Origin: Halobellus sp. MBLA0158
GTDB taxonomy: Archaea > Halobacteriota > Halobacteria > Halobacteriales > Haloferacaceae
Assembly: GCF_041477585.1 (NCBI RefSeq)
Contig: NZ_JBGNYA010000001.1
Coordinates: 2,852,001 to 2,916,000 of the forward strand
Direction: 5' to 3'
Length of the DNA: 64,000 bases
Shown here in pieces: positions 1 through 64,000 of the stretch (position 1 is the first letter of the stretch; every line of letters begins with the position of its first letter). Position numbers and translations under genes: made by a program. Under the pieces are notes generated by a model. The model was not told the origin of the DNA and ran no database searches. It saw only the letters and a list, made by a program, of their open reading frames with translations.

Positions 1-30
1 GTTCGGCGAGCCGGTCTGATCGGCTGCCGA

Positions 31-1023
31 TTACGAATTTCCGTCCGCCGTCGCGTCCGCCTCACTGCTGTCGGAGCCGTCGTTCCCGTCAGCGCCGCGA
101 TCGTCGTCGATCCCGGCGAGCCGGTCGGCCTCGGGGTCGGGCTTCCACTCGCCGAGTTCCTTCGGATCGACGTGGACGAACACGTCGTCGACCTCGGGCA
201 TCGCGCGAACGGCCTCGACGACCTCGGATTCGATATCGTGGGCCTCGAACAGGGTCATATCGCCCTCGACCTCGATGTGGAGACTCACGTCCACCTCGGG
301 GCCGACGTAGTGGGCGACGACGTCGTGGGCGCCGCGGACCTCCGGGTGCGCGAGCGCGCGCTCGATGATCTCCCGGCGGAGCTCCTCGGGCGGCGCGGCG
401 CCGACGAGGTAGTTCACGTTGTCGCGGACGATTTCATAGCCCGTGTAGAAGATGCCGAGCGAGACGACCGCGCCCGCGATCGGATCGAGGATCGGCGCTC
501 CGGCGGCCGCGCCGAGGACGCCCACGAGCGCGGCGGCCGCGGTGAGGATGTCGTTGCGGTTGTCGAGCGCCGCGGCGGTCACGGCCGGCGAGTGACGCTC
601 CTCGCCGATCCGGAGGCAGTAGCGGTAGAGGCCGTACTTCGCGCCCGCGGTGCCGACGAGGACGACGACCGCGGCCGCGCCGCCGTCGACGCCGTAGGTG
701 CCGTTCAGGACCGACGTCGTGGCGTTCCAGAGGACGGCGCCGCCGGCGGCGAAGACGCCGACCGCGACGAACAGCGAGACGAACGGCTCGATGCGCTCGT
801 GGCCGTGGGGGTGCTCGAAGTCCGGCGGCTGGGTCGTGAGATAGAGGCCCGCGAGGACGACGATGCTGTAGACGCTGTCGGCGAGGCTGTTGACCGCCTC
901 GGAGCCGACCGCGAGGCTCCCCGAGACCCACCAGACCCCGCCCTTCGCGAGGACGAGCGCGAGGTTGACGGCGAGGACGATCGCCCCGACGCGGCGGACG
1001 ACGCGCCTGCGGTCGTCGCTCAT
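31..1023 (-). CDS. Cation diffusion facilitator (CDF) family metal efflux transporter
   Basis: A 330-residue integral membrane protein expected to export divalent metals (Zn, Fe, Mn or similar) in exchange for protons. Family marks are visible: the second membrane segment carries GSEAVNSLADSVYS, followed by the conserved HPHGHERIEP loop near residue 72, and a later LDNRNDILTAAA helix supplies the second half of the metal site. About six hydrophobic segments precede a cytoplasmic ferredoxin-like domain (residues about 215-290, ending VDDVFVHVDP) and an acidic low-complexity tail. The metal cannot be told from the sequence; the site reads D/N-rich rather than His-rich, so Zn specificity is not certain. 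It is monocistronic, with its start facing a 250-bp non-coding stretch. Confidence 0.9.
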   Translation of the reverse strand: MSDDRRRVVRRVGAIVLAVNLALVLAKGGVWWVSGSLAVGSEAVNSLADSVYSIVVLAGLYLTTQPPDFEHPHGHERIEPFVSLFVAVGVFAAGGAVLWNATTSVLNGTYGVDGGAAAVVVLVGTAGAKYGLYRYCLRIGEERHSPAVTAAALDNRNDILTAAAALVGVLGAAAGAPILDPIAGAVVSLGIFYTGYEIVRDNVNYLVGAAPPEELRREIIERALAHPEVRGAHDVVAHYVGPEVDVSLHIEVEGDMTLFEAHDIESEVVEAVRAMPEVDDVFVHVDPKELGEWKPDPEADRLAGIDDDRGADGNDGSDSSEADATADGNS

Positions 1024-1276
1024 CGGTCGTTGGTTTCGGGCGGACGGCTAAGGCGCTTCGATCCTGTACTACTGTGATTTCCTCGCTGATGAAGTCGTGA
1101 ACGCGACAGCGACGGCCTCGGAAGCCCCCGCGCGCTCGGCGAAGACGCGCGACGCAAGCACCGCAGGAGCGAACGACGTGAGCGACGAGGAGCGCAGCGA
1201 GCGCAGCGAGTCGAGCGCGCGGCCCCTTCCAGTCCCACCCACTGTGAGGGCCGGGGCAAGCGCAAATCGGCCCCGG
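1024..1276. other. Non-coding GC-rich interval, possible dispersed intergenic repeat
   Basis: About 250 bases without a credible gene. All six frames are open for long stretches because of the composition, but none has a recognisable protein. The part from about 1095 to 1245 contains reiterated GAGCGCAGCGAG-type words and ends CCAGTCCCACCC. From memory, similar stretches recur between genes in several haloarchaeal genomes; that was not checked here. Confidence 0.4.
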
Positions 1277-1855
1277 TCAGACGTCGAAATCGAGCCGGAC
1301 CGCGCGCTCGGGGTCGTCGGCGTACTCCTCGTCGACGGCCGCCGACAGCGACGCGAACGCGTCGTGGAGGCGGTCGTAGGTGTCGTCGAGGGCCTCGACG
1401 ATGACCTTCGTGTCGCCGATCACGGGCATAAAGTTCGTGTCGCCGCTCCACCGGGGGACGAGGTGCGTGTGGACGTGGTCGTCGATCGACCCGCCCGCGG
1501 CCGACCCGCCGAGGTTCTCGCCCGCGTTGACGCCGTCCGGACCGAGCCCGATCTCCAGGGCGTCGATCGTCGCCACCTTGAGCCGGGCGTGATCGAGCAG
1601 TTCGGCGTCCGAGAGCGATCCCCACTCGCCGGTGTGGCGCTCGGGGATGACCATCACGTGGCCCGGATTGTACGGGTAGTTGTTCAGGATCACGAACGAG
1701 TGCTCGCTGCGGGCGACGATCCGGCTCTCCCTGTCCGCGTCGCGCTCGGGCAGGACGCAGAACGGACAGCCGTCGATGTCGTCCTCGTCGCCGTCGCGCT
1801 CGACCCACTCGATCCGCCACGGCGCGAAGAGCTGGTCCCGGTCGGGCTCGGTCAT
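1277..1855 (-). CDS. HIT family hydrolase / AP4A phosphorylase-like protein
   Basis: A 192-residue histidine-triad protein, a small soluble nucleotide hydrolase or transferase. The N-terminal CPFC pair (residues about 30-33) fits a zinc site of the long HIT forms. The substrate-binding stretch NNYPYNPGHVMVIPERHTGE and the triad HVHTHLVPRW are both intact. The start ATG overlaps the stop of the upstream methionine aminopeptidase gene by 4 bases (ATGA), so the two are probably translated together. Substrate (AP4A, nucleoside phosphoramidate or other) is not shown by the sequence. Confidence 0.9.
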   Translation of the reverse strand: MTEPDRDQLFAPWRIEWVERDGDEDDIDGCPFCVLPERDADRESRIVARSEHSFVILNNYPYNPGHVMVIPERHTGEWGSLSDAELLDHARLKVATIDALEIGLGPDGVNAGENLGGSAAGGSIDDHVHTHLVPRWSGDTNFMPVIGDTKVIVEALDDTYDRLHDAFASLSAAVDEEYADDPERAVRLDFDV

Positions 1856-2745
1856 TCGGTCAGGATCTCACACCCGTCTTCGGTGACGACGACGGTGTGT
1901 TCGGCCTGGCTGATCAGTTCGCCGTCATCCTCCTTCAGGACGGGGTAGCTGTGGAGGATGCCCTGCTGTTCGAGGCGGCGCAGCGCCATCTCCGCGCGGG
2001 AGCCCTCCAGCCAGCGGGCGGCGAAGGGAAGCGTCTTGTACTCGTCTTTCACCTGATCGAGGACCTGCCGTGCCGAGCGGTTGCGGACCGAGCGGTCGTT
2101 CTCCAGGCTGTAGATCTCCGCGTTCGAGCCCTCCGAGACCTTTCCTCTCCCGGTCGTGGCGAACGGCTCGATCGCGACGACGTCGCCGACTTCGAGTTCG
2201 ACGCCGCGCTCTGTGCCGCGGTTCGGGATCGTGGGCCCCGTGTGGGCGTCGTACTGGGCGACCCCGTGGCCCGAGAGATTGAGGACGGGCGTGTAGCCGT
2301 AGCTGCGGATCACGTCCTCGATCGCGGTGCCGACCTCGCCGGTCTGGACGCCCGGTCCTACGGCCTCAAGCGCGGCGTCGAGCGCCTCCTCGGCGGCCTC
2401 GACGAGTTCGGCGTTGCCCGAGAGGTCGACCGTCACGGCCGCGTCGGCGATGTAGCCGTCGACGTGGACGCCGCAGTCCAGACAGACCAGCTCCTCGCCG
2501 AACTCGGTGTCGTCGTCGCGGCCGGGCGTCGCGTGAGAGGCCTCCTCGTCGACACTGATGTTGGCCGGGAAGGCACAGCCGTCGGCGAGCTCGCGGATCC
2601 GCTCCTCGGCGAACTCGGCGACCTCCAGGTGGGTGACGCCGGGCTCGACCTTCTCGGCGGCCTCGTCGAGGACCTGCCGGAGGACGCTCCCCGCCTCGCG
2701 GTACTTCTCCAGCGTCTCGTCGTCGAGTCCGTCGCTGTCGCTCAT
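1852..2745 (-). CDS. map: Methionine aminopeptidase, type II (archaeal)
   Basis: Removes the initiator methionine from nascent proteins. The 297-residue protein has the pita-bread metal ligands in order: Asp in GVHVDGYIADAAVTVD (two Asp), His in LSGHGVAQYDAHTGP, Glu in AIEPFAT and Glu near the C-terminus in SQAEHTVVVTEDG. The archaeal type II insert lies between the His and the last Glu. The start at 2745 (MSDSDGLDDETLEKY) is preferred over an in-frame ATG 27 bases upstream because family members begin close to this acidic helix. It shares an ATGA overlap with the downstream HIT gene. Confidence 0.95.
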   Translation of the reverse strand: MSDSDGLDDETLEKYREAGSVLRQVLDEAAEKVEPGVTHLEVAEFAEERIRELADGCAFPANISVDEEASHATPGRDDDTEFGEELVCLDCGVHVDGYIADAAVTVDLSGNAELVEAAEEALDAALEAVGPGVQTGEVGTAIEDVIRSYGYTPVLNLSGHGVAQYDAHTGPTIPNRGTERGVELEVGDVVAIEPFATTGRGKVSEGSNAEIYSLENDRSVRNRSARQVLDQVKDEYKTLPFAARWLEGSRAEMALRRLEQQGILHSYPVLKEDDGELISQAEHTVVVTEDGCEILTE

Positions 2746-2805
2746 ACCCGGACAGTCGGCCGAGGCGCCCAAAGAGGTTCCGAACGCTGCGGTTCGGTCG
2801 GGGAC

Positions 2806-3453
2806 CTACGCGCCCGCGACCTCGGAGAGCAGGTCGCCGAGGTACTCGATCTCCTCTTCGAAGATGCCGTGGCCGCGGCCGTGGTAGCGGTCGAAGCGCA
2901 CGTCGGCGCCGAGGCGCTCGAACACCTCGACGGTCGCTTCCGCCCGCGACATCGGAATGTGGGGATCGTCGTCGCTGACGCCGAGGAAGAACGGCATCCC
3001 GTCGACGTCGCCCGCGTAGTCGAAGTCGGTGCCCTCCTCGCCGATGAGCCCACCGGAGAGCAGGACGAGCCCGCCGTAGCGCTCCGGGTCGCGGGCGACG
3101 AAGTCCGAGACGAGACACGCCCCCTGCGAGAAGCCCACCAGAAGCACCTTCTCGGGCGGGAGCCCGCCCGAGCGGGCCTCGTCGACGGCGCGGCCGACGT
3201 GCGCGAGCGCGGAGTCGAGATGGGGTTGGTTCTGCTCGATCGGCGCGACGAAGCGGTTCGGGTACCACGTGCCGCGCTGGGCCTGCGGCGCGACGTAGTG
3301 GACGCCCTCGCGGGCGAACTCCTGGGCGAACTGGAGCATCCCGTCGGCGCGCGCGCCGCGGCCGTGGACGAGCACGACCGCCGCGTCCGCCTCGTCGGGC
3401 GCGACGCCGGCGGTCCGGATCGGCTGGTCGGCGTGGGGATCGGATCCGCTCAT
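2806..3453 (-). CDS. Phospholipase/carboxylesterase family alpha/beta hydrolase (MhqD-like)
   Basis: A 215-residue serine hydrolase with the full triad: Ser in GFSQGA, Asp in LGVSDDDPHIP and His in GRGHGIF. VHGRGA near residue 30 forms the oxyanion region. The start overlaps the dioxygenase stop by 4 bases. This order, ring-cleaving dioxygenase followed by carboxylesterase, is that of the Bacillus subtilis mhqO-mhqD genes for resistance to methylhydroquinone and catechol. I infer a role in quinone or electrophile detoxification from that context; the natural ester substrate is unknown. Confidence 0.88.
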   Translation of the reverse strand: MSGSDPHADQPIRTAGVAPDEADAAVVLVHGRGARADGMLQFAQEFAREGVHYVAPQAQRGTWYPNRFVAPIEQNQPHLDSALAHVGRAVDEARSGGLPPEKVLLVGFSQGACLVSDFVARDPERYGGLVLLSGGLIGEEGTDFDYAGDVDGMPFFLGVSDDDPHIPMSRAEATVEVFERLGADVRFDRYHGRGHGIFEEEIEYLGDLLSEVAGA

Positions 3454-4451
3454 TCGCCGTCACCTCCGTCCGTCGCGGGCGTCGGTCTTTCGGTCTCGTC
3501 GCCCTCGATCGATCCGGGCTCTCCGAGCGGCGGCAGCGCCGCCTCGATCCGCCCGCGCTCGTCGTCGAGCCACGGCGGGAGCTTGAGTTCCGACCCGAGT
3601 TCCGCGACCGACTCGTCGGCGGTGAACCCCGGCCCGTCGGTGGCGATCTCGAAGAGTATCCCGCCCGGCTCGCGGAAGTAGATCGACTTGAAGTACTGGC
3701 GGTCCTTCTGGGGCGTCACGAACTGACCCGCGTCCTGCAGTTCCTCCCGCCAGGCCAGCTGTTCGTCCTCGTCGGCCGCGCGGAACGCGACGTGGTGGAC
3801 GGTGCCGACGCCGGGGCGGCCGCGCGGCGGCCCCCGGTGGAGGACGTCGACGACCGTCGCGCGGTCGCCGTCGGCGGCGTACCGCACGCGCTCTGCGCCG
3901 TCGTCGGGCTCGATCTCGGAGCCGACGCGCGTGAGTCCGAGCACGTCGAGGACGTTCCCCGTCGCCTCGGGCTCCGCCGAGTGGAGGGTCACGCCGAAGA
4001 AGCCGCGGATGCCGTGTTCGGCCGGGACGGGGCCCTCCGACCAGGGCTCGATCGGGGAGTCGGCCTCGACCAGTTCGAGCGGCTGGCCGTCGGGGTCCTC
4101 GAAGGGGAGGACGCCCGCGCCGAACCGCGTTTCGCGGTCGCCGACGGTCGCGTCCGAGTCGCGGAGGCGGTCTGCCCAGTAGTCGAGGCCCCCCTCGGGG
4201 ACGGCGAAGGCCGTCGCGACGGCCTGGCCGCGACCCGGACGGCCCGCGTGGGCCCCGTCGAAGGGGAAGAACGTGAGCGCCGTGCCGGGCGTGCCCGTCT
4301 CGTCGCCGTAGTAGAGGTGGTACGTCGTCGTGTCGTCGAAGTTGACCGTTCGCTTGACGAACCGCAGGCCGAGGACCTCGGTGTAGAACGCGAGGTTCGT
4401 CTGCGGATCACCTGCGACGGCGGTGACGTGGTGGATTCCAGTGGTTTGCAT
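3450..4451 (-). CDS. Ring-cleaving dioxygenase, VOC/glyoxalase superfamily (MhqO/LinE-like)
   Basis: A 333-residue extradiol-type dioxygenase built of paired VOC modules. The start QTTGIHHVTAVAGDPQTN gives the first metal His. The second module has GTVHHVAFRA, and REPGGILFEIATD supplies the Glu ligand. The family cleaves (hydro)quinone rings using Fe(II). It heads a two-gene operon with the esterase and is transcribed away from a HxlR regulator across a 116-bp region containing a perfect inverted repeat. A strong 8-bp-arm hairpin lies in its leader at 4467-4486. Confidence 0.88.
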   Translation of the reverse strand: MQTTGIHHVTAVAGDPQTNLAFYTEVLGLRFVKRTVNFDDTTTYHLYYGDETGTPGTALTFFPFDGAHAGRPGRGQAVATAFAVPEGGLDYWADRLRDSDATVGDRETRFGAGVLPFEDPDGQPLELVEADSPIEPWSEGPVPAEHGIRGFFGVTLHSAEPEATGNVLDVLGLTRVGSEIEPDDGAERVRYAADGDRATVVDVLHRGPPRGRPGVGTVHHVAFRAADEDEQLAWREELQDAGQFVTPQKDRQYFKSIYFREPGGILFEIATDGPGFTADESVAELGSELKLPPWLDDERGRIEAALPPLGEPGSIEGDETERPTPATDGGDGE

Positions 4452-4466
4452 AGTGTGGAGGCGAGG

Positions 4467-4486
4467 GGCGGCGACGCTTCGCCGCC
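4467..4486 (-). promoter_or_regulatory. Stable hairpin in the dioxygenase 5' leader
   Basis: GGCGGCGA and TCGCCGCC form perfect 8-base arms around a 4-base loop, 15 bases before the dioxygenase ATG on the minus strand. It would be part of the leader if transcription starts near the operator. The role, if any, is unknown. Confidence 0.4.
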
Positions 4487-4491
4487 GACCC

Positions 4492-4508
4492 GGTATCGCT
4501 GTGATACC
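4492..4508. promoter_or_regulatory. Inverted repeat GGTATC-N5-GATACC, candidate HxlR operator
   Basis: A perfect 6-5-6 inverted repeat lies between the divergent dioxygenase and HxlR genes. It sits beside TACTATAG (4508-4515), which can serve as a TATA-like element for the dioxygenase. The position, just downstream of that box for the dioxygenase and upstream of the regulator, is what repression by a dimeric winged-helix protein would need. Assignment to HxlR is inference from position. Confidence 0.6.
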
Positions 4509-4567
4509 TACTATAGAGGCGAAAGGGTTTGTACCTTCGCGGACGAACGGGTGACCAGGTGACGCCC

Positions 4568-4969
4568 GTGTCCCCAGAATCCGACGACGAACCCTGCTCT
4601 GTGATCGACTCGCTGGAACAGATCGGCTCGCAGTGGCGCCTGATCGTCCTGCACGACCTCCAAGAGGGCGAAAAGCGGTTCAACGAGCTGAAGCGCTCGA
4701 CCGACGCCAGTTCGCGGACGCTCTCGCGCGTCCTCGACGATCTCCAGGAGTTGGGCTTCGTCGACCGGCGACTCGAAGAGGACGCGCCGGTGGCGACGTT
4801 CTACTCGCTGACTCCGAAGGGCCGGTCGCTCTGTCCGGTCTTCGACGAGATCGAGGCGTGGGCCGAAGAGTGGCTCGACGCGCCGCCGGCTGGGAACGAC
4901 CCCGCGACGGTCGCCGCCGACGGCGGCTCAGAGACCGACGACCCGAACGAGACCGAAGCCGCCGAGTAG
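4568..4969 (+). CDS. HxlR family winged-helix transcriptional regulator
   Basis: A 133-residue DNA-binding protein. CSVIDSLEQIGSQWRLIVLHDL begins the HxlR (DUF24) winged helix; RFNELKRSTDASSRTLSRVLDDL is the recognition helix-turn-helix and FYSLTPKGRSL the wing. The GTG start at 4568 is chosen because GGTGA lies 5 bases before it and it gives the usual short N-terminus; a TTG at 4529 is possible. The Cys at position 10 matches the quinone-sensing N-terminal Cys of B. subtilis YodB and its relatives. With the dioxygenase-esterase operon divergent next door, a redox or quinone sensor is likely. Confidence 0.88.
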   Translation: MSPESDDEPCSVIDSLEQIGSQWRLIVLHDLQEGEKRFNELKRSTDASSRTLSRVLDDLQELGFVDRRLEEDAPVATFYSLTPKGRSLCPVFDEIEAWAEEWLDAPPAGNDPATVAADGGSETDDPNETEAAE

Positions 4970-4981
4970 CGATCGGTTCCC

Positions 4982-5641
4982 TTACTCGCCTTCGACCAGC
5001 CGCCGGAGCTGCTCGGGCGGAACCGCACCGCGGGCGGCGTACCCCTCGTAGACGAACGTCGGAACGCCCGTGATGCCGCGCTGCTGTGCCTCTCGGAACT
5101 GCTCGCGGATCGCCGAGCGGCGCTCCTCGTCGGCGAGCGCGTCGCGGACGAAGTCGGCGTCGACGCCCACGTCGGTCGCGAGATCGACCAGCACGTCCTC
5201 GGCGCCGATGTCGCGGCCCTCGTGCCACAGCGCCGCGAAGACGGCCTCGTCGAAGTCGAGCCACGTCTCGTAGTCGTGGGCCTCGCGGACGGCCACGGAG
5301 ACGACCTGCGCTGGCAGGGAGTCGACCTCGGTCGCCAGGTCCAGTTCCATCTCGTCGGCGCCGTACTGCTCTTGGAGCCGGCGGACGTTCTCCTTGGCCT
5401 GCTCGTAGTAGGCGTCGTCCTTGCCGTCGTCGGCCTCGTGGTCGATCGTCCCGTCGGGGTTGCGCTTGCCCGACCGGAGGTCGAAGGGGTGCCAGTCGAT
5501 CTCCAGTTCCGCGTCGCGGTCGGCCTGGTAGGCGTCGAGCGATCGGCGGCCCAGGTAGCAGAACGGGCAGACGTAGTCCGAGTAGATCGTGATCACGTCG
5601 CCTTCGGCCGCGCTGTCCGGGTCTGTCGTATCCGTTGACAT
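4982..5641 (-). CDS. DsbA/FrnE family thiol-disulfide oxidoreductase
   Basis: A 219-residue cytoplasmic-type DsbA-like protein (no signal peptide). The active site CPFC is at residues 25-28 in SDYVCPFCYLG, and the cis-Pro loop GITGVPTFVYEG comes near residue 193, with a helical insert in between as in FrnE/2-hydroxychromene isomerase-like proteins. The start MSTDTTDP at 5641 is chosen because the open frame upstream continues antisense through the isocitrate dehydrogenase gene, where it cannot be coding. It ends 12 bases beyond the HxlR gene, tail to tail, so thiol redox control next to a Cys-containing regulator is possible but unproven. Confidence 0.88.
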   Translation of the reverse strand: MSTDTTDPDSAAEGDVITIYSDYVCPFCYLGRRSLDAYQADRDAELEIDWHPFDLRSGKRNPDGTIDHEADDGKDDAYYEQAKENVRRLQEQYGADEMELDLATEVDSLPAQVVSVAVREAHDYETWLDFDEAVFAALWHEGRDIGAEDVLVDLATDVGVDADFVRDALADEERRSAIREQFREAQQRGITGVPTFVYEGYAARGAVPPEQLRRLVEGE

Positions 5642-5845
5642 CGTATGCGACCGGAAGCGGTCCGGACACAAGAACCCGTCCCGCCGTTGCGACCGGTCCG
5701 AACATCCATACGAAAACGACATCCGAATATATCGGTGGGAACAGTAGAACGACCGCTCACCGCGGCAGAAATTGCGAAATCGGACGGGCAAGTCGGAACG
5801 ATAACGGCAGTAATTTAGGCTCGGTACGGAAAGTGCCGGATGTTT

Positions 5846-7108
5846 ATGAGCTACGACAAGGTCGAAGTCCCCGACGCGGGGGAGAAGATCACGCTCGCCG
5901 ACGCCGAGACCGGGGAGTTGGACGTCCCCGAGACGCCGATCATCCCGATCATTCACGGCGACGGAATCGGAACGGACGTCGGACCCGCGGCACAGAAGGT
6001 ACTCGACGCCGCCGCGGAGGCCACGGGCCGCTCGGTCGAGTGGATGCGCCTCTACGCCGGCGAGTCCGCCCGCGAGAAGTACGGCGAGAACCTCCCCGAC
6101 GACACGGTGCAGGCCATCAAGGAGCACCGCGTCGCCATCAAGGGCCCGCTCACGACCCCCGTCGGCGCCGGCTACCGCTCGCTGAACGTCGCGCTCCGGC
6201 AGAAGCTCGACCTCTACGCGAACGTCCGCCCGACCTACCACATCGACGGCGTCCCCTCGCCCGTCAAGAACCCCGAGAAGATGGATATGGTGACCTTCCG
6301 GGAGAACACCGAAGACGTCTACGCCGGCATCGAGTGGGAGGCCGGCACCGACGAGGTAGAGCAGGTGCGCGAGTTCGTCGAAGACGAGATGGGCGAAGAC
6401 GACGTCATCCACGACGGCCCCGTCGGCATCGGCATCAAGCCCATCACGGAGTTCGGCACGAAGCGCCTCGTCCGCGAGGCCATCGAGTACGCCCTGGAGA
6501 ACGACCGCGACTCGGTCACGCTCGTCCACAAGGGCAACATCATGAAGTTCACCGAGGGCGCGTTCCGCGACTGGGGCTACGAGGTCGCCGAAGAGGAGTA
6601 CGGCGACGTCGCCATCACCGAGGACGAGCTCTGGGAGGAGTACGACGGCGAGGCCCCCGAGGACCAGCTGGTCGTCAAGGACCGCATCGCCGACAACATG
6701 CTCCAGCAGCTCCTCACTCGCACCGACGAGTACGACGTCATCGCGACGATGAACCTCAACGGCGACTACATGTCGGACGCCGCCGGCGCGCAGATCGGCG
6801 GCCTCGGCATCGCGCCGGGCGCGAACTTCGGCGAGGGCCTCTGTCTGGCCGAGCCGGTCCACGGCTCCGCGCCCAAGTACGCGGGCGAGGACAAGGTCAA
6901 TCCGACCGCGATGATCCTCTCCGGCCGGCTGATGTTCGAGTACATCGGCTGGAAGGACGCCGGCACGCTCATCCGCGACGCCGTCGAGAAGACCATCTCC
7001 GAGGGCGACGTCACCTACGACCTCGAACGGCAGATCGAGGGCGGCAACAAGCTCGCGACCTCGGAGTTCGCCGAGGCCGTGGTCGAGAACATCCACGACC
7101 TGGCGTAA
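5846..7108 (+). CDS. icd: Isocitrate dehydrogenase, NADP-dependent
   Basis: Oxidative decarboxylation of isocitrate to 2-oxoglutarate in the TCA cycle. The 420-residue protein closely follows the E. coli Icd pattern: GDGIGTDVGPAAQ, GYRSLNVALRQKLDLYANVRP (isocitrate binding), FRENTEDVYAG, VHKGNIMKFTEGAFRDWGYE, HGSAPKYAGEDKVNPTAM for NADP, and YDLERQIEGGNKLATSEF. The start MSYDKVEVP at 5846 is preferred over the ATG at 5840 because it gives the usual family N-terminus. TAATTTAGG at 5811-5819 is a plausible TATA-like element for a nearly leaderless transcript. Well-conserved core gene. Confidence 0.96.
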   Translation: MSYDKVEVPDAGEKITLADAETGELDVPETPIIPIIHGDGIGTDVGPAAQKVLDAAAEATGRSVEWMRLYAGESAREKYGENLPDDTVQAIKEHRVAIKGPLTTPVGAGYRSLNVALRQKLDLYANVRPTYHIDGVPSPVKNPEKMDMVTFRENTEDVYAGIEWEAGTDEVEQVREFVEDEMGEDDVIHDGPVGIGIKPITEFGTKRLVREAIEYALENDRDSVTLVHKGNIMKFTEGAFRDWGYEVAEEEYGDVAITEDELWEEYDGEAPEDQLVVKDRIADNMLQQLLTRTDEYDVIATMNLNGDYMSDAAGAQIGGLGIAPGANFGEGLCLAEPVHGSAPKYAGEDKVNPTAMILSGRLMFEYIGWKDAGTLIRDAVEKTISEGDVTYDLERQIEGGNKLATSEFAEAVVENIHDLA

Positions 7109-7156
7109 CCCCCGCCTCTTAGCGGCGAGCCCGACCCCGAACCGCATCCTTTTTGA

Positions 7157-7172
7157 TTTAGGCCGGCCTAAA
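7157..7172. promoter_or_regulatory. 16-bp perfect palindrome TTTAGGCCGGCCTAAA, candidate DtxR/IdeR-type metal operator
   Basis: The palindrome lies 8 bases before the ATG of the small gene at 7181 and directly follows TTTTTGA, so it would cover the promoter or transcription start. TTAGG...CCTAA half-sites are typical of DtxR/IdeR-family operators, which haloarchaea also use for iron regulators (established for the family). Binding here is inference. Confidence 0.55.
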
Positions 7173-7180
7173 CGAAATCG

Positions 7181-7348
7181 ATGGCCGCTGGTATTCCTTC
7201 GCACGTCGAGCCGACGTCGCGGTCGGAGTCGAACCGAGGTCCCGAGATCACCGTCTGCGAGAGCCGTCCCGGTCGGTCGGTCTTCCTCGAATCGGGGAAC
7301 ACGGAGGGGTGGATCGCGAGCGACCTGACAGTCGAGGTTCCCCGGTAG
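7181..7348 (+). CDS. Small haloarchaeal protein of unknown function (55 aa)
   Basis: A 55-codon frame starts 8 bases after the 16-bp palindrome and stops 5 bases before the amphi-Trp gene. The C-terminal half VFLESGNTEGWIASDLTVEV looks like short haloarchaeal proteins I have seen annotated as hypothetical, which supports real coding. One Cys (in TVCES) and no membrane segment are visible. The tight spacing suggests an operon with the next gene. Function is unknown; the palindrome hints at control by metal or another dimeric regulator. Confidence 0.6.
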   Translation: MAAGIPSHVEPTSRSESNRGPEITVCESRPGRSVFLESGNTEGWIASDLTVEVPR

Positions 7349-7353
7349 CGACG

Positions 7354-7704
7354 ATGACCGAGCCACACATCGACGGCGACGCCGACGCGGAGAGCGAGCC
7401 CGACTCGGACCACGAAGCCGACACCGACGCGGAATCCGAGCGTACGACGATCAGGACCGGACGGGACTTCGAGGAGTCGTACCGACTCGACGCCGAGGAG
7501 GCCGGTCGGTTCCTGGTCGAACTCGGCGAACAGCTCCGCGACGGCGACGAACTGACGATCGCGACCGACGAGTGGGAGCTGCCCTTCGCGTTCGGCGAGC
7601 CCGTCGAACTGGAGATCGACTTCGAGGGAGTCGGCGAGCCCGAACTCGAAATCGAACTGGAGCTTCCCGGCCGGACCGACGAGACGGCGCCCGACGTCGA
7701 GTAG
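7354..7704 (+). CDS. Amphi-Trp domain protein
   Basis: A 116-residue very acidic soluble protein. After an Asp/Glu-rich N-terminus (to about residue 30) comes a region resembling the amphi-Trp domain: FEESYRLDAEEAGRFLVELGEQLRDGDELTI, then strands with regularly placed acidic and aliphatic residues ending ELEIELELPG. The domain is common in haloarchaea and has no assigned activity. ATG 7354 is chosen because it leaves a 5-base gap after the small upstream gene, consistent with co-transcription. Domain assignment is from pattern, not from a search. Confidence 0.65.
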   Translation: MTEPHIDGDADAESEPDSDHEADTDAESERTTIRTGRDFEESYRLDAEEAGRFLVELGEQLRDGDELTIATDEWELPFAFGEPVELEIDFEGVGEPELEIELELPGRTDETAPDVE

Positions 7705-7859
7705 CTCCGTTTTCGATCGGGCGAGCGGAAGCAGAGACCGACTTGCCGACGTGGAATCGGCGCCGTCCGGGATCACCATCGGCGTCCCGCACCGAGGCGC
7801 TCCGCGGTCACCAGATCGCACAGCCGAAGGTTCAAATCCGGTCGCGCGGAAGCGGAGGT

Positions 7860-8393
7860 ATGTACGCCGTCGTCGGCTGCACCGACTGCGAGCACCTCTG
7901 GCTCCTGAAGGACCCGCGGGCCGCCGAGACCGCCACGTGTCCCCAGTGCGGGCGGACCCACCGGACGGAGAAGCTCCGGCGGTTCGTCGAGGACGAAGAC
8001 AGGGAGGCCGCCAGGCAGGCCCGCTCGGCGCTCTTGGCCAAGCGCGGCGGCAACAGCGAGGCGTTCGCGGAGACGGCCCACGTCGCGGAGATGGAGCGCG
8101 ACCTCGACGAGCGCGGCGTCGACGACAGGGAGTACATCGAGGGATCGGGCCTCGACGCCGACGAGATCGACGCCGCGGGCGAGCGGGCGTCCGCGGGGCA
8201 GGCCGGATCGAGCCCGAGTCGACCGGAGATCGTCCGCGAGGCGCTTCGGACCCTGGAGTCGCCGACGGCCGACGACGTCGCAGATTACGCCGCAGAGCGG
8301 GGCGTGCCCGCCGAAGCGGCCCGCGATCTGCTGGAGAAGCTCACCCGCCGCGGCGAGGCCTCGGAGTCCCGCGGGACCTACCGGCTCCTGTGA
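7860..8393 (+). CDS. DUF5817-like protein: zinc ribbon plus winged-helix-like C-terminus
   Basis: A 177-residue haloarchaeal protein. The N-terminal zinc ribbon has CTDC (residues about 7-10) and CPQCG (about 29-33), followed by RTHRTEKLRRF. A charged helical middle carries AFAETAHVAEMERDLDERG. The C-terminus, RPEIVREALRTLESPTADDVADYAAERGVP...LLEKLTRRGEA...GTYRLL, reads as a small winged helix. The combination suggests nucleic-acid binding; the role is not known. GGAGGT abuts the ATG with no spacer, so it is probably not used as a Shine-Dalgarno site. The next gene starts 2 bases after the stop. Confidence 0.75.
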   Translation: MYAVVGCTDCEHLWLLKDPRAAETATCPQCGRTHRTEKLRRFVEDEDREAARQARSALLAKRGGNSEAFAETAHVAEMERDLDERGVDDREYIEGSGLDADEIDAAGERASAGQAGSSPSRPEIVREALRTLESPTADDVADYAAERGVPAEAARDLLEKLTRRGEASESRGTYRLL

Positions 8394-8395
8394 GG

Positions 8396-8755
8396 ATGGC
8401 GGGCGATCCATCCGGCGGCTCGGGGCTCGCCGGCACCGCGGTCCGCCTCGTCGTCGTCGCGTGTTTCGCCGGCGGGGCCGCGGCGGCCCTCACCGGCCGC
8501 CTGGTCGTCGCCGGCGGGGCGTTCCTGGCCGGTCACACGCTGCTCGGCGGGGCGGCGGTGATCCAGGGCCAGCGCCGCCGGGGCGTCGGCTTCTCGCTGT
8601 CCGGACTGGGGTGGCTACTGCTGTCGCTGGGACTGGCGGTCGGACAGAACGGAGGCGCTACCGCGGCCGGGCTGTCGGAACAGCCGCTCCTGCTTGTCGG
8701 CGCGGGTCTGGTCGGCGTCGGAACGCTGCTTCTCGTCGACCCGTTCGGCGAGTGA
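8396..8755 (+). CDS. Small membrane protein, unknown function
   Basis: A 119-residue protein dominated by four hydrophobic segments: TAVRLVVVACFAGGAAAAL, LVVAGGAFLAGHTLLGGAAV, GVGFSLSGLGWLLLSLGLAV and LLLVGAGLVGVGTLLLV. A short QGQRRRG loop lies in the middle, on the positive side of the membrane. The gene starts 2 bases after the DUF5817-like gene, so they form an operon. No family is recognised and no catalytic residue stands out. Confidence 0.65.
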   Translation: MAGDPSGGSGLAGTAVRLVVVACFAGGAAAALTGRLVVAGGAFLAGHTLLGGAAVIQGQRRRGVGFSLSGLGWLLLSLGLAVGQNGGATAAGLSEQPLLLVGAGLVGVGTLLLVDPFGE

Positions 8756-8777
8756 GGCGCGTTCGGGGCCGGCGCCG

Positions 8778-10013
8778 CTATCGGCCGAGTTCGGCGTGCG
8801 CGCTGGAGAGGTGTCGCGAGGCGAGCGCCGAGAGCAGCGAGAGTTCCCCGGCGAGCGCGCCGACCGCGATATACTCGGCGAGCGCGTCGGCGTTCGAGCC
8901 CGCCGGGTCGCCGCCGCCCCGAATCCCCAGCACGTCCAGCGCCTCCGACTGGGTGGGGAGCTTGGTGCCGCCGCCGACGGTGCCGACTTCGAGCGACGCC
9001 AGCGACACCGAGAGGTAGAGGTCGCCGTCGCGCTCCTCGGCAGTGGTGATGGCGTTGGCGCCCTCGACGACCTGGGCCTCGTCCTGGCCGGTCGCGAGGA
9101 ACATCGCGGCGACGACGTTCGCGACGTGGGCGTTGAAGCCGAGGCTGCCGGCCTTCGCGGAGCCGACGAGGTTCTTTCGCGTGTTCAGTTCGGCGATGTC
9201 GCCAGGGGTCGTGTGGAGTCGCTCTTCGACGACCTCGCGGGGGATGGTCACGTCCGCGGTGACGGTCCGGCCGCGGCCCTCGACCGCGTTGATCGCGGCG
9301 GGCTTCTTGTCGGTGCAGAGGTTCCCCGAGAGCGCGACGAGTTCGGCCGCGGTCTCCGATTCGACGACGTCGCAGGCGGCCTCGGTCGCGATCGTGGCCA
9401 TATTCATCCCCATCGCGTCCTTGGTGTCGTAGCGGAAGCGGAGGTAGACGGAGTTGCCGACGACGTACGGCGTCACGTCCAGGACCTCGCCGTGGCTCGT
9501 CGTCGACTCGGCGGCCTCTGCCAGTCGATCGGTGTTGTCCCGGACCCACGAGACCAGCGCCTCGGCCTCGACGACGTCGGTGACGCGGAAGACCGGCGCG
9601 CGGGTCATTCCGGATTTGAGGACGCGCGCGTTCGCGCCGCCCGCTCGGGAGAGGACCGAACAGCCGCGGTTGACGCTCGCCAGGAGGGCGCCCTCGGTCG
9701 TCGCCAGCGGGAGGTACGCCTCGCCGTCGGCCGCGCCGCCGTTCACGTCGACGGGGCCGGCGACGCCGACCGGGACCTGGACGGTCCCGAGCATGTTCTC
9801 GATGTTCGACTCCGCGCGCTCGGCGGGGAAGCCGTAGTTGCCGATCGACTCCAGCGACGCGTCGGTCTCGCCCTCGACGACCAGCCGGCGCGCCGCGGCC
9901 GCCGCGTCGGCGTCGGCGTGGTCGTCGAGCTCGTGGAGCCGGAGGTCGCCCGCGCGGACGCGCTCGGCGAGCGATTCGGGGTCGGCATCGGAAGCGTCGT
10001 CGGCGTCGGTCAT
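8778..10013 (-). CDS. hmgA: 3-hydroxy-3-methylglutaryl-CoA reductase, class I
   Basis: NADPH-dependent reduction of HMG-CoA to mevalonate, feeding the archaeal isoprenoid ether lipids, dolichol and carotenoids. The 411-residue soluble protein lacks the eukaryotic membrane domain. Catalytic marks are visible: Glu in SNIENMLGTVQVPVGVAGP, Lys in CTDKKPAAINAVEGRG, Asp in ATGQDEAQVVEG and His in ALASRHLSSAHAEL at the C-terminus, with DAMGMNM and VGTVGGGTKLPTQ for the cofactor. This is the statin target in haloarchaea. It also supplies the lipid carrier for the glycan genes downstream in the window. Confidence 0.96.
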   Translation of the reverse strand: MTDADDASDADPESLAERVRAGDLRLHELDDHADADAAAAARRLVVEGETDASLESIGNYGFPAERAESNIENMLGTVQVPVGVAGPVDVNGGAADGEAYLPLATTEGALLASVNRGCSVLSRAGGANARVLKSGMTRAPVFRVTDVVEAEALVSWVRDNTDRLAEAAESTTSHGEVLDVTPYVVGNSVYLRFRYDTKDAMGMNMATIATEAACDVVESETAAELVALSGNLCTDKKPAAINAVEGRGRTVTADVTIPREVVEERLHTTPGDIAELNTRKNLVGSAKAGSLGFNAHVANVVAAMFLATGQDEAQVVEGANAITTAEERDGDLYLSVSLASLEVGTVGGGTKLPTQSEALDVLGIRGGGDPAGSNADALAEYIAVGALAGELSLLSALASRHLSSAHAELGR

Positions 10014-10114
10014 AGGCCCTCGTTCCGGGGGACGGCCCTAACGGTTTCCGGTTCCGGCCCTCCGAGGGGGAGCCGAAGGGAAACCTACTCGTCCCCCCGA
10101 GGAAAGGTCCGAGT

Positions 10115-10924
10115 ATGACCGCGCCGTTCTTCCAGCGCCTCGCCGACCGGATCGAGCGGATCGACAGCGTCGTCTCCGTGGGACTGGACGCCGACCGCTC
10201 GCGGCTCCCCGAGCACCTGACCGAAAAGGACCTCCCGCAGTGGGCGTTCAACCGCCGGATCATCGACGCGACGCACGAACACGCCGCCTGCTACAAGCCG
10301 AACGCGGCGTTCTACGAGGACGCGGAGGGCTGGCGCGCGCTCCGCGAGACGGTCGCGTACGCCCACGGCAAGGACGTGCCCGTCCTGCTCGACGCGAAAC
10401 GGGCCGACATCGGCAACACGACCCGACAGTACGCGAAACTGCTCGACGAGGTCGACGCCATCACCGTGAATCCGTATATGGGCCGAGACTCCCTCCAGCC
10501 GTTTCTGGATCGGGAAGACAAGGGAATCTTCGTGCTCTGTCGGACCTCGAATCCCGGCGGCGCCGACCTCCAGGACCTCGAACTCGCCTCCGGCGAGGCC
10601 GTCTACGAGCGGGTCGCGGCGCTCGCGGACCTGTGGAACGAACACGGCAACGTCGGCCTCGTCGTGGGCGCGACCGCGCCCGAGGAACTGGAATCGATCC
10701 GCAAACAGGTCCCCGACCTCCCGTTCCTCGTGCCGGGGATCGGCGCGCAGGGCGGCGACGCGGAGGCGGCCGTGAAACACGGGCTGGCGGACGGCGTCGG
10801 CCTGGTGAACTCCTCGCGGGGGATCATCTTCGCCGGCGAGGACGGGGGCGAGGCGTTCGCGACGGCCGCCGGAAACGCGGCCAAGCGGCTGAAGCAGCGG
10901 CTGAATCAGTACCGCGAAGGCTGA
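10115..10924 (+). CDS. pyrF: Orotidine-5'-phosphate decarboxylase, type 2
   Basis: Last step of UMP synthesis. The 269-residue TIM barrel has the type 2 signature: VSVGLDADRSRLP at the N-terminus, KPNAAFYE for the first strand, and the catalytic Lys-Asp array in LLDAKRADIGNTTRQYAK. PFLVPGIGAQGGD forms the phosphate-binding end. It is divergent from hmgA across about 100 bases and runs tail to tail with a small zinc-finger gene. Confidence 0.95.
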   Translation: MTAPFFQRLADRIERIDSVVSVGLDADRSRLPEHLTEKDLPQWAFNRRIIDATHEHAACYKPNAAFYEDAEGWRALRETVAYAHGKDVPVLLDAKRADIGNTTRQYAKLLDEVDAITVNPYMGRDSLQPFLDREDKGIFVLCRTSNPGGADLQDLELASGEAVYERVAALADLWNEHGNVGLVVGATAPEELESIRKQVPDLPFLVPGIGAQGGDAEAAVKHGLADGVGLVNSSRGIIFAGEDGGEAFATAAGNAAKRLKQRLNQYREG

Positions 10925-10949
10925 TGCGGTGTTCTGTGCTGCGCATTGA

Positions 10950-11138
10950 TCACCGGAACTCGGGCACGTCCCCGTCGCCCTCGGCGAACACGTCGTCGCG
11001 GCCCTCCGGATCGGCGCAGTGGACGCAGACGCCGCGGTCCTGGTCGAAGTGGACCGAACAGACGGCCGCGCCACAGCGGTGGCACGCGTACTCGGCCTCG
11101 CGCTGTTCGCACACCTGACAGGCGCCCGTCACGCTCAT
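10950..11138 (-). CDS. Small HIT-like zinc finger protein
   Basis: A 62-residue protein whose Cys/His spacing makes two cross-braced zinc sites: C7-x2-C10, C19-x2-C22, C27-x2-H30 and C38-x2-C41 (counting from the ATG at 11138). This is the pattern of HIT-type or B-box-like fingers. The tail is acidic and ends DVPEFR. A start 24 bases upstream is possible, but the chosen one leaves the finger near the N-terminus. Probably a protein- or RNA-interaction module; role unknown. Confidence 0.75.
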   Translation of the reverse strand: MSVTGACQVCEQREAEYACHRCGAAVCSVHFDQDRGVCVHCADPEGRDDVFAEGDGDVPEFR

Positions 11139-11236
11139 AGTCGACGTTGCGGGCGCGGGCACTTGAGTCGCGGGGGCGTCGCTCCCGGCGGCGACGCACG
11201 AGCAACGCTCTTTGTGCCGGCGTCCAAGGGGAGGAT

Positions 11237-11482
11237 ATGGGCATCACGCTGTACGCGCTCGACGGCTGTCCGTACTGTGAGGCGGTCCACGACGCGCTCG
11301 AAGACCACGGGATCGACTACGAGACCGAGTGGGTCGAGGGGCTCCACTCGAAGCGGAACGAGGTGAAGCGCGTGAGCGGCCAGCGCGCCGTGCCCGTCCT
11401 GATCGACGACGCACGCGGCGTCACGATGTGCGAGAGCGAGAACATCATCGAGTACGTCGAGACGACCCTCGCGAACCGATGA
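11237..11482 (+). CDS. Glutaredoxin / GST N-terminal domain-like thiol protein
   Basis: An 81-residue thioredoxin-fold protein with redox site CPYC at residues 11-14 (LYALDGCPYC), the cis-Pro loop RAVPVLIDD and the C-terminal ESENIIEYVE helix typical of glutaredoxins and GST N-domains. It should use low-molecular thiols (gamma-glutamylcysteine in haloarchaea) or protein thiols. Its stop overlaps the start of the cobalamin adenosyltransferase gene by 4 bases (ATGA), implying translational coupling. Confidence 0.88.
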   Translation: MGITLYALDGCPYCEAVHDALEDHGIDYETEWVEGLHSKRNEVKRVSGQRAVPVLIDDARGVTMCESENIIEYVETTLANR

Positions 11483-12012
11483 AGATCTACACCGGCCGCG
11501 GCGACGAGGGGATGACCGACCTGCGGGACATGTCGCGAGTCTCGAAGACCAGCGCCCGGATCGAGGCCTACGGCACCGTCGACGAGGCCAACGCGGTGAT
11601 CGGCACCGCGCGGCCCACCGGCTACGACGACGTCGACGAGACGCTCGAACGGGTGCAGAACCACCTCCACATCGTCCAGGCGGACTTCGCGAACCCCACT
11701 CCCGAGGAGGACGACCCGGTCGTGACCGCCGAGCACGTCGAGGAGCTGGAGGACGCCATCGACGAGGCCGACGAGGAACTCGAACCCCTGACGTCGTTCA
11801 TCCTGCCCGGCGGGAGCGAGTCGGGCGCGGCACTCCACCACGCGCGGGCGGTCGTCCGCCGCGCCGAGCGCCGCGCCGTCGCGCTCGCGGCCGACGAGCC
11901 CGTGAACGAGGAGGCGATCCGCTACCTCAATCGGCTCTCGGACGCGCTGTTCGTGTTCGGACGGCTGGTCAACGCCCGGGACGGCGTGCCCGAGGAGTCG
12001 CCGTCGTACTGA
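11479..12012 (+). CDS. Cob(I)alamin adenosyltransferase, PduO type
   Basis: Transfers the adenosyl group of ATP to cob(I)alamin, making coenzyme B12. The 177-residue protein has the PduO-type marks: IYTGRGDEGMTDL (ATP site, here RGDEGMT instead of the usual TGDxGxT), RIEAYGTVDEANAVIG, ILPGGSESGAALHHARAVVRRAERR and YLNRLSDALFVFGR. Coupling to a glutaredoxin-like protein suggests a link between thiol reduction and cobalt reduction, which is inference. It ends 55 bases before tRNA-Val. Confidence 0.92.
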   Translation: MKIYTGRGDEGMTDLRDMSRVSKTSARIEAYGTVDEANAVIGTARPTGYDDVDETLERVQNHLHIVQADFANPTPEEDDPVVTAEHVEELEDAIDEADEELEPLTSFILPGGSESGAALHHARAVVRRAERRAVALAADEPVNEEAIRYLNRLSDALFVFGRLVNARDGVPEESPSY

Positions 12013-12067
12013 GGGGAGGGGCCGAAGAAGAACGCTTAAGTCCGGCCACGCGGAAGAATCGACGCGC

Positions 12068-12142
12068 GGGTCGGTGGTCTAGTCCGGTTATGACGTCGCC
12101 TTCACACGGCGAAGGTCGGCGGTTCGAATCCGCCCCGACCCA
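12068..12142 (+). tRNA. tRNA-Val, anticodon CAC
   Basis: A 75-base cloverleaf: acceptor GGGTCGG pairs with CCGACCC plus discriminator A, anticodon arm TCGCC-TTCACAC-GGCGA gives anticodon CAC (reads GTG, Val), and T arm GGCGG-TTCGAAT-CCGCC. CCA is not encoded and no intron is seen. CTTAAG about 30 bases upstream (12033-12038) can be the promoter box. The last 24 bases are repeated downstream at 12227-12250. Confidence 0.95.
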
Positions 12143-12144
12143 TA

Positions 12145-12180
12145 CGAACCCGCGAGCGACAGCGAGCGGGGTTCGGTTTT
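12145..12180 (+). terminator. Hairpin with T tract after tRNA-Val
   Basis: CGAACCCGC and GCGGGGTTCG (one bulged G) form a stem directly after the tRNA, followed by GTTTT. A likely 3' end signal for the tRNA transcript. Confidence 0.5.
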
Positions 12181-12226
12181 CGAGCGGGCGATTCGGGCCC
12201 AGCGAGACGAGCGGCGTGAGTCTCGC

Positions 12227-12250
12227 GCGGTTCGAATCCGCCCCGACCCA
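12227..12250 (+). repeat. Direct repeat of the tRNA-Val 3' end, possible att remnant
   Basis: These 24 bases are identical to the tRNA-Val 3' end at 12119-12142 (T arm plus 3' acceptor strand). The copies are 108 bases apart. Such duplications flank elements integrated into tRNA genes. Here no integrase or cargo lies between, so it is either a scar of a lost element or a tRNA fragment. Confidence 0.6.
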
Positions 12251-12255
12251 CTTCT

Positions 12256-12291
12256 GACGGACCACAACGACGCAGCGAAGCGTCCGTCTTT
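12256..12291. terminator. Hairpin GACGGAC/GTCCGTC followed by TTT
   Basis: Seven-base perfect arms (12256-12262 and 12282-12288), with a small inner GACGC/GCGTC hairpin, end in TTT on the plus strand. The region from 12251 to 12340 otherwise holds no gene. It may close transcription from either side. Confidence 0.35.
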
Positions 12292-12340
12292 CGAGGTTGA
12301 CACGGTCGAAAAAGAGCGAGCGTCGCAGAACGACGAACGG

Positions 12341-12640
12341 TCACCGGGATGACCAGAGCCGTTCGCCGCGCCACGCCCAGACGACCTCGATCCCCAGCCA
12401 GGCCAGCAGCCACGCCAACAGCAGGACGAAGGCGATGGCGGTCGAAGAAAGCAGGTGGAACGACTGGGTCACTCCGATCAGTTCGGGATACAGGAACGCG
12501 CCCATTACCCCGACGACCGCGAGGCCGACCAGGCTGCAGGCGTAGTGCGTGACGGCGCCCACCGTATCCGACCGCACGGTGGACTCGCCGTTCCCCGATC
12601 GGTCGCGCGAGCCGCCGAGTCCGCCGTACGGTTCGTACAT
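12341..12640 (-). CDS. Small membrane protein with two transmembrane helices, unknown function
   Basis: A 99-residue protein with a polar, Gly/Arg-rich N-terminus and two hydrophobic segments, HYACSLVGLAVVGVMGAFLY and STAIAFVLLLAWLLAWLGI. It ends in a basic WAWRGERLWSSR tail likely to be cytoplasmic. ATG 12640 is chosen over a GTG 9 bases upstream because AGGTGA lies 5 bases before it. An AT-rich stretch upstream (12656-12685) can hold the promoter. No family is recognised. Confidence 0.6.
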   Translation of the reverse strand: MYEPYGGLGGSRDRSGNGESTVRSDTVGAVTHYACSLVGLAVVGVMGAFLYPELIGVTQSFHLLSSTAIAFVLLLAWLLAWLGIEVVWAWRGERLWSSR

Positions 12641-12775
12641 TTGCGTCACCTACGTTCGAACATTTAGGATAATTAATAATAAATGTACCCGTGATTTCCG
12701 GCCACTGGGGATCGCTCCGTCAGTGCCGGGGACGGCTGTGTTTATCCCGCTCGCGCCCCGAGAGGAGGTATGCCG

Positions 12776-13456
12776 ATGAAGGGCGGCGACACAGACGGCT
12801 ACCGAGAGATCGACCGCTGGGACCGCGGCGTCGGCTGGATCGCGTATCCCGACGAAGAGATGCAGCGCGCCAGCCACGCGCTCGTCGGCGACGACGGCGG
12901 CGTCTGGGTTGTCGATCCGGTCGACGCGCCCGACCTCGACGACCTGTTGGCCGAGTTCGGCGACGTCGTCGGCGTCGCCCTCGGGCTCGACCGCCACAAG
13001 CGCGACGCCGCAGCGGTGGCGACGCGCCACGAGGTCCCGGTGTATCTCCCGCGCTGGATGTCCGGCGTCGAACGGGAGCTCGACGCACCGGTGAAGCGCT
13101 ACGACGGCGAACTCGGCGACTCCGGGATCGAGACGTTCAAAGTCCGAGACTCCAGCCTCCCGCGGTGGCAGGAGGTCGGCTTCGTCCACCCCGAAGACGG
13201 GACGCTCCTCGTTCCGGAGGCCGTCGGAACGGCCTCGTTCTTCTGTGCGCCCGGCGAGCGGCTCGGCATCCATCCCGTCCTGCGACCGCTGCCGCCGCGG
13301 CGTGCGCTCAGGGGCCACGATCCGGAGCGCGTCCTCGTCGGTCACGGCGCGGGCGTGACGACCGACGCGGCGGCGACGCTGCGTGAGGCGCTCGACGACG
13401 CCCGGCGGAATATGCCGGGCGCCTACGGGCAGATGCTTCGCGAGCTGTTATCGTAG
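12776..13456 (+). CDS. Haloarchaeal protein resembling a degenerate metallo-beta-lactamase fold
   Basis: A 226-residue soluble protein. The order of elements matches the MBL fold: GVWVVDPVD (first strands), ALGLDRHKRDAAAVATRHEVPVYLP where active members have THxHxDH, then PGERLGIHP and RVLVGHGAGVTTDAAATLREAL as in the GHG-containing end of many MBL hydrolases. Most zinc ligands are missing, so either metal use is changed or catalysis is lost. ATG 12776 is chosen because GGAGGT (12764-12769) sits 6 bases before it, better than ATG 12770. Fold assignment is by eye. Confidence 0.6.
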   Translation: MKGGDTDGYREIDRWDRGVGWIAYPDEEMQRASHALVGDDGGVWVVDPVDAPDLDDLLAEFGDVVGVALGLDRHKRDAAAVATRHEVPVYLPRWMSGVERELDAPVKRYDGELGDSGIETFKVRDSSLPRWQEVGFVHPEDGTLLVPEAVGTASFFCAPGERLGIHPVLRPLPPRRALRGHDPERVLVGHGAGVTTDAAATLREALDDARRNMPGAYGQMLRELLS

Positions 13457-13522
13457 GGGCCGAGCGGGCGCCGTCGAGGGAATGCCGACGGGATTTTGGG
13501 CCCGCGCGTCGTTTGGATTGGC

Positions 13523-13942
13523 GTGGTCTACATCACCCGCGGGCTCCTCGATGCGCTCTTGGAGATGGCAGAGGCGGAGGAGCCGACGCCGGTCAGCGTC
13601 GTGCTCGCGTCGACGCCGGCCGGCGAGTTCGAGGCGGACCTCGGGCTCGGCGCCGACACGTCGGTGTTGACGCACTTTTACTTCCCCGAGACGAGCGAGT
13701 CGGTGTCGGCCGTGTTCGGGATGGACCTCGGCACGCCCGCCGGCCGCGGCCGGGCGCGGTTCGTCTCCCACCCGCAGGGGCCGCTGGCGGCGACGCGAGA
13801 GGACACCTTCGCGGCGGCGCTGCTCGTCGCCGTCCCGCCCTGGGAGGAATCCTCGTGTGCGGCCTTCGACCGCAACGACCGGCGGCTCGATCTCGACGTG
13901 GTGGGCGCCGACCCCCCGCGGGAGTCGCTCGCGGGCGAGTAG
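13523..13942 (+). CDS. Conserved-looking haloarchaeal protein with JAB/MPN-like features
   Basis: A 139-residue soluble protein, unnamed. YITRGLLDALLEMAEAEEP opens like an MPN domain helix. THFYFPETSESVSAVFGMDL and RARFVSHPQGPLAATREDTFAA resemble the region around the JAMM motif HxHPxG...SxxD, but the first His of the pair is Val, so a canonical zinc isopeptidase site is not present. GTG 13523 is chosen as start; a TTG at 13496 is less likely. It follows the degenerate MBL-like gene by 66 bases on the same strand. Confidence 0.5.
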   Translation: MVYITRGLLDALLEMAEAEEPTPVSVVLASTPAGEFEADLGLGADTSVLTHFYFPETSESVSAVFGMDLGTPAGRGRARFVSHPQGPLAATREDTFAAALLVAVPPWEESSCAAFDRNDRRLDLDVVGADPPRESLAGE

Positions 13943-13964
13943 CCTGCGGCGATTTCGGGCCGGG

Positions 13965-14177
13965 TCAGCGGTCCAGATAGCCCAGGTCGGCGAGCTGGGC
14001 GGCGATGTCCTCGAACTCGGCCTCGGTGAGTTCGCCCTCGCGCTGGTACTGGATCACGATGCTCCGGAGCAGGAACCGCACGAGGTCGCTGGTGCTCGAA
14101 AAGCTCGTCCCCTCGATGGTGTCGTCGACGCGCTCGGCGAGGTCCTTCGGGATCGAGACCGTGGTGTACTCCGTCAT
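13965..14177 (-). CDS. Ribbon-helix-helix DNA-binding protein
   Basis: A 70-residue protein with the CopG/Arc-type pattern: short strand YTTVSIPKDLAERVDDTI, then FSSTSDLVRFLLRSIVIQYQ forming the two helices. Such dimers bind operators. The start MTEYTTVS at 14177 gives the usual short N-terminal arm. No toxin partner lies next to it, so it is more likely a free regulator than an antitoxin. Its target is unknown. Confidence 0.8.
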   Translation of the reverse strand: MTEYTTVSIPKDLAERVDDTIEGTSFSSTSDLVRFLLRSIVIQYQREGELTEAEFEDIAAQLADLGYLDR

Positions 14178-14277
14178 CGTCGTGTGAGTGAGGCGGAGCA
14201 CACACAAAACCCTGCGGACTCCCTCGGCCCGTCCGGACCCGGGGGTTTTTCCACCCCCGCGGTCCTATCGCTCGGCG

Positions 14278-14601
14278 ATGGCTGTCAGACCACCGCAACA
14301 GGGCGACGACGAACCCGAATCCCTGGAGTTCGGTATCGCGGCGCTCGACCCCTATCTCTCGGAGGCGAATCTCACGTTCCCGGCGACGTCCGACGAGATC
14401 GTCCGGGCGCTCGGCGACCCCGCGATCCCGTACGACGCCAACGACAACACGGTCGCGCTCTCGGAGGCCCTCGCGGCTGTCGGACAGAGCCAGTTCGAGA
14501 GCGAGCGGGAGTTCTTAGACGCCCTCCACCCCGTCCTCGAGGAGTATCGGGCCTCCGGCGGCGGGCTCTTCTCCCAGTTGCGGGCCCTGCTACCCTTCTA
14601 A
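14278..14601 (+). CDS. Haloarchaeal hypothetical protein, possibly DUF5789-like
   Basis: A 107-residue acidic soluble protein. DEIVRALGDPAIPYDANDNTVALSEALAAVGQSQFESEREFLDALHPVLEEYR resembles small haloarchaeal proteins of the DUF5789 type, recalled from memory and not checked. No catalytic motif or membrane segment is seen. Its stop overlaps the stop of the AglJ-like gene on the other strand. Confidence 0.55.
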   Translation: MAVRPPQQGDDEPESLEFGIAALDPYLSEANLTFPATSDEIVRALGDPAIPYDANDNTVALSEALAAVGQSQFESEREFLDALHPVLEEYRASGGGLFSQLRALLPF

Positions 14602-15527
14602 TTCCGATCCCGCGACTCGTCGAGCCGGTCGATCTCCTGTAGCGTCTCGCGGTGGAGCGTGAGAATCAGGTCCGCGAGGACGCCGAACATCAGCAGTTGG
14701 ACGCCGACGATGATCCCGAAGCCCGCGACGACAGCGAGCACCTCGTGGGAGACGTCGCGAGTGAGCCAGTCGACGAGGACGTACGCGGCGATGACGAGGC
14801 CGGTGACAGTCGAAAGGACGCCCAGGCTCCCGAAGTAGAAGAGCGGATTGTTGGTCTTCGCGCGGCGGTACAGTTCCAGGAAGATGATCCCGCCGTCGCG
14901 GATCGGTCTGAGGTTCGTGTCCGATCCGGAGGGGCGAGGGAGATACGTGATCGGGACGACCGCGGTCGGGACGTTCCGCTTTGCGCACTCGACGGCCATC
15001 TCGGTCTCGACGCCGAAGCCGTCCGACGAGAGCGTCATTTGCAGGAACGACTCGCGGGTGAACGCGCGGTAGCCCGAGAGGATGTCGCCGTAGCTCTCCC
15101 CGTGGACGATCGAGAACCCGCGGTTGATGATGCGGTTGCCGACCTGATTGAATTGGGTCATCGCGCCCGCGCGGAGGTCCGCGAAGCGGTTGCCGATGAC
15201 GTGTTCCGCGTCGCCCTCCAGGAGCGGTTTCAGCATCGTCTCGGCGTCCTCGACGCGGTACGTCGCGTCGCCGTCGAGCATCAGCACGTACTCGCGGTCG
15301 ACGTGCTCGCGGACGCCCTCGCGGACGGCCTGGCCCTTGCCCGATCCGGACTGGTAGACGACGCGCGCGCCGTGCTCGTCGGCGATGTCGTCGGTGCCGT
15401 CCTCGGAGCCGCCGTCGACGACGAGGACGTCGTCGAAGCCCGCGCTCCGGAAGTCCGCGACTACCTCGCCGATCGTCTCGGCCTCGTTGTAGGTGGGCAC
15501 GAGGACGCAGACGTCGTCGTAATCCAT
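14598..15527 (-). CDS. aglJ: GT2 family dolichol-phosphate glycosyltransferase (AglJ-like)
   Basis: Probably attaches the first sugar of the N-glycan to dolichol phosphate on the cytoplasmic face, as Haloferax volcanii AglJ does. The 309-residue protein has a GT2 domain: VCVLVPTYNEAETIGEVV, the nucleotide-binding VVDGGSEDGT, and metal site LMLDGDATY. FSIVHGESYGDILSGYRAFTR and GFGVETEMAVECAKR are typical of this subgroup. Two C-terminal transmembrane helices follow (residues about 235-290). It marks the left end of the glycan locus and is divergent from glmM. The sugar used in this species is not shown by sequence. Confidence 0.85.
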   Translation of the reverse strand: MDYDDVCVLVPTYNEAETIGEVVADFRSAGFDDVLVVDGGSEDGTDDIADEHGARVVYQSGSGKGQAVREGVREHVDREYVLMLDGDATYRVEDAETMLKPLLEGDAEHVIGNRFADLRAGAMTQFNQVGNRIINRGFSIVHGESYGDILSGYRAFTRESFLQMTLSSDGFGVETEMAVECAKRNVPTAVVPITYLPRPSGSDTNLRPIRDGGIIFLELYRRAKTNNPLFYFGSLGVLSTVTGLVIAAYVLVDWLTRDVSHEVLAVVAGFGIIVGVQLLMFGVLADLILTLHRETLQEIDRLDESRDRN

Positions 15528-15638
15528 CGTCGGGACTGCGTCGGGGACGCATAAAAGTGGTTCCGAAAGCGACACGGCCGGCGCGTTCCAGTCGCCCACT
15601 ACCTGGATTTTTCTCCCGCTTTCGCGTACGGACGAACG

Positions 15639-16961
15639 ATGTTCGGGACCAGCGGCATCCGCGGGCGCGTCGGGTCGGAAGTCACCGCCGAGTTGGCGCT
15701 CAGCGTCGGCCGGGCGCTCGCCTCGACGGGATACGAACGGGTCGTCGTCGGCCGCGACGTCCGCGAGAGCGGCCGGATGCTCGAACGCGCGCTCGTCGCG
15801 GGCGTGACCGAGTGCGGCGGCGACGCGATCGACGTCGGCGTCGAGCCGACGCCCACTATCGCCCGCTACGTGGGCGAGGTCGACGCGGACGCTGGCGTCG
15901 CGATCACGGCCTCGCACAATCCCCCCGAGGACAACGGGATCAAGCTCTGGTCGCCCAGCGGGCAGGCGTTCGACGAGAGGAAGAAGCGGGAGATCGCCGA
16001 AGCGGTCGAGAGGGAGGCGTTCGACCTCGCGGACTGGGACGGCGTCGGCGAGCGGACCGCCGCGAGCGACGCCCGTGAGCGCCACGCCGCAGTGCTCCGG
16101 GAGGCCCTGACCGACGCGCCCATCGACGAGCTCTCGGTCGTCGTCGACGTCGGCAACGGGACCGGCCGCGTCACGGCCGACGTCCTCGACGCCGTCGGCT
16201 GCGACATCGAGACGCTCAACGGCCAGCGCGACGGCGGCTTTCCGGGACGGCCGAGCGAGCCCACGGCGGAAAACTGCGCGACTGCGCGGGTGCTCGTCGA
16301 GTCGATCGACGCCGACCTCGGGATCCTCCACGACGGCGACGCCGACCGGATGCTGGCCGTCGACGAGGAGGGAGCCTTCGTCGGCGGCGACGCCCTGCTC
16401 GCGCTCTTCGGACGCCGGGAGGTCGGCGAGGGCGACCGCGTGGCCGTTCCGGTCGACACCTCCCTCGCGGTCGCCGACGCCGTCTCCGAACGGGGCGGCG
16501 ACGTCGTCTACACGCCCGTCGGCGACGTCTTCGTGGCCGAGCGCGCCGCCGAGTCGGGGGTCGTCTTCGGCGGCGAGCCGAGCGGCGCGTGGATCTGGCC
16601 CGACGAGACGCTCTGTCCGGACGGCCCGCTCGCGGCGTGTCGGCTCGCCGCCGTCGTCGCCGACGACGGACCGCTGTCGGCGCTCGTCGACGAACTTCCG
16701 CAGTATCCGATCCGCCGGGACGCCGTCCGCACCGAACGCAAGGGCGCGGTGATGGACCGAGTGCGGGGGATCGCCGACGAGGAGTACGCGGAGGTGCAGA
16801 CGCTCGACGGCGTCCGGATCGACACCGACCGGGGGTGGTTCCTCGTGCGCGCGAGCGGGACCGAACCGCTCGTCCGACTGACTGCCGAAGCCCGCGACGA
16901 AGACGACGCCGACGCGCTGTTCGCGGAAGCGAAGGAACTGGTCGAAAGAGCGTCCGACTGA
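15639..16961 (+). CDS. glmM: Phosphoglucosamine mutase-like phosphohexomutase
   Basis: Interconverts hexosamine-6-phosphate and hexosamine-1-phosphate on the way to UDP-GlcNAc. The 440-residue protein has the alpha-D-phosphohexomutase landmarks in order: MFGTSGIRGRVG, catalytic phosphoserine S92 in ITASHNPPEDNG, Mg loop HDGDADRM, sugar loop GGEPSGAWIW and phosphate loop VRASGTEPLVR. Phosphomannomutase activity is a possible alternative, but the position directly before glmU with glmS downstream favours GlmM. Confidence 0.9.
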   Translation: MFGTSGIRGRVGSEVTAELALSVGRALASTGYERVVVGRDVRESGRMLERALVAGVTECGGDAIDVGVEPTPTIARYVGEVDADAGVAITASHNPPEDNGIKLWSPSGQAFDERKKREIAEAVEREAFDLADWDGVGERTAASDARERHAAVLREALTDAPIDELSVVVDVGNGTGRVTADVLDAVGCDIETLNGQRDGGFPGRPSEPTAENCATARVLVESIDADLGILHDGDADRMLAVDEEGAFVGGDALLALFGRREVGEGDRVAVPVDTSLAVADAVSERGGDVVYTPVGDVFVAERAAESGVVFGGEPSGAWIWPDETLCPDGPLAACRLAAVVADDGPLSALVDELPQYPIRRDAVRTERKGAVMDRVRGIADEEYAEVQTLDGVRIDTDRGWFLVRASGTEPLVRLTAEARDEDDADALFAEAKELVERASD

Positions 16962-17022
16962 GGCGGAGGCCACGCACCGACCGCAGTGACTATGGCCCGC
17001 CGGGGAGTCGACCCGATACAGC

Positions 17023-18225
17023 ATGTACGGAGTCGTACTCGCGGCCGGACAGGGAACGCGAATGCGGCCGCTGACGGACGACAGACCCAAGCCGCTGCTC
17101 CCGGCGGCCGGCCGACCGCTCCTCGAACACGTCTTCGACGCCTGCGCCGACGTCGTCGAGGAGTTCGTCGTCGTGGTCGGCTACCGGGGCGAGGACGTGA
17201 GCGACGCGCTCGGAGCCGAGTATCGGGGGATTCCGATCAGCTACGTCGACCAGGAGAACCCGAGGGGGACGGCGCACGCCATCGCGCAGGCCCGCTCTGT
17301 CGTCGACGATCGCTTCGTCGTCCTCAACGGGGACGTCCTCGTCGACCCCGGGCTCGCCGAGGCGCTCGCCGCCGCCGACGGATACGCCATCGCGACGACT
17401 GCGGTGTCGGACCCGAGTTCGTACGGCGTCGTCTCGGTCGGCGCCGACGGCGACCTGGAAGCCATCGTCGAGAAACCGTCGGAGCCGCCGACGAACCTCG
17501 CGAACGTCGGCTGTTACGCCTTCGAGCCGGAGGTGTTCGAGTACATCGACCGGACGGGAGAGAGCGAGCGCGGCGAGTACGAGATCACGGAGACGCTGGA
17601 GTTGCTGCTGGCGGACGACCGCGAGATCTCCGTCGTGGAGTACGACGGCCGCTGGCTCGACGTGGGGCGACCCTGGGAGCTGCTGCGGGCGAACGAACTC
17701 CTTTTGGAGGACATCGAGTGCGAGATCGACGGAGACGTCGCAGCCGGCGCGACCGTCGACGGCGACGTCGTCGTCGAGGAAGGGGCGACAGTTCGCGACG
17801 GTGTGACCATCGAGGGCCCCGCGGTCGTGAAATCCGGCGCCGAAGTGGGCCCGAACGCGTACGTCCGCGAGGCGACGGTCGTCGGCCCGAATGGAAAAAT
17901 CGGACACGGCGTCGAAGTCAAGAACTCGATTCTGATGGAAGACGCGGCGGTCCCGCATCTGTCGTACGTCGGCGACTCGGTCCTCGGACGGGACGTGAAC
18001 CTCGGCGCCGGAACGAAGGTGGCGAACCTGCGCCACGACGATACCTCGGTGAAGATGACCGTGAAGGGCGAACGCGTGGACACGGGTCGGCGGAAGCTGG
18101 GCGTCGTGCTCGGCGACCGGGCGAAGACGGGCATCAACACGAGTCTGAACGCGGGCGTGAAACTGGCGTCGGGAGCGACGACCACGCCCGGTGAAGTGGT
18201 GGTCCGGGACGTCGAATCCGAGTAA
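17023..18225 (+). CDS. glmU: Bifunctional GlcN-1-P acetyltransferase / GlcNAc-1-P uridylyltransferase (archaeal GlmU)
   Basis: A 400-residue two-domain enzyme. The N-terminal nucleotidyltransferase has VVLAAGQGTRMRPLTDDRPKPLLP, FVVLNGDVLVD and the EKPSEPPTNLANVG region. The C-terminal left-handed beta-helix shows hexapeptide repeats (GDVAAGATVDGDVVVEEGATV) and ends with the acetyltransferase signature YVGDSVLGRDVNLGAGTKVANLRHDDTSVKM. It makes UDP-GlcNAc from the GlmM product. It follows glmM by 61 bases on the same strand. A shorter paralogue lies at 20300. Confidence 0.9.
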   Translation: MYGVVLAAGQGTRMRPLTDDRPKPLLPAAGRPLLEHVFDACADVVEEFVVVVGYRGEDVSDALGAEYRGIPISYVDQENPRGTAHAIAQARSVVDDRFVVLNGDVLVDPGLAEALAAADGYAIATTAVSDPSSYGVVSVGADGDLEAIVEKPSEPPTNLANVGCYAFEPEVFEYIDRTGESERGEYEITETLELLLADDREISVVEYDGRWLDVGRPWELLRANELLLEDIECEIDGDVAAGATVDGDVVVEEGATVRDGVTIEGPAVVKSGAEVGPNAYVREATVVGPNGKIGHGVEVKNSILMEDAAVPHLSYVGDSVLGRDVNLGAGTKVANLRHDDTSVKMTVKGERVDTGRRKLGVVLGDRAKTGINTSLNAGVKLASGATTTPGEVVVRDVESE

Positions 18226-18283
18226 ACGGCGTCGATCGGAGGCAGGCAACGATACGATCGAGCGTCCGTCGAAGGACCGAACT

Positions 18284-18295
18284 ACAAAGTATTTC
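18284..18295 (+). promoter_or_regulatory. TATA-like element of the AglG-like gene
   Basis: ACAAAGTATTTC is centred about 30 bases before the ATG at 18320, the spacing of haloarchaeal leaderless promoters. It suggests this gene has its own start of transcription rather than relying on glmU. Confidence 0.5.
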
Positions 18296-18319
18296 ACGGA
18301 CAGTCGGCATTTTCCGCCG

Positions 18320-19234
18320 ATGCGCGTCTCCGTCGTCATCTGTGCGTACGATCCCGATCTCTACGGCCACCTTCGCGACGCGGTCGAGAGCGTGCTTGAG
18401 CAGAGCTACGACGACGTCGAGGCAGTCGTCGTCGTCGACGGGAGCGAGACGCTACACCGGCGCGTCCGCGACGACTACGGCGACGTCGAGGGAGTTCGAA
18501 TCCACCGCAACGAGACGAACCTCGGCCTCTCGCGGAGCCGAAACGCCGGAATCGAAGAGAGCACCGGAGACGTGATCGCGTTTCTCGACGACGACGCAGT
18601 CGCTCGACCGGACTGGGTCGAGAAGCTCGTTGAGACCTACGAGCGACGGGACGCGATGGCGGCGGGCGGCCGGATGGCGCCGCAGTGGGTCGCGGGCGAA
18701 CCGACGTTCCTCCCGCCGGAGTTCTACTGGCTCGTCGGGGTGACACACCGCGGATTCCCCGAAGAGGAGTGCGAGGTCCGGAACACCTTCGGATCGAACA
18801 TCTCCTTCAAGCGGGAGGTGTTCGAGGAGATCGGCGGCTTCGAGTCCGAGCTCGGCCGCCACGGCGACAGGCAGATCCAGGGCGAGGAGACGGAGCTGTC
18901 CGCGCGGATGCACGACGCCTTCGGCGAACGCGTCTGGTACAATCCCGACGCAGTCGTCGAGCACAAAGTATTCGACTTCCGGACAGACCCGAAGTGGCTC
19001 GTAACGCGGGCGTTCTGGCAGGGATACTCCAAGCGCGCCCTGGACGAACTCATCGACGATTCGGGCGGCGAAGAGGGTGCCTTCCTCTCCCAGTTGCTGT
19101 TTCACGGACTCCCGGGCTACGCGTACGGAGCCGTCGTCCGCAAGTCGAGCCAGGCCGCGAAACGGGGACTGTTCGCACTCGTTCTGACCGCGGCCGTCGG
19201 ATTCGGATTCCTCTACGCGGTCGCGTCGGGATAG
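18320..19234 (+). CDS. GT2 glycosyltransferase, AglG-like (Dol-P-linked hexuronate transferase)
   Basis: A 304-residue GT2 enzyme. SVVICAYDPDLYGHLRDAVESVLEQSYDDVE and VVVVDGSETLHRRVR form the nucleotide-binding half, ETNLGLSRSRNAGI and IAFLDDDAVARPDW the metal site. NTFGSNISFKREVFEEIGGF and GEETELSARM complete the acceptor region. One C-terminal hydrophobic segment (residues about 283-300) anchors it to the membrane. Haloferax AglG, which adds the second sugar (glucuronic acid) to the Dol-P glycan, shares this layout, so that role is likely but donor specificity is inferred. Confidence 0.82.
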   Translation: MRVSVVICAYDPDLYGHLRDAVESVLEQSYDDVEAVVVVDGSETLHRRVRDDYGDVEGVRIHRNETNLGLSRSRNAGIEESTGDVIAFLDDDAVARPDWVEKLVETYERRDAMAAGGRMAPQWVAGEPTFLPPEFYWLVGVTHRGFPEEECEVRNTFGSNISFKREVFEEIGGFESELGRHGDRQIQGEETELSARMHDAFGERVWYNPDAVVEHKVFDFRTDPKWLVTRAFWQGYSKRALDELIDDSGGEEGAFLSQLLFHGLPGYAYGAVVRKSSQAAKRGLFALVLTAAVGFGFLYAVASG

Positions 19235-19282
19235 CGAACCACGTCCCGAAGGAGGTATGTCCCCCAGTCGAGAATTTCGGGT

Positions 19283-20242
19283 ATGCTCACCGATCGGCGC
19301 GTCGCCGTGACCGGTGCCGGCGGCTACATCGGCTCGCGGGTCGTCTCCGAACTGCTGGACGCCGGCGCCGAGGTCGTCGCGATCGACGACCTGTCGGGCC
19401 ATCAGGTCGCCGAGTTTCCAGAGTCCGAGTTCGTGGAGTGCGACATCCGCGACGCCGATCGGCTCCGGCGCACGCTCTCGGATGTCGACGCCGTCTGCCA
19501 TCTGGCGGCGATCAGCGGCATCCCCGACTGTGAGTCCGATCCGGACCGCGCGTTCGAGGTCAACGTCCAAGGGACCGAGAACATCGCGTGGTACTGTCGA
19601 AGGGAGGAGATTCCGCTGGCGTTTGCGTCGAGTATGGCCGTTATCGGCGAACCGGTCGACTTTCCGATCGATGCGGGGCATCCCCGTGATCCCGTGAGCC
19701 TCTACGGACTGACGAAGAAACTGAACGAGGACGATATTCACGACCTCGCTGCCGACGCCTTCCCGGCTCATCTCTTTCTCACGGCCAACCTCTACGGGAC
19801 CCACGAGTTCGCGGGGACCACGGTCGGCAAGGAGACGGTGATCAACATCTTCGTCCGTCGGGCGCGGGAGTCGAAGCCATTGGAAATCCACCGTCCCGGA
19901 ACACAGACGTTCGATTTCATCCACGTGAACGACGTCGCCCGCGCGTATCGCCGCTCGTTGGACACACTGATTGAAAGCGAGGATGCCGAAATTGGAGCGA
20001 CCGACATCCCACTCGCGAGCGGCGAGCAGTTGAACGTCATCGACGTGGCCGAGACCGTCCAGCGCGTCTGTCTGGAAGAGCGCGGCTACGAACCGGAGAT
20101 CGAACTCGTCGAGGATCCCCGAGACAGCCAGCCCACGGGACCGGATTTCCCCGTCGACACGGCGACCGCACGCGATCGGCTCGGATTCGAGACGGAGTAC
20201 ACGGTCGAAGGGACAGTTCGAGAGATGCTCGGACCGAATTGA
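19283..20242 (+). CDS. NAD-dependent epimerase/dehydratase (extended SDR)
   Basis: A 319-residue nucleotide-sugar enzyme. The NAD site is VAVTGAGGYIGSRVV and CHLAAISGIPDCE; the catalytic region has FASSMAVIG and YGLTKK (Tyr/Lys pair). FDFIHVNDVARAY is the usual epimerase-dehydratase C-terminal motif. The substrate is probably a UDP- or dTDP-hexose, because nucleotidyltransferase genes lie on both sides. Epimerase and dehydratase cannot be separated by eye. Confidence 0.82.
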   Translation: MLTDRRVAVTGAGGYIGSRVVSELLDAGAEVVAIDDLSGHQVAEFPESEFVECDIRDADRLRRTLSDVDAVCHLAAISGIPDCESDPDRAFEVNVQGTENIAWYCRREEIPLAFASSMAVIGEPVDFPIDAGHPRDPVSLYGLTKKLNEDDIHDLAADAFPAHLFLTANLYGTHEFAGTTVGKETVINIFVRRARESKPLEIHRPGTQTFDFIHVNDVARAYRRSLDTLIESEDAEIGATDIPLASGEQLNVIDVAETVQRVCLEERGYEPEIELVEDPRDSQPTGPDFPVDTATARDRLGFETEYTVEGTVREMLGPN

Positions 20243-20261
20243 TCTCTCACGAACGTTCGAC

Positions 20262-20271
20262 ACAAAATATT
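20262..20271 (+). promoter_or_regulatory. TATA-like element before the second nucleotidyltransferase
   Basis: ACAAAATATT stands 29 bases before the ATG at 20300, in the short gap after the SDR gene. It could start a transcript covering the nucleotidyltransferase and glmS. Confidence 0.45.
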
Positions 20272-20299
20272 GAACACCGTCCACCGCGAGGAAGTCAGT

Positions 20300-21472
20300 A
20301 TGAAGGCAGTCGTACTCGCGGCCGGCGAGGGAACGCGGCTCAGGCCGCTGACCCGGACGCGGCCGAAGCCGATGCTTCCGATCTCGAATCGGCCGCTCCT
20401 CGAACACGTCCTGGAGGCCGCCCGCGACGCCGGCATCGACGAGTTCGTCTTCGTCGTCGGCTACAAGCGCGAGCGCATCCAGAGCTACTTCGGCGACGGC
20501 GACGACTGGGGCGTCGACATCGAGTACGCCGTCCAGGAGACCCAACTCGGGACCGGCCACGCGCTGTTGCAAGCCGAATCAGCGATCGAGGGGGACTTCA
20601 TCGCGCTCAACGGCGACCGGATCGTCGAACCGAGCGCGATCTCCGCCGTGATGGACGCGCGGCGTGAGAGCCGCGACCCCGTGATGGCCGTGACGCGACA
20701 CCCCAGACCCGAAAACTACGGCGTCGTCGAACTCGACGGCCGAACGGTTCGGTCGATCGAGGAGAAACCGCCTGCGTACACGGTCACGACCGATTACATC
20801 AACGCAGGCGTCTACGGTCTGGGCGAAGCGATCTTCGACGACCTCCGCGCCGCCGAGGCGGAGGGAGAACTGGCGGTTACGGCGGTGCTCCGCGAATACC
20901 GCGACGGGCTCCGGGCCGTGCCCTTCGACGGGCTCTGGCTCGACGTCTCGTACCACTGGGACATCCTTTCGGTGAACAATCGGGTGCTCGATCGATCCGG
21001 CGGAAGCGACTCCGCTCGCGATGTGTCGTCGACCGCAGCCGTCCACGAGCGGGCGACGGTCGTCGACCGGACCTCGCTCGGCTCGGACGTCCGCGTCAGA
21101 CCGGGCGCGACGGTGTTACCGGGGACGTCGCTCGGCGACAACGTAGAGGTCGGATCGAACGCGGTCGTCGCCAACGCGGTCGTGTTCGCGGACGCGACGA
21201 TCGGCGACGGCGCGGTCGTCCGCGACTGCGTCGTCGGCGAGAACGCTTCAATCGGCCCGAACACGACGGTCGAGGGCGGCGAGGCAGACGTCGTAGTTGG
21301 CAGCGACATCCACGAAGACGTCCGGCTCGGCGGCGTCGTCGGCGACAACGGATCCGTCGGCGGCGGCGTCACGCTCTCGCCCGGGACCGTTCTCGGGAAT
21401 CACACGACGGTCGAAGCAGGGTGCGACGTGAGCGGCCGCATCGAGACCGGCGCGATCGTCCGGAGGGGATAG
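20300..21472 (+). CDS. Sugar-1-phosphate nucleotidylyltransferase with beta-helix domain (AglF/GlmU paralogue)
   Basis: A 390-residue enzyme related to GlmU at 17023. The N-terminal domain has VVLAAGEGTRLRPLTRTRPKPMLP, FIALNGDRIVEP and IEEKPPAYTVTTDYINAGVYGL. The C-terminal hexapeptide repeats run from about residue 250 (SLGSDVRVRPGATVLPGTSLGDNVEVG), but the acetyltransferase signature seen in GlmU (GAGTKVANLRHDDT) is absent. It is thus probably a pure uridylyl- or thymidylyltransferase, as Haloferax AglF is. The stop lies 1 base before the glmS start. Confidence 0.82.
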   Translation: MKAVVLAAGEGTRLRPLTRTRPKPMLPISNRPLLEHVLEAARDAGIDEFVFVVGYKRERIQSYFGDGDDWGVDIEYAVQETQLGTGHALLQAESAIEGDFIALNGDRIVEPSAISAVMDARRESRDPVMAVTRHPRPENYGVVELDGRTVRSIEEKPPAYTVTTDYINAGVYGLGEAIFDDLRAAEAEGELAVTAVLREYRDGLRAVPFDGLWLDVSYHWDILSVNNRVLDRSGGSDSARDVSSTAAVHERATVVDRTSLGSDVRVRPGATVLPGTSLGDNVEVGSNAVVANAVVFADATIGDGAVVRDCVVGENASIGPNTTVEGGEADVVVGSDIHEDVRLGGVVGDNGSVGGGVTLSPGTVLGNHTTVEAGCDVSGRIETGAIVRRG

Positions 21473-21473
21473 T

Positions 21474-23288
21474 ATGTGTGGGATCATCGGCTACGTCGGC
21501 CACGACGACGCGCTTCCGATCCTCAGGAAGGGCCTCTCGAATCTCGAATACCGCGGCTACGACTCCGCGGGGATCGCCCTCGGCGGCGATCGCTTGAACG
21601 TCTACAAGAAGAAGGGCGAACTGTCAGCGCTGGAGGCAGTTCTCCCCGAGAGCTCGACTGCGACGACCGGGATCGGCCACACGCGCTGGTCGACGCACGG
21701 CGAGCCGACCGACGCGAACGCGCACCCGCACACGGACGAGTCAGGCGACGTCGCGGTCGTCCACAACGGGATCATCGAGAACTACGACGCGCTGCGCGCG
21801 GAGTTGGAGTCGCGCGGCCACGAGTTCACGAGCGACACCGACACCGAGGTCGTCCCGCACCTCGTCGAGGAGGAACTGGCGTCCGACCGCGATCTCGTCG
21901 ACGTCGTGTCGAGCGTCGTCGACCGATTGGAGGGTAACTACGCGCTCGGCGTCGTGGTCGCGGGGCGCGACGGCATCGTCGCCACCCGGAGCGGAAATCC
22001 GCTGGTCCTCGGGGTCGCCGACCACGGGACGTTCCTCGCGAGCGACGTGCCGGCGTTCGTCGAACACACGCGGCAGGTGAGCTATCCCGAGGAAGGAGAC
22101 ATCATCCACCTCACTGAAGACGGGGCGACGACCTACGCCGACGGGAAAGAGGTCTCCCGGGAGGTACAGGAAGTCGACTGGGACCCCGAAGCGGCCGAAA
22201 AGGGCGGCTACGAGCACTACATGCTCAAGGAGATCCACGAGCAGCCCACGGCGCTCCGGCAGGCGATTTCCGGCCGAATCGACGAGATGAAAGGTCAAGT
22301 CGATCTGGAACTCGATCTCCCCGCGGAATACCTGAATTCGCTGGAGGAGGTCCAGTTCATCGCCTGCGGGACGTCGTATCACGCGGGGCTCTATGCTGCA
22401 AAACTGTTCGAGGAGTACGCCGACGTGCGGGCCTCCGCGGAGATCGCCTCGGAGTACGAGTTTACTGGTGGGCGCGACCCGTGGCGGACGCTCGTCGTGG
22501 CCGTGACTCAAAGCGGCGAGACGGCAGACACGCTGTCAGCGCTCAAGCGAGCGAAGCGCGCCGGCGCACGGACCCTCGCAGTGACGAACACGCTGGGAAG
22601 CACGGTGACGCGGGAGGTCGACGATACGGTGTTCATCCGCGCCGGCCCGGAGATCGGCGTCGCAGCGACGAAGACGTTCTGTTCACAGGTGGCGACGCTG
22701 GCGTTGGTAGCGGTTCACGTGAGTCGAAAGCGAGGGACGATATCTTCGGCCGAGGCTCAGGAGTTGCTGTCGGATCTCCGCGGGCTTCCGGGTGCTGTCC
22801 AGCAGGTGCTGGATGCCGAAGGGCAGGTCCGGCTGGCGGCCGAGGAGCACGGCGACGGCGATGCGTTCTTCTTCATCGGACGACGGCTGGGTGCGCCCGT
22901 CGCGCTGGAGGGGGCACTGAAACTGAAGGAGATCTCTTACGATCACGCCGAGGGGTTCCCCGCGGGGGAGTTGAAGCACGGACCGCTGGCGCTTGTGACG
23001 TCGGAGACGCCCGTGTTGGCCGTGCTGACCGAGGGTGCGAAGGCCCGCGAGACGCTTAATAACGTGAAGGAAGTGGAGTCGCGGGGCGCGCCCGTGATCG
23101 GGTGTGCCTCTGACGTGGTCGACGCGGAGAAGTTCGTCGACAAGGTGTTTACGGTTCCGGAGCTAGGGGAACTGGAGCCGCTCGTGGCGAACGTGTACTT
23201 CCAGCTGTTCAGTTACTACGTGGCGAACCAGAAGGGGCGGTCGATCGACAAGCCGCGGAATCTGGCGAAGAGTGTGACGGTGGAGTAG
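21474..23288 (+). CDS. glmS: Glutamine--fructose-6-phosphate aminotransferase (isomerizing)
   Basis: Makes glucosamine-6-phosphate from fructose-6-phosphate and glutamine, the entry to UDP-GlcNAc. The 604-residue protein begins with MCGIIGYVG, where Cys2 is the glutaminase nucleophile, followed by HTRWSTHGEPTDANAHPH. Two SIS domains follow: IACGTSYHAGLYAAKLFEE with TQSGETADTLSALKRAK, then FIGRRLGAPVALEGALKLKEISYDHAEGF. It ends SIDKPRNLAKSVTVE with the usual catalytic Lys. It sits 1 base after the nucleotidyltransferase gene, so the two are co-transcribed. GC content begins to drop just downstream. Confidence 0.95.
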   Translation: MCGIIGYVGHDDALPILRKGLSNLEYRGYDSAGIALGGDRLNVYKKKGELSALEAVLPESSTATTGIGHTRWSTHGEPTDANAHPHTDESGDVAVVHNGIIENYDALRAELESRGHEFTSDTDTEVVPHLVEEELASDRDLVDVVSSVVDRLEGNYALGVVVAGRDGIVATRSGNPLVLGVADHGTFLASDVPAFVEHTRQVSYPEEGDIIHLTEDGATTYADGKEVSREVQEVDWDPEAAEKGGYEHYMLKEIHEQPTALRQAISGRIDEMKGQVDLELDLPAEYLNSLEEVQFIACGTSYHAGLYAAKLFEEYADVRASAEIASEYEFTGGRDPWRTLVVAVTQSGETADTLSALKRAKRAGARTLAVTNTLGSTVTREVDDTVFIRAGPEIGVAATKTFCSQVATLALVAVHVSRKRGTISSAEAQELLSDLRGLPGAVQQVLDAEGQVRLAAEEHGDGDAFFFIGRRLGAPVALEGALKLKEISYDHAEGFPAGELKHGPLALVTSETPVLAVLTEGAKARETLNNVKEVESRGAPVIGCASDVVDAEKFVDKVFTVPELGELEPLVANVYFQLFSYYVANQKGRSIDKPRNLAKSVTVE

Positions 23289-23350
23289 AGAGACCACGTA
23301 CTCGTTCGGTCTCGTTACTTCTATATTCCATTCTTAAGAGACGTCAACAT

Positions 23351-24502
23351 ATGCCTCGGAGGGGAGTTTGTGTCGTCACGCATCCGTTGAGTTCAGCCGG
23401 AGAGAACGCGACACGAACGCTACTGGATATTCTCGCTGCAATTGGTCCGGTCAGCTTGGTTACTGCCGACCTCCCCGAAGAGTCGTCGATCCGGGACCAC
23501 CGAGAGGTGATAGAACTAACTCAAAAAGGGGCCGGCGACCACGTGCTCGTCGCAGCGTTCCGATTCCTCCTGAATCAGATTCGGATGTGTCTCGTGCTCC
23601 GGAGGCGTCCGGAATCCGTTGTACTGTTCTTCGGTGCAACGTCTTATCTCATACCGATCCTGTATGCCCGGATGTCCGGAAAAACAGTCTTGGTCGAGCC
23701 CCGTGGGGACGTTCCCCTGACACTACGACTCAACTGGGAGCAGCGAATGCCGTCGCCAATGGCTCGGGGACTGGCAAAATGTGTGGGTTTACTTGAGTCA
23801 GCAGGGTTCGCTGCTGCTCACCGCGTCGTGACGTATACCCCGAATATGGCGAGAGAACTTGGTTCAGATCCGGAATCCGATCGAGTATGTCCACACGGCG
23901 CACGCTACGTCGACACCGAGCACTTCTCTATACAGAAGCCTTTCTCAGAGCGCGACAACATCATCGGCTTCGTCGGCCGCCTCGACGAAGAAAAGGGGAT
24001 CCGTGAATTAGCTGAGGTCACCAAGCGGCTTCCCGACAACGTGGCATTTCGGTTCATCGGCGATGGTCCCCTCTACGACTGGCTTGCGACTGAACTGTCT
24101 CGTGAGATCGACGACGGGATCGCCGAACTCGCCGGGTGGGTCGATCACGAGGATATTCCTGTGGAGTTGAATCGGATGAAACTCCTCGTGATGCCCTCAC
24201 ATCCGACTGAGGGGTTGCCGACGACGATTCTGGAATCGCTCGCGTGTGGAACGCCGGTCTACGCGACGCCTGTGTCTGGCGTCCCAGATGTCGTCAAAGA
24301 AGGCGAAACGGGATTTCTGATGCGCGAACGTGAAGCCGAGACGATAGCGGACGATATTGAGGAGATTATGTCGGCCGAGCGTGATCTCGAAGCCATCAGC
24401 GAACGGGGGCGCGCGTTGATCGAAGACGAATACAGCTTCGAGGCGGCGCAGAAACGCTATCGTGAGTTGCTATCGGACATAGAATCGAACGAGAAAAAAT
24501 GA
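23351..24502 (+). CDS. GT4 family glycosyltransferase
   Basis: A 383-residue GT-B enzyme and the first gene of the lower-GC cassette. The C-terminal half carries the GT4 signature: NIIGFVGRLDEEKGIRELAEV, IGDGPLYDWL and the donor loop EGLPTTILESLACGTPVYATPVSGVPDVV. A hydrophobic patch near residues 95-110 may lie against the membrane. It ends exactly at the left border of the insertion sequence, so its last residues (SNEKK) may have been altered by that insertion. Sugar and acceptor are unknown. Confidence 0.85.
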   Translation: MPRRGVCVVTHPLSSAGENATRTLLDILAAIGPVSLVTADLPEESSIRDHREVIELTQKGAGDHVLVAAFRFLLNQIRMCLVLRRRPESVVLFFGATSYLIPILYARMSGKTVLVEPRGDVPLTLRLNWEQRMPSPMARGLAKCVGLLESAGFAAAHRVVTYTPNMARELGSDPESDRVCPHGARYVDTEHFSIQKPFSERDNIIGFVGRLDEEKGIRELAEVTKRLPDNVAFRFIGDGPLYDWLATELSREIDDGIAELAGWVDHEDIPVELNRMKLLVMPSHPTEGLPTTILESLACGTPVYATPVSGVPDVVKEGETGFLMREREAETIADDIEEIMSAERDLEAISERGRALIEDEYSFEAAQKRYRELLSDIESNEKK

Positions 24503-24506
24503 GGGA

Positions 24507-25505
24507 CGCTCTTGGGAAGCAGGTTGTTGGTCAGGTAGAGCTGGCGCTGGAGAAGCGTAGCGGGCAAGGGTGACGCGGCAGCGTCACCCGATATGTTCCC
24601 ATTCGAAGTGCTAAACTCAGAGGCGAGCGCCGCGAACCTGCTGGAGCAGGTTCGTTGGCGCGATGGCCTCTATTGCCCGCACTGCCGGTCTGAGTCGGTG
24701 ATCAAACACGGCAGCTATCGAGTGTATCAACGGTATCTCTGTAAGGATTGCGACCGCACGTTCAACCCCAAGACCGGCACGATCTTCGCGCACGCGAAGA
24801 TCGGCCTCGACAAGCTCTTGTTCGCGTTTTACGCGTTCCTTCGGTTCAACACGAGTATCCACCAGTTAGACGCTGAACTCACCGTCTCATATCGATCACT
24901 TCGGCGGCGCGTCGAGCGTTCTGGCGAACTGCTCGACGCGCCAGCCATTGACCTCGTTGGCCCGGTCGAAATCGACGAGGTCTACGTGACTGCGGGGCTG
25001 AAAGGCCGCGAGCGCGACCGGGAGTCGCGCTCGCGTGGCCTCTCGACACGCGGTCGTGGAAGTTATGCCGAGGACAAACCACCGGTGTTCACACTCGTTG
25101 ATCGTGGCAGCGGTCAGCGATACGTCGTGCCAGCGAAATCCGCTGACGAATCGACCGTCCGACTCCTCCTCGGCGACTGCGAGGAGGAGTCGCTGACCGT
25201 CTACACTGATGGATTTCGAGCATACGACCCACTCGAAGACGACGAGAACTACCAGCGAGAAACGGTCATTCACGGAGAGGGAGAATACGTGGATGGAGAC
25301 GCACACGTGAACACCTGCGAGAGCCACGCGTCGCTGGCGCGACGGTGGCTCTCGCCACACCGAGGCGTCTCCAAAGACAAGCTGACGCCGTATCTCAGAG
25401 CGTTCCAGCTCCGCCGACGAATCCTACGCAAACCCGGTCGAGACGCTCTCAAAGAAATCGTTCGAACCGTCCTCTGATTTACCGACAACGTGCTTCATAT
25501 GAGCG
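24507..25505 (+). mobile_element. IS1595-family insertion sequence (ISH4-like)
   Basis: About 1 kb long. The ends carry imperfect inverted repeats: the left reads CGCTC, four bases, then GAAGCAGGTTGTTGGT (24507-24531), and the complement of the right end (25481-25505) reads CGCTC, four bases, then GAAGCACGTTGTCGGT. The inner 16 bases match at 14 positions. The length fits haloarchaeal ISH4-type elements. I see no 8-base target duplication, so one end may have recombined after insertion. Confidence 0.75.
24593..25477 (+). CDS. IS1595-family transposase (ISXO2-like)
   Basis: A 294-residue transposase that looks intact. The N-terminal zinc ribbon has CPHCRSESVIKHG and CKDCDRTFNPKTGT. The DDE-type core starts at VGPVEIDEVYVTAGLKGR and continues through VFTLVDRGSGQRYVVP, TVYTDGFRAYD (second Asp) and HVNTCESHASLARRWL (third acidic residue region), ending in a helical PYLRAFQLRRRIL. 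It is the only cargo of the element. Confidence 0.9.
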   Translation: MFPFEVLNSEASAANLLEQVRWRDGLYCPHCRSESVIKHGSYRVYQRYLCKDCDRTFNPKTGTIFAHAKIGLDKLLFAFYAFLRFNTSIHQLDAELTVSYRSLRRRVERSGELLDAPAIDLVGPVEIDEVYVTAGLKGRERDRESRSRGLSTRGRGSYAEDKPPVFTLVDRGSGQRYVVPAKSADESTVRLLLGDCEEESLTVYTDGFRAYDPLEDDENYQRETVIHGEGEYVDGDAHVNTCESHASLARRWLSPHRGVSKDKLTPYLRAFQLRRRILRKPGRDALKEIVRTVL

Positions 25506-25754
25506 AACAATAATATAGTATGTAGAAGGTACACAATGGAAGTACAGTTGGTCGAAAATATATTAATTTTGATAATTCAATATGCGAATAGTGCGAGCAG
25601 CCCTATTGGCCGTTGAAGTGGTTGATTGGATAGCGGGGTTCATTGGCAAGAAGGATTAATTATAGATAGTAGATAAGATATCAGAGATCGTGATTTAATA
25701 CTTGGAACAAAATTTCCCTACTATTTTTTTATCTATAGAGATACTTGCAACGAT
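25506..25754. other. AT-rich non-coding stretch with promoter for the GT-C gene
   Basis: About 250 bases, strongly AT-rich, no convincing gene. CTATTTTTTTATCTATAG around 25722-25739 can act as the TATA region for the gene at 25755. No repeat is recognised. Confidence 0.4.
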
Positions 25755-27422
25755 ATGAGACGGTTACTTCGTGGGGTAACACGTAATCGCTGGCTAATCC
25801 CATTCATTCTGTTCGCGCTGGTCTGTATGACCTATGGCATCTGGCTTCTGGAACCACACGTACTGGGTCCCGACGAGAAAGCGGCAGTGACGAAGGCCCT
25901 CCGGATGGGCGTTACCCAGTCAATATTTGTCCGGGATTTCAAGAAGGGAGGTAACCTCTATATTCACTTACTTGCGGCATCGTTCATCGTCCCATTCGTC
26001 TACCTTACCCTGACGAGCGACGTGGGTGAACTCGCATCGGAAGCCAGAGGCCTCTCGGACTTTTTTGCTGCTTCTGAAGCATTACAAGACGCGTTTTACG
26101 CTTTTGTGTTCTCCGCGCGGCTTTTATCGGTCGCGTTCGGTCTTGCGACCATATATGTGGTATATCTCATCGGAACTGAGAACTACGACGAACGTACTGG
26201 GCTGGCGAGCGCCGCAATCGTAAGTGTCACCGCAGGCTTCCTCCAGACTGCCCACTTTGCGACAGAGGATATGTTGCTCGTCTTCTTGACCGTGCTGACG
26301 CTGTATTTCCTGTCGCGAGATGGCCGACACACCACGCTTCTGGCGGCTGTAGCGGCCGGACTTGCGGTCTCGGCTAAGGCAACCGGGGCGTTTCTGGTTT
26401 TTCCGCTGGTCTACCGGATCATCCGCCAGAACGATCTCGGCTCAGCGGCGGGGGTCGCGTCTCTCGTCGTCCACGGGATTGCATCTTTAGTAGCGTATCT
26501 ACTGACGACGCCGTCCATATTCCTCTATCCGCGCTTTTTTATTCAGGAAATGATGTATGAACTGAGTACACGGAGCATCAAGGGCACGTCTGGGCTTCCA
26601 GGATGGGTGGCCCAATTGGGGAACCTCCTCCAAACGACAGGATGGCCGCTTTTTGTGCTGATGCTCGCGGCGATCGGCTGGTCAGTCCGTCGTCTCTTCG
26701 CACGGGAAGCATCCCGCTTCGAGATTGTGACAGCGCTGTTCGTGATCCCCTACTACACATTCATCGGTTCGTGGGAAAATACTGCAGTTTGGTACATCAT
26801 CCCGCTGTTGCCGGCCCTCTCGGTCGTCAGCGGTACGTTCGTCGTTTCCGTTCTCGGAGACGTTGACCTAAAGGCGTTACGGAGCGGTCGATCCACTCGG
26901 CAGACAGCGCTGGAGATTGCTTTCGCGCTCTTGCTGCTGACGTCTGGGCTCTACGCTGGCCTCTCGGCGGCGCAGAACGGAGCCGATGCGCGAGTGAGCG
27001 CGACTGAGTGGACCGGAAAGAACATTGAGGCCGGCGCGGATGTCGACACCTACTCCTACAGGATCTACCAGCCCGAGTTTGAGGAAGGTATTGACGTTCA
27101 CCGGTATCTCGTCAAAGATGCGTCCGGCGCGAACTGGACCACGGTACAAGAGAGGTTGCGGTGTCACCGGCCAGACTACGTCGTACTTTCGAGCAGCCAC
27201 TACAACCGTTTCTTCGGCTCGGTGGAATCGACGAGTATCTCCCAAACTTACCGCGAGTTGCTAGCCGGAAAGCACGGCTACCGCCGTGTTGCCACGTTCG
27301 GTCCGGATCCTATGACGGACGACTTCCGTGGCGTGTTGACCTCAGGCGTGGTCCCACGAAAACTCGCTGGAGATACACAGATCGTCGTGCTGCGCCGTCG
27401 TGGGAACGGGACCAGCTGTTGA
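25755..27422 (+). CDS. GT-C family membrane glycosyltransferase (PMT/GT39-like, AglS-like)
   Basis: A 555-residue polytopic protein with about 9-11 membrane helices. The acidic motif in the first outside loop, EPHVLGPDEKAA, matches the (D/E)DE-type catalytic loop of GT-C enzymes that use lipid-phosphate sugars. After about residue 390 a soluble extracellular domain follows (DTYSYRIYQPEFEEG). Haloferax AglS, which transfers mannose from Dol-P-Man to the protein-bound glycan, belongs to this type. The Dol-P-sugar synthase at 27453-28559 would supply the donor. Function is inferred from fold and context. Confidence 0.7.
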   Translation: MRRLLRGVTRNRWLIPFILFALVCMTYGIWLLEPHVLGPDEKAAVTKALRMGVTQSIFVRDFKKGGNLYIHLLAASFIVPFVYLTLTSDVGELASEARGLSDFFAASEALQDAFYAFVFSARLLSVAFGLATIYVVYLIGTENYDERTGLASAAIVSVTAGFLQTAHFATEDMLLVFLTVLTLYFLSRDGRHTTLLAAVAAGLAVSAKATGAFLVFPLVYRIIRQNDLGSAAGVASLVVHGIASLVAYLLTTPSIFLYPRFFIQEMMYELSTRSIKGTSGLPGWVAQLGNLLQTTGWPLFVLMLAAIGWSVRRLFAREASRFEIVTALFVIPYYTFIGSWENTAVWYIIPLLPALSVVSGTFVVSVLGDVDLKALRSGRSTRQTALEIAFALLLLTSGLYAGLSAAQNGADARVSATEWTGKNIEAGADVDTYSYRIYQPEFEEGIDVHRYLVKDASGANWTTVQERLRCHRPDYVVLSSSHYNRFFGSVESTSISQTYRELLAGKHGYRRVATFGPDPMTDDFRGVLTSGVVPRKLAGDTQIVVLRRRGNGTSC

Positions 27423-27452
27423 GGAATACAGTGCTGGAGTCGGTCGTCTCGA

Positions 27453-28559
27453 TCAATTCCTGTACCACACCAAGTGCGTGTTGCCGGTGAAGTTCCACAG
27501 GATCGCGACCACTATGCCACAGGCCTGCCCGACGATCTCGGAGAGCCCGAACGAACCAGTCAAAAGAAACAGCGTCCCGAGGTTGAGTCCGATGCCGACG
27601 CTCCGTACGAGGTGATCCTTGACGAATGGGCCGGCGATGGACGCGAGCGTCCCATCGTGCTCCGAACGGAACGTCCAAAGCGTGTTCAGCGAAAAGTTGG
27701 CGACGACGCTCGTCTCAGCGGCGACAACCCCAGCAAGTAGGTAGAAGGTGTCGTTTCGGAGTAAAAAGTAGAACAGCCCGACGTTAATTAACGTACCGAC
27801 TATCCCAACGATACAAAAGCGGAGAAATTGTCCGGATCGTCCGCTATCGTTCGCCATCTCGAGGAGGTGCCTCAGATAGGTGATAATAGTTCCGAGGCCG
27901 AGTTTGCTTTCGCCAGCCACGCGCTGGCGGAACTCGTAGCCGACCTCAATCACTTGATCGTACTCGCATTTGATCAGAATCTCCAAGATGATCTTGTAGC
28001 CCTCCGGAGCAAGGTCTGCCCCCTCGATGACATCCTGTCTGACGGCGAAAAAGCCTGACTGTAGGTCATTAATGCCGCGCGTCTGTGGGAAAATCACAGT
28101 CGCGAGGATGTTCGCGCCTCGAGAGAGAACACGCCGAGCGAGCGAGAATTCCCCGACGCTGCCCCCCTGAATGTAGCGACTACCGATGACGAGATCTATC
28201 CGATCGTCGAACGCCGCAAGCAGCGACGGGATCGCGCTTGGGGGGTGCTGAAGATCGGCATCCATAACGACCAATAAGCTACCGTTGGCGGTTTCGAACC
28301 CACGCATCACCGCTGTCGAAAGTCCGAACTCGTCTCGTCGTCTGACGACCGTAACGGGGTAGTCCTCACTGAGCGATTCGGCCACGTACCAAGTTTCGTC
28401 CGGGCTATCGTCGTCGACTACGACGATCTCGTAGTCGTATTCCGCCGACAGCTGGGCATCGACTGCCTCAACGAGCGTGGGCAGATTCTCACGTTCGTTG
28501 TAGGTGGGTACGATGACGGAGACACGCGGGGACGCCGCCTGTGTAAGCTCGCTCGCCAC
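27453..28559 (-). CDS. Dolichol-phosphate sugar synthase: GT2 domain plus GtrA-like membrane domain (AglD/Dpm1-like)
   Basis: A 368-residue enzyme making a Dol-P-linked monosaccharide (mannose or glucose). The GT2 half has SVIVPTYNERENLPTLVEAV, IVVVDDDSPDET, VVMDADLQHPPSAIPSLL and the DLQSGFFAVRQD acceptor motif. The C-terminal half from about residue 235 is a GtrA-like four-helix membrane domain (FLRFCIVGIVGTLINVGLFYFLL to VAILWNFTGNTHLVWYR) thought to help flip the lipid. GTG 28559 is chosen because AGGTG precedes it; a TTG at 28574 is the alternative. It converges on the GT-C gene, its likely partner. Confidence 0.85.
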   Translation of the reverse strand: MASELTQAASPRVSVIVPTYNERENLPTLVEAVDAQLSAEYDYEIVVVDDDSPDETWYVAESLSEDYPVTVVRRRDEFGLSTAVMRGFETANGSLLVVMDADLQHPPSAIPSLLAAFDDRIDLVIGSRYIQGGSVGEFSLARRVLSRGANILATVIFPQTRGINDLQSGFFAVRQDVIEGADLAPEGYKIILEILIKCEYDQVIEVGYEFRQRVAGESKLGLGTIITYLRHLLEMANDSGRSGQFLRFCIVGIVGTLINVGLFYFLLRNDTFYLLAGVVAAETSVVANFSLNTLWTFRSEHDGTLASIAGPFVKDHLVRSVGIGLNLGTLFLLTGSFGLSEIVGQACGIVVAILWNFTGNTHLVWYRN

Positions 28560-28741
28560 AGAGGCACCTATCAAGGGAATGATTGTTATATATTGTCTTT
28601 TCCGTTTCGAAATATAGATATCAATTAAGTTATTAGTAAGCTGACGTCTTGCCTATGAAAATTCTGCAAAGACATTCTATACTCCCCTCCTCTAATTCAA
28701 CAACCGATGCCACAAAGGGAATCTATAGCCGTGAGTGAGGA

Positions 28742-29806
28742 TTACTCGGCAACGCATCTGTAGACCGTTTCCAGATTGCCGACGATATTCTGCCAGCTGT
28801 GGTTTTTAATTACCCACTCGCGAGCAGCATCTCCCATACGGATTCGCATTTTTGGGTAGTTAGTCAGCCGTGATATGGACTGTTCTAATGCATCTACGTC
28901 ATCTGGATCAACAACGAAGCCCGTTTCACTATCGATGACCGCATCGGCGACCCCACCCGTATCAGTCACCACAACAGGGAGACCAATAGCCATAGCTTCT
29001 AGAACTGCGTTTGGAAGACCCTCCCCTCGAATAGAGGGTAGGACGAACGCTTTGCCTTCTCGAAGATAGTCTGCTACGTCGTCCGGATCCACCTCCCCCA
29101 CGAACTCCGCGTTCACGTTCAGTCGATTTGCGAGTGCTTCCAGCCGCTCTCTTTCGGGTCCGTCCCCTACGACCAAGAGTTCCTCGTCGTGCCCTTCCAG
29201 AGCGTGGAGCAAAACGTGGACTCCTTTTTGTTCTTTCAATCGACCAACGAAGACGAGTTTGTCGCCATCAGCAGTGCCCTCGGGGATGTCGACGCCGTTA
29301 CCGAGGACTTCCAGAGTCGTTTCAGAGAATTCCGTTCGGACATCCCGCGCGATCCGTTCGGTCTGGACGAGAACGAGTGTGTCTCGCAGTACACGATCGA
29401 TGCTCCATCTCTTTCCCGGTGTATCCTTCATAAAGTAGTAGTCTCCCCCTCGGATCCAAGCGAAGTAGGGGAGACCACGCACTCGATTCACGACCTGGCC
29501 GACGAAACCGTTCGGGTAAATCATCATACACTGGAGGAGAGCGTAGTCGTCGGCGTCGCGAATTAACAGGAGGGTCGCAGCGAAGACGAAAGTGAGGGTA
29601 GAAATGAACGGAGAGATACGCCAGTTGGGAACGCGAACGACATCGTACGGGAGCGTGCTGTCGTCTGGAGTATCCGGATACGCCTTCGTGTAGACGGTTA
29701 CGTTGTGGTCGGCCCGAGCGAGTTCACGAGCCATTCGTTTGGTCTGTGTTTCCGTTCCTCCGATTACGTTCGGCGGGAACTCTTTGACGAGTATCGCGAC
29801 TTTCAT
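28742..29806 (-). CDS. GT4 family glycosyltransferase
   Basis: A 354-residue GT-B enzyme: KVAILVKEFPPNVIGGTETQTKRMARELAR is the acceptor-side start, and LEVLGNGVDIPEG, KLVFVGRLKEQKGVHVLLHAL, VVGDGPERERLE and RGEGLPNAVLEAMAIGLPVVVTDTGGVADAV are the donor-side GT4 motifs. It overlaps the asparagine-synthase-like gene by 4 bases (ATGA), so the two are probably coupled. The AT-rich 180 bases after it hold no gene. Sugar unknown. Confidence 0.87.
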   Translation of the reverse strand: MKVAILVKEFPPNVIGGTETQTKRMARELARADHNVTVYTKAYPDTPDDSTLPYDVVRVPNWRISPFISTLTFVFAATLLLIRDADDYALLQCMMIYPNGFVGQVVNRVRGLPYFAWIRGGDYYFMKDTPGKRWSIDRVLRDTLVLVQTERIARDVRTEFSETTLEVLGNGVDIPEGTADGDKLVFVGRLKEQKGVHVLLHALEGHDEELLVVGDGPERERLEALANRLNVNAEFVGEVDPDDVADYLREGKAFVLPSIRGEGLPNAVLEAMAIGLPVVVTDTGGVADAVIDSETGFVVDPDDVDALEQSISRLTNYPKMRIRMGDAAREWVIKNHSWQNIVGNLETVYRCVAE

Positions 29807-31641
29807 TCATCCACAAATCGTTCATACCATTGTTCAAGCAATACTAGATCCCAAAGTTGGAAGCCATAATCTGCGCCGTCAAGATGAGCCTGCAGCTTAG
29901 CACTTAGTGGAGCTTTGTCAAAGGGTTCTCGATCACCAAGACGATCAAGATTTTCTCGAGCTAACTCTCTGAGATCGTTTCGGAACCATTCATTTACAGG
30001 GACCGAAAATCCTTGCTTCGATCGATGTAGTATCGAATCTGGAATTATATCTCCGAAAGCTTTCTTGAGCAGCCATTTCTTATTTCCATACCTCCACTTG
30101 TATTTGGCTGGTATCCGCGAAGCAAATTCGACGGTTTTGTGGTCAAGAAATGGGGATCGGAGTTCTAAGGAATGGGCCATACTTGCGCGATCGGCTTTTG
30201 TTAGGAGATCATTCGGCAGATACGTGTGGATATCAACTTGCATTACTTGATCCATTCGGGTCGGGCCATCTGCCTTATCAAACGCTTGGCGGAGATACAT
30301 TAACTCATCGTTCTGTGGGGGGCCTGACCAAAGTTCCAATGCTTCCTCACCGAGCATATGACAGATATATGGGGCATATCGTTCAACAGTGTCTCCGTCA
30401 GCATTTTCTAATAGAGAAGCACCACGATCAGTAAAGCCAATTCCAAGTTCGGATAGATGATTCAAAACTCTCTGACCAACTGTCCTAATCGGATCCGGTA
30501 TTTGACTCACCTGTTGAGTTAGCCAGTCGTATGTGTACCGGTCGTAACCGGCGAAGTTCTCGTCACCAGCATCTCCAGTCAGTGCTACTGTAATGTCTTC
30601 TGAAGCAACCTGTGAGACATAATACGTCGGGACTGCTGACGGATCACCGAACGGCATCTCATAGTGTTCGACAATTTCCGGGAATACCTCCATAGCATCC
30701 GGGGTAACTGTGTACTCCGTGTGTGTCGTATCGAATTTCTCGGCCACAGTCCGTGCATATTCGAGTTCGTCGTACTCGTCGAATCCGATGGAGTAAGTGT
30801 TGACCTCCGTTTCGGAGACTTCGTCCATTAGGGCAGTTACGATAGTCGAATCAATGCCGCCAGATAGGAAGACTCCCAGGGGAACGTCGGAACGCATTCG
30901 GAGACGGGTGGCCTCGCGAAGTTCGTCACGTAGTCTGTCGGCTAAGCGATCTGGCGATGCCGAGGACTGTTGCCTAAATGTCAACGACCAATATGTGTCC
31001 CGTTGCATTCCATCCTCGGTGACAATTGCGTACTCTGCAGGCTCAAGGGATCGAACCCTCTCAAAACCGGTGTGAGGTGCCGGTACGTATTGGTAAGTGA
31101 GATACGACCGGATTGCCGGAAGATCAGGTTTTGCTTCTATAGCCTCATCCTGCAGAATCGCCTTGATAGTCGATCCAAACGTGAATCCAGATTCGTCGTT
31201 GTGATAGAAGAGCGGCTTCTGTCCGAGACGATCACGGGCAAGAAAGAGGCGTTCTTTTCTCTCATCCCATATGGCAAAAGCAAACATACCCCGGAGCAAC
31301 GAAAGACATTCGATACCCATATCTTCATAGAGATGAAGCAGAACTTCGGTGTCAGTTTCGGACCGGAAGGTGTGGCCACCGAGTCGATTGCGTAATTCTC
31401 GGTAGTTATAGATTTCTCCGTTAAAAACGATATGAACGGTACTATCCTCATTTGCCATCGGCTGACTACCAGTCCGACTCAGGTCAAGGATACTAAGTCG
31501 GCGGTGGGAGAGAACGACCGGACCGTTCGCATAGATTCCTTTATCATCTGGACCGCGATGAGACATACAAGCTGCCATCGATTCTCCGAGATCATCGCTA
31601 GGAGCGCGGTTGAACGAAAACTTCCCGCTTATCCCACACAT
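29803..31641 (-). CDS. Asparagine synthetase B-like glutamine amidotransferase
   Basis: A 612-residue two-domain enzyme. MCGISGKFSF gives the Cys2 glutaminase nucleophile, with SHRRLSILDLSRTGSQPM and VFNGEIYNYRELR in the same domain. The ATP-pyrophosphatase domain has GVFLSGGIDSTIVTALM (PP-loop) and TVALTGDAGDENFAGYDRY. The C-terminus has LTKADRASMAHSLELRSPFLDHK. It could make asparagine, but coupling to a glycosyltransferase inside a glycan cassette with a UDP-sugar 6-dehydrogenase fits amidation of a uronic acid, as known for some bacterial polysaccharides. A TATA-like ATTTATAG lies about 35 bases upstream. Confidence 0.88.
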   Translation of the reverse strand: MCGISGKFSFNRAPSDDLGESMAACMSHRGPDDKGIYANGPVVLSHRRLSILDLSRTGSQPMANEDSTVHIVFNGEIYNYRELRNRLGGHTFRSETDTEVLLHLYEDMGIECLSLLRGMFAFAIWDERKERLFLARDRLGQKPLFYHNDESGFTFGSTIKAILQDEAIEAKPDLPAIRSYLTYQYVPAPHTGFERVRSLEPAEYAIVTEDGMQRDTYWSLTFRQQSSASPDRLADRLRDELREATRLRMRSDVPLGVFLSGGIDSTIVTALMDEVSETEVNTYSIGFDEYDELEYARTVAEKFDTTHTEYTVTPDAMEVFPEIVEHYEMPFGDPSAVPTYYVSQVASEDITVALTGDAGDENFAGYDRYTYDWLTQQVSQIPDPIRTVGQRVLNHLSELGIGFTDRGASLLENADGDTVERYAPYICHMLGEEALELWSGPPQNDELMYLRQAFDKADGPTRMDQVMQVDIHTYLPNDLLTKADRASMAHSLELRSPFLDHKTVEFASRIPAKYKWRYGNKKWLLKKAFGDIIPDSILHRSKQGFSVPVNEWFRNDLRELARENLDRLGDREPFDKAPLSAKLQAHLDGADYGFQLWDLVLLEQWYERFVDE

Positions 31642-31798
31642 TCTCTTGTCAAGGTTATCAAGCTCTGTCTATAAATAATTTCACTTATGAATGGAAGAGC
31701 TGTATAAATGAAAGAATTCTATACGTTTTTCATTGATTTGCTATACGGGGTGGATTGGTTATATTCATATCAAATTGGTTGAACAAATCGGATCAGGG

Positions 31799-32506
31799 TT
31801 ATTTTTGTCCCCTGAATTTACGGACTCGTTTGGAGGCTTGGAATACACCTTCTGGTGTCCCTGCGTCGTACCATTCTCCATCAAACAAATCGTAGGTAAG
31901 CGTTCCTTTGTTGAGGTAGTGTCGGTTCACATCTGTTATTTCATACTCGCCCCGATCCGATGGCTCTAAGTCACGAATCACATCAAATACGTCACTTGTA
32001 TAAAGATATAATCCAATGACCGCATAGTTTGACTCTGGAACGTCTGGTTTTTCTTGTAAGTCAGTCACTCGTCCTTCTTCAACTGAGGCCACGCCGTAGG
32101 CAGCCGGTTCTTCCACCTGCGTCAGGTAGATCTTGGCTCCTTCCCCATTGAACGACTGAACGGATTCCTGTAATTCTCCGACAAGAATATTATCTCCAAG
32201 AATTACTGCGAATTCGTCATCAACGAAGTCTTCAGCAAGTCCAACAGCGTGAGCAATACCTAGAGGTTCCGACTGAACCTTATACTGGAAATCCGCTTCG
32301 TAGTCCTCCTCAAGTAGTTCAATATACTTCCCGATGTGTTCGGCATTACTTATTATCAGGATATCATCTATTCCAGCGTCGATAAGCGTTGAAACAGGGT
32401 AATAAATCATCGGCTCATCGTATATTGGGAGCATATGCTTATTAACGACTCTCGTGACAGGTCGCAGTCGAGTTCCACGTCCCCCAGCTAGCACAACACC
32501 TTTCAT
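31799..32506 (-). CDS. rmlA: Glucose-1-phosphate thymidylyltransferase (RmlA-like, short archaeal form)
   Basis: Makes dTDP-glucose. The 235-residue protein has VVLAGGRGTRLRPVTRVVNKHMLPIYDEPMIYYPVSTLIDAGI, FAVILGDNIL, LQEKPDVPESNYAVIGLYLY and EITDVNRHYL with the trailing WYDAGTPEGVFQASKRV. These are RmlA features; the C-terminal allosteric extension of bacterial RmlA (about 290 residues) is missing, as usual in archaea. It is divergent from rmlB with only 55 bases between, so both respond to one promoter region. Confidence 0.9.
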   Translation of the reverse strand: MKGVVLAGGRGTRLRPVTRVVNKHMLPIYDEPMIYYPVSTLIDAGIDDILIISNAEHIGKYIELLEEDYEADFQYKVQSEPLGIAHAVGLAEDFVDDEFAVILGDNILVGELQESVQSFNGEGAKIYLTQVEEPAAYGVASVEEGRVTDLQEKPDVPESNYAVIGLYLYTSDVFDVIRDLEPSDRGEYEITDVNRHYLNKGTLTYDLFDGEWYDAGTPEGVFQASKRVRKFRGQK

Positions 32507-32561
32507 AAACCGTGCTTAGCCAACAGTGTTTAAAATAGTTGTCCCCAATGGAGGATACGAA
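32507..32561. promoter_or_regulatory. Shared promoter region of rmlA and rmlB
   Basis: Only 55 bases separate the two divergent starts. GTTTAAAATA (32528-32537) has a self-complementary TTTAAA core and can serve as a TATA element in both directions, about 24-34 bases from each ATG. GGAGG at 32550-32554 is the ribosome site for rmlB. Confidence 0.55.
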
Positions 32562-33506
32562 ATGCCCAATCGCGATAGCATCCTTATAACGGGCGGTGCG
32601 GGGTTCATCGGGTCGAATCTCACCCGTGCTGCCATAGAGCGTTTTGAAGAGGTATACGTGCTAGATAATCTAACGTACGCTGGGAACATACGGAATCTTC
32701 ATTCTGTTGAGGATAAGATCACCTTTATCGAAGGAGATATTCGAGAACACGAAATTGTTTCCGAGATATACGAACAGGTGGAGGTAGTTGTCAACTTGGC
32801 TGCAGAATCCCACGTAGATCGAAGTATTAAATCCGGAATTCCCTTTTTACAATCGAATGTAGAAGGTGCGTACGTTTTGATGGAGTTGCTCCAAGAACAC
32901 GATGTCGACCGCTTCATTCAGATGTCGACCGATGAGGTATACGGAAGTATCGAAGAGGGTGAATTCAGCGAGGGAGATCCGCTAGATCCGAGTTCACCAT
33001 ATTCGGCCAGTAAAGCGAGTGCAGACCTTTTCGTTAACGCGTGTTGGGAGACATATGATCTTCCGATAACGATAGTTCGACCGACGAACATCTACGGTCC
33101 GCGTCAACACCCAGAGAAACTGATTCCAAAATTCACGCTCCGTGCGCTCAGCGGAGACAGACTTCCCCTATATGGTGACGGATCAAACGTCCGTCAGTGG
33201 CTCTACGTGAAGGACTTTTGTAATGCGCTCTTACAGATAGTCGACCACGATACAGACGGGATATATAACGTCGCTGGACCGGAACGTCGAAGTAATATTG
33301 AGGTTACAAAAGCGATACTCGAACGCGTCGGTGCCTCCGAATCTCTCATCGAATTCGTTGCAGATCGTGCTGGACATGATAAACGATATGCGATTGACGA
33401 TTCGAAACTTCAGGAAGAAATAGGATTCGACCCCCAGTACGGGTTCGCAGCAGGGCTCGATGAAACAATTGAATGGTATAGAAAGCACCGAGATAGTTAT
33501 CAGTGA
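32562..33506 (+). CDS. rmlB: dTDP-glucose 4,6-dehydratase (RmlB)
   Basis: Converts dTDP-glucose to dTDP-4-keto-6-deoxyglucose. The 314-residue SDR has ILITGGAGFIGSNLTRAAIER, NLAAESHVDRSI, MSTDEVYGSIEEGEF with the Asp-Glu pair typical of 4,6-dehydratases, SPYSASKASADLFV (Tyr/Lys) and RPTNIYGPRQHPEKLIPKF. The start MPNRDSIL is supported by GGAGG 7 bases upstream. Its stop overlaps the end of the convergent glycosyltransferase gene by 7 bases. Confidence 0.93.
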   Translation: MPNRDSILITGGAGFIGSNLTRAAIERFEEVYVLDNLTYAGNIRNLHSVEDKITFIEGDIREHEIVSEIYEQVEVVVNLAAESHVDRSIKSGIPFLQSNVEGAYVLMELLQEHDVDRFIQMSTDEVYGSIEEGEFSEGDPLDPSSPYSASKASADLFVNACWETYDLPITIVRPTNIYGPRQHPEKLIPKFTLRALSGDRLPLYGDGSNVRQWLYVKDFCNALLQIVDHDTDGIYNVAGPERRSNIEVTKAILERVGASESLIEFVADRAGHDKRYAIDDSKLQEEIGFDPQYGFAAGLDETIEWYRKHRDSYQ

Positions 33507-34600
33507 GCGGAGTCGACCACGCCGCGGAACAATTGTTCGTACTGGCTAGCGACGACGTCAATACCGAAGACGTCTTCTGCAAATGCGGTGTTCTGAGAGA
33601 GCCGCTTCAGCTTTTCCTGGTTCGAAAGCACATCCTCGACTCGCGAACAGAATTCGTCGAACGGTTGTGGCGGGATCCCCGCATTTTCGCTCTCAATAAA
33701 CGAGTCAGGGTCTAAGTGGAGGGATGCCACCGGGGTGCGTTGGAGCCACGCTTGGATGAATGTATTCGAGAATCCGCTTGACTTCGAAGTATCCACGAAC
33801 AGTTTGGCCCGCCGAAACCATTCCGTATCCTCTCCGGAAGGCACACTTCCTTCGAACACGATTCCATCGACACTGTTGGTCATCTCTTCCAATTCTGCCC
33901 GGTACTCATCGCTTCCGCCGCCAATAAGATGAAACGTCCAGTCCGTGTCTGCAACCCGATCTGCGAGTTCAATAAATCGCTCCGGATTCTTCCAAGGGAC
34001 CAGTCTTGCCATCCAAATAACCTTATTTTCTTTCTCCGCGAACTGTGGTACCGAGTCCGGAACTGGATGTCCGAGATAGATAGTGGTCGAATCGAGCCCG
34101 AAGGCATCCGCCAACTCTGATTGCATATAGTCGGCGAGGGCGACGCGGGCGTCCGCATTCCGGAGAGCCCGGAAGTACTGGAGTCGACGCCACGCGCTTT
34201 TCTCACTCCAGTGGCCGCGATCATAGTCCTGTTCGTGGGCCAATCCGATGGTAAATCCACTACCCCGTTCTCTGGCTACGAAGTTCGTGATACCAGTGAG
34301 AGGAGACGGCGGCGTGTTGTGGTAGATGTCGGCATCGATCTTTCGAAGCGTACGCAAGAAGTCGGCGTGAGACCACGCGAAGTTGATTACGCTGTTTCCC
34401 GCGTCGGGTTTCCATCCGTAGGTATGAACCTCAACGCCATCAATAACCTCTGTATCGGGTTGGTCATCAGAGAACCGTCTACTCGTCATATGGACATCGT
34501 GTCCTCTGGACACGAGTTCTCGGCCAACTTCGAAGCACAGACGCTCAGCACCGCCGATACGATACGCCGGGGTCTTATCCGTTGCGAAACAGATTTTCAT
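33500..34600 (-). CDS. GT4 family glycosyltransferase
   Basis: A 366-residue GT-B enzyme. KICFATDKTPAYRIGGAERLCFEVGRELVSRGHDV is the N-terminal Rossmann part; TTIYLGHPVPD, KVIWMARLVPWKNPERFIELADRV, IGGGSDEYRAELEE and a donor loop SKSSGFSNTFIQAWLQRTPVASL follow. The loop lacks the usual Glu-x7-Glu wording (EG...E), so donor binding may differ from typical GT4 enzymes. It lies between rmlB (convergent) and a decayed insertion sequence. Confidence 0.82.
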   Translation of the reverse strand: MKICFATDKTPAYRIGGAERLCFEVGRELVSRGHDVHMTSRRFSDDQPDTEVIDGVEVHTYGWKPDAGNSVINFAWSHADFLRTLRKIDADIYHNTPPSPLTGITNFVARERGSGFTIGLAHEQDYDRGHWSEKSAWRRLQYFRALRNADARVALADYMQSELADAFGLDSTTIYLGHPVPDSVPQFAEKENKVIWMARLVPWKNPERFIELADRVADTDWTFHLIGGGSDEYRAELEEMTNSVDGIVFEGSVPSGEDTEWFRRAKLFVDTSKSSGFSNTFIQAWLQRTPVASLHLDPDSFIESENAGIPPQPFDEFCSRVEDVLSNQEKLKRLSQNTAFAEDVFGIDVVASQYEQLFRGVVDSAH

Positions 34601-34664
34601 ACGTTCCGAACTACCTCGGCAACAGTTCTACCTCTTTGTTATTAAGAAAGAGGTACAGTGGAAG

Positions 34665-35357
34665 GGTACTGTTCAGATAAGGTCGAAAAGTGAGGCGGTC
34701 GTAGTTCGTTGGTGCCTGTGCCAGAACCCAACGCCTCATCGGAGGTAGCGGCTTTCCAGAGTTAGATTTTGTGGAGCGAGAGGCGACACCCGAGTCGGCG
34801 ATGGATCTGGGTATCCAACTGCATTTGGCGGGACTATCGCTATCGGATACCGTCTCTATCCTTGCAAGCCTGGGTGTCGACCGATGTCGTTCGACCGTTC
34901 ACAACTGGATTCAGAAGGCTAATCTACAGCCCGCCGAAGGGCAGAATCCGAATTACGTTGCAGTAGACGAGACGGTAATTCGAGTGAATGACCAGTGTCC
35001 TGGCTGTTTGCAGCGGTCGATCCCGATACGAACCGCCTGCTACACGTGCGACTATTCCCGATCAGGACCCAAGCGTTGACCAAGATGTTCCTTGCAGAAC
35101 TCCGCGAGAAACATCTCGTTTCCGACGCGATCTTCCTGGTCGGTGGCGCACCCTGGCTGCAGGCGGCCTGCCATCGTCACTCGCTCCGATTCCAATACGT
35201 CACCCACGGGAATCGGAACACCATCGAATGGGTCTTCAAAGAACTCAAACGCCGAACCGAAGCCTTCGCAAACCACTTCAGACGCCCGTCCTGAAACCGC
35301 AGAAACGTGGCTCCAAGCGTTCGCTGTCTGCTTCAATCAGCTAATCTGAACAATTCC
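34665..35357 (+). mobile_element. Decayed IS6-family insertion sequence
   Basis: A 693-bp remnant with 17-base imperfect inverted ends: left GGTACTGTTCAGATAAG (34665-34681) and complement of right GGAATTGTTCAGATTAG (35341-35357). Size, end sequence and the encoded protein match haloarchaeal IS6-type elements. The flanking 8 bases (AGTGGAAG and TATAGGGT) do not match, so no target duplication survives. Confidence 0.82.
34718..35349 (+). pseudogene. IS6-family transposase, frameshifted
   Basis: The protein can be followed only by changing frame. It begins MPEPNASSEVAAFQS (GTG 34718), shifts near 34762 to ELDFVEREATPESAMDLGIQLHL and DETVIRVNDQ, shifts again near 34990 to SWLFAAVDPDTNRLLHVRLF and HGNRNTIEWVFKELKRR, and shifts a third time near 35290 to ETAETWLQAFAVCFNQLI. 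The second catalytic Asp (normally VFLVDGA) is Gly here (FLVGGAP). The element therefore cannot supply its own transposase. Confidence 0.88.
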
Positions 35358-35420
35358 TATAGGGTCACTCTTGTGTCTCATCGAAACGCTTAGGACCGCC
35401 ACCCGCTAAATATTGGCAGT

Positions 35421-36626
35421 ATGAGTGAGGATGGATATCGTATTCATTACGCCAAGTCGACATACGGACAGGAGGAACAGGAAGCTGTAAACGAAGTGTT
35501 GAGTCATCCAGAACGACTCGTGAAGGGCCCCTACACTGAGAAGTTCGAGTCCCAAATCGCTTCCCTGTTCGGCAAGGACCACGGCATAATGGTGAACTCC
35601 GGGTCTTCGGCCAACCTACTGGCCGCAGAGTTGATCGACGCGGACCCGGGTGCCGAGGTTATCACTCCTATCGTCACCTTCTCAACGACGATAGCCCCCC
35701 TCGTCCAGAAAGGGTTCGTGCCGGTATTCACCGACATCGGTGTCGGCGATTATCAACTGAATATCGATCAGGTCGAGCAGGCGATCACCGAAGAAACCGT
35801 AGCGATCCTTGTTCCATCACTCGTTGGGAACGTTCCCAACTACCATCGACTTCGGGATATAGCCGTGGAGAACGATCTCCTCCTCATCGAAGATTCCGCT
35901 GATACGTTGGGAGCCACCATCGATGATGAGCCTACTGGGGCATATACAGATATTACGACCACTAGTTTCTACGCGTCACACGTCATCACGTCGTTCGGAT
36001 CAGGAGGTATGGTATCAGTTGACGACGATGCGTGGAAACGACGGCTAATGAAGCTCCGCGGATGGGGGCGGAAATCCGCCGCCAACGAGGTTGATGACAT
36101 CGACGAACGGCTAGTAACCGAACTTGATGGAGTCCAGTATGACTCAAAGTTCGTCTTCGACGAAATCGGATACAATTTTCTCCCAATCGAAGCGATGGCT
36201 GCGTTCGGCATTGAACAAGTCAAGAAACTTCCGGAGTTTAAAAAGATACGAAGACGGAACTTCGAAGCGATGTTCGAATTGTATAGTCGTTATGACGACT
36301 GGTTCGTCCTTCCGAAGGAACGGAACGATGTGGATACCACGTGGCTCGCGTTCCCGGTGACCGTGCGTGAGGACGCTCCTTTCGAACGGAAAGAGTTAGT
36401 GAAGCATCTGGAAAACAACAGAATACAGACCCGTTCTCTCTGGACCGGCAACATTCTCAAGCATCCCGGATTCAAGCAGATTAACGCCCGGCTTCCATTT
36501 GAAGAGTACCCCAAGGCCGATACCGTGATGCGGAACTCGTTTGTTATAGGAACACACCAATCAATTGACCATTCCGATCTGGAGTACATTCGAAAAACCG
36601 TTACTGAATTCCTACGTCAGTACTGA
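35421..36626 (+). CDS. ColD/RfbH-like PLP sugar 3-dehydrase (DegT/DnrJ/EryC1/StrS family), Lys replaced by His187
   Basis: A 401-residue fold-type I PLP protein. VNSGSSANLLAAEL and LLIEDSADTLGA (Asp158 to the PLP nitrogen) are normal for the family. Where aminotransferases have the Schiff-base Lys, this protein reads TSFYASHVITSFGSGG with His187. That change is the hallmark of ColD and of CDP-sugar E1 dehydrases, which remove the 3-OH of a 4-keto-6-deoxy sugar instead of adding an amine. IGYNFLPIEAMAAFGIEQVKKL agrees with RfbH/ColD. The next gene, an SDR reductase, overlaps it by one base and is its likely partner. Confidence 0.85.
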   Translation: MSEDGYRIHYAKSTYGQEEQEAVNEVLSHPERLVKGPYTEKFESQIASLFGKDHGIMVNSGSSANLLAAELIDADPGAEVITPIVTFSTTIAPLVQKGFVPVFTDIGVGDYQLNIDQVEQAITEETVAILVPSLVGNVPNYHRLRDIAVENDLLLIEDSADTLGATIDDEPTGAYTDITTTSFYASHVITSFGSGGMVSVDDDAWKRRLMKLRGWGRKSAANEVDDIDERLVTELDGVQYDSKFVFDEIGYNFLPIEAMAAFGIEQVKKLPEFKKIRRRNFEAMFELYSRYDDWFVLPKERNDVDTTWLAFPVTVREDAPFERKELVKHLENNRIQTRSLWTGNILKHPGFKQINARLPFEEYPKADTVMRNSFVIGTHQSIDHSDLEYIRKTVTEFLRQY

Positions 36627-37510
36627 TGCGAATACTCGTCACCGGTGGTGCTGGATTCATTGGCCACGAGCTTGTTCGCCGGTTAGTGGTAAACGGTCAT
36701 CATATTGCCGTGACCGTTCACACTCACAAACCGACCGTTGAAGGTGTGGAAACGTACGAAATTGACGTTCGTGATACTCGGAAAACTCGTATAGTCGTTA
36801 CTGAATTCAATCCAGACGTGATCGTTCACGCCGCGGCTATGAGCGACGCAGATGTGTGTGAACGGTCCCCGGACGAGGCCCACGAGGTGAACGTGGGTGG
36901 CACGAAAAATGTCATCGCCGCCAACGACGGTATCGATGCACATATCATATTTTTGTCCAGCTCATTTGTCTTCTCGGGTGAAAAAGAATTCTGCGAAGAA
37001 ACTGGGAATCGCTCACCAATCAACGTGTATGGAGAGACGAAAGTCGCTGCCGAAGATATTGTAAATGATTCTATATATTCTAGTACCATTATCCGGACAG
37101 ATCAGCCGTACGGCTGGCCAGAACCTTGGCAGGAGTCGGATATGGTTGCATGGACAGTAGACCAATTGAAGCAACCTGGAACGGTGGAGGTTTTTAAAGA
37201 ATGGTGGAACAATCCCATATACCTCCCAGACTTGGTGGAGTCGATCCGTGTGCTCATCGAAGAGTGCCGTGAAGGAATTTTCCACGCGGTCGGACCAGAT
37301 TTCATCAATCGGTTCCAATGGGCAGTCGAAATCGCACGGGTGTTCGGTTACGATCAGGACCGAATCGTCCCCATTTCGACGGCAGAGGCGGATCTCCCAG
37401 CAGTCCGACCCAACGTCAGGTTGTCGCCAGATAAACTCGAACGATGCATCGAAAGCAAAATCAGACCAGTTCGAGACGGAGTCAAGCGAATGCGCGAACT
37501 GACTGTATGA
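36626..37510 (+). CDS. RmlD-like SDR, dTDP-4-keto-sugar reductase or epimerase
   Basis: A 294-residue SDR. MRILVTGGAGFIGHELVRRL binds NAD(P); VIVHAAAMSDADVCERSPDEAHEVNVGGTKN is the RmlD-type signature, FLSSSFVFSGEKE holds the Ser/Thr and VYGETKVAAEDIV the Tyr-Lys pair. IIRTDQPYGW takes the place of the usual substrate loop. It starts in the stop codon of the ColD-like gene (TGATG). By analogy to ColC it may reduce the 4-keto-3,6-dideoxy product; RmlD-type reduction is the alternative. No RmlC epimerase gene is in the window. Confidence 0.82.
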   Translation: MRILVTGGAGFIGHELVRRLVVNGHHIAVTVHTHKPTVEGVETYEIDVRDTRKTRIVVTEFNPDVIVHAAAMSDADVCERSPDEAHEVNVGGTKNVIAANDGIDAHIIFLSSSFVFSGEKEFCEETGNRSPINVYGETKVAAEDIVNDSIYSSTIIRTDQPYGWPEPWQESDMVAWTVDQLKQPGTVEVFKEWWNNPIYLPDLVESIRVLIEECREGIFHAVGPDFINRFQWAVEIARVFGYDQDRIVPISTAEADLPAVRPNVRLSPDKLERCIESKIRPVRDGVKRMRELTV

Positions 37511-37794
37511 TCGATTAGTCGCGTCACAAAGTGGCCTAGAGTTTGTCTCTGGTGCTCTCCACAGAGAGTTCACAGCTCATTGCTGTTTTGGTCAATCGTT
37601 GGAGCAGTCTGTCGAGGACCGATTGGTAGTACCCTGGATCAATATATTCGTGCGATCCACAACGCTAATTGTGAAATCTATCGGAGCAAGTCTCTTTCTA
37701 ATTCGTTAAATCTCTTGGTGGTGCGGTATATGTCGGATTGTATTTTCCAAGCGAAAAGATTAGAATAATCCCCCGTCTACCAAGTGATAGTTCT
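37511..37794. other. Intergenic stretch without a recognisable gene
   Basis: 284 bases of mixed composition. No frame gives a credible protein. CTCTGGTGCTCTCCACAGAG (37554-37573) could form a short imperfect hairpin. The promoter for the phosphodiesterase-like gene is probably within the AT-rich last 80 bases. Confidence 0.4.
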
Positions 37795-39357
37795 ATGTCA
37801 GTCCTCATTCTGGGTCTCGATGGCGCTACTTGGCGAAACCTGCGTCCGTGGATCAGAGAAGGTGAACTCCCTAACCTCGAACGACTTGCAGAGCGGGGAC
37901 ACACCGGAACGCTCCAGACGACGATCCCTTGCACAACTATCCCGGCAATCCCTGCACTCCTTACTGGACGTGATCCTGTCGGCCTTGAACTGTTCTCATT
38001 CACTCAGCCCGATGGAGCTGTTATCGACGCCTCCGACATCGAATTCCCGATGATCTGGGACGCCATAGGCGAGCAACATCGCTCGCTCGTGGCAAACCTA
38101 CGATCGACCTATCCACCCTACAAGCTCGAGGGAACGTTGGTGTCAGGAGATCTGTTTTTACCCGCCGAAGCTACCGACTACGTCTACCCCCCCTCAAGAC
38201 AGAACGAATTTGCGGATTTCCACCGGACTGAGGATATTCAGCGATTCGACGAGATTGCAAAGAATCCTGAAGACAACCGTGAAGAACTGCTCAAACTAGC
38301 CGAGAGTCAGGTATCCCGAAAGTGGGAGCATTTCAAACGTCTCTGGCGCGAGGAAGAGTACGACTTCGGATTGTTCTGGATTGGCAAGACTGACTCCATA
38401 CAGCATTACTTCTGGCACGATCAAGACACAATTCTCGAACACTACCGGTTCGTTGATAAGATCGTGGGTGAGTTCCTTGGCGATCTCGAGGCAACTAACC
38501 GGATTCTACTCTCTGACCACGGATTTGGTCAGGTACCCACCCGTCGGTTCCACGTCAATACTTGGCTCCAATGCGAAGGGTTACTGTCCGTTCGAGGCGG
38601 ACAACTTGGTCGTATATGCTACAGTGTCGGGCAGGAAGCGCTGACACGCTATGTCCCGAAATCCGTTATTCGTTCAATATACAACAGAGTTACTGGAGGA
38701 ACATCTCCCGAAGAAGTGGATAAAAAAGACCAGTTATTACTGTCTGACTTCGAAGGCATTCCCGGTATCGACTTTGCGGCGAGTGATGCATTTCTTTCTT
38801 TCCCGTGGGGAATTTCGGCCCCTGATGCGGATAAAAAGACTATTTCTGAAATAATACACTCGCTCAACGCGCTCCGTGACGAGGAGGGCGACCAAGTGGT
38901 GCAAGGCGCTTGGACGCGTGAAGAGATATACTCCGGAGATCGAATCAAAGAAGTTCCCGAGATCGTCTTTCTAACGACCGACAAATACCGAGCAGTTCCG
39001 CAACTTTCCCGCTCACTCTACACCAAGCGCTCTGCGCGTCGTAAAATCGAATCACAGCCGGTCACTGGCGAGCACAACGCTATGCGTGATGGGATACTAA
39101 TTTTAGATGGCGAGGGATTTGCGGATGTTGATGAACCAGTTCTCGACGTAACGGAATTCGCCCCTACACTCGTTCATCTTCTGGGCAACTCCGTTCCTTC
39201 TTCAATGAGTGGGACAGTTCGTGAAGATCTACTATCTGTAGACAGATCTGTTGAGCGCATTGAGTGGGAACGTGTCGAAAGGACGGGTGACAGATCTGAC
39301 GACAGCGAGGAGGAGATCAAGAATCGATTGGCGAATCTAGGATATATTGACGAATGA
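37795..39357 (+). CDS. Alkaline phosphatase superfamily protein (type I phosphodiesterase/nucleotide pyrophosphatase-like)
   Basis: A 520-residue metal-dependent hydrolase or transferase without signal peptide. SVLILGLDGATWRNLRPW provides the first Asp ligand, TTIPCTTIPAIPALLTGRDP the Thr/Ser nucleophile region, IGKTDSIQHYFWHDQD the second Asp/His pair, LLSDHGFGQV the Asp-His pair, and TGEHNAMRDGILIL the last His. All ligands of the fold appear present. In a glycan cluster it may hydrolyse or transfer a phospho-group of a nucleotide sugar or lipid intermediate, but the substrate is unknown. MSVLILGL at 37795 is chosen as start because the metal site normally lies right at the N-terminus. Confidence 0.8.
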   Translation: MSVLILGLDGATWRNLRPWIREGELPNLERLAERGHTGTLQTTIPCTTIPAIPALLTGRDPVGLELFSFTQPDGAVIDASDIEFPMIWDAIGEQHRSLVANLRSTYPPYKLEGTLVSGDLFLPAEATDYVYPPSRQNEFADFHRTEDIQRFDEIAKNPEDNREELLKLAESQVSRKWEHFKRLWREEEYDFGLFWIGKTDSIQHYFWHDQDTILEHYRFVDKIVGEFLGDLEATNRILLSDHGFGQVPTRRFHVNTWLQCEGLLSVRGGQLGRICYSVGQEALTRYVPKSVIRSIYNRVTGGTSPEEVDKKDQLLLSDFEGIPGIDFAASDAFLSFPWGISAPDADKKTISEIIHSLNALRDEEGDQVVQGAWTREEIYSGDRIKEVPEIVFLTTDKYRAVPQLSRSLYTKRSARRKIESQPVTGEHNAMRDGILILDGEGFADVDEPVLDVTEFAPTLVHLLGNSVPSSMSGTVREDLLSVDRSVERIEWERVERTGDRSDDSEEEIKNRLANLGYIDE

Positions 39358-39479
39358 GCGATGGGGGATCATTCTCACGGACGAGACTCGCCTATTTCGA
39401 CTACAATAAATATATATGGAATGATGTAATTATATAATCGATAATCCTTTGCCCAGAAGTTTCTTTGAGGTCAACAACG

Positions 39480-40640
39480 ATGGATGTTTCAATATTCAGC
39501 TATCGGGACTTGGGGACTAACGTTGGACAGACGCTCACGTATACCGCGGAGGGGTTCTTCAAAGAGGGAGTGCTTCAACAGGTATATTGTCGAGGAAACA
39601 TCAAAACATCACTTCCAGATTCCAAGGTCACGAAACCAATTCCATTCGGAAGATATGGCCCCTCCTTTCTCTGGCTTCTCAATAAATACGTCTACCCTTT
39701 TGACCATCGCACACACTCAATGAACTTACTAGATATATTTTCGAAGCGAAAAGTTTCATCAGACACCGCAGATATCCACTATTACGAGATCCCCGGATTG
39801 AAACGAAGCCTAAACGAGTCAATTTCTGGTGGTCACGAAACCGTAATTGTCGGCGGAACTGAACTCGCATCGGCGGCACTTGACCGCCGCGAACAGGAAT
39901 ACCGCAAGTGGGACCTTGATTTAGAGATTCCGAGTACCAAACGCAATTTAGCGAACCGCCGCGAGGAAACGATTCGAGATGTAGACCATCTAATAGCGCT
40001 TTCTGGTTTCGTAAAAGAGTCATACGCCAAAGCTGGAATCTCGGCTAATAAGATTGAAGTGATCAATCAGGCAGTTGATCCTGACAAATTCTCGCCGGGA
40101 AAGTCAAATGAGGACGAGATGTTCCGGGGGCTCTTTGTAGGATCTGTTAATTTAATGAAGGGTATTCCGTACCTACTTGACGGCTGGCGACAGGCAGGGT
40201 TCGCCGCGGATGAGTCTGCTGAACTGGTTCTCTGTGGTAATATAAACCCTGACGCGAAGTACATTATAGAAGACAAACGGCCCACAAATCTGCAACTCCC
40301 TGGATGGGTAGATCCACTACCCTATTATCGGGACGCGTCCGTATTCATATTTCCATCACTGACTGAAGGATTCGCGAAGGTGATTTTAGAGGCGATGAGT
40401 ACGGGAACACCCGTGATTGTCTCTGAAAACTCGGGTGGTGCGGACATAATCACAGATAGCGAAGATGGATTTGTGGTCCCAGCCTACGATGCGGGTGAAA
40501 TCGCCAGCAAATTACAATACCTCAGGGAGAACCCAAAGGAACTCGAGCGTATGGGTGACGCGGCCAGGAATACTGCGAAAGAACGAACGTGGGGGAAGTT
40601 TGTTGACGAGGTGATATACTACCTAAAAGACATTCTATGA
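39480..40640 (+). CDS. GT4 family glycosyltransferase
   Basis: A 386-residue GT-B enzyme. The N-terminal half is divergent (VSIFSYRDLGTNVGQTLTYTAEGF). The C-terminal half is typical: IEVINQAVDPDKFSPG, RGLFVGSVNLMKGIPYLLDGW, and donor loop LTEGFAKVILEAMSTGTPVIVSENSGGADII with the conserved Glu pair. GAGGT lies 8 bases before ATG 39480, which sets the start. It follows the phosphodiesterase-like gene by 122 AT-rich bases. Donor unknown. Confidence 0.85.
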   Translation: MDVSIFSYRDLGTNVGQTLTYTAEGFFKEGVLQQVYCRGNIKTSLPDSKVTKPIPFGRYGPSFLWLLNKYVYPFDHRTHSMNLLDIFSKRKVSSDTADIHYYEIPGLKRSLNESISGGHETVIVGGTELASAALDRREQEYRKWDLDLEIPSTKRNLANRREETIRDVDHLIALSGFVKESYAKAGISANKIEVINQAVDPDKFSPGKSNEDEMFRGLFVGSVNLMKGIPYLLDGWRQAGFAADESAELVLCGNINPDAKYIIEDKRPTNLQLPGWVDPLPYYRDASVFIFPSLTEGFAKVILEAMSTGTPVIVSENSGGADIITDSEDGFVVPAYDAGEIASKLQYLRENPKELERMGDAARNTAKERTWGKFVDEVIYYLKDIL

Positions 40641-40648
40641 GTGACTAA

Positions 40649-41587
40649 TTAGCTATCCCGCTGATGCCACTGTAGAGTTCGTTCGAGTCCTTCTTCGAGA
40701 GAGACCCTCGAACTGAACCCTAACTCCTCTGCAGCGTTCGTAACCGCGGCCACACTTCTATCAACGTCTCCGCTTCGTCGGGAATCGAACTCTCGTTCTA
40801 ACGACCGATCGGTCACTGACTCAACTGCGTCCGCGAGTTCAGAAATGCTCGTCTCCGTTCCCGTACCGACGTTATAAGCCACTCTTTCGGGTAAGTCCAC
40901 AGTCGCTGCGCGAATATTTGCCCTTACTACATCCTCGACAAATATGAAGTCCCTTGTTTGTTCCCCGGTACCGTGTATGATCAAAGACTGACCGTTAGTC
41001 GCTCGATCAAGGAATATAGAGATGACTCCAGAATATGGACTATCATTTCGTTGACGTGGTCCGTACACATTGAAATACCGGAGGCAGATCGTCTCTAGAT
41101 CGTGTAATTCTCGATATACTTGGCAATAATATTCCCCTGATAGCTTTCCAGCCGCATATGGTGATTCGGGGGCTTGACGATCAATTTCCCGCTGAGGGAA
41201 ACGCTCCGGAGAGCCGTACACAGACGAGGACGATGCTGTCACGACCCGTTCGACGTCTGCATTCTTGGCGGCTTCAAGAACACGAATTAGGCCGATGATG
41301 TTTTCCTTTGCGTCGTACTCTGGATTGTCAACGGACTGGGTTATACTTACGTTCGCTGCTTCGTGGAACACAATGTCGGTGTCGGCGAAGTCCGAGGCTG
41401 AGATAGACCCTACATCCCGATGCACGAAATCGACGTCTTCCGGAATGTTTGCTTCGTAGCCAGACGAGAGGTTGTCAAAGACTGTTACGTGGTTTCGATC
41501 GCTAGCTACTTCGGCGATATGTGAACCAATGAATCCGGCTCCACCGGTGATAGCAATCGTCTGTCCCGAGAGTAGGCGCTCACTCAT
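40649..41587 (-). CDS. UDP-glucose 4-epimerase-like SDR
   Basis: A 312-residue extended SDR. TIAITGGAGFIGSHIAEVA is the NAD site, VFHEAANVSITQSVDNPEYDAKENIIG the family's second motif, TASSSSVYGSPERFP and SPYAAGKLSGEYYC the Ser-Tyr-Lys triad, and LRYFNVYGPRQ plus TRDFIFVEDVVRA the substrate part. These are features of UDP-hexose (or UDP-hexuronate) 4-epimerases. The start MSERLLSG lies 8 bases inside the 3' end of the 6-dehydrogenase gene, so both act in one pathway, plausibly making and epimerising a UDP-uronic acid. Confidence 0.87.
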   Translation of the reverse strand: MSERLLSGQTIAITGGAGFIGSHIAEVASDRNHVTVFDNLSSGYEANIPEDVDFVHRDVGSISASDFADTDIVFHEAANVSITQSVDNPEYDAKENIIGLIRVLEAAKNADVERVVTASSSSVYGSPERFPQREIDRQAPESPYAAGKLSGEYYCQVYRELHDLETICLRYFNVYGPRQRNDSPYSGVISIFLDRATNGQSLIIHGTGEQTRDFIFVEDVVRANIRAATVDLPERVAYNVGTGTETSISELADAVESVTDRSLEREFDSRRSGDVDRSVAAVTNAAEELGFSSRVSLEEGLERTLQWHQRDS

Positions 41588-42950
41588 CGATAGCGGGTCC
41601 AAGCCACCCTTCTCCTCCAGTGTATATATACTCGGTGCCGGTGGGGAACTCAATTTCAGACCAGATGTTAAGATTGTCTAAGATGATATCGCAATCCCTG
41701 ATGACATTAGTTATTCGATCGTCCGGTGTGTACCCGTACTTTCGGTGGTCCGCGACAATGAGCACGCCCTCATATCCTTCTAGCCCTTCAGGGAATGGGA
41801 TCGGTTCTGCACCCGTTTCTTCACTAATGTATTCGTCGTCAAAGTAGGGATCATTCACACCGACGTCAACGTCTCGCCTTTGCAACTCTGAGGTGATGTT
41901 GTGCGTCGGACTGAGCACGTCAACTTTCACGTCGCCCTTATAAGAGAGGCCAAGAATAGCGACGCTCTCGACACCACGACTCGCCAGTGCCTCAGCGACT
42001 AGGTTTGGCTGTTCATAGTCTGTTTCCACTGTTTCGGTGAGAATTGAGAGTTCTTTTGGGCTATCTGTCCCGTCTAAGACATACTTACTCGACAATGGGA
42101 TGCAGTATCCACCCGTCCCGACGCTCGGGAAGTAGGTGGGGATATTCCACTTCGTCCCGACGAGCCGTAGTACCTCGCGCATATCAAGGTGGGGATATGC
42201 GCGTGAAAGCTGATTTGCCAGTGTAATTCCGACATGTCGGTACGCATTCTCGATGCTCTTGACGAGCTCCGCATGCTTGTAGTCCTTCGCAGGCACGAGG
42301 TTGTTGCAGACCACTCCCAAGACTTCTTCCATTAGGTCGGTCGTCGCGTCGTCCTGTCCACCGAACACACGGGGAAGCGTTCGGAGATTCTTATCCGGGG
42401 AAATGAACCAGTCTCGGCGCGGAGCAACCCCGATACAGATATCTTCACCGAATTCAAGCGCCGATTCTTCAACAATTGGGACAACGATATTGTCAGTCAT
42501 ACCGGGTGTCAGTGTCGATTCTATCACCACCAGGACTGGATCCTCGCGGTTTCTATCGTAGTTCCCGACGATTGTTTCTACGACATCGCTCAGGGCACCG
42601 TCCCAAGGAACGCCATCTTTCTCTGTTGGAATCGCAAGTAAATGGAACGAGATATCGTCGTCAAACAAGGAATTGGCGTCCGAAGTAGCTTCTAAGAGGC
42701 CGTCTTTGACGAGGGGCTCCGTCTCAAAACCCAGCCAATACTCCAGATTATCGATAGGTATCTGTCCATCATTAATTTGTTCGACGAGGTTTTCGTCGAT
42801 ATCGTAACCGAGAGTCTTAACCCCCTCATTCGCGAAGTTCGCCATTGAAGAGAATCCAATAAATCCTGTCCCCCACACTGCAATTCTACGTTTCCCTGCA
42901 AGGAGGTCGCGGCGCGCGTCATCAACTAGGTCGTGAGGAGCTGACTGCAT
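41580..42950 (-). CDS. UDP-sugar 6-dehydrogenase (UDP-Glc/UDP-ManNAc dehydrogenase family)
   Basis: A 456-residue NAD enzyme oxidising a UDP-hexose to the uronic acid. IAVWGTGFIGFSSMANFANEG is the NAD site, LVVIESTLTPGMTDNI the family motif, KSIENAYRHVGITLANQL the central helix with Asn, and the catalytic Cys lies in VGTGGYCIPLSSKY. The C-terminal domain has VAILGLSYKGDVKVDVLSPTHNI. The WecC-like wording (LTPGMTD, YCIP) leaves UDP-ManNAc or UDP-GlcNAc as possible substrates besides UDP-Glc. MQSAPHDL at 42950 is the chosen start. Confidence 0.87.
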   Translation of the reverse strand: MQSAPHDLVDDARRDLLAGKRRIAVWGTGFIGFSSMANFANEGVKTLGYDIDENLVEQINDGQIPIDNLEYWLGFETEPLVKDGLLEATSDANSLFDDDISFHLLAIPTEKDGVPWDGALSDVVETIVGNYDRNREDPVLVVIESTLTPGMTDNIVVPIVEESALEFGEDICIGVAPRRDWFISPDKNLRTLPRVFGGQDDATTDLMEEVLGVVCNNLVPAKDYKHAELVKSIENAYRHVGITLANQLSRAYPHLDMREVLRLVGTKWNIPTYFPSVGTGGYCIPLSSKYVLDGTDSPKELSILTETVETDYEQPNLVAEALASRGVESVAILGLSYKGDVKVDVLSPTHNITSELQRRDVDVGVNDPYFDDEYISEETGAEPIPFPEGLEGYEGVLIVADHRKYGYTPDDRITNVIRDCDIILDNLNIWSEIEFPTGTEYIYTGGEGWLGPAIDE

Positions 42951-43240
42951 AAGTGGAGTATAAAAACTTCCCGAGATAGTGCTTTCGATATAGTGTGGCT
43001 TCAGATTTTCGCGCCTGAGTGGTGATCGAACCACCCCGATACACTCAATCCTGCTTGATTTTTCGGCTAGGTGCAGTCCGAGTGTAGAGACAATCTTTGA
43101 CCACATTCAGAACATCTATCATAATCTGGACGAAGCACACAAGATGAATCAACGTGGACGCGAAATATCGAAGCGAACACGTGGGACGACTTTTCGAAGC
43201 AAGTTAAATACATCAGGTAACGATACTAGAAGGGAAGACT

Positions 43241-44107
43241 ATGACGTTTGACTTCGCCATACGAGACGACGATCCAAATTACTTCACCGATCCAAACGAA
43301 TTAAAGCGTGCGTACGCAGCTCTCCCAGATTCGATTCCGATCTCCTTTGCGGTCGTCCCGTTTCACGGGTGTACGAAAACACCGGCAATTCCTGAGGACA
43401 GATGGGAAGGAGACAAGGAATTTCCAATTGACGCGAACGAGGAACTCATAGCATATCTCCGGGAGGAACTCGAAAGCGGATCGGCCTCTGTGATGCTCCA
43501 CGGATACAATCACGTGAAGTATGCAGATGGACCAGAGTTTGTCGCGGGCGATAATCTGTATAATCGAATCCAGAAAGGGCGTGAGTACCTAGAAAATGTG
43601 TTTAATATCGATATCGAAATCTTTGTACCACCAAATAACTCGTTCTCGCGTGCCGGACTCAAAGCAGTCAAAGATGAGAGCTTACGTACCTTCTATTATC
43701 CAACACCTCTGAACCGACCAAAGACTCCAGAAGTACTGACTACCTTTGGTCAAGATTTGGTGTTCAAATATCGACACAGGAGTGGGGGGCTTTTCGAGTT
43801 CGTCTCTGCAGCCGATAGTTTCTGGCGGCAAGAGAACCGGTCCGTTTTTATGCCGGTTCAACCGTGGACGTATACATTGCAAGGTGAACCAGAGCTCACA
43901 TGTGTTAGTATGACGCGTACTGATTCGATCAAACGGATCAAGCGCCAGATGGAGATTGCTGATTACTACGATGCTAAGTTCTGTCTCGCAATTCACTATC
44001 ACGCGTTCCGGTCGGCCACGTTTCGGAGTTCGTTTTATGAATTAATCAACTACGCACGGTCGGAACTGGATCCACGATTCGTACGGGCGGAAGAACTATT
44101 TGAGTAG
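43241..44107 (+). CDS. DUF2334-like / polysaccharide deacetylase-fold protein
   Basis: A 288-residue protein with CE4-like features. FAIRDDDPNYFTDPNELKRAY carries the catalytic Asp cluster, SVMLHGYNHVKYADGPEF the metal His-x-x-x-His, and EIFVPPNNSFSRAGLKAV the third motif. AIHYHAF near the C-terminus gives another His. It may deacetylate an N-acetyl sugar of the lipid-linked glycan. TTAAATAC about 31-38 bases upstream can be the promoter. Its end overlaps the convergent flippase gene by 12 bases. Confidence 0.75.
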   Translation: MTFDFAIRDDDPNYFTDPNELKRAYAALPDSIPISFAVVPFHGCTKTPAIPEDRWEGDKEFPIDANEELIAYLREELESGSASVMLHGYNHVKYADGPEFVAGDNLYNRIQKGREYLENVFNIDIEIFVPPNNSFSRAGLKAVKDESLRTFYYPTPLNRPKTPEVLTTFGQDLVFKYRHRSGGLFEFVSAADSFWRQENRSVFMPVQPWTYTLQGEPELTCVSMTRTDSIKRIKRQMEIADYYDAKFCLAIHYHAFRSATFRSSFYELINYARSELDPRFVRAEELFE

Positions 44108-45532
44108 ATCGCTGACGTAGAGTTCTTTCAGAAGATCAAACACCTTGCTTCGAACTCGGGAAGAAAAAGACAATAACACAGTGAAATATACGATAACTCC
44201 GATTCCAACGGAAATGAGAACGTAATAATACGGGTACGCTGAGATCATCGATTCGACACTCGTAACGACGAGCCCCATAATTCCGGCCGCAATCCCCTGA
44301 TATCCGAGTTCGCGATACGGTACCGAAGCCCCAATCACGTGTCGTACAGCGTAAAAAGCGTACCCGAGCGATATGAGCATAGAAATCATTGTGGCGATAG
44401 CCGCGCCGATCCACCCGAACGTAACTACTAGGGTTGCGTTAGCAATAAGATTGCTAGAAATGAATAGCGCGTTTGAGCGGAACGCAAGATCAGGACGGTC
44501 CAATGCACTAAGTCCATTCTGTAATTGCCCCTCATATGACGAAAATATCGCAAAAATAGAAAGTAAAGCGAGAATAAGGCCTCCTTTTGTAAACTCTGAA
44601 CCGTAGAAATGAAGTAGATCTGGGGCGATCAGGATCGCACCTACGGCTCCTGGAATGGCAACGATACCCGCATATATGAGCGATTGCTCCAACAGGCTTC
44701 GAACCTCATTATCCCGGTTTTTTGTAGAGAGCTCACTCATAGTCGGGAACAACGCACTGCTGATCGATTGGCTTGCAAGGGCAAGGACAGTAGCAATATT
44801 CCAACTTACTTCGTAAATACCGATCAAATCAGGGGCCACAAAAAATCCTAATACGATCGTATCTGTCCATGCTGATGTTCGCGTCTTCAACGCCCCAAGC
44901 CACGAATAACGTGCGAATTCAAGCAGACGCCTGAAGTGTTCAATTTTAGGACGTGCGGGTTGATATTTTAATGAGAGTAAAGCCACCCCCCCCACGATAG
45001 CTAATGTAAACCCCGCCGCATACCCAACGAGGAGACCGAGTAAACCGAATCCAAGAGATATTAACACGATTTGAAATGTCGTGCGGATGGCTTGGGAACT
45101 CAAATCAAGAAGAGATGCTGTCGCAACCCGGTGCTGCCCTCGAAGTCCGGATCCTATCAAATTAAAAATAGTCTTAACAACCAGTATAGAAATGAGTATC
45201 AGTCCTACGTCAGCACCGATGTACTCGTTCAAGTAGGGGTGAATTACGAAGAGAAAACCCACGAGGAGTAAAAGTATGGATAACTGCAGAATAACACCTG
45301 CAGAAAAGAATTCATCCGGTGATTCACGTTCACTAATACGTTTGCGTATAGCTGAACTAACTCCTAACTGCCCAATGAACTCCAACCAGCTTAACACGGC
45401 GACAGCCAAAAAATAAATTCCGAGTGTCGAAGAGCCGAGTTCCCGTGCAAAGATGATCGTGCCAATGAACCCAATAGTAGTAACGAAGAGTTTGGTGGCG
45501 AACTGTACCAGAGATGTCGTTGACGGTTTCAC
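44096..45532 (-). CDS. Oligosaccharide flippase, Wzx/AglR type
   Basis: A 478-residue membrane protein with about 12-14 helices, belonging to the polysaccharide-transport/MOP group. The N-terminus TSLVQFATKLFVTTIGFIGTIIFARELGSSTLGIYFLA is typical of Wzx proteins. It likely moves lipid-linked glycan from the inner to the outer face so that AglB can use it, as proposed for Haloferax AglR. It is lower in GC than neighbours outside the cassette. Substrate range unknown. Confidence 0.85.
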   Translation of the reverse strand: MKPSTTSLVQFATKLFVTTIGFIGTIIFARELGSSTLGIYFLAVAVLSWLEFIGQLGVSSAIRKRISERESPDEFFSAGVILQLSILLLLVGFLFVIHPYLNEYIGADVGLILISILVVKTIFNLIGSGLRGQHRVATASLLDLSSQAIRTTFQIVLISLGFGLLGLLVGYAAGFTLAIVGGVALLSLKYQPARPKIEHFRRLLEFARYSWLGALKTRTSAWTDTIVLGFFVAPDLIGIYEVSWNIATVLALASQSISSALFPTMSELSTKNRDNEVRSLLEQSLIYAGIVAIPGAVGAILIAPDLLHFYGSEFTKGGLILALLSIFAIFSSYEGQLQNGLSALDRPDLAFRSNALFISSNLIANATLVVTFGWIGAAIATMISMLISLGYAFYAVRHVIGASVPYRELGYQGIAAGIMGLVVTSVESMISAYPYYYVLISVGIGVIVYFTVLLSFSSRVRSKVFDLLKELYVSDLLK

Positions 45533-45613
45533 GGCTGAGGTAATAGCAGCGTATGAGTCTATTTAATTATCGGCATAATTCCAATTGAATTTGAATTAAA
45601 ACTGCCCTCCAAT

Positions 45614-46591
45614 TCACATATCGTCATCTCCCGACCACTTGTCAACGACATAGGCGGCGTAACCCACAGGAAACGCCAAAGCCCAAAGGAGACGGGCACC
45701 GAGTGATCCTAACTGACCTACTTGAGTTAGAGGTCCTTCTCCCGTGTGGAATGAGTGCCTCGTGAACCCTGCAGCCGAGATGAAAAAGGTCATAGGATCA
45801 TAGCGAAACCAAGAGAGATGTTCGTTTAGACGCTTTTGATGCCAAATCACGAAGCTTTTCGCGTCATCGGTGTTTTTTCGCTTGGTGAGTTGATCTGATT
45901 GTTCCTCCGCTTCGGAGTGATATATGCCGAGAACCTCATTGACACAATATTGGTTGTACTCTTTGGCTATCTCGCTACCTACCGTGCTTTCCGGGACATA
46001 TCTGACGTTCCCTGGAGTGGGGAAAGGATATTGTCGGAGAACAGATGTCCGATTACATCCAATTCCGTCACCTGTCACTTTGTACTTATATCGGAGTTCA
46101 AAATAGTTCGCGAACATCCGATCTTCTGGAAACTTTTCGCCGTTAATGTTCCCTTCTTCATCAGCACAGAGACAGCTTATACCGACTACATCGTCGCGAT
46201 TATCTGGAATCTCTCCCCATAACTCCAGAAGTCGTTCAACAGCGTTCGGGAATAATTCATCATCAGCATCCAAACTGACAAAAAGTTCACCTTTGGATTC
46301 TCTGATCGCGATATTGTATGCTTGATGTTTTCCGGTGGCCTCCTGTACGTGAAATCGAATGGGAAATTCCGCTTCCTCTTGCCATTGTTTTACCAGTGAG
46401 GATGTTTCATCAGTCGAAGAATCGTCAATAATAAGCCATTCAAATTGGTTGTATGTTTGCTCTCGAAGGCTTCGGTATGCTCTCTTTAGTTTCTCGGCAC
46501 GGTTGTATGTCGGTGTGAATATTGTAATCGGATATTCGAAATTTTGTGCGTGTTCCGCTGAAATATATCCTAAATTCATTTCAATTGCCAT
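45614..46591 (-). CDS. GT2 family glycosyltransferase
   Basis: A 325-residue GT2 enzyme. ITIFTPTYNRAEKLKRAYRSLREQTYNQFEWLIIDDSSTDET and KHQAYNIAIRESKGELFVSLDADDELFPNA (DADD metal site) are clear. The middle, GDGIGCNRTSVLRQYPFP, is the acceptor side. A hydrophobic segment near residues 290-312 may anchor it. The start may be ATG 46591 or ATG 46579. It is the last apparent gene of the low-GC cassette before a degenerate stretch. Confidence 0.85.
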   Translation of the reverse strand: MAIEMNLGYISAEHAQNFEYPITIFTPTYNRAEKLKRAYRSLREQTYNQFEWLIIDDSSTDETSSLVKQWQEEAEFPIRFHVQEATGKHQAYNIAIRESKGELFVSLDADDELFPNAVERLLELWGEIPDNRDDVVGISCLCADEEGNINGEKFPEDRMFANYFELRYKYKVTGDGIGCNRTSVLRQYPFPTPGNVRYVPESTVGSEIAKEYNQYCVNEVLGIYHSEAEEQSDQLTKRKNTDDAKSFVIWHQKRLNEHLSWFRYDPMTFFISAAGFTRHSFHTGEGPLTQVGQLGSLGARLLWALAFPVGYAAYVVDKWSGDDDM

Positions 46592-47294
46592 TCGTTATCT
46601 CAACCGCTAGCTTACTTGTTAGGGATTCCCGAATCAGGTACATTAGCTTGTCGATGCTGTACCCAAGAGAGGAAGTATCAAGGACGGCTGTTTCTCGCGG
46701 CTACAAAGAAGAAAACTCATCGAACGCTACGGCAGCGAATTTCGCGATATCACGATCACCTGCGTCCACTAGCGCACATAGTTCGACCACATACCATACT
46801 ACAAGCCGAATCACACGCTAATAATAAGTCGTGTTGATGATCGAGGATAACGTCTTTCGTGAGCTTCAGCGACGTCATCAACCGCCAGCAAGAAGATCAC
46901 CCCGAGATCGACCTCTCATCGAAGAGACAGAACTGAAAATACCACATAATAAGATTTTATTCTAATGTAGGAAATTGTGTCCACTATATTGCTGTGGTTT
47001 TCTATAATCCGACACAAACCCAGCAACGACGGAGTTCTACACGCTCATCCCGGAGGTCTTCTACACCTGCACCTCATTCAGCACTCCGACTATAGCGAGT
47101 ACGAACTCCCCAATATGACCGATCTTCTGATTCAATCCGGCAGAGTGATCGACGCTATCTGACTCAACAGTGGCGAATTGGCGGCGAATATCGCGAGGAA
47201 CGCGACAGCACCGAAGAATGTCTGCAGAAGGGAACAGCAGACAATTTCCAGTCAGAACCGGAACCGACAAATGAAACCCAATCGAACCCCGTGT
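46592..47294. other. Degenerate, apparently non-coding stretch between cassette and right core
   Basis: About 700 bases without an intact gene. Short protein-like fragments appear in different frames: VPKRGSIKDGCFSRLQRRKL from 46659, FVSFSDVINRQQEDHPEIDL from about 46857, and QQWRIGGEYREERDSTEECL from about 47166. Each is cut by stops or frame changes. This looks like remains of one or more genes, perhaps from mobile DNA, but I cannot name them. The promoter for the SDR at 47295 should be near its right end. Confidence 0.45.
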
Positions 47295-48278
47295 ATGCAG
47301 ATTCTTGTCACGGGCGGAGCGGGTTTCATCGGCTCGAATCTCGCCGAACGTCTACTCAGCGAAGGCCACCACGTCGTCGTCCTCGACAATCTTGATCCGT
47401 ACTACGATCTCGGAATCAAGGAACACAACCTCAGCGCCTGTAGTAAGGCGAGCAGCAACCGCTTCGAGTTCGTCGAAGGCTCGACTACGGACGAGGAACT
47501 CGTCGAAGACGTCGTCGCGACCCATGACATCGACGTCATCTTCCAGGAGGCGTCAAAAGCAGGTGTACGAACCAGCGTGGAACAGCCGAAGGACTATAAT
47601 GAGAGTAATATCAACGGCATCGTGAATGTCCTCGAAGCCGCTGCAGATCAGGACGTCAAGCGCGTCGTGAACGCCTCTTCCTCCTCAGTCTATGGCGTCC
47701 CTGAGTACCTCCCCTACGACGAGGACCACCCGAACTACCCCAAGAGCCCGTATGCCGTCACGAAGCTCGCAGCCGAACACTACTGCAACGTCTACGACGA
47801 TCTCCGCGGTGTCCCCACGGTGAACCTCCGGTACTTCACCGTTTACGGACCGCGGATGCGTCCGAATATGGCCATCTCGAACTTCGTCTCTCGCTGTCTC
47901 AACGACGAACCGCCGATCATCTACGGCGACGGCGAACAGACCCGGGACTTTACCTACATCGACGACGTCGTTGAGGCGAACCTCGTGCTCCTGGAGACGG
48001 ACGCCGCGGACGGCGAGACGATGAATATCGGCTCGAATGACAACATCTCCATCAGAGAGCTCGCAGAGTACGTTGTCGACGAGACGGGTGCCGACGTCGA
48101 CATTATTCACGATGAGGCGAAGGACGCAGACGCCAGGCACACCCACGCGGACGTCTCGAAGGCCGAAGAACTCATCGACTACGAACCGAGTACCGACATC
48201 CGCGAGGGCGTCTCGAGGTTCATTGACTGGTACGAGGCGAACCGCGAGTGGTACGAACCGCTCGTGCGTAACTCGTGA
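47295..48278 (+). CDS. NAD-dependent sugar epimerase (UDP-glucuronate 4-epimerase-like)
   Basis: A 327-residue extended SDR with GC content and codon use back to the host type. MQILVTGGAGFIGSNLAERLL, LDNLDPYYDLGIKEHNL (wording common in UDP-glucuronate 4-epimerases), FQEASKAGVRTSVEQPKDYNESNI, NASSSSVYGVPEYLP, SPYAVTKLAAEHYC and LRYFTVYGPRMRPNMAI follow in order. It sits 64 bases before aglB on the same strand and belongs to the conserved right core of the locus. It would convert UDP-GlcA to UDP-GalA; related hexoses are possible. Confidence 0.87.
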   Translation: MQILVTGGAGFIGSNLAERLLSEGHHVVVLDNLDPYYDLGIKEHNLSACSKASSNRFEFVEGSTTDEELVEDVVATHDIDVIFQEASKAGVRTSVEQPKDYNESNINGIVNVLEAAADQDVKRVVNASSSSVYGVPEYLPYDEDHPNYPKSPYAVTKLAAEHYCNVYDDLRGVPTVNLRYFTVYGPRMRPNMAISNFVSRCLNDEPPIIYGDGEQTRDFTYIDDVVEANLVLLETDAADGETMNIGSNDNISIRELAEYVVDETGADVDIIHDEAKDADARHTHADVSKAEELIDYEPSTDIREGVSRFIDWYEANREWYEPLVRNS

Positions 48279-48342
48279 GAGCTACCGCGCTTGGCCTCTT
48301 AACAAAAGGCTTATTCGCGCTTTCCGAATCATTCCGCCCATA

Positions 48343-51300
48343 ATGAGTTCGCGTAGTGAAACTGACGACAGAGGAGGTCAATCCGTCCTCAACATCGTAG
48401 AGGACTGGTATCAGATGCCCGCCCTCCTTCTCGTGGTAGTCGTAATGTTCGCCTGGCGGATGCAGTCGTACTCCAACTTCATCCGCAATGGCGAGGTTTA
48501 CTTCTCCGGCAACGACGCGTGGTATCACTTCCGCGAAGTTGTGTATGCCGCCAAACACTGGCCATTCACGATCCCGTTCGACCCCTGGACGTACTTCCCC
48601 TACGGAACGTTCGTCGGTCAGTTCGGGACATTCTACGACCAAGTCGTCGCTACGGCCGCACTAATTGTCGGACTCGGCTCACCTAGCCAAGCGCTCATCG
48701 CGAAGATGCTCCTCGTTGCACCCGCAGTAGCAGGAGCACTCGCAGCAGTCCCAGTCTACTTCCTCGGCAAGCGTCTCTCCGGTCGGATCGCCGGTCTCTT
48801 CGGCGCGATCGTCCTGATGCTCCTCCCAGGTACGTTCCTCGGCCGAACCCTCGTCGGTACTGCCGACCACAACGCGGTCGAGCCGCTGATGATGGCGCTC
48901 GGTGTCTTCGGCTTAGTTATAGCTCTCCAAAAGGCGGAGACGGCGATGCCGGTCTGGGAAGTGGTCCGTGAGGAACTCCTCGAAAACCAGGAAATCGGTA
49001 CACTCAGACAACCCTTGAAGTGGAGCCTCCTTGCTGGCTTCTTCGTCGGACTCTACATCTGGACGTGGCCGCCGGGCGTCATCCTCGTCGGGATCGTCGG
49101 CGTGTTCACTCTTGTCAAAATCCCCAGCGACGTGATCAATGACCGTACACCCGAACCGACAGCGTTCGTCATTGCGACGAGTATGCTCGTCGTAACCGTG
49201 ATGTCGGTCCTCATCTTCGAACAGTTCGGTTTCAGTACAACGATACCGACCCTCCTTCAGCCCGCCGCCGCGCTAAGCGTCGCAGTAGCCGCCATATCTC
49301 TCTCTTGGGCGGCACGCCTCTGGGAGAGCACTGATCTCGACAAGTCACTCTACCCGACGGCAGTTGGCGGCTCCGTCGTCGCTGGTCTCGTCATCCTCGC
49401 AGTGCTTCCTTTCGGTCTACTCGATCTCATCATCGGGAATCTCCTCCGCATCGTCGGCTTCTCGGCTGGAGCATCAGCACGGACCATCGGCGAGGCCCAG
49501 CCCTTCATTTCCCAGTCCACACTCCAGCGCTACGGCGTCGAAGCCGCCGGTCGAATCACAATCGAATACGGTCTCACCTTCTTCACCGGTCTTATCGCCG
49601 CCGTCTGGCTCCACGCTCGCCCGCTCATCGAGGAGGGAACCCAACGAACATACGGCTACATCGCAGGCTCGCTCGCCATCATCGCGCTCATCTTCCTCGC
49701 GCCGTTCATCCTCGGCGGCATCGAGAGCATCACCGGCATCGACGAACAGGTCGCCGGTCTCCTCATCGTCTCGGCGCTCATCATCGGCGCGACCTTCTTA
49801 GCCGACTACGACGCCGACAAGCTGTTCCTGATCGTCTGGGCGGTGTTCATCACCTCGATGGCGTTCACCCAAGTGCGGTTCAACTACTACCTCGCGATCG
49901 TCGTCGCAGTATTCAACGCCTACCTCTTCGGCGAGATCCTCAATTGGCTCGATCTTCGGAAGTCCGTGAGCCAAGTCGTCGACGACATCGACGGCTACCA
50001 AGTCCTCGCAGTAGTCGCCTCTATCCTGCTGATTCTCGGTCCAGCGCTCACCATCCCGATCACTGTCGGCAACGTCCAAGCGTCGCCGGCCTGGCAATCG
50101 AATGAGAACGGCCCCGGCGCGGTAACCGTCTGGGACGATTCCCTCGAATGGATGCAAGGCAACACTCCCGAAGAGGGGAATCTCGGCGGCGCCGGAAACG
50201 CCGACCAGATGGAGTACTACGGGACCTACGAACGAACCGACGACTTCCAGTACCCCGACGGCGCCTACGGCGTGATGTCGTGGTGGGACTACGGCCACTG
50301 GATCACCGTCCAAGGCGAACGCATCCCCAACGCGAACCCATTCCAGGAAGGCGCCACGACAGCCGCGAACTTCCTTCTCGCACCCAACGAGACCCAGTCA
50401 CAGAGCGTCCTCGAAAACCTTGGCTCCGAAAACGAGGAGACCCGGTACGTGATGGTCGACTGGCAGATGGCGACTCCGGGCTCGAAGTTCGGCGCACCGA
50501 CGGTCTTCTACGACGCCCAAGAGAACGTCTCCCGCTCGGACTTCCTCCGAACGCTCTACCGCTTCAACGACGAAAACCAGGGGCAGTTCGCCGGCACGAC
50601 CACGCTCCGGACACAGCGCTTCTACAACAGCACGATGACGAAGCTGTACTACTACCACGGGAGCGCGCGCCAGCCCTCGCCGGTCGTGATCGACTGGGAA
50701 CCACGACAAGTCCAGACCGGAAGCGGTGAAGCGGTCACCGTCCCCTCGAATCCGCAGGGCGAGACGTTCGTCCGGACCTTCGACAATATGAGCGCCGCGC
50801 GCGAGTACGTGGCGAACGACCCGACCTCGCAGCTCGGCGGCGTGGGCTCGTTCCCCGCAGAGCGCGTGGAGGCGCTCGAACACTACCGCCTGGTCCACGT
50901 GAGCAACACCTCCGCGCGCAATTCGATTCTCCGGACGACCTACCAGGGCGCGCAGGTCGCTGGTGTCAACCCCCAGGTGACGGTTCCGAGTAACCCGGCG
51001 TGGATCAAGACCTTCGAGCGGGTGCCCGGCGCGACAGTCCAGGGTAGCGGAGCGCCGCCGAACACCAACGTGACGGCGCAGACCGAGCTCCGGATCCCCA
51101 ACACGAACGCGACGTTCACCTACACCCAGCGCGCGGAGACGAACGCCGACGGGGAGTTCACGATGACGCTGCCGTACTCGACCGCCGGCTACGACGAGTA
51201 CGGCCCGGAGAACGGCTACACGAACGTCAGCGTGCGGGCGACGGGCCCGTACACGCTCTCAACGTCGCCGACCTTCCAGAACGGCTCGATCGTATCCTAT

Positions 51301-51534
51301 CAGTCGAACCTCACGGTCTCGGAGGGCGACGTCAACGGTGACGGGGACGGAACCGTGAGCGTCGAACTCGAACGGACGGAACAGGAGTTCACGATCGGCG
51401 GTGGTTCCGGCTCCGACTCTGAGTCGGGCGATGAGTCCACATCCGACGGGTCGACGTCGGACGGATCTACTTCCGATACGAACACGCAGTCGCTCCGTTC
51501 GTCGGCGATCGCAGCCGACGCACGGGCGGCCTGA
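48343..51534 (+). CDS. aglB: Archaeal oligosaccharyltransferase AglB
   Basis: Transfers the lipid-linked glycan to Asn in N-x-S/T sequons of S-layer and other surface proteins. The 1063-residue protein has about 13 membrane helices in the N-terminal half, with GNDAWYHFREVVYAAKHWP (Asp of the first outside loop) and TLVGTADHNAVEPLMMALG (DHxxxE-type loop). The outside domain begins with the signature MSWWDYGHWITVQGERIPNANPF (WWDYG). The C-terminus has beta-rich domains and a Ser/Thr/Asp/Gly-rich repeat tail. MSSRSETDD at 48343 is the first start giving the usual short N-terminus. It marks the right end of the glycan locus. Confidence 0.96.
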   Translation: MSSRSETDDRGGQSVLNIVEDWYQMPALLLVVVVMFAWRMQSYSNFIRNGEVYFSGNDAWYHFREVVYAAKHWPFTIPFDPWTYFPYGTFVGQFGTFYDQVVATAALIVGLGSPSQALIAKMLLVAPAVAGALAAVPVYFLGKRLSGRIAGLFGAIVLMLLPGTFLGRTLVGTADHNAVEPLMMALGVFGLVIALQKAETAMPVWEVVREELLENQEIGTLRQPLKWSLLAGFFVGLYIWTWPPGVILVGIVGVFTLVKIPSDVINDRTPEPTAFVIATSMLVVTVMSVLIFEQFGFSTTIPTLLQPAAALSVAVAAISLSWAARLWESTDLDKSLYPTAVGGSVVAGLVILAVLPFGLLDLIIGNLLRIVGFSAGASARTIGEAQPFISQSTLQRYGVEAAGRITIEYGLTFFTGLIAAVWLHARPLIEEGTQRTYGYIAGSLAIIALIFLAPFILGGIESITGIDEQVAGLLIVSALIIGATFLADYDADKLFLIVWAVFITSMAFTQVRFNYYLAIVVAVFNAYLFGEILNWLDLRKSVSQVVDDIDGYQVLAVVASILLILGPALTIPITVGNVQASPAWQSNENGPGAVTVWDDSLEWMQGNTPEEGNLGGAGNADQMEYYGTYERTDDFQYPDGAYGVMSWWDYGHWITVQGERIPNANPFQEGATTAANFLLAPNETQSQSVLENLGSENEETRYVMVDWQMATPGSKFGAPTVFYDAQENVSRSDFLRTLYRFNDENQGQFAGTTTLRTQRFYNSTMTKLYYYHGSARQPSPVVIDWEPRQVQTGSGEAVTVPSNPQGETFVRTFDNMSAAREYVANDPTSQLGGVGSFPAERVEALEHYRLVHVSNTSARNSILRTTYQGAQVAGVNPQVTVPSNPAWIKTFERVPGATVQGSGAPPNTNVTAQTELRIPNTNATFTYTQRAETNADGEFTMTLPYSTAGYDEYGPENGYTNVSVRATGPYTLSTSPTFQNGSIVSYQSNLTVSEGDVNGDGDGTVSVELERTEQEFTIGGGSGSDSESGDESTSDGSTSDGSTSDTNTQSLRSSAIAADARAA

Positions 51535-51577
51535 ACGCGAGAAAGCGACGCCCGCAACTGTTCTCGGTTTTCGCTGT

Positions 51578-52657
51578 TCAGGCGGTCACCGTAACAGCGT
51601 CCATCTCCAGAAACGCCGTCTCGTAGCCGTCGTGGCGAGCGATCTGTGGGGGGATCGTCGGCGTGATCGTCACAGTGTCAGCGGAGCGAATCCCCGGTAC
51701 GGACGCGCCGTAGTGGTACCCCAACTCGGGATCCAGCGTCCGGCGGAGCCGACCCTCGAAGACCGTCTCGTCGTCGCGCGTCAGCGTCGCCTCCAGCCCC
51801 ATCATCGGCAGGACGATGCGATTGTGGGGGGTGCGCGCGGAGACGTAGAGGTACGGCTCAGCGCCGAACCGATCGTCCGCGTCGTCGACGACGAACGCCT
51901 CGAAGACGGCGTCGCCGGAGCGGCCACTTCCCAGGTGACGGCCCGGAAGCGCATCGACGGCCGGCGCGCGGCCGACGGGGACGCCGTCCATCTCCATCGG
52001 TGGGACAGCGCCGCGCGCGCCCGGATTCTCGGTCTCTTCGAGCGCGATCTCGGAGAGTTCGTCGGCGTCGAACGCGAACGGTATCGTCGCCATCTCCGCG
52101 GATTCGAAAGCATCCGCAAACGCGCCGGTCCGCCGTAGCGACACGCCACCGATGTGGACGCGCGCCTCGTAGGCGCCCTCGCCGTCGAGCGCGTAGTTCG
52201 AACCGTAGTGAAGGCCCATCTGCTGGGAGAGCATCGGGTACGCGAGCTCCTCGGTGACGAGGTCGCCGTCGCGCCGGATCTCGATCGTCACCCCCGAATC
52301 CAGCGGGAGGGCCTGCCCGGTCTCTGTGTCCCACAGCGAGGCCATCAGGTGGAGGTCGTGGTCGGCTTCGACGACGGTCTTCGAGCGCTCGGCTCCGGAG
52401 AGCGTCCAGAACCGATGCGGGTACGAGAACATCAGTGCGACGCCGAACCGCCCGGCCGTCGCTCGCCCGTACATCCGCATTCCCTCGGTGACCGTCGGGA
52501 CGTAGACCGCGTCGGGTCGATCCTCGACGAGCGTCGGATCCCGCCACGCGGACTGCCGGCGGAATCCCAGCGCTCGCAGACAGCCCGCGGTGCTCAGCAG
52601 GGCACCGGTCGCGACGCCCCCGAGGAGCGCCCGCCGAGTCGTGTGGGATCGCAGCAC
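51578..52657 (-). CDS. Tat-exported lipoprotein, DUF7350/Tp34-like
   Basis: A 359-residue secreted lipoprotein. The signal has Tat-type TTRRALLGG, a hydrophobic core and lipobox LSTAGC with Cys26 as the lipid site. MFSYPHRFW, HDLHLMASLWD, and a strand set SQQMGLHYGSNYALDGEGAYEARVHIGG resemble the Tp34/FetP iron-binding proteins, and the C-terminal half has a second similar unit (LGYHYGASVPG). It may bind iron or another metal outside the cell; family assignment is by eye. It converges on aglB. Confidence 0.7.
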   Translation of the reverse strand: MLRSHTTRRALLGGVATGALLSTAGCLRALGFRRQSAWRDPTLVEDRPDAVYVPTVTEGMRMYGRATAGRFGVALMFSYPHRFWTLSGAERSKTVVEADHDLHLMASLWDTETGQALPLDSGVTIEIRRDGDLVTEELAYPMLSQQMGLHYGSNYALDGEGAYEARVHIGGVSLRRTGAFADAFESAEMATIPFAFDADELSEIALEETENPGARGAVPPMEMDGVPVGRAPAVDALPGRHLGSGRSGDAVFEAFVVDDADDRFGAEPYLYVSARTPHNRIVLPMMGLEATLTRDDETVFEGRLRRTLDPELGYHYGASVPGIRSADTVTITPTIPPQIARHDGYETAFLEMDAVTVTA

Positions 52658-52709
52658 GTGTGCAGGTAGCGACCGGACGGTGATGACGGTTCCGGACGGC
52701 TTCGGGAGG

Positions 52710-53147
52710 TCACCGTACGTCCTCGCGCGTCAGCCAGTCGTACTCCGCGTCCGCGCGCTCGCGGGCGTCGCTGCGGATCCCGCCGTAGTTCCGGATCAGA
52801 TCCGTCGTGGAGATGATCCCGACGACATCGATACCGTCGACGACGACGAGCCGGTGGACGCCGTGCTCGTGGAGTTGCTCCGCGGCACGACGCGCTGACG
52901 CCTCGGGACCGATCGTGACCAGCGGCGCGCTCGCTGCGCTCCGGACGGGGATGCACGACAGCGGCTCGTCCGTCCGATGGCTCGCTCTGAGCACGTCGCT
53001 CTTCGTGACGATTCCGCCGGGTGCGCCGTCGTCGGTGACGACCGCGCTCCCGACGTCGGCGTCGAGCATCCGCTCTACGGCGACCGCGAGGGTGGCGTCG
53101 ACATCGACGGTGACAACGTTCCGAGAGCAGACGTCGCTGACGCGCAT
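52710..53147 (-). CDS. CBS domain pair protein
   Basis: A 145-residue soluble protein made of two CBS repeats: MRVSDVCSRNVVTVDVDATLAVAVERMLDADVGSAVVTDDG and VTIGPEASARRAAEQLHEHGVHRLVVVDGIDVVGIISTTDLI. Such pairs bind adenosyl nucleotides and sense energy charge or regulate partners. The start MRVSDVCSR at 53147 is the normal CBS entry; the longer upstream frame is antisense to vapB. It is divergent from vapBC, 76 bases apart. Partner unknown. Confidence 0.88.
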   Translation of the reverse strand: MRVSDVCSRNVVTVDVDATLAVAVERMLDADVGSAVVTDDGAPGGIVTKSDVLRASHRTDEPLSCIPVRSAASAPLVTIGPEASARRAAEQLHEHGVHRLVVVDGIDVVGIISTTDLIRNYGGIRSDARERADAEYDWLTREDVR

Positions 53148-53204
53148 CGTTCGTGCAACTGTGGTTCGCCGGTAAAGATCTCCCGAGAAAAGTATTTGTT
53201 CTGC

Positions 53205-53222
53205 TGCATACAACCGTATGCA
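53205..53222. promoter_or_regulatory. Inverted repeat TGCATAC-AACC-GTATGCA, candidate VapBC operator
   Basis: A perfect 7-4-7 inverted repeat overlaps the predicted transcription start of vapB, about 15-25 bases after the TATA-like AAAAGTATTTG (53189-53199) and ending 1 base before ATG 53224. The position suits autorepression by the VapB antitoxin or VapBC complex, which is the rule for such modules. Confidence 0.65.
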
Positions 53223-53223
53223 T

Positions 53224-53460
53224 ATGTCGAAGAGCATCCGCCTCTCCGAGGAGGCGTACGACCGTCTCGCTGCCCACAAGCGGGACGACGAGACCTTCTC
53301 GGACGTCGTGCTCCGTCTCGCCGGTGAGCGGTCGCTGCTGGATCTCGCCGGCATCCTGAGCGACGAGGAGGCCGACGCGCTCCGGGAAGCTGTCGAAGAG
53401 CGTCGCACACGTCGGAGTGACGACCTCGAAGAGATCGCAGAACGGATGCGGGAGGTCTGA
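53224..53460 (+). CDS. VapB-type antitoxin (DUF217-like)
   Basis: A 78-residue antitoxin. SKSIRLSEEAYDRLAAHKRDDETFSDVVLRL is the N-terminal DNA-binding part and the C-terminal helix-rich, Arg/Glu-rich EEADALREAVEERRTRRSDDLEEIAERMREV should neutralise the toxin. ATG 53224 is preferred over 53218 because it gives the usual MSKSIRLS start and clears the palindrome. One base separates its stop from the vapC start. Confidence 0.85.
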   Translation: MSKSIRLSEEAYDRLAAHKRDDETFSDVVLRLAGERSLLDLAGILSDEEADALREAVEERRTRRSDDLEEIAERMREV

Positions 53461-53461
53461 G

Positions 53462-53851
53462 GTGCTTCTGGACACGTCGTTCCTCATCGACCTGATGAAC
53501 GGCGACGAGGCGGCGGTCTCGAAGGCGCAGCAGCTCGAATCCGACCTCGTCCAGCAGCGGATTTCGTCGATGACGCTCTTCGAGCTGTATTACGGGATCG
53601 CCCGGGCGATTGATTCGGAAGAAGAGCGCGAGACCGTCGAAAACGTCCTCGAATCGAAGCCGGTGCAGCCGGCTGACACGGCTGTGATGCGAAAAGCCGG
53701 GCGATTGTCGGGCGAACTGCAGAACGATGGGGCGCCCGTCGGGGACGGCGACGTGATCATCGGCGCGACTGCGGCCGTCGTCGGAGAGCCCGTCCTCACC
53801 CGGAACGTCGACGACTTCGAGCGTCTGGGCGTCGACGTCGAACCGTACTGA
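53462..53851 (+). CDS. vapC: VapC toxin, PIN-domain ribonuclease
   Basis: A 129-residue PIN nuclease, typically cleaving tRNA or rRNA. The acidic residues are present: Asp in VLLDTSFLIDLMNGD, Glu in SMTLFELYYGI, Asp in APVGDGDVIIGATA and Asp in TRNVDDFERL. It starts with GTG 53462 one base after the vapB stop, with GGAGGT just upstream in the vapB end. All active-site residues suggest a functional toxin. Confidence 0.9.
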   Translation: MLLDTSFLIDLMNGDEAAVSKAQQLESDLVQQRISSMTLFELYYGIARAIDSEEERETVENVLESKPVQPADTAVMRKAGRLSGELQNDGAPVGDGDVIIGATAAVVGEPVLTRNVDDFERLGVDVEPY

Positions 53852-53884
53852 GAAGTACCGGGGCTGACCGCCCCCGGTGGTTCC

Positions 53885-54754
53885 TTACAGGAAGTCCTCG
53901 ATGTGGTCGGCGACCTCGTTGGGCGTGTCGCCGACGGGGACGCCCGCGTCGTTGAGCGCGTCGATCTTCGATTCCGCCGTGCCGGTGCCGGACCCGGAGA
54001 CGATGGCGCCCGCGTGGCCCATCCGCTTGCCCGGCGGCGCGGTGCGGCCGGCGATGAAGCCCGCGACGGGCGTGTCCATGTTCTGCGCGATGAACTTCGC
54101 GGCCTGCTCTTCGTCCTCGCCGCCGATCTCGCCGCACATCACGACCGCTTTCGTCTCCGTGTCGGCCTCGAACGCTTCGAGGGCGTCGACGAACGACGTC
54201 CCGATGATCGGGTCGCCGCCGATGCCGATCGCGGTGGTCTGGCCGATGCCCCGCTCGGTGAGGTTCGAGACGACCTGGTAGGTCAGCGTGCCCGACCGCG
54301 AGACCAGGCCGACGTCGCCGGACTCGAAGATGTTGCCGGGGAGAATACCTAATTTGGCCTCGCCGGGCGTGATGATCCCCGGACAGTTCGGGCCGATGAG
54401 GCGGGTGTCAGTCTCAGAAAGGCGCTTGTTCACCTTCGCCATATCCTGGGTCGGGATGCCCTCGGTGATGGCGACGGCGAGGTCGAGGTCGGTGTCGAGC
54501 GCCTCGAAGATCGCGTCGCCCGCGAACGCCGGTGGGACGAAGATCACGGAGGCGTCGGCGTCCTCGGCCTCGACGGCCTGATCGACCGTGTCGTAGACGG
54601 GGACGCCGGCGACCTTCTGGCCGCCCTTCCCGGGCACCGCGCCCGCGACGACGTTCGTGCCGTACTCGATCATCTGCTCGGTGTGGAAGTTGCCCTCCCC
54701 ACCGGTGATTCCCTGTACCACGACGCGGGTGTCGTCGTCGACGAAGATGCTCAT
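53885..54754 (-). CDS. sucD: Succinyl-CoA ligase alpha subunit
   Basis: Converts succinyl-CoA to succinate with substrate-level phosphorylation in the TCA cycle. The 289-residue subunit has the CoA-binding [76 protein letters not shown] and [11 protein letters not shown]; the phosphorylated His is in [20 protein letters not shown]. It starts in a 4-base overlap with sucC. Confidence 0.96.
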
Positions 54755-55896
54755 TGGCTTGCCTCCTTTGCGTTACCGACCGCTTGCTGGACCGCGTCTT
54801 CGAGCGTCGCTTCGACCTCGACCAGATCGGTGTTGAGGATCTCCATCCCCTCCTCGGCGTTGGTGCCGGCGAGGCGGACGACGACCTTCTTCGGGATCTC
54901 GTCGAACTGCTCCAGCGCCTCGTTGATGCCCTTGGCGACCTCGTCGCCGCGGGTGATGCCGCCGAAGATGTTGAAGACGACCGCGTCGACGTTCTCGTCG
55001 GCGAAGACCATATCCAGGGCGTTCGCGACGCGCTCGGCCTTCGCGCCGCCGCCGATGTCGAGGAAGTTCGCCGGCGTGCCGCCGTAGTGGTCGACGAGGT
55101 CCAGCGTCGTCATCACGAGGCCGGCGCCGTTGCCGATGATGCCCACGTTGCCCGAGAGCCGGACGTAGTCGAAGCCGTACTCGTTGGCCTTGCGTTCGAG
55201 GTCGTCCGAGGCGGCCTCGTCTTCCATCTCCGCGAGGTCCGGCTGCCGGAAGAGCGCGTCCTCGTCGATGTTCATCACGGCGTCCGCGGCGACGACTTCC
55301 CTGTCGGAAGTGACCATCACGGGGTTGATCTCGATCTCGGAGGCGTCCTTGGACTCATAGAGGTCATAGAGCGTCGAGAGGATCGAGGCGACGTCGCCCG
55401 CGACGTCCTGGGGGATGCCCGCGTCGTAGACGACCTTGCGGGCCTGGTAGGGATGCAGACCGAACGCGGGATCGATGTGCTCGCGGGCGATGGCCTCGGG
55501 GGTCTCCTCGGCGACGGACTCGATGTCGACGCCACCCTCAGTAGAGACCATCGCGACGGGCTCGCCCTCGCCGCGGTCCATCGTGATCCCCACGTAGAGT
55601 TCGTTCTCGAAGTCGACGCCGGCCTCGACGAGGACCTTCTCGACGGTGTAACCCTTGAGGTCCATTCCGAGAATCTCGTCGGCGTACTGCCGGGCCTCGT
55701 CCTCGTCGGTCGCGATCTTGATGCCGCCGGCCTTGCCGCGTCCGCCGACGTGTACCTGTGCCTTGATCGCCGCCGGGAAGCCGATGTCGGAGACCGCCTC
55801 GACGACCTCCTCGACGGTCGTCGCGAGGCGAGACTCGGGTACCGGAACCCCGGCGTCGGCGAAGACGTTCTTCGCCTGATACTCGTGTAAGCGCAT
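54751..55896 (-). CDS. sucC: Succinyl-CoA ligase beta subunit
   Basis: The 381-residue nucleotide-binding subunit. [22 protein letters not shown] is the ATP-grasp start, [17 protein letters not shown] the nucleotide loop, IEINPVMV and [13 protein letters not shown] later motifs, ending with [16 protein letters not shown]. It forms the operon sucCD with a 4-base overlap. GGATTTATGCGGGC on the minus strand about 25-35 bases before the ATG is a good leaderless promoter. Confidence 0.96.
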
Positions 55897-56048
55897 CGTC
55901 CGAGTGACGGGTATGCGCCCGCATAAATCCCGCCGATATCGGTCTCCCATCCGGCCCGCGACACTTCGATACGAGCATATCGGAGACACCCGTAGGCGAG
56001 CCAATCGCCGCACGGGCGGCCGCGAGTCCGACGCCGCGCCCCTTCGCC

Positions 56049-56058
56049 GCACTTTATG
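56049..56058 (+). promoter_or_regulatory. TATA-like element of the quinone oxidoreductase gene
   Basis: GCACTTTATG lies 26-35 bases before ATG 56084, which fits a leaderless transcript. The rest of the 187-base region between sucC and this gene contains no gene. Confidence 0.5.
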
Positions 56059-56083
56059 CCGTCCCGCGCCGAACAACGGGCCG

Positions 56084-57040
56084 ATGCGCGCAGTCAGATT
56101 CCACGAGCACGGCGGACCAGAGGTACTGACCGTCGACGAGGTCGACGACCCCGACCCCGAGCACGGCCAGGTCGTCGTCGACGTCGAGGCGGCCGGAGTG
56201 AACCCGGTGGACACCTACTTCCGCGAGGGCGCCTATCCGGTGCCGCACCTGCCGTTCATCGGCGGCGGCGACCTCGCCGGCACCGTCGCGGAGGTCGGCG
56301 AGGGCGTCGAGCAGTTCGCCGTCGGCGACCGCGTCTTCGGGACCGGGCTCGGCAACGGGATGCCCGGGAGCTACGCCGAACAGGCCGCCGCGCCCGCGGA
56401 CTTCCTCGCGCACCTCCCCGATGAGGTCGGCTTCGACGCGGGCGCCGCGCTCGGGACCGTCGGCGCGACCGCGTGGCAGGCGCTCGTCCACCACGCGAGC
56501 GCCGAGCCGACCGAGGTCGTCCTCGTCCACGGCGGCAGCGGCGGCGTCGGCCACGTCGCGGTCCAGCTCGCGGACACGATGGGCGCGTACGTCCACACGA
56601 CCGCCTCGCCGGAGTACGAGGCCGAGCTGGAAGACCTCGGCGCCGACACGGTGTTCGACTACGCCCGCGATGACCTCGAAGACGCGGTCACAGAGGCCGG
56701 CGGCGCGGACGTCGTCGTCGACCTCCATATGGACCAGTACCTCCAGTTCAACGCGGACGTCGTGAACGCGGGCGGCCGCGTCGTCGGCATCGGCAACGAC
56801 ACCGCCGAGGGCGGCTTCTCCGACATCGGCGTCACGAAGGGCAAGGAGGTCCAGTACCAGTTCATGTCGATGTTCAACGCCGACGACATCGGCGCCGTCC
56901 TGGCGAAGGTGGCCGACCTCGCCGCGCAGGGCGAGATGACGCCGGTGGTCCACGAGACCTACGGCTTCGAGGACGCGGGCGAGGCCCAGCGCGCGGTCCT
57001 GGAGGACAGTTTCCTCGGGAAGCTCGTGCTGGAGCCGTAA
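56084..57040 (+). CDS. NADPH:quinone oxidoreductase (zinc-less MDR family)
   Basis: A 318-residue MDR-type reductase. MRAVRFHEHGGPEVLTVDEVD is the family start; VNPVDTYFREGAYP, PFIGGGDLAGTVAEVGEGV and VLVHGGSGGVGHVAVQLA (NADPH site) follow. Structural and catalytic zinc Cys are absent, so it is the quinone reductase / zeta-crystallin type. It probably reduces quinones or enones. Its stop abuts the stop of the convergent membrane-protein gene. Confidence 0.9.
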   Translation: MRAVRFHEHGGPEVLTVDEVDDPDPEHGQVVVDVEAAGVNPVDTYFREGAYPVPHLPFIGGGDLAGTVAEVGEGVEQFAVGDRVFGTGLGNGMPGSYAEQAAAPADFLAHLPDEVGFDAGAALGTVGATAWQALVHHASAEPTEVVLVHGGSGGVGHVAVQLADTMGAYVHTTASPEYEAELEDLGADTVFDYARDDLEDAVTEAGGADVVVDLHMDQYLQFNADVVNAGGRVVGIGNDTAEGGFSDIGVTKGKEVQYQFMSMFNADDIGAVLAKVADLAAQGEMTPVVHETYGFEDAGEAQRAVLEDSFLGKLVLEP

Positions 57041-58453
57041 CTAGATCCGCGAGAGCGCCGCCCAGACTAGCGCGCCGACGGGCACCAGGAAGAACGGCGC
57101 GAACACCAGAGAGACGCCCCACGCCAGCCCGTCGCTTACGTCGGGCGCGGCGAACAGCCCGGCCGGAACCGCCAGAAAGCAGAGCGCCAGAACGCTGGCG
57201 GCAGCGATGACGGCCGGGTCCCGATCGGGCCGATCGGTCTCCCGCACCGGCAGATCCAGTTTCTCGACGGCGCGGTCGACGTCCCGCACGGGACCGAGTC
57301 GCACGTCGCGGTCGACTGACTCGACGTCCGAGATCGTGAGCGTCCCGGTCCCGAGCAGCCGATCGGCGATCGCGTTCCGGACCTCGAAGTCCGTGCGCGG
57401 GCCGACCGCGACGATCCACTGCGGGGCTTCCAGCGCCGTGTCGTAGGCGACGAGGTCGTCGCCGCGGCGCTGGTACTCGACCGTGCCGTACCGGAGGAAG
57501 TAGCTGAGGACCCGCGCGGACGCGATCGCGAGGATCACGAGCAGGGCGAGCACGACTAAGAGCGGATCGCCCGCGACGACGGCGAACACGAGGAACAGGA
57601 CGGCGAGCAGCCCGACGCGGTTCGCGAATCCGAGGAGGACGGCCCCGACGCTCCCGAGCAGCACCGACCGGGCGTCGACCGCGACGCAGTCTGTCACCTC
57701 GGCGTCCGGGAGGTCGAGTTCCGGCGGCGGCTCGCTGTCCCGCGGACCGTCGGGGAGCCACTCGCCCAGCCTGACGAGCGGCCGTCCCACGTGCTCTGTG
57801 TAGTATCGGTACGTCGACGTGACCGTCTTCGCGATCACGACGAGCGCGAGGATCGCCAAGCCACCCGCCCGACTGTCGGCCCCAGTGCCCGCGAGCAGTC
57901 CCACAGAGAGCACGACGAGCGACAGCTGGGTCGGCGTCCGGACGATCTCCTGGGCCGAGACCTCGGCGTACTCCTCGCCTCCGATGTACTCGAACGCGAA
58001 GTCCGACGCCTGCGCGACGAGCAGCGCCGCGATGCCGAGCGCCAAGTCCGGCGAGAGCGCGAACCGCAGGTCGGCCGCGAGCCAGTAGAATACGCTCAGC
58101 GGCAGGACCGTGACGAGCCAGAAGCCGAGGATCGAGAGCGCGAACGGGACGTTCCGAGGGTAGATCGGCGGCCATCCGGACCGAAACCGCCAGCCGCCGC
58201 GCTTCTCGCGGAGCTCGTGGAGCGGCTCGATCTCGCCGGGGATGCCGGGCGAGCCGCGCTCGGCGAACAGCGCCTTCGCCGCGGCCAAGAGGACGGTGCT
58301 GAAGGCTTCGGCCCAGTAGGCCACGAGCAGCGACGAGAGGTCCCAGCCCCAGGCGAACACCCCGACCAGCGGCAGGAGGTTCGCCCCCACGACGGCGACC
58401 CCGCCGAGCAGGCGCGTCGCTGCCGAGTCGGGCGGACCGAACGGAGGGCGCAT
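57041..58453 (-). CDS. Polytopic membrane protein, DUF6498-like
   Basis: A 470-residue protein. TRLLGGVAVVGANLLPLVGVFAWGWDLSSLLVAYWAEAFSTVL resembles DUF6498 proteins. About six helices run to residue 260. A polar link (residues about 215-250) is followed by another hydrophobic pair and a soluble PH-like part, VEYQRRGDDLVAYDTAL, then two last helices. ATG 58453 is chosen; ATG 58504 would add 17 residues of non-hydrophobic sequence. Function unknown. Confidence 0.7.
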   Translation of the reverse strand: MRPPFGPPDSAATRLLGGVAVVGANLLPLVGVFAWGWDLSSLLVAYWAEAFSTVLLAAAKALFAERGSPGIPGEIEPLHELREKRGGWRFRSGWPPIYPRNVPFALSILGFWLVTVLPLSVFYWLAADLRFALSPDLALGIAALLVAQASDFAFEYIGGEEYAEVSAQEIVRTPTQLSLVVLSVGLLAGTGADSRAGGLAILALVVIAKTVTSTYRYYTEHVGRPLVRLGEWLPDGPRDSEPPPELDLPDAEVTDCVAVDARSVLLGSVGAVLLGFANRVGLLAVLFLVFAVVAGDPLLVVLALLVILAIASARVLSYFLRYGTVEYQRRGDDLVAYDTALEAPQWIVAVGPRTDFEVRNAIADRLLGTGTLTISDVESVDRDVRLGPVRDVDRAVEKLDLPVRETDRPDRDPAVIAAASVLALCFLAVPAGLFAAPDVSDGLAWGVSLVFAPFFLVPVGALVWAALSRI

Positions 58454-58648
58454 ACTCGTGAGCGGATAGGGAACGGCGCGGCATGGGTGTACCGATTCGG
58501 CCATTCGGACCGCGTCGCAGAGCGGATCGACGCGACCAATCAAAAAAAGCGGAGCAGACCGATCCACTGTATGTGTGAAATTCTCACTCGGTCCGTAGTT
58601 CCGGATCGCGCCGCTTATCAGGTGACCACCGAGTAGCCCGATGCGACT

Positions 58649-60016
58649 ATGAGCCAACGAGAGACCTGGGCGACCCGCGCGGGGTTCATCCTCGCGGCCG
58701 TCGGCTCGGCGGTCGGACTGGGCAACATCTGGCAGTTCCCGTTCAAGACCTCCGAGTACGGCGGCGCGACGTTCCTCGTCGTCTACCTGATCGCGGCGCT
58801 CGGCATCGGCCTCCCGGCGATGCTCGCGGAGTTCGTCATCGGCCGGAAGAGCAACCTCAACGCCATCAGCGCCTTCGAGAAACTGGGCCACGGCAACTGG
58901 AAGTGGGTCGGCGTCCTCGGCGTCGGCACCGGCTTCTGGATCCTCTCGTACTACAGCGTCGTCGGCGGCTGGGTCCTCCGCTACCTCGGCGGCAGCCTCA
59001 CCGGCGCGTACTTCGCGGACCCGGCGGGCTACTTCGGGTCGATCTCGGCCGGCCTCGACGCCTTAGTCCTCCACGCGGTGTTTATCGCGCTCGTCGTCGC
59101 GATCGTCGCCGGCGGCGTCGAGGAGGGCATCGAGAAGGCGACGAAGCTGATGGTGCCGAGCATCGTGGTCATCCTCGGCGTGCTCGCGGTGTGGGTGGTC
59201 ACCCTCCCCGGCGCCGCGCCGGGCTACGGCTACTTCCTCTCGCCGGACCTCTCGACGCTCAGCCTCTCCGTCTCGTTCGATCCGCTGCCCTCCTTCAGCG
59301 GCCCGCTCACGGACGTCATCCCCTTCGCGGTGAGCCAGGCGTTCTTTTCCCTGTCGCTGGGGATGGGCGCGATGATCACCTACGCCTCCTACGTCGGCGA
59401 GGACCAGAGCCTCTTCTCTGACAGCCTCACGGTCGTCGTCCTCAACAGCGCCGTGGGCGTGCTGGCGGGCCTGGTCGTCATTCCGCTGCTGTTCGTCCAG
59501 GGGATCGAACCCGGCAGCGGCGGCGCGGGCGCGCTGTTCGTCAGCCTCGCGACGGCCTTCGGCGAACTGCCCGCCGGCCGGCTGGTCGGCGTCGTCTTCT
59601 TCGCCGTCGTGTTGATCGCGGCGCTCTCGTCGGCGATCAGCCTCCTGGAGGTCGTCACCTCCTACGTCGTCGACAACTACGGCGCGCGGCGACCGCGGAT
59701 CGCCAGCGCGCTCGGCGCGCTGATCTTCCTGCTCGGGATCCCCTCGGCGATCGATACGGCGTGGCTCGGATGGTTCGACACGCTCGCGTACCAGCTGCTC
59801 CTGCCGCTGTCGGTGCTCGGCGTGCTCGTCTTCACCGGCTGGGTGTACGGCCGGCCCGCGGTCGCGGAGCTCCTCTCGGGCTCGTCGCTCGGCGAGGGCG
59901 TCGGCCTGACGTGGCTGTGGCTCGCGCGGACGATTGTGATTCTCGCGGTCCTGCTGACGCTGTGGCTGGGCGTCCAGACGCTGTTCGTCGACGGCGCGAT
60001 CGTGCCGCCCATATAA
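58649..60016 (+). CDS. Sodium-dependent transporter, NSS (SNF) family, first paralogue
   Basis: A 455-residue secondary transporter with about 11-12 helices of the LeuT fold. ETWATRAGFILAAVGSAVGLGNIWQFPFK is helix 1; the Arg of the usual GN(I/F)WRFP gate (Arg30 in LeuT) is Gln here. LSLGMGAMITYASYVG is helix 6 and ALSSAISLLEVVTSY helix 8. The substrate (amino acid or related) is unknown. TTATC about 30 bases upstream is the likely promoter. A second NSS gene with Arg at that place lies at 61495. Confidence 0.9.
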   Translation: MSQRETWATRAGFILAAVGSAVGLGNIWQFPFKTSEYGGATFLVVYLIAALGIGLPAMLAEFVIGRKSNLNAISAFEKLGHGNWKWVGVLGVGTGFWILSYYSVVGGWVLRYLGGSLTGAYFADPAGYFGSISAGLDALVLHAVFIALVVAIVAGGVEEGIEKATKLMVPSIVVILGVLAVWVVTLPGAAPGYGYFLSPDLSTLSLSVSFDPLPSFSGPLTDVIPFAVSQAFFSLSLGMGAMITYASYVGEDQSLFSDSLTVVVLNSAVGVLAGLVVIPLLFVQGIEPGSGGAGALFVSLATAFGELPAGRLVGVVFFAVVLIAALSSAISLLEVVTSYVVDNYGARRPRIASALGALIFLLGIPSAIDTAWLGWFDTLAYQLLLPLSVLGVLVFTGWVYGRPAVAELLSGSSLGEGVGLTWLWLARTIVILAVLLTLWLGVQTLFVDGAIVPPI

Positions 60017-60070
60017 GGATCGTTCGCGGCTTTCCCGCCCGTCTCGTAGGGTCGGTACCGGCGCCGAGAA

Positions 60071-60322
60071 CTACGAATTGCGGTCGATCCAATCGCAGAA
60101 CTCCTCGAAGTCCTGTGCGCCCGCGTTAGCTGCGATCTCTCTGAGCGTTCCGACGCGAAGCTCGTCGTGGAGCGGGACCGTCACGTGCCGCCTGTCGTCT
60201 TCGTTCGTCGGGTGCTCGTAGTACAGTTGGGCGTGGTCTCCGGTGGTCCGTCGCCACTCGAACCCCCCAGAATTGACGAGAACTTTGATGACCTCCTGCC
60301 CCGAGAACGTCCGACTGCCCAT
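60071..60322 (-). CDS. HicA-type toxin
   Basis: An 83-residue double-stranded-RNA-binding-like toxin. TFSGQEVIKVLVNSGGFEWRRTTGDHAQLYYEH is the HicA core; the catalytic His is in GDHAQLYY. VTVPLHDELRVGTLREIAANAG matches the C-terminal conserved part. It follows the hicB-like gene with stop and start directly abutting (TAAATG). Toxins of this family cleave mRNA. It appears complete. Confidence 0.87.
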   Translation of the reverse strand: MGSRTFSGQEVIKVLVNSGGFEWRRTTGDHAQLYYEHPTNEDDRRHVTVPLHDELRVGTLREIAANAGAQDFEEFCDWIDRNS

Positions 60323-60592
60323 TTACTTCAGGGCGTCCGGCGGTTCGCGTTCGCCGGTCGTGTTGTCCTCCGGATCGATGCCGGCCGCTTTCAGTTCCTC
60401 GTCTGTCGGCTCGCGGCCACGCTCGCCCTCGTAAAGGGCCACGGCGTCATCGAGATTTGCCAATGCCGCACTTCGTGACGGCCCCTGCGTCGTAACTCCC
60501 GTTTCAACGTCTTTGGCGATCCACCCGTCGCCCTCACGCCAGAGGCGGATCTCGTCTTCGTGGTCGTCGCCCTCCCACGTCGAAGTTGCCAT
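60323..60592 (-). CDS. HicB-type antitoxin
   Basis: An 89-residue partner of HicA. IRLWREGDGWIAKDVETGVTTQGPSRSAALANLDDAVALYEGE is the partial RNase-H fold of HicB antitoxins. The C-terminal part, EPTDEELKAAGIDPEDNT, is acidic; a clear DNA-binding module is not visible. TTATTT about 30 bases upstream on the minus strand can be the promoter. Antitoxin-first order is seen here. Confidence 0.82.
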   Translation of the reverse strand: MATSTWEGDDHEDEIRLWREGDGWIAKDVETGVTTQGPSRSAALANLDDAVALYEGERGREPTDEELKAAGIDPEDNTTGEREPPDALK

Positions 60593-60657
60593 TACGTACT
60601 CCTACAGGATGGACGAAATAAGCATTTGCCCTGTTCTTCCAAAATCGCCCCGCGAGC

Positions 60658-61311
60658 CTAGCTCCCCTCTTCTCCGCGACACTGTCGGAGCACCTCGCCG
60701 ACGACGTCGCGGTCGGCGGCGACGAGGTACCGCCGCCCGCCGATCAGTTCGGTCGAGTGCTGCACGGCGACGTGGCCGTCCGCTTCGGCGATGACGACAG
60801 AGCCCTCGGGCAAGGCGTCCGAGACGACCTGGCCCGCCGCCGGCGCGTCGTAGGCGATCCGGACGTCCAGGATTTCGAGGTCGCCGGTGACCTCCTCCAG
60901 CGTGCGGACGTCGCTGCCGGTGAGCGCGTTGACCGCCGCGCGGACGCTGGCGCGCTCGGGGAAGTACACCTGATCGACGTACTCCTCGTACTCGTCGCCC
61001 GCGCCCTCTTCGATCCGCGCGACCGTCCGGATGCCCGTGGCGTGGCGCTTGGCGGCCATACAGACCACGAGGTTCGTGTCCTGCTTGTCGGTCAGCGCGC
61101 CGACGACGCCCGTCTGGTCGGTGATGGCGTCGCCGAGCACCGAGGGCTTGGTCGCGTCGCCGACGACGACCTCGACATCGTCGTCCTCGATCGCGCTGCC
61201 CGGTTCCGGGTCGACGACGGTGACGTCCCGCCCCCGGTCGGCGAAGTGTCGGGCCACCCGGTGGCCGACGCGTCCGCTCCCTGCGATCACGACGTGGTCG
61301 GAGTCAGTCAT
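60658..61311 (-). CDS. TrkA-type NAD-binding (RCK) protein
   Basis: A 217-residue cytosolic protein with TrkA-N followed by TrkA-C. HVVIAGSGRVGHRVARHFADRGRDVTVVDPEPG is the NAD site (GxGxxG), VVGDATKPSVLGDAI the second turn, NLVVCMAAKRH the third. The C-terminal part from about residue 140 (LDVRIAYDAPAAGQVVSDALPEGSVVIA) is TrkA-C. Such proteins gate K+ or other ion transporters, but no Trk membrane subunit lies in the window. It is between the toxin-antitoxin pair and an NSS gene. Confidence 0.88.
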   Translation of the reverse strand: MTDSDHVVIAGSGRVGHRVARHFADRGRDVTVVDPEPGSAIEDDDVEVVVGDATKPSVLGDAITDQTGVVGALTDKQDTNLVVCMAAKRHATGIRTVARIEEGAGDEYEEYVDQVYFPERASVRAAVNALTGSDVRTLEEVTGDLEILDVRIAYDAPAAGQVVSDALPEGSVVIAEADGHVAVQHSTELIGGRRYLVAADRDVVGEVLRQCRGEEGS

Positions 61312-61494
61312 AGTTGTTCATTATAGTAAAGGCAAATAAGCGTCCGCCCGGCCAACTCGGGGTGTTCATAAGGGATCGGCGGGCGGCCCTCGCCGGCGAC
61401 GCGTGGGCGATTCCTCACGAACGTCCGTGTTATCGGTCGAGCGGACGGAATCGGTCCGAAAGCCACTTACTCGGGAGCGGGCGAGTGAGTGCCA

Positions 61495-62928
61495 ATGACA
61501 CGTGAGACCTGGGCGACCCGCGCGGGGTTCATCCTCGCGGCCGCCGGCTCGGCGGTGGGCCTCGGGAACATCTGGCGCTTCCCGTGGGTGACAGCCGAGA
61601 ACGGCGGCAGCGCGTTTCTCGTCGTCTACCTCGGGATCGTACTGCTCGTGGGCGTCCCCGGCCTGCTCGGGGAGTTCGTCGTCGGCCGGCGGGGGAAAAA
61701 GAGCCCCGTCGGCGCGCTGCGGGACCTCTCGGGCTCGCGCCTCTGGGGGCTGTGGGGCGTCTTCTACGTCGTGACGGCCATCGCTCTCATCTCCTTTTAC
61801 AGCATCGTCGGCGGGTGGATCCTCCGGTACTTCGGCGAGAGCGCGCTCGGACTCGTCGGCGCGCGCCCGGCGTACTTCGCCGCGCCGGGGCAGTACTTCG
61901 GCGGCGTCGCCGCCGGTCTCGACGCCCTCGCCTTTCACCTGCTCTTTCTCGCCTTGACCGCGCTCGTCGTCTTCGGCGGCGTCCGGCGCGGGATCGAGCT
62001 CGGGACGAAGGTGATGATGCCAGCCGTTCTCGTGCTCCTGGTCGGCCTCGCGGTCTGGGCCGGAGCGCGCCCGGGCGCGGCCGAGGCGTACGCGTTCTAC
62101 CTCCGGTTCGACCTCTCGACCGTCCGGGCGAACTTCTTCGACGTGCTCGGGCCCGCGGCGGGGCAGGCGCTCTTCACCCTCTCGCTCGGCGCGGGGACGA
62201 TGATCACCTACGCCTCCTACATCGACGAGGACCGCTCGCTGCCCTTCGACGGGACCGTGATCGCCGTCCTCAACACGCTGGTCGGCGTGCTGGCGGGCCT
62301 CGTCGTCTTCCCGCTCCTGTTCTCGCTCGGCGTCGACCCGGCGCAGACGGCCCCCGGACCGGGCGCGCTGTTCGTCGGCCTCGCGGGCGCGTTCGCCCAA
62401 CTGCCGGCGGGGGCGGTCGTCGCGACGGCGTTCTTCGGCGTCGTGGTGCTGGCGGCGCTGTCGTCGTCGATCAGTATGCTCGAAATCCCGGTCTCGTTCC
62501 TCGTCGACGAGTACGGCCTCACGCGACGGCGCGCGGTCGCCGTCGTCACTGGCGCAGTCGTCGTGACCGGCGGGATCTGCGCGATCAACCCCACGATCCG
62601 GGGTACGGCGGTGTTCGGCTTCGTCGCCGGCCCGCTCGTGGACACGCTCCTGACGGCCGGGCTGGCGGCGGTGCTTGTGTTCGTCGGCTGGGTGATGGGC
62701 CGCGACGCCGTCTCGGAGTTCCGCTCGGGCGCGGGCGATCTCGCGGGCGGCCTCGCGACGCCGTGGCTCCTCGGCGCCGGCGTCGCCCTGCCCGTCTTCC
62801 TGTTTTTCACGCTCCTGACGAACTTCGGCGTGGACGCCAGCCTCGGCTTCTGGCCGACGGTCGCCGTCGCCGTCGTCGCCGGCGGCGCGGCGTTCGCCGG
62901 CCTCCGGACCGAGCGTTCGCTCGTCTAG
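61495..62928 (+). CDS. Sodium-dependent transporter, NSS (SNF) family, second paralogue
   Basis: A 477-residue LeuT-fold transporter. ETWATRAGFILAAAGSAVGLGNIWRFPWV is helix 1 with the normal gate Arg. LSLGAGTMITYASYIDED is helix 6 and ALSSSISMLEIPVSFLVDEYG helix 8. It is longer than the paralogue at 58649 by a C-terminal helix pair (GVALPVFLFFTLLTNFGV and VAVAVVAGGAAFAGL). Substrate unknown. TTACTC about 30 bases upstream is a possible promoter. Confidence 0.9.
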   Translation: MTRETWATRAGFILAAAGSAVGLGNIWRFPWVTAENGGSAFLVVYLGIVLLVGVPGLLGEFVVGRRGKKSPVGALRDLSGSRLWGLWGVFYVVTAIALISFYSIVGGWILRYFGESALGLVGARPAYFAAPGQYFGGVAAGLDALAFHLLFLALTALVVFGGVRRGIELGTKVMMPAVLVLLVGLAVWAGARPGAAEAYAFYLRFDLSTVRANFFDVLGPAAGQALFTLSLGAGTMITYASYIDEDRSLPFDGTVIAVLNTLVGVLAGLVVFPLLFSLGVDPAQTAPGPGALFVGLAGAFAQLPAGAVVATAFFGVVVLAALSSSISMLEIPVSFLVDEYGLTRRRAVAVVTGAVVVTGGICAINPTIRGTAVFGFVAGPLVDTLLTAGLAAVLVFVGWVMGRDAVSEFRSGAGDLAGGLATPWLLGAGVALPVFLFFTLLTNFGVDASLGFWPTVAVAVVAGGAAFAGLRTERSLV

Positions 62929-62973
62929 GGCGGGCGCTATTCGGCCCGGCGGAAGCGGCGTCCCGCCGCCCGA

Positions 62974-63174
62974 TCACTCGTGGTCAAGCGAGACCGTCCG
63001 GCGGCGGATCGCTCCGCAGCCCGGACAGACGTGGCGGTACTCGACGGTCTTCCCGGTGGTCACGGCCTGCCAGGAGCCGCCGTCGTCGTCGTAGCCGCAC
63101 TTCGGGCAGACGAGGTCGACCTCGCTGTACCGCGACTGTAACCGTTCGAAGGGTGACCGCGGTGATGTGGCCAT
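62974..63174 (-). CDS. Zinc ribbon protein, HVO_0649-like
   Basis: A 66-residue protein with two CxxC pairs: CPKCGYDDDGGSWQ and HVCPGCGAIRRRTVSL. The N-terminus SPRSPFERLQSRYSEVDL is the usual lead of this haloarchaeal small-zinc-finger type (recalled as HVO_0649 family, not checked). The start MATSPRSP is chosen over an in-frame ATG 9 bases upstream. Probably a nucleic-acid- or protein-binding module; role unknown. Confidence 0.75.
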   Translation of the reverse strand: MATSPRSPFERLQSRYSEVDLVCPKCGYDDDGGSWQAVTTGKTVEYRHVCPGCGAIRRRTVSLDHE

Positions 63175-63334
63175 AGTCAACACGTACCACGATACGAACT
63201 GTCATAAATCATCCCGATCGTTCACGATTCCCACGCGGTGATATCGACGGACGACGAACCTCCCCTTGTCGGATTGCGGAAACCCTTTTGCCTCCCGTCG
63301 GCACGTACGTGACGATGATCGGAGGTGGTCCGAC
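63175..63334. other. Intergenic leader before the carboxylase gene
   Basis: 160 bases between divergent genes. CCTTTTGCC near 63279-63290 may be a promoter box. A 9-codon frame (GTG at 63309, MTMIGGGPT) ends across the carboxylase start, and ACGTGACGATG occurs twice (63307-63317 and 63333-63343). No other gene is seen. Confidence 0.4.
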
Positions 63335-64000
63335 GTGACGATGGAGGACCGGATCGAGGAGCTACGCGAAAAGCGCGTGCGCGCGCTGAAAGGCGGCGGC
63401 GAAGAGCGGATCGAGGCCCAACACGACAAGGGGAAGATGACCGCCCGCGAGCGGATCGACTACTTCCTCGACGACGGGACCTTCAACGAGATCGACCAGC
63501 TCCGCACCCACCGGAACCACAACTTCGGGATGGAGGAAAAGCAGCTGCCGGGCGACGGGGTCGTGACCGGCTACGGCGAGGTGGACGGACGAAAGACGTT
63601 CGTCTTCGCCCACGACTTCACCGTCTTCGGCGGCTCGCTCGGCGAGGTCTTAGCGGAGAAGATCACGAAGGTGATGGACAAGGCGGTGGAGGTCGGCGCG
63701 CCGGTCGTCGGCCTCAACGACTCCGCGGGCGCCCGCATCCAGGAGGGCGTCCAGTCGCTCGCGGGCTTCGGCGAGATCTTCCGCCGCAACACGGAGGCCT
63801 CGGGCGTCGTCCCGCAGATCTCGGCGATCATGGGACCCTGCGCCGGCGGCGCGGTCTACTCGCCCGCGCTCACCGACTTCACGTTCATGGTGAAGGACAC
63901 GAGCCACATGTTCATCACCGGCCCCGACGTGATCAAGACGGTCACGGGCGAAGAGGTGAGCTTCGAGGAGCTCGGCGGCGCCGTCACCCACGCCTCCACC
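63335..64000 (+). CDS. Acyl-CoA carboxylase beta subunit (carboxyltransferase), partial
   Basis: The first 222 codons of a propionyl/acetyl-CoA carboxylase carboxyltransferase; the rest lies beyond the window. [40 protein letters not shown] is the family start, [22 protein letters not shown] and [25 protein letters not shown] (crotonase-fold SAGARI motif) follow, then [21 protein letters not shown] 63335 is chosen because GGAGGTG (63321-63327) lies 7 bases before it; ATG 63341 is possible. It supplies (methyl)malonyl-CoA, and a biotin carboxylase partner is expected elsewhere or downstream. Confidence 0.93.

Follow-up and report, generated by a model that had tools for sequence, protein, structure and literature searches.

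Does a haloarchaeal DegT-family protein that carries a histidine in place of the PLP-binding lysine act as a sugar 3-dehydratase, and if so, on which nucleotide sugar and by which chemistry? The question is raised by an open reading frame of Halobellus sp. MBLA0158 located in a 64,000-nucleotide stretch of DNA, referred to as the window, next to genes for nucleotide sugar and glycan synthesis (Table). The frame is intact, starts with ATG and contains no internal stop, and Pfam family PF01041 (DegT/DnrJ/EryC1/StrS) covers the full length of its product at 233 bits.

An earlier note on this DNA had stated that the protein retains the PLP aspartate of the family and reads YASHVIT where aminotransferases have the Schiff-base lysine. 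Both residues were confirmed by alignment as Asp158 (LIEDSAD) and His187, and a lysine at the Schiff-base position was ruled out by every alignment made. In the comparison with ColD, RfbH, and aminotransferases that the note had proposed, His187 occupies the column of the aminotransferase PLP lysine, opposite His188 of ColD, the lysine of five haloarchaeal DegT aminotransferase-type proteins, and His220 of E1, the residue changed to lysine in PDB entry 3bb8 (H220K). As the lysine of this E1 variant aligns there, His187 is located in the catalytic column, which holds His in 24 of 24 His-type rows and Lys in 5 of 5 Lys-type rows. Ten columns (62, 81, 89, 137, 187, 241, 308, 338, 343, and 344) separated the two types in this alignment of 24 His-type and five haloarchaeal Lys-type sequences, a list that is indicative and uncalibrated as a signature because the Lys-type set is small. 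The Halobellus protein has the dehydratase residue at all ten, and since nine columns besides His187 agree, the histidine is no stray substitution. All other members of the clade described below, four haloarchaeal and eight bacterial, have it as well, and it is thus conserved rather than a product of chance or of a sequencing error. His187 and the nine further columns argue for the proposal that the Lys-to-His change marks a 3-dehydratase.

A phmmer search of the PDB with the protein gave E1 from Yersinia (3bcx, 1.2e-61) and ColD from Escherichia coli (1e-55) as best matches, both ahead of all Lys-type aminotransferases. The structure predicted by AlphaFold2 from a 25-row alignment had a pLDDT of 87.5 and a pTM of 0.89; many of the rows were cyanophage RfbH-like proteins, which may bias the model somewhat toward E1. 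In VIA-align, E1 was the top fold match of the model (Z 47.9, rmsd 1.9 Å, 361 residues), followed by ColD (Z 44.8) and, at about 44, the closest Lys-type enzymes. Together with the Pfam match, the model and its E1 score assign the protein to the DegT/aspartate aminotransferase fold. E1/RfbH (AscC), the CDP-4-keto-6-deoxyglucose 3-dehydrase, shares with it this fold, the catalytic histidine at the lysine position, and the FxTT, WGR, and TR..GN motifs at 33% sequence identity. The NCBIfam RfbH model NF011936 gave 322.4 bits, below its cut-off of 423, whereas clear RfbH members reach 665 to 712 bits. ColD (GDP-4-keto-6-deoxymannose 3-dehydratase, PDB 2gms/3b8x) shares the catalytic histidine and the lack of an Fe-S cluster at 31% identity, but has SHH, HGW, and WSTT where the Halobellus protein has SHV, WGR, and FxTT; the latter two motifs agree with the split in the protein tree.

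In that tree, five halobacterial and eight bacterial proteins formed the clade of the Halobellus protein (support 100/100), with E1/RfbH as the nearest group (98/95 in the best tree). Grouping the clade with ColD cost 9.8 log-likelihood units and remained acceptable in the AU test (p 0.13); branching on the E1/RfbH side is favoured by the sequences, not settled. The label ColD-like given in the earlier note therefore applies to the missing Fe-S cysteines, a trait shared with ColD, but not to sequence, fold, and tree, in all of which E1 is ahead. In addition, the true haloarchaeal ColD-like enzymes form a separate His-type clade (FFFSHHISTIEGG) present in six halobacterial genomes, with 33 to 34% identity to the Halobellus protein and with the ColD motifs HHI and HGW. 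Their loci contain a GDP-mannose 4,6-dehydratase over the cut-off in four cases and a GDP-fucose-synthase-like gene in a fifth, which fits a GDP-colitose-type route. Plain orthology of the Halobellus protein to ColD is disfavoured by tree, motifs, and gene neighbours, the AU result notwithstanding.

The note had also stressed the occurrence of such an enzyme in an archaeon. The protein is indeed haloarchaeal, but this is not new per se and not restricted to a single archaeon: members of the clade were found in bacteria as well as in five halobacterial genomes, and RfbH of the Fe-S type with intact cysteines is widespread in methanogen-side archaea (L083, L085, L087, L090, L096, L098, and others), where its sequences hint at 3,6-dideoxyhexoses as well. 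The clade members from Embleya and Rhodococcus (L030, L031) are not part of a recognisable sugar-nucleotide operon, and some of their otherwise conserved residues differ, for example Leu in place of Asn65. Viral sequences searched with the clade alignment yielded no relative. RfbH-like His-type 3-dehydratases were seen in cyanophages and in many uncultivated viral contigs (L034, L105-L184), and the annotated phage RN05-S has an RfbH-like gene among glycosyltransferases.

The four-cysteine [2Fe-2S] site that follows the WGR motif in E1/RfbH is absent from the Halobellus protein, in which the corresponding columns read Ser219, Ala221, Glu223, and Ile227. The cysteines of this site were missing from 13 of 13 clade members. 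With no cysteine anywhere in the protein, its identity as an Fe-S-type E1 is excluded. E1, ColD, and SpnQ have in common that the sugar forms a Schiff base with PMP, that a histidine removes a proton, and that the C3 hydroxyl is lost (PMC8987622). In ColD, which has no Fe-S cluster, the adduct is hydrolysed and PMP is restored with glutamate, whereas E1 and SpnQ rely on electron transfer by Fe-S (PMC8987622). As a cysteine-ligated cluster is impossible in the Halobellus protein, the glutamate-recycled route of the ColD type appears the likeliest; we infer it from the missing Fe-S site alone, and the E1-type WGR, retained where ColD has HGW, counts against it.

Table. Features of the glycan locus in the window.
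Feature	Coordinates	Strand	Remarks
RmlA-like glucose-1-phosphate nucleotidylyltransferase, short form	31799..32506	-	235 aa; TIGR01207 233 bits (cut-off 361)
dTDP-glucose 4,6-dehydratase (RmlB)	32526..33506	+	TDEVYG motif; TIGR01181 380 bits (cut-off 365)
GT4 glycosyltransferase of the same gene group	33500..34600	-	Pfam
DegT-family His-type NDP-4-keto-6-deoxyhexose 3-dehydratase (predicted)	35421..36626	+	401 aa; no Cys
RmlD-like 4-keto reductase	36626..37510	+	294 aa; TIGR01214 163 bits (cut-off 224); PF04321 172.8 bits
Wzx-like polysaccharide flippase of the island	44096..45532	-	PF01943, PF13440
AglB oligosaccharyltransferase	48037..51534	+	PF02516, PF22627, PF18079

The neighbours of E1/RfbH are RfbF and RfbG, those of the Halobellus enzyme RmlA and RmlB. 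The start of the RmlD-like gene overlaps the stop codon of the dehydratase gene by 1 nt (TGATG), and a gene of this type lies directly downstream of the dehydratase in 4 of the 5 haloarchaeal clade genomes, the locus in G288 having no adjacent one. RmlB is the only gene of its kind found in the genome and scored only 83 with the CDP-glucose dehydratase model; the RmlA-like protein is 71% identical to that of a dehydratase-adjoining gene in G069. At the haloarchaeal loci of the clade, RmlB over the cut-off was found in three genomes and RmlA-like genes in four. Directly upstream of the dehydratase, G072 and G262 encode an RmlC that passes the cut-off, and neither genome showed an RmlB above the search threshold; in G072, the SDR next to rmlA has TCSVYG instead of the TDExYG motif and was therefore not counted as a 4,6-dehydratase. 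The Halobellus neighbourhood contains the RmlB-type 4,6-dehydratase instead of a GDP-mannose 4,6-dehydratase. These neighbours point to a dTDP rather than a GDP sugar, and dTDP-4-keto-6-deoxyglucose is the likely substrate; nucleotide and reductase stereochemistry are uncertain because the RmlA- and RmlD-like genes score below the NCBIfam cut-offs. A precedent for a His-type enzyme with a dTDP sugar is SpnQ, the dTDP-4-keto-2,6-dideoxyglucose 3-dehydratase (PMC8987622), which differs in binding a [2Fe-2S] cluster and using a 2-deoxy substrate; the alignment contained the actinobacterial RfbH-type protein L036, not SpnQ itself. On a Chitinophagales contig, the gene order is rfbF-like, rfbG (over the cut-off), rmlC-like, and dehydratase, and on alphaproteobacterial plasmids (L027, L029, L032) it is rfbF, rfbG, clade dehydratase, methyltransferase (no NCBIfam match), and SDR reductase. 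As these bacterial members adjoin CDP-glucose genes, the clade is not bound to dTDP: it is associated with NDP-4-keto-6-deoxy sugars derived from glucose, the nucleotide being either dTDP or CDP.

The combination of RmlA, RmlB, and RmlD-like genes in a glycosylation locus resembles the Agl11-14 dTDP-rhamnose pathway of Haloferax volcanii (PMC4022621). Unlike the latter, the Halobellus genome has a 3-dehydratase and gave no match to RmlC (PF00908), for which the Haloferax volcanii control was positive, and a 3-deoxygenated product would be expected. An ordinary RmlABCD pathway to dTDP-rhamnose was rejected for want of RmlC. This genome has no RmlC and only one sugar-type DegT protein and one strong RmlD-like gene, so that the route to rhamnose is not seen in full; the dehydratase fits into this gap.

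The assignment of the gene to a haloarchaeal N-glycan locus in the earlier note held, as the dehydratase lies in a glycan island carrying aglB, the sole AglB-core match in the genome. The distance from the dehydratase to the AglB core is about 13.5 kb here and about 9 to 12 kb in G069, G072, and G262; aglB is thus about 9 to 14 kb away in 4 of the 5 haloarchaeal clade genomes; in G288, separate contigs carry aglB and the dehydratase. This proximity is suggestive, not proof, of entry of the sugar into the N-glycan. Taken together, we consider it likely that the protein is a PMP-dependent NDP-4-keto-6-deoxyglucose 3-dehydratase, probably specific for dTDP, that supplies a 3,6-dideoxyhexose to an AglB-dependent N-glycan. 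The dehydratase reading is based on homology, residues, fold prediction, gene neighbourhood, and the absence of a recognisable RmlC; we infer activity, nucleotide, stereochemistry, and glycan of the pathway. Points against it are that G072 and G262, which have RmlC, showed no RmlB above the threshold and that G288 has neither an adjacent RmlD-like gene nor aglB on the contig of the dehydratase. The RmlA-like enzyme and RmlB would form dTDP-4-keto-6-deoxy-D-glucose, whose C4 carbonyl would condense with PMP; His187 would take the proton from C4' of PMP, with expulsion of the 3-hydroxyl group. The 3,4-hexoseen adduct would then be hydrolysed as in ColD to PLP, ammonia, and dTDP-4-keto-3,6-dideoxyhexose, with PMP regenerated from PLP by glutamate. 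Reduction at C4 by the product of the overlapping RmlD-like gene would complete the sugar, probably a dTDP-3,6-dideoxyhexose, for use in the AglB-dependent glycan. Reduction of a 4-keto-3,6-dideoxy sugar without C5 epimerisation leads to the D-series (paratose or abequose), whereas C5 epimerisation by RmlC followed by rhamnose-type reduction gives L-ascarylose, i.e. 3-deoxy-L-rhamnose. As this genome has no RmlC, a D-series sugar of the paratose or abequose type is favoured as a first guess, an unrecognised epimerase being possible; the rmlC-bearing relatives would make L-ascarylose, provided that their RmlD retains the rhamnose stereochemistry.

Three other readings were weighed. The same 3-dehydratase might follow the E1 route, with no Fe-S cluster of its own and with electrons from an unlinked redox partner for reduction of the hexoseen adduct. 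The grouping with E1/RfbH in tree and fold and the common WGR motif are in line with this; however, the cluster cysteines are missing throughout the clade, and the annotated genes of the island include none for a ferredoxin-reductase-like protein, which makes this route improbable. A Lys-less C4 aminotransferase, in which the amino group of PMP is transferred to the 4-keto sugar and restored by glutamate, would instead yield a 4-amino-4,6-dideoxyhexose. The His-type relative SpnQ does transaminate when no reductase is supplied, an activity that ColD and E1 did not show under identical conditions (PMC8987622). In favour of transamination, the Lys-type enzymes also reach fold scores close to that of ColD. 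Against it, the protein has the dehydratase residues at 10 of 10 separating columns, and the neighbouring 4-keto reductase would have no function if the product were a 4-amino sugar, so that we give this reading little credence.

As to the substrate, the enzyme could act on a sugar with GDP or UDP that is formed elsewhere, for example in a colitose-type pathway, given that ColD is the other Fe-S-free class and that the RmlA-like enzyme of the locus is a short form scoring below its cut-off. This is unlikely, since no gmd family scored over the cut-off among the island SDRs scanned, the gmd-adjoining haloarchaeal enzymes belong to the separate HHI/HGW clade, and RmlB accompanies the present clade in three genomes. 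The dTDP-specific 3-dehydratase with glutamate recycling remains the preferred reading.

Archaeal rml-aglB clusters were known before and had been read as rhamnose loci (PMC4022621), and methanogens have Fe-S-type RfbH; the clade studied here is a small uncharacterised branch. With a slight lean in favour, we propose from the sequences that it represents a third class of sugar 3-dehydratases, related to E1/RfbH, free of Fe-S, and operating with glutamate alone, which in haloarchaea would convert dTDP-4-keto-6-deoxyglucose on the way to an N-glycan 3,6-dideoxyhexose, which would be of the paratose or abequose type or, in genomes with RmlC, 3-deoxy-L-rhamnose. If so, enzymes on the E1 side of the family could do without the Fe-S cluster, and a natural Fe-S-free E1 relative would be a tool for studying how electron-transfer and glutamate-recycled C3 deoxygenation diverged. 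A rare 3,6-dideoxy sugar would then be predicted on an archaeal cell surface, in line with the 3,6-dideoxyhexose proposed in the note, and join the sugars expected in archaeal N-glycans. Neither a characterised Fe-S-free E1 relative nor a 3,6-dideoxyhexose in archaea was found in the open-access papers searched, where absence proves nothing. Rhamnose should not be the default reading of rml genes beside aglB, as in this case the cluster has a 3-dehydratase and the genome no RmlC.

The island, with its glycosyltransferases, sugar-nucleotide enzymes, and flippase next to aglB, extends from about 23300 to 47000 of the window and has a GC content of 45 to 57% per gene versus 68 to 70% in the outer window, a contrast that makes horizontal acquisition likely. 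An IS1595-type transposase (PF12762, 24593-25477) is located at its edge. Just upstream of the dehydratase (34771-35349), overlapping short frames have translations with the look of a broken transposase; a Pfam search with two of them gave no match. Downstream of the RmlD-like gene, a PF01663 phosphodiesterase/phosphatase-like protein without NCBIfam match is encoded (37738-39357). The island further contains an AsnB-like amidotransferase (29803-31641) and a nucleotide-sugar dehydrogenase (41580-43106), the products of which could together form an amidated uronic acid.
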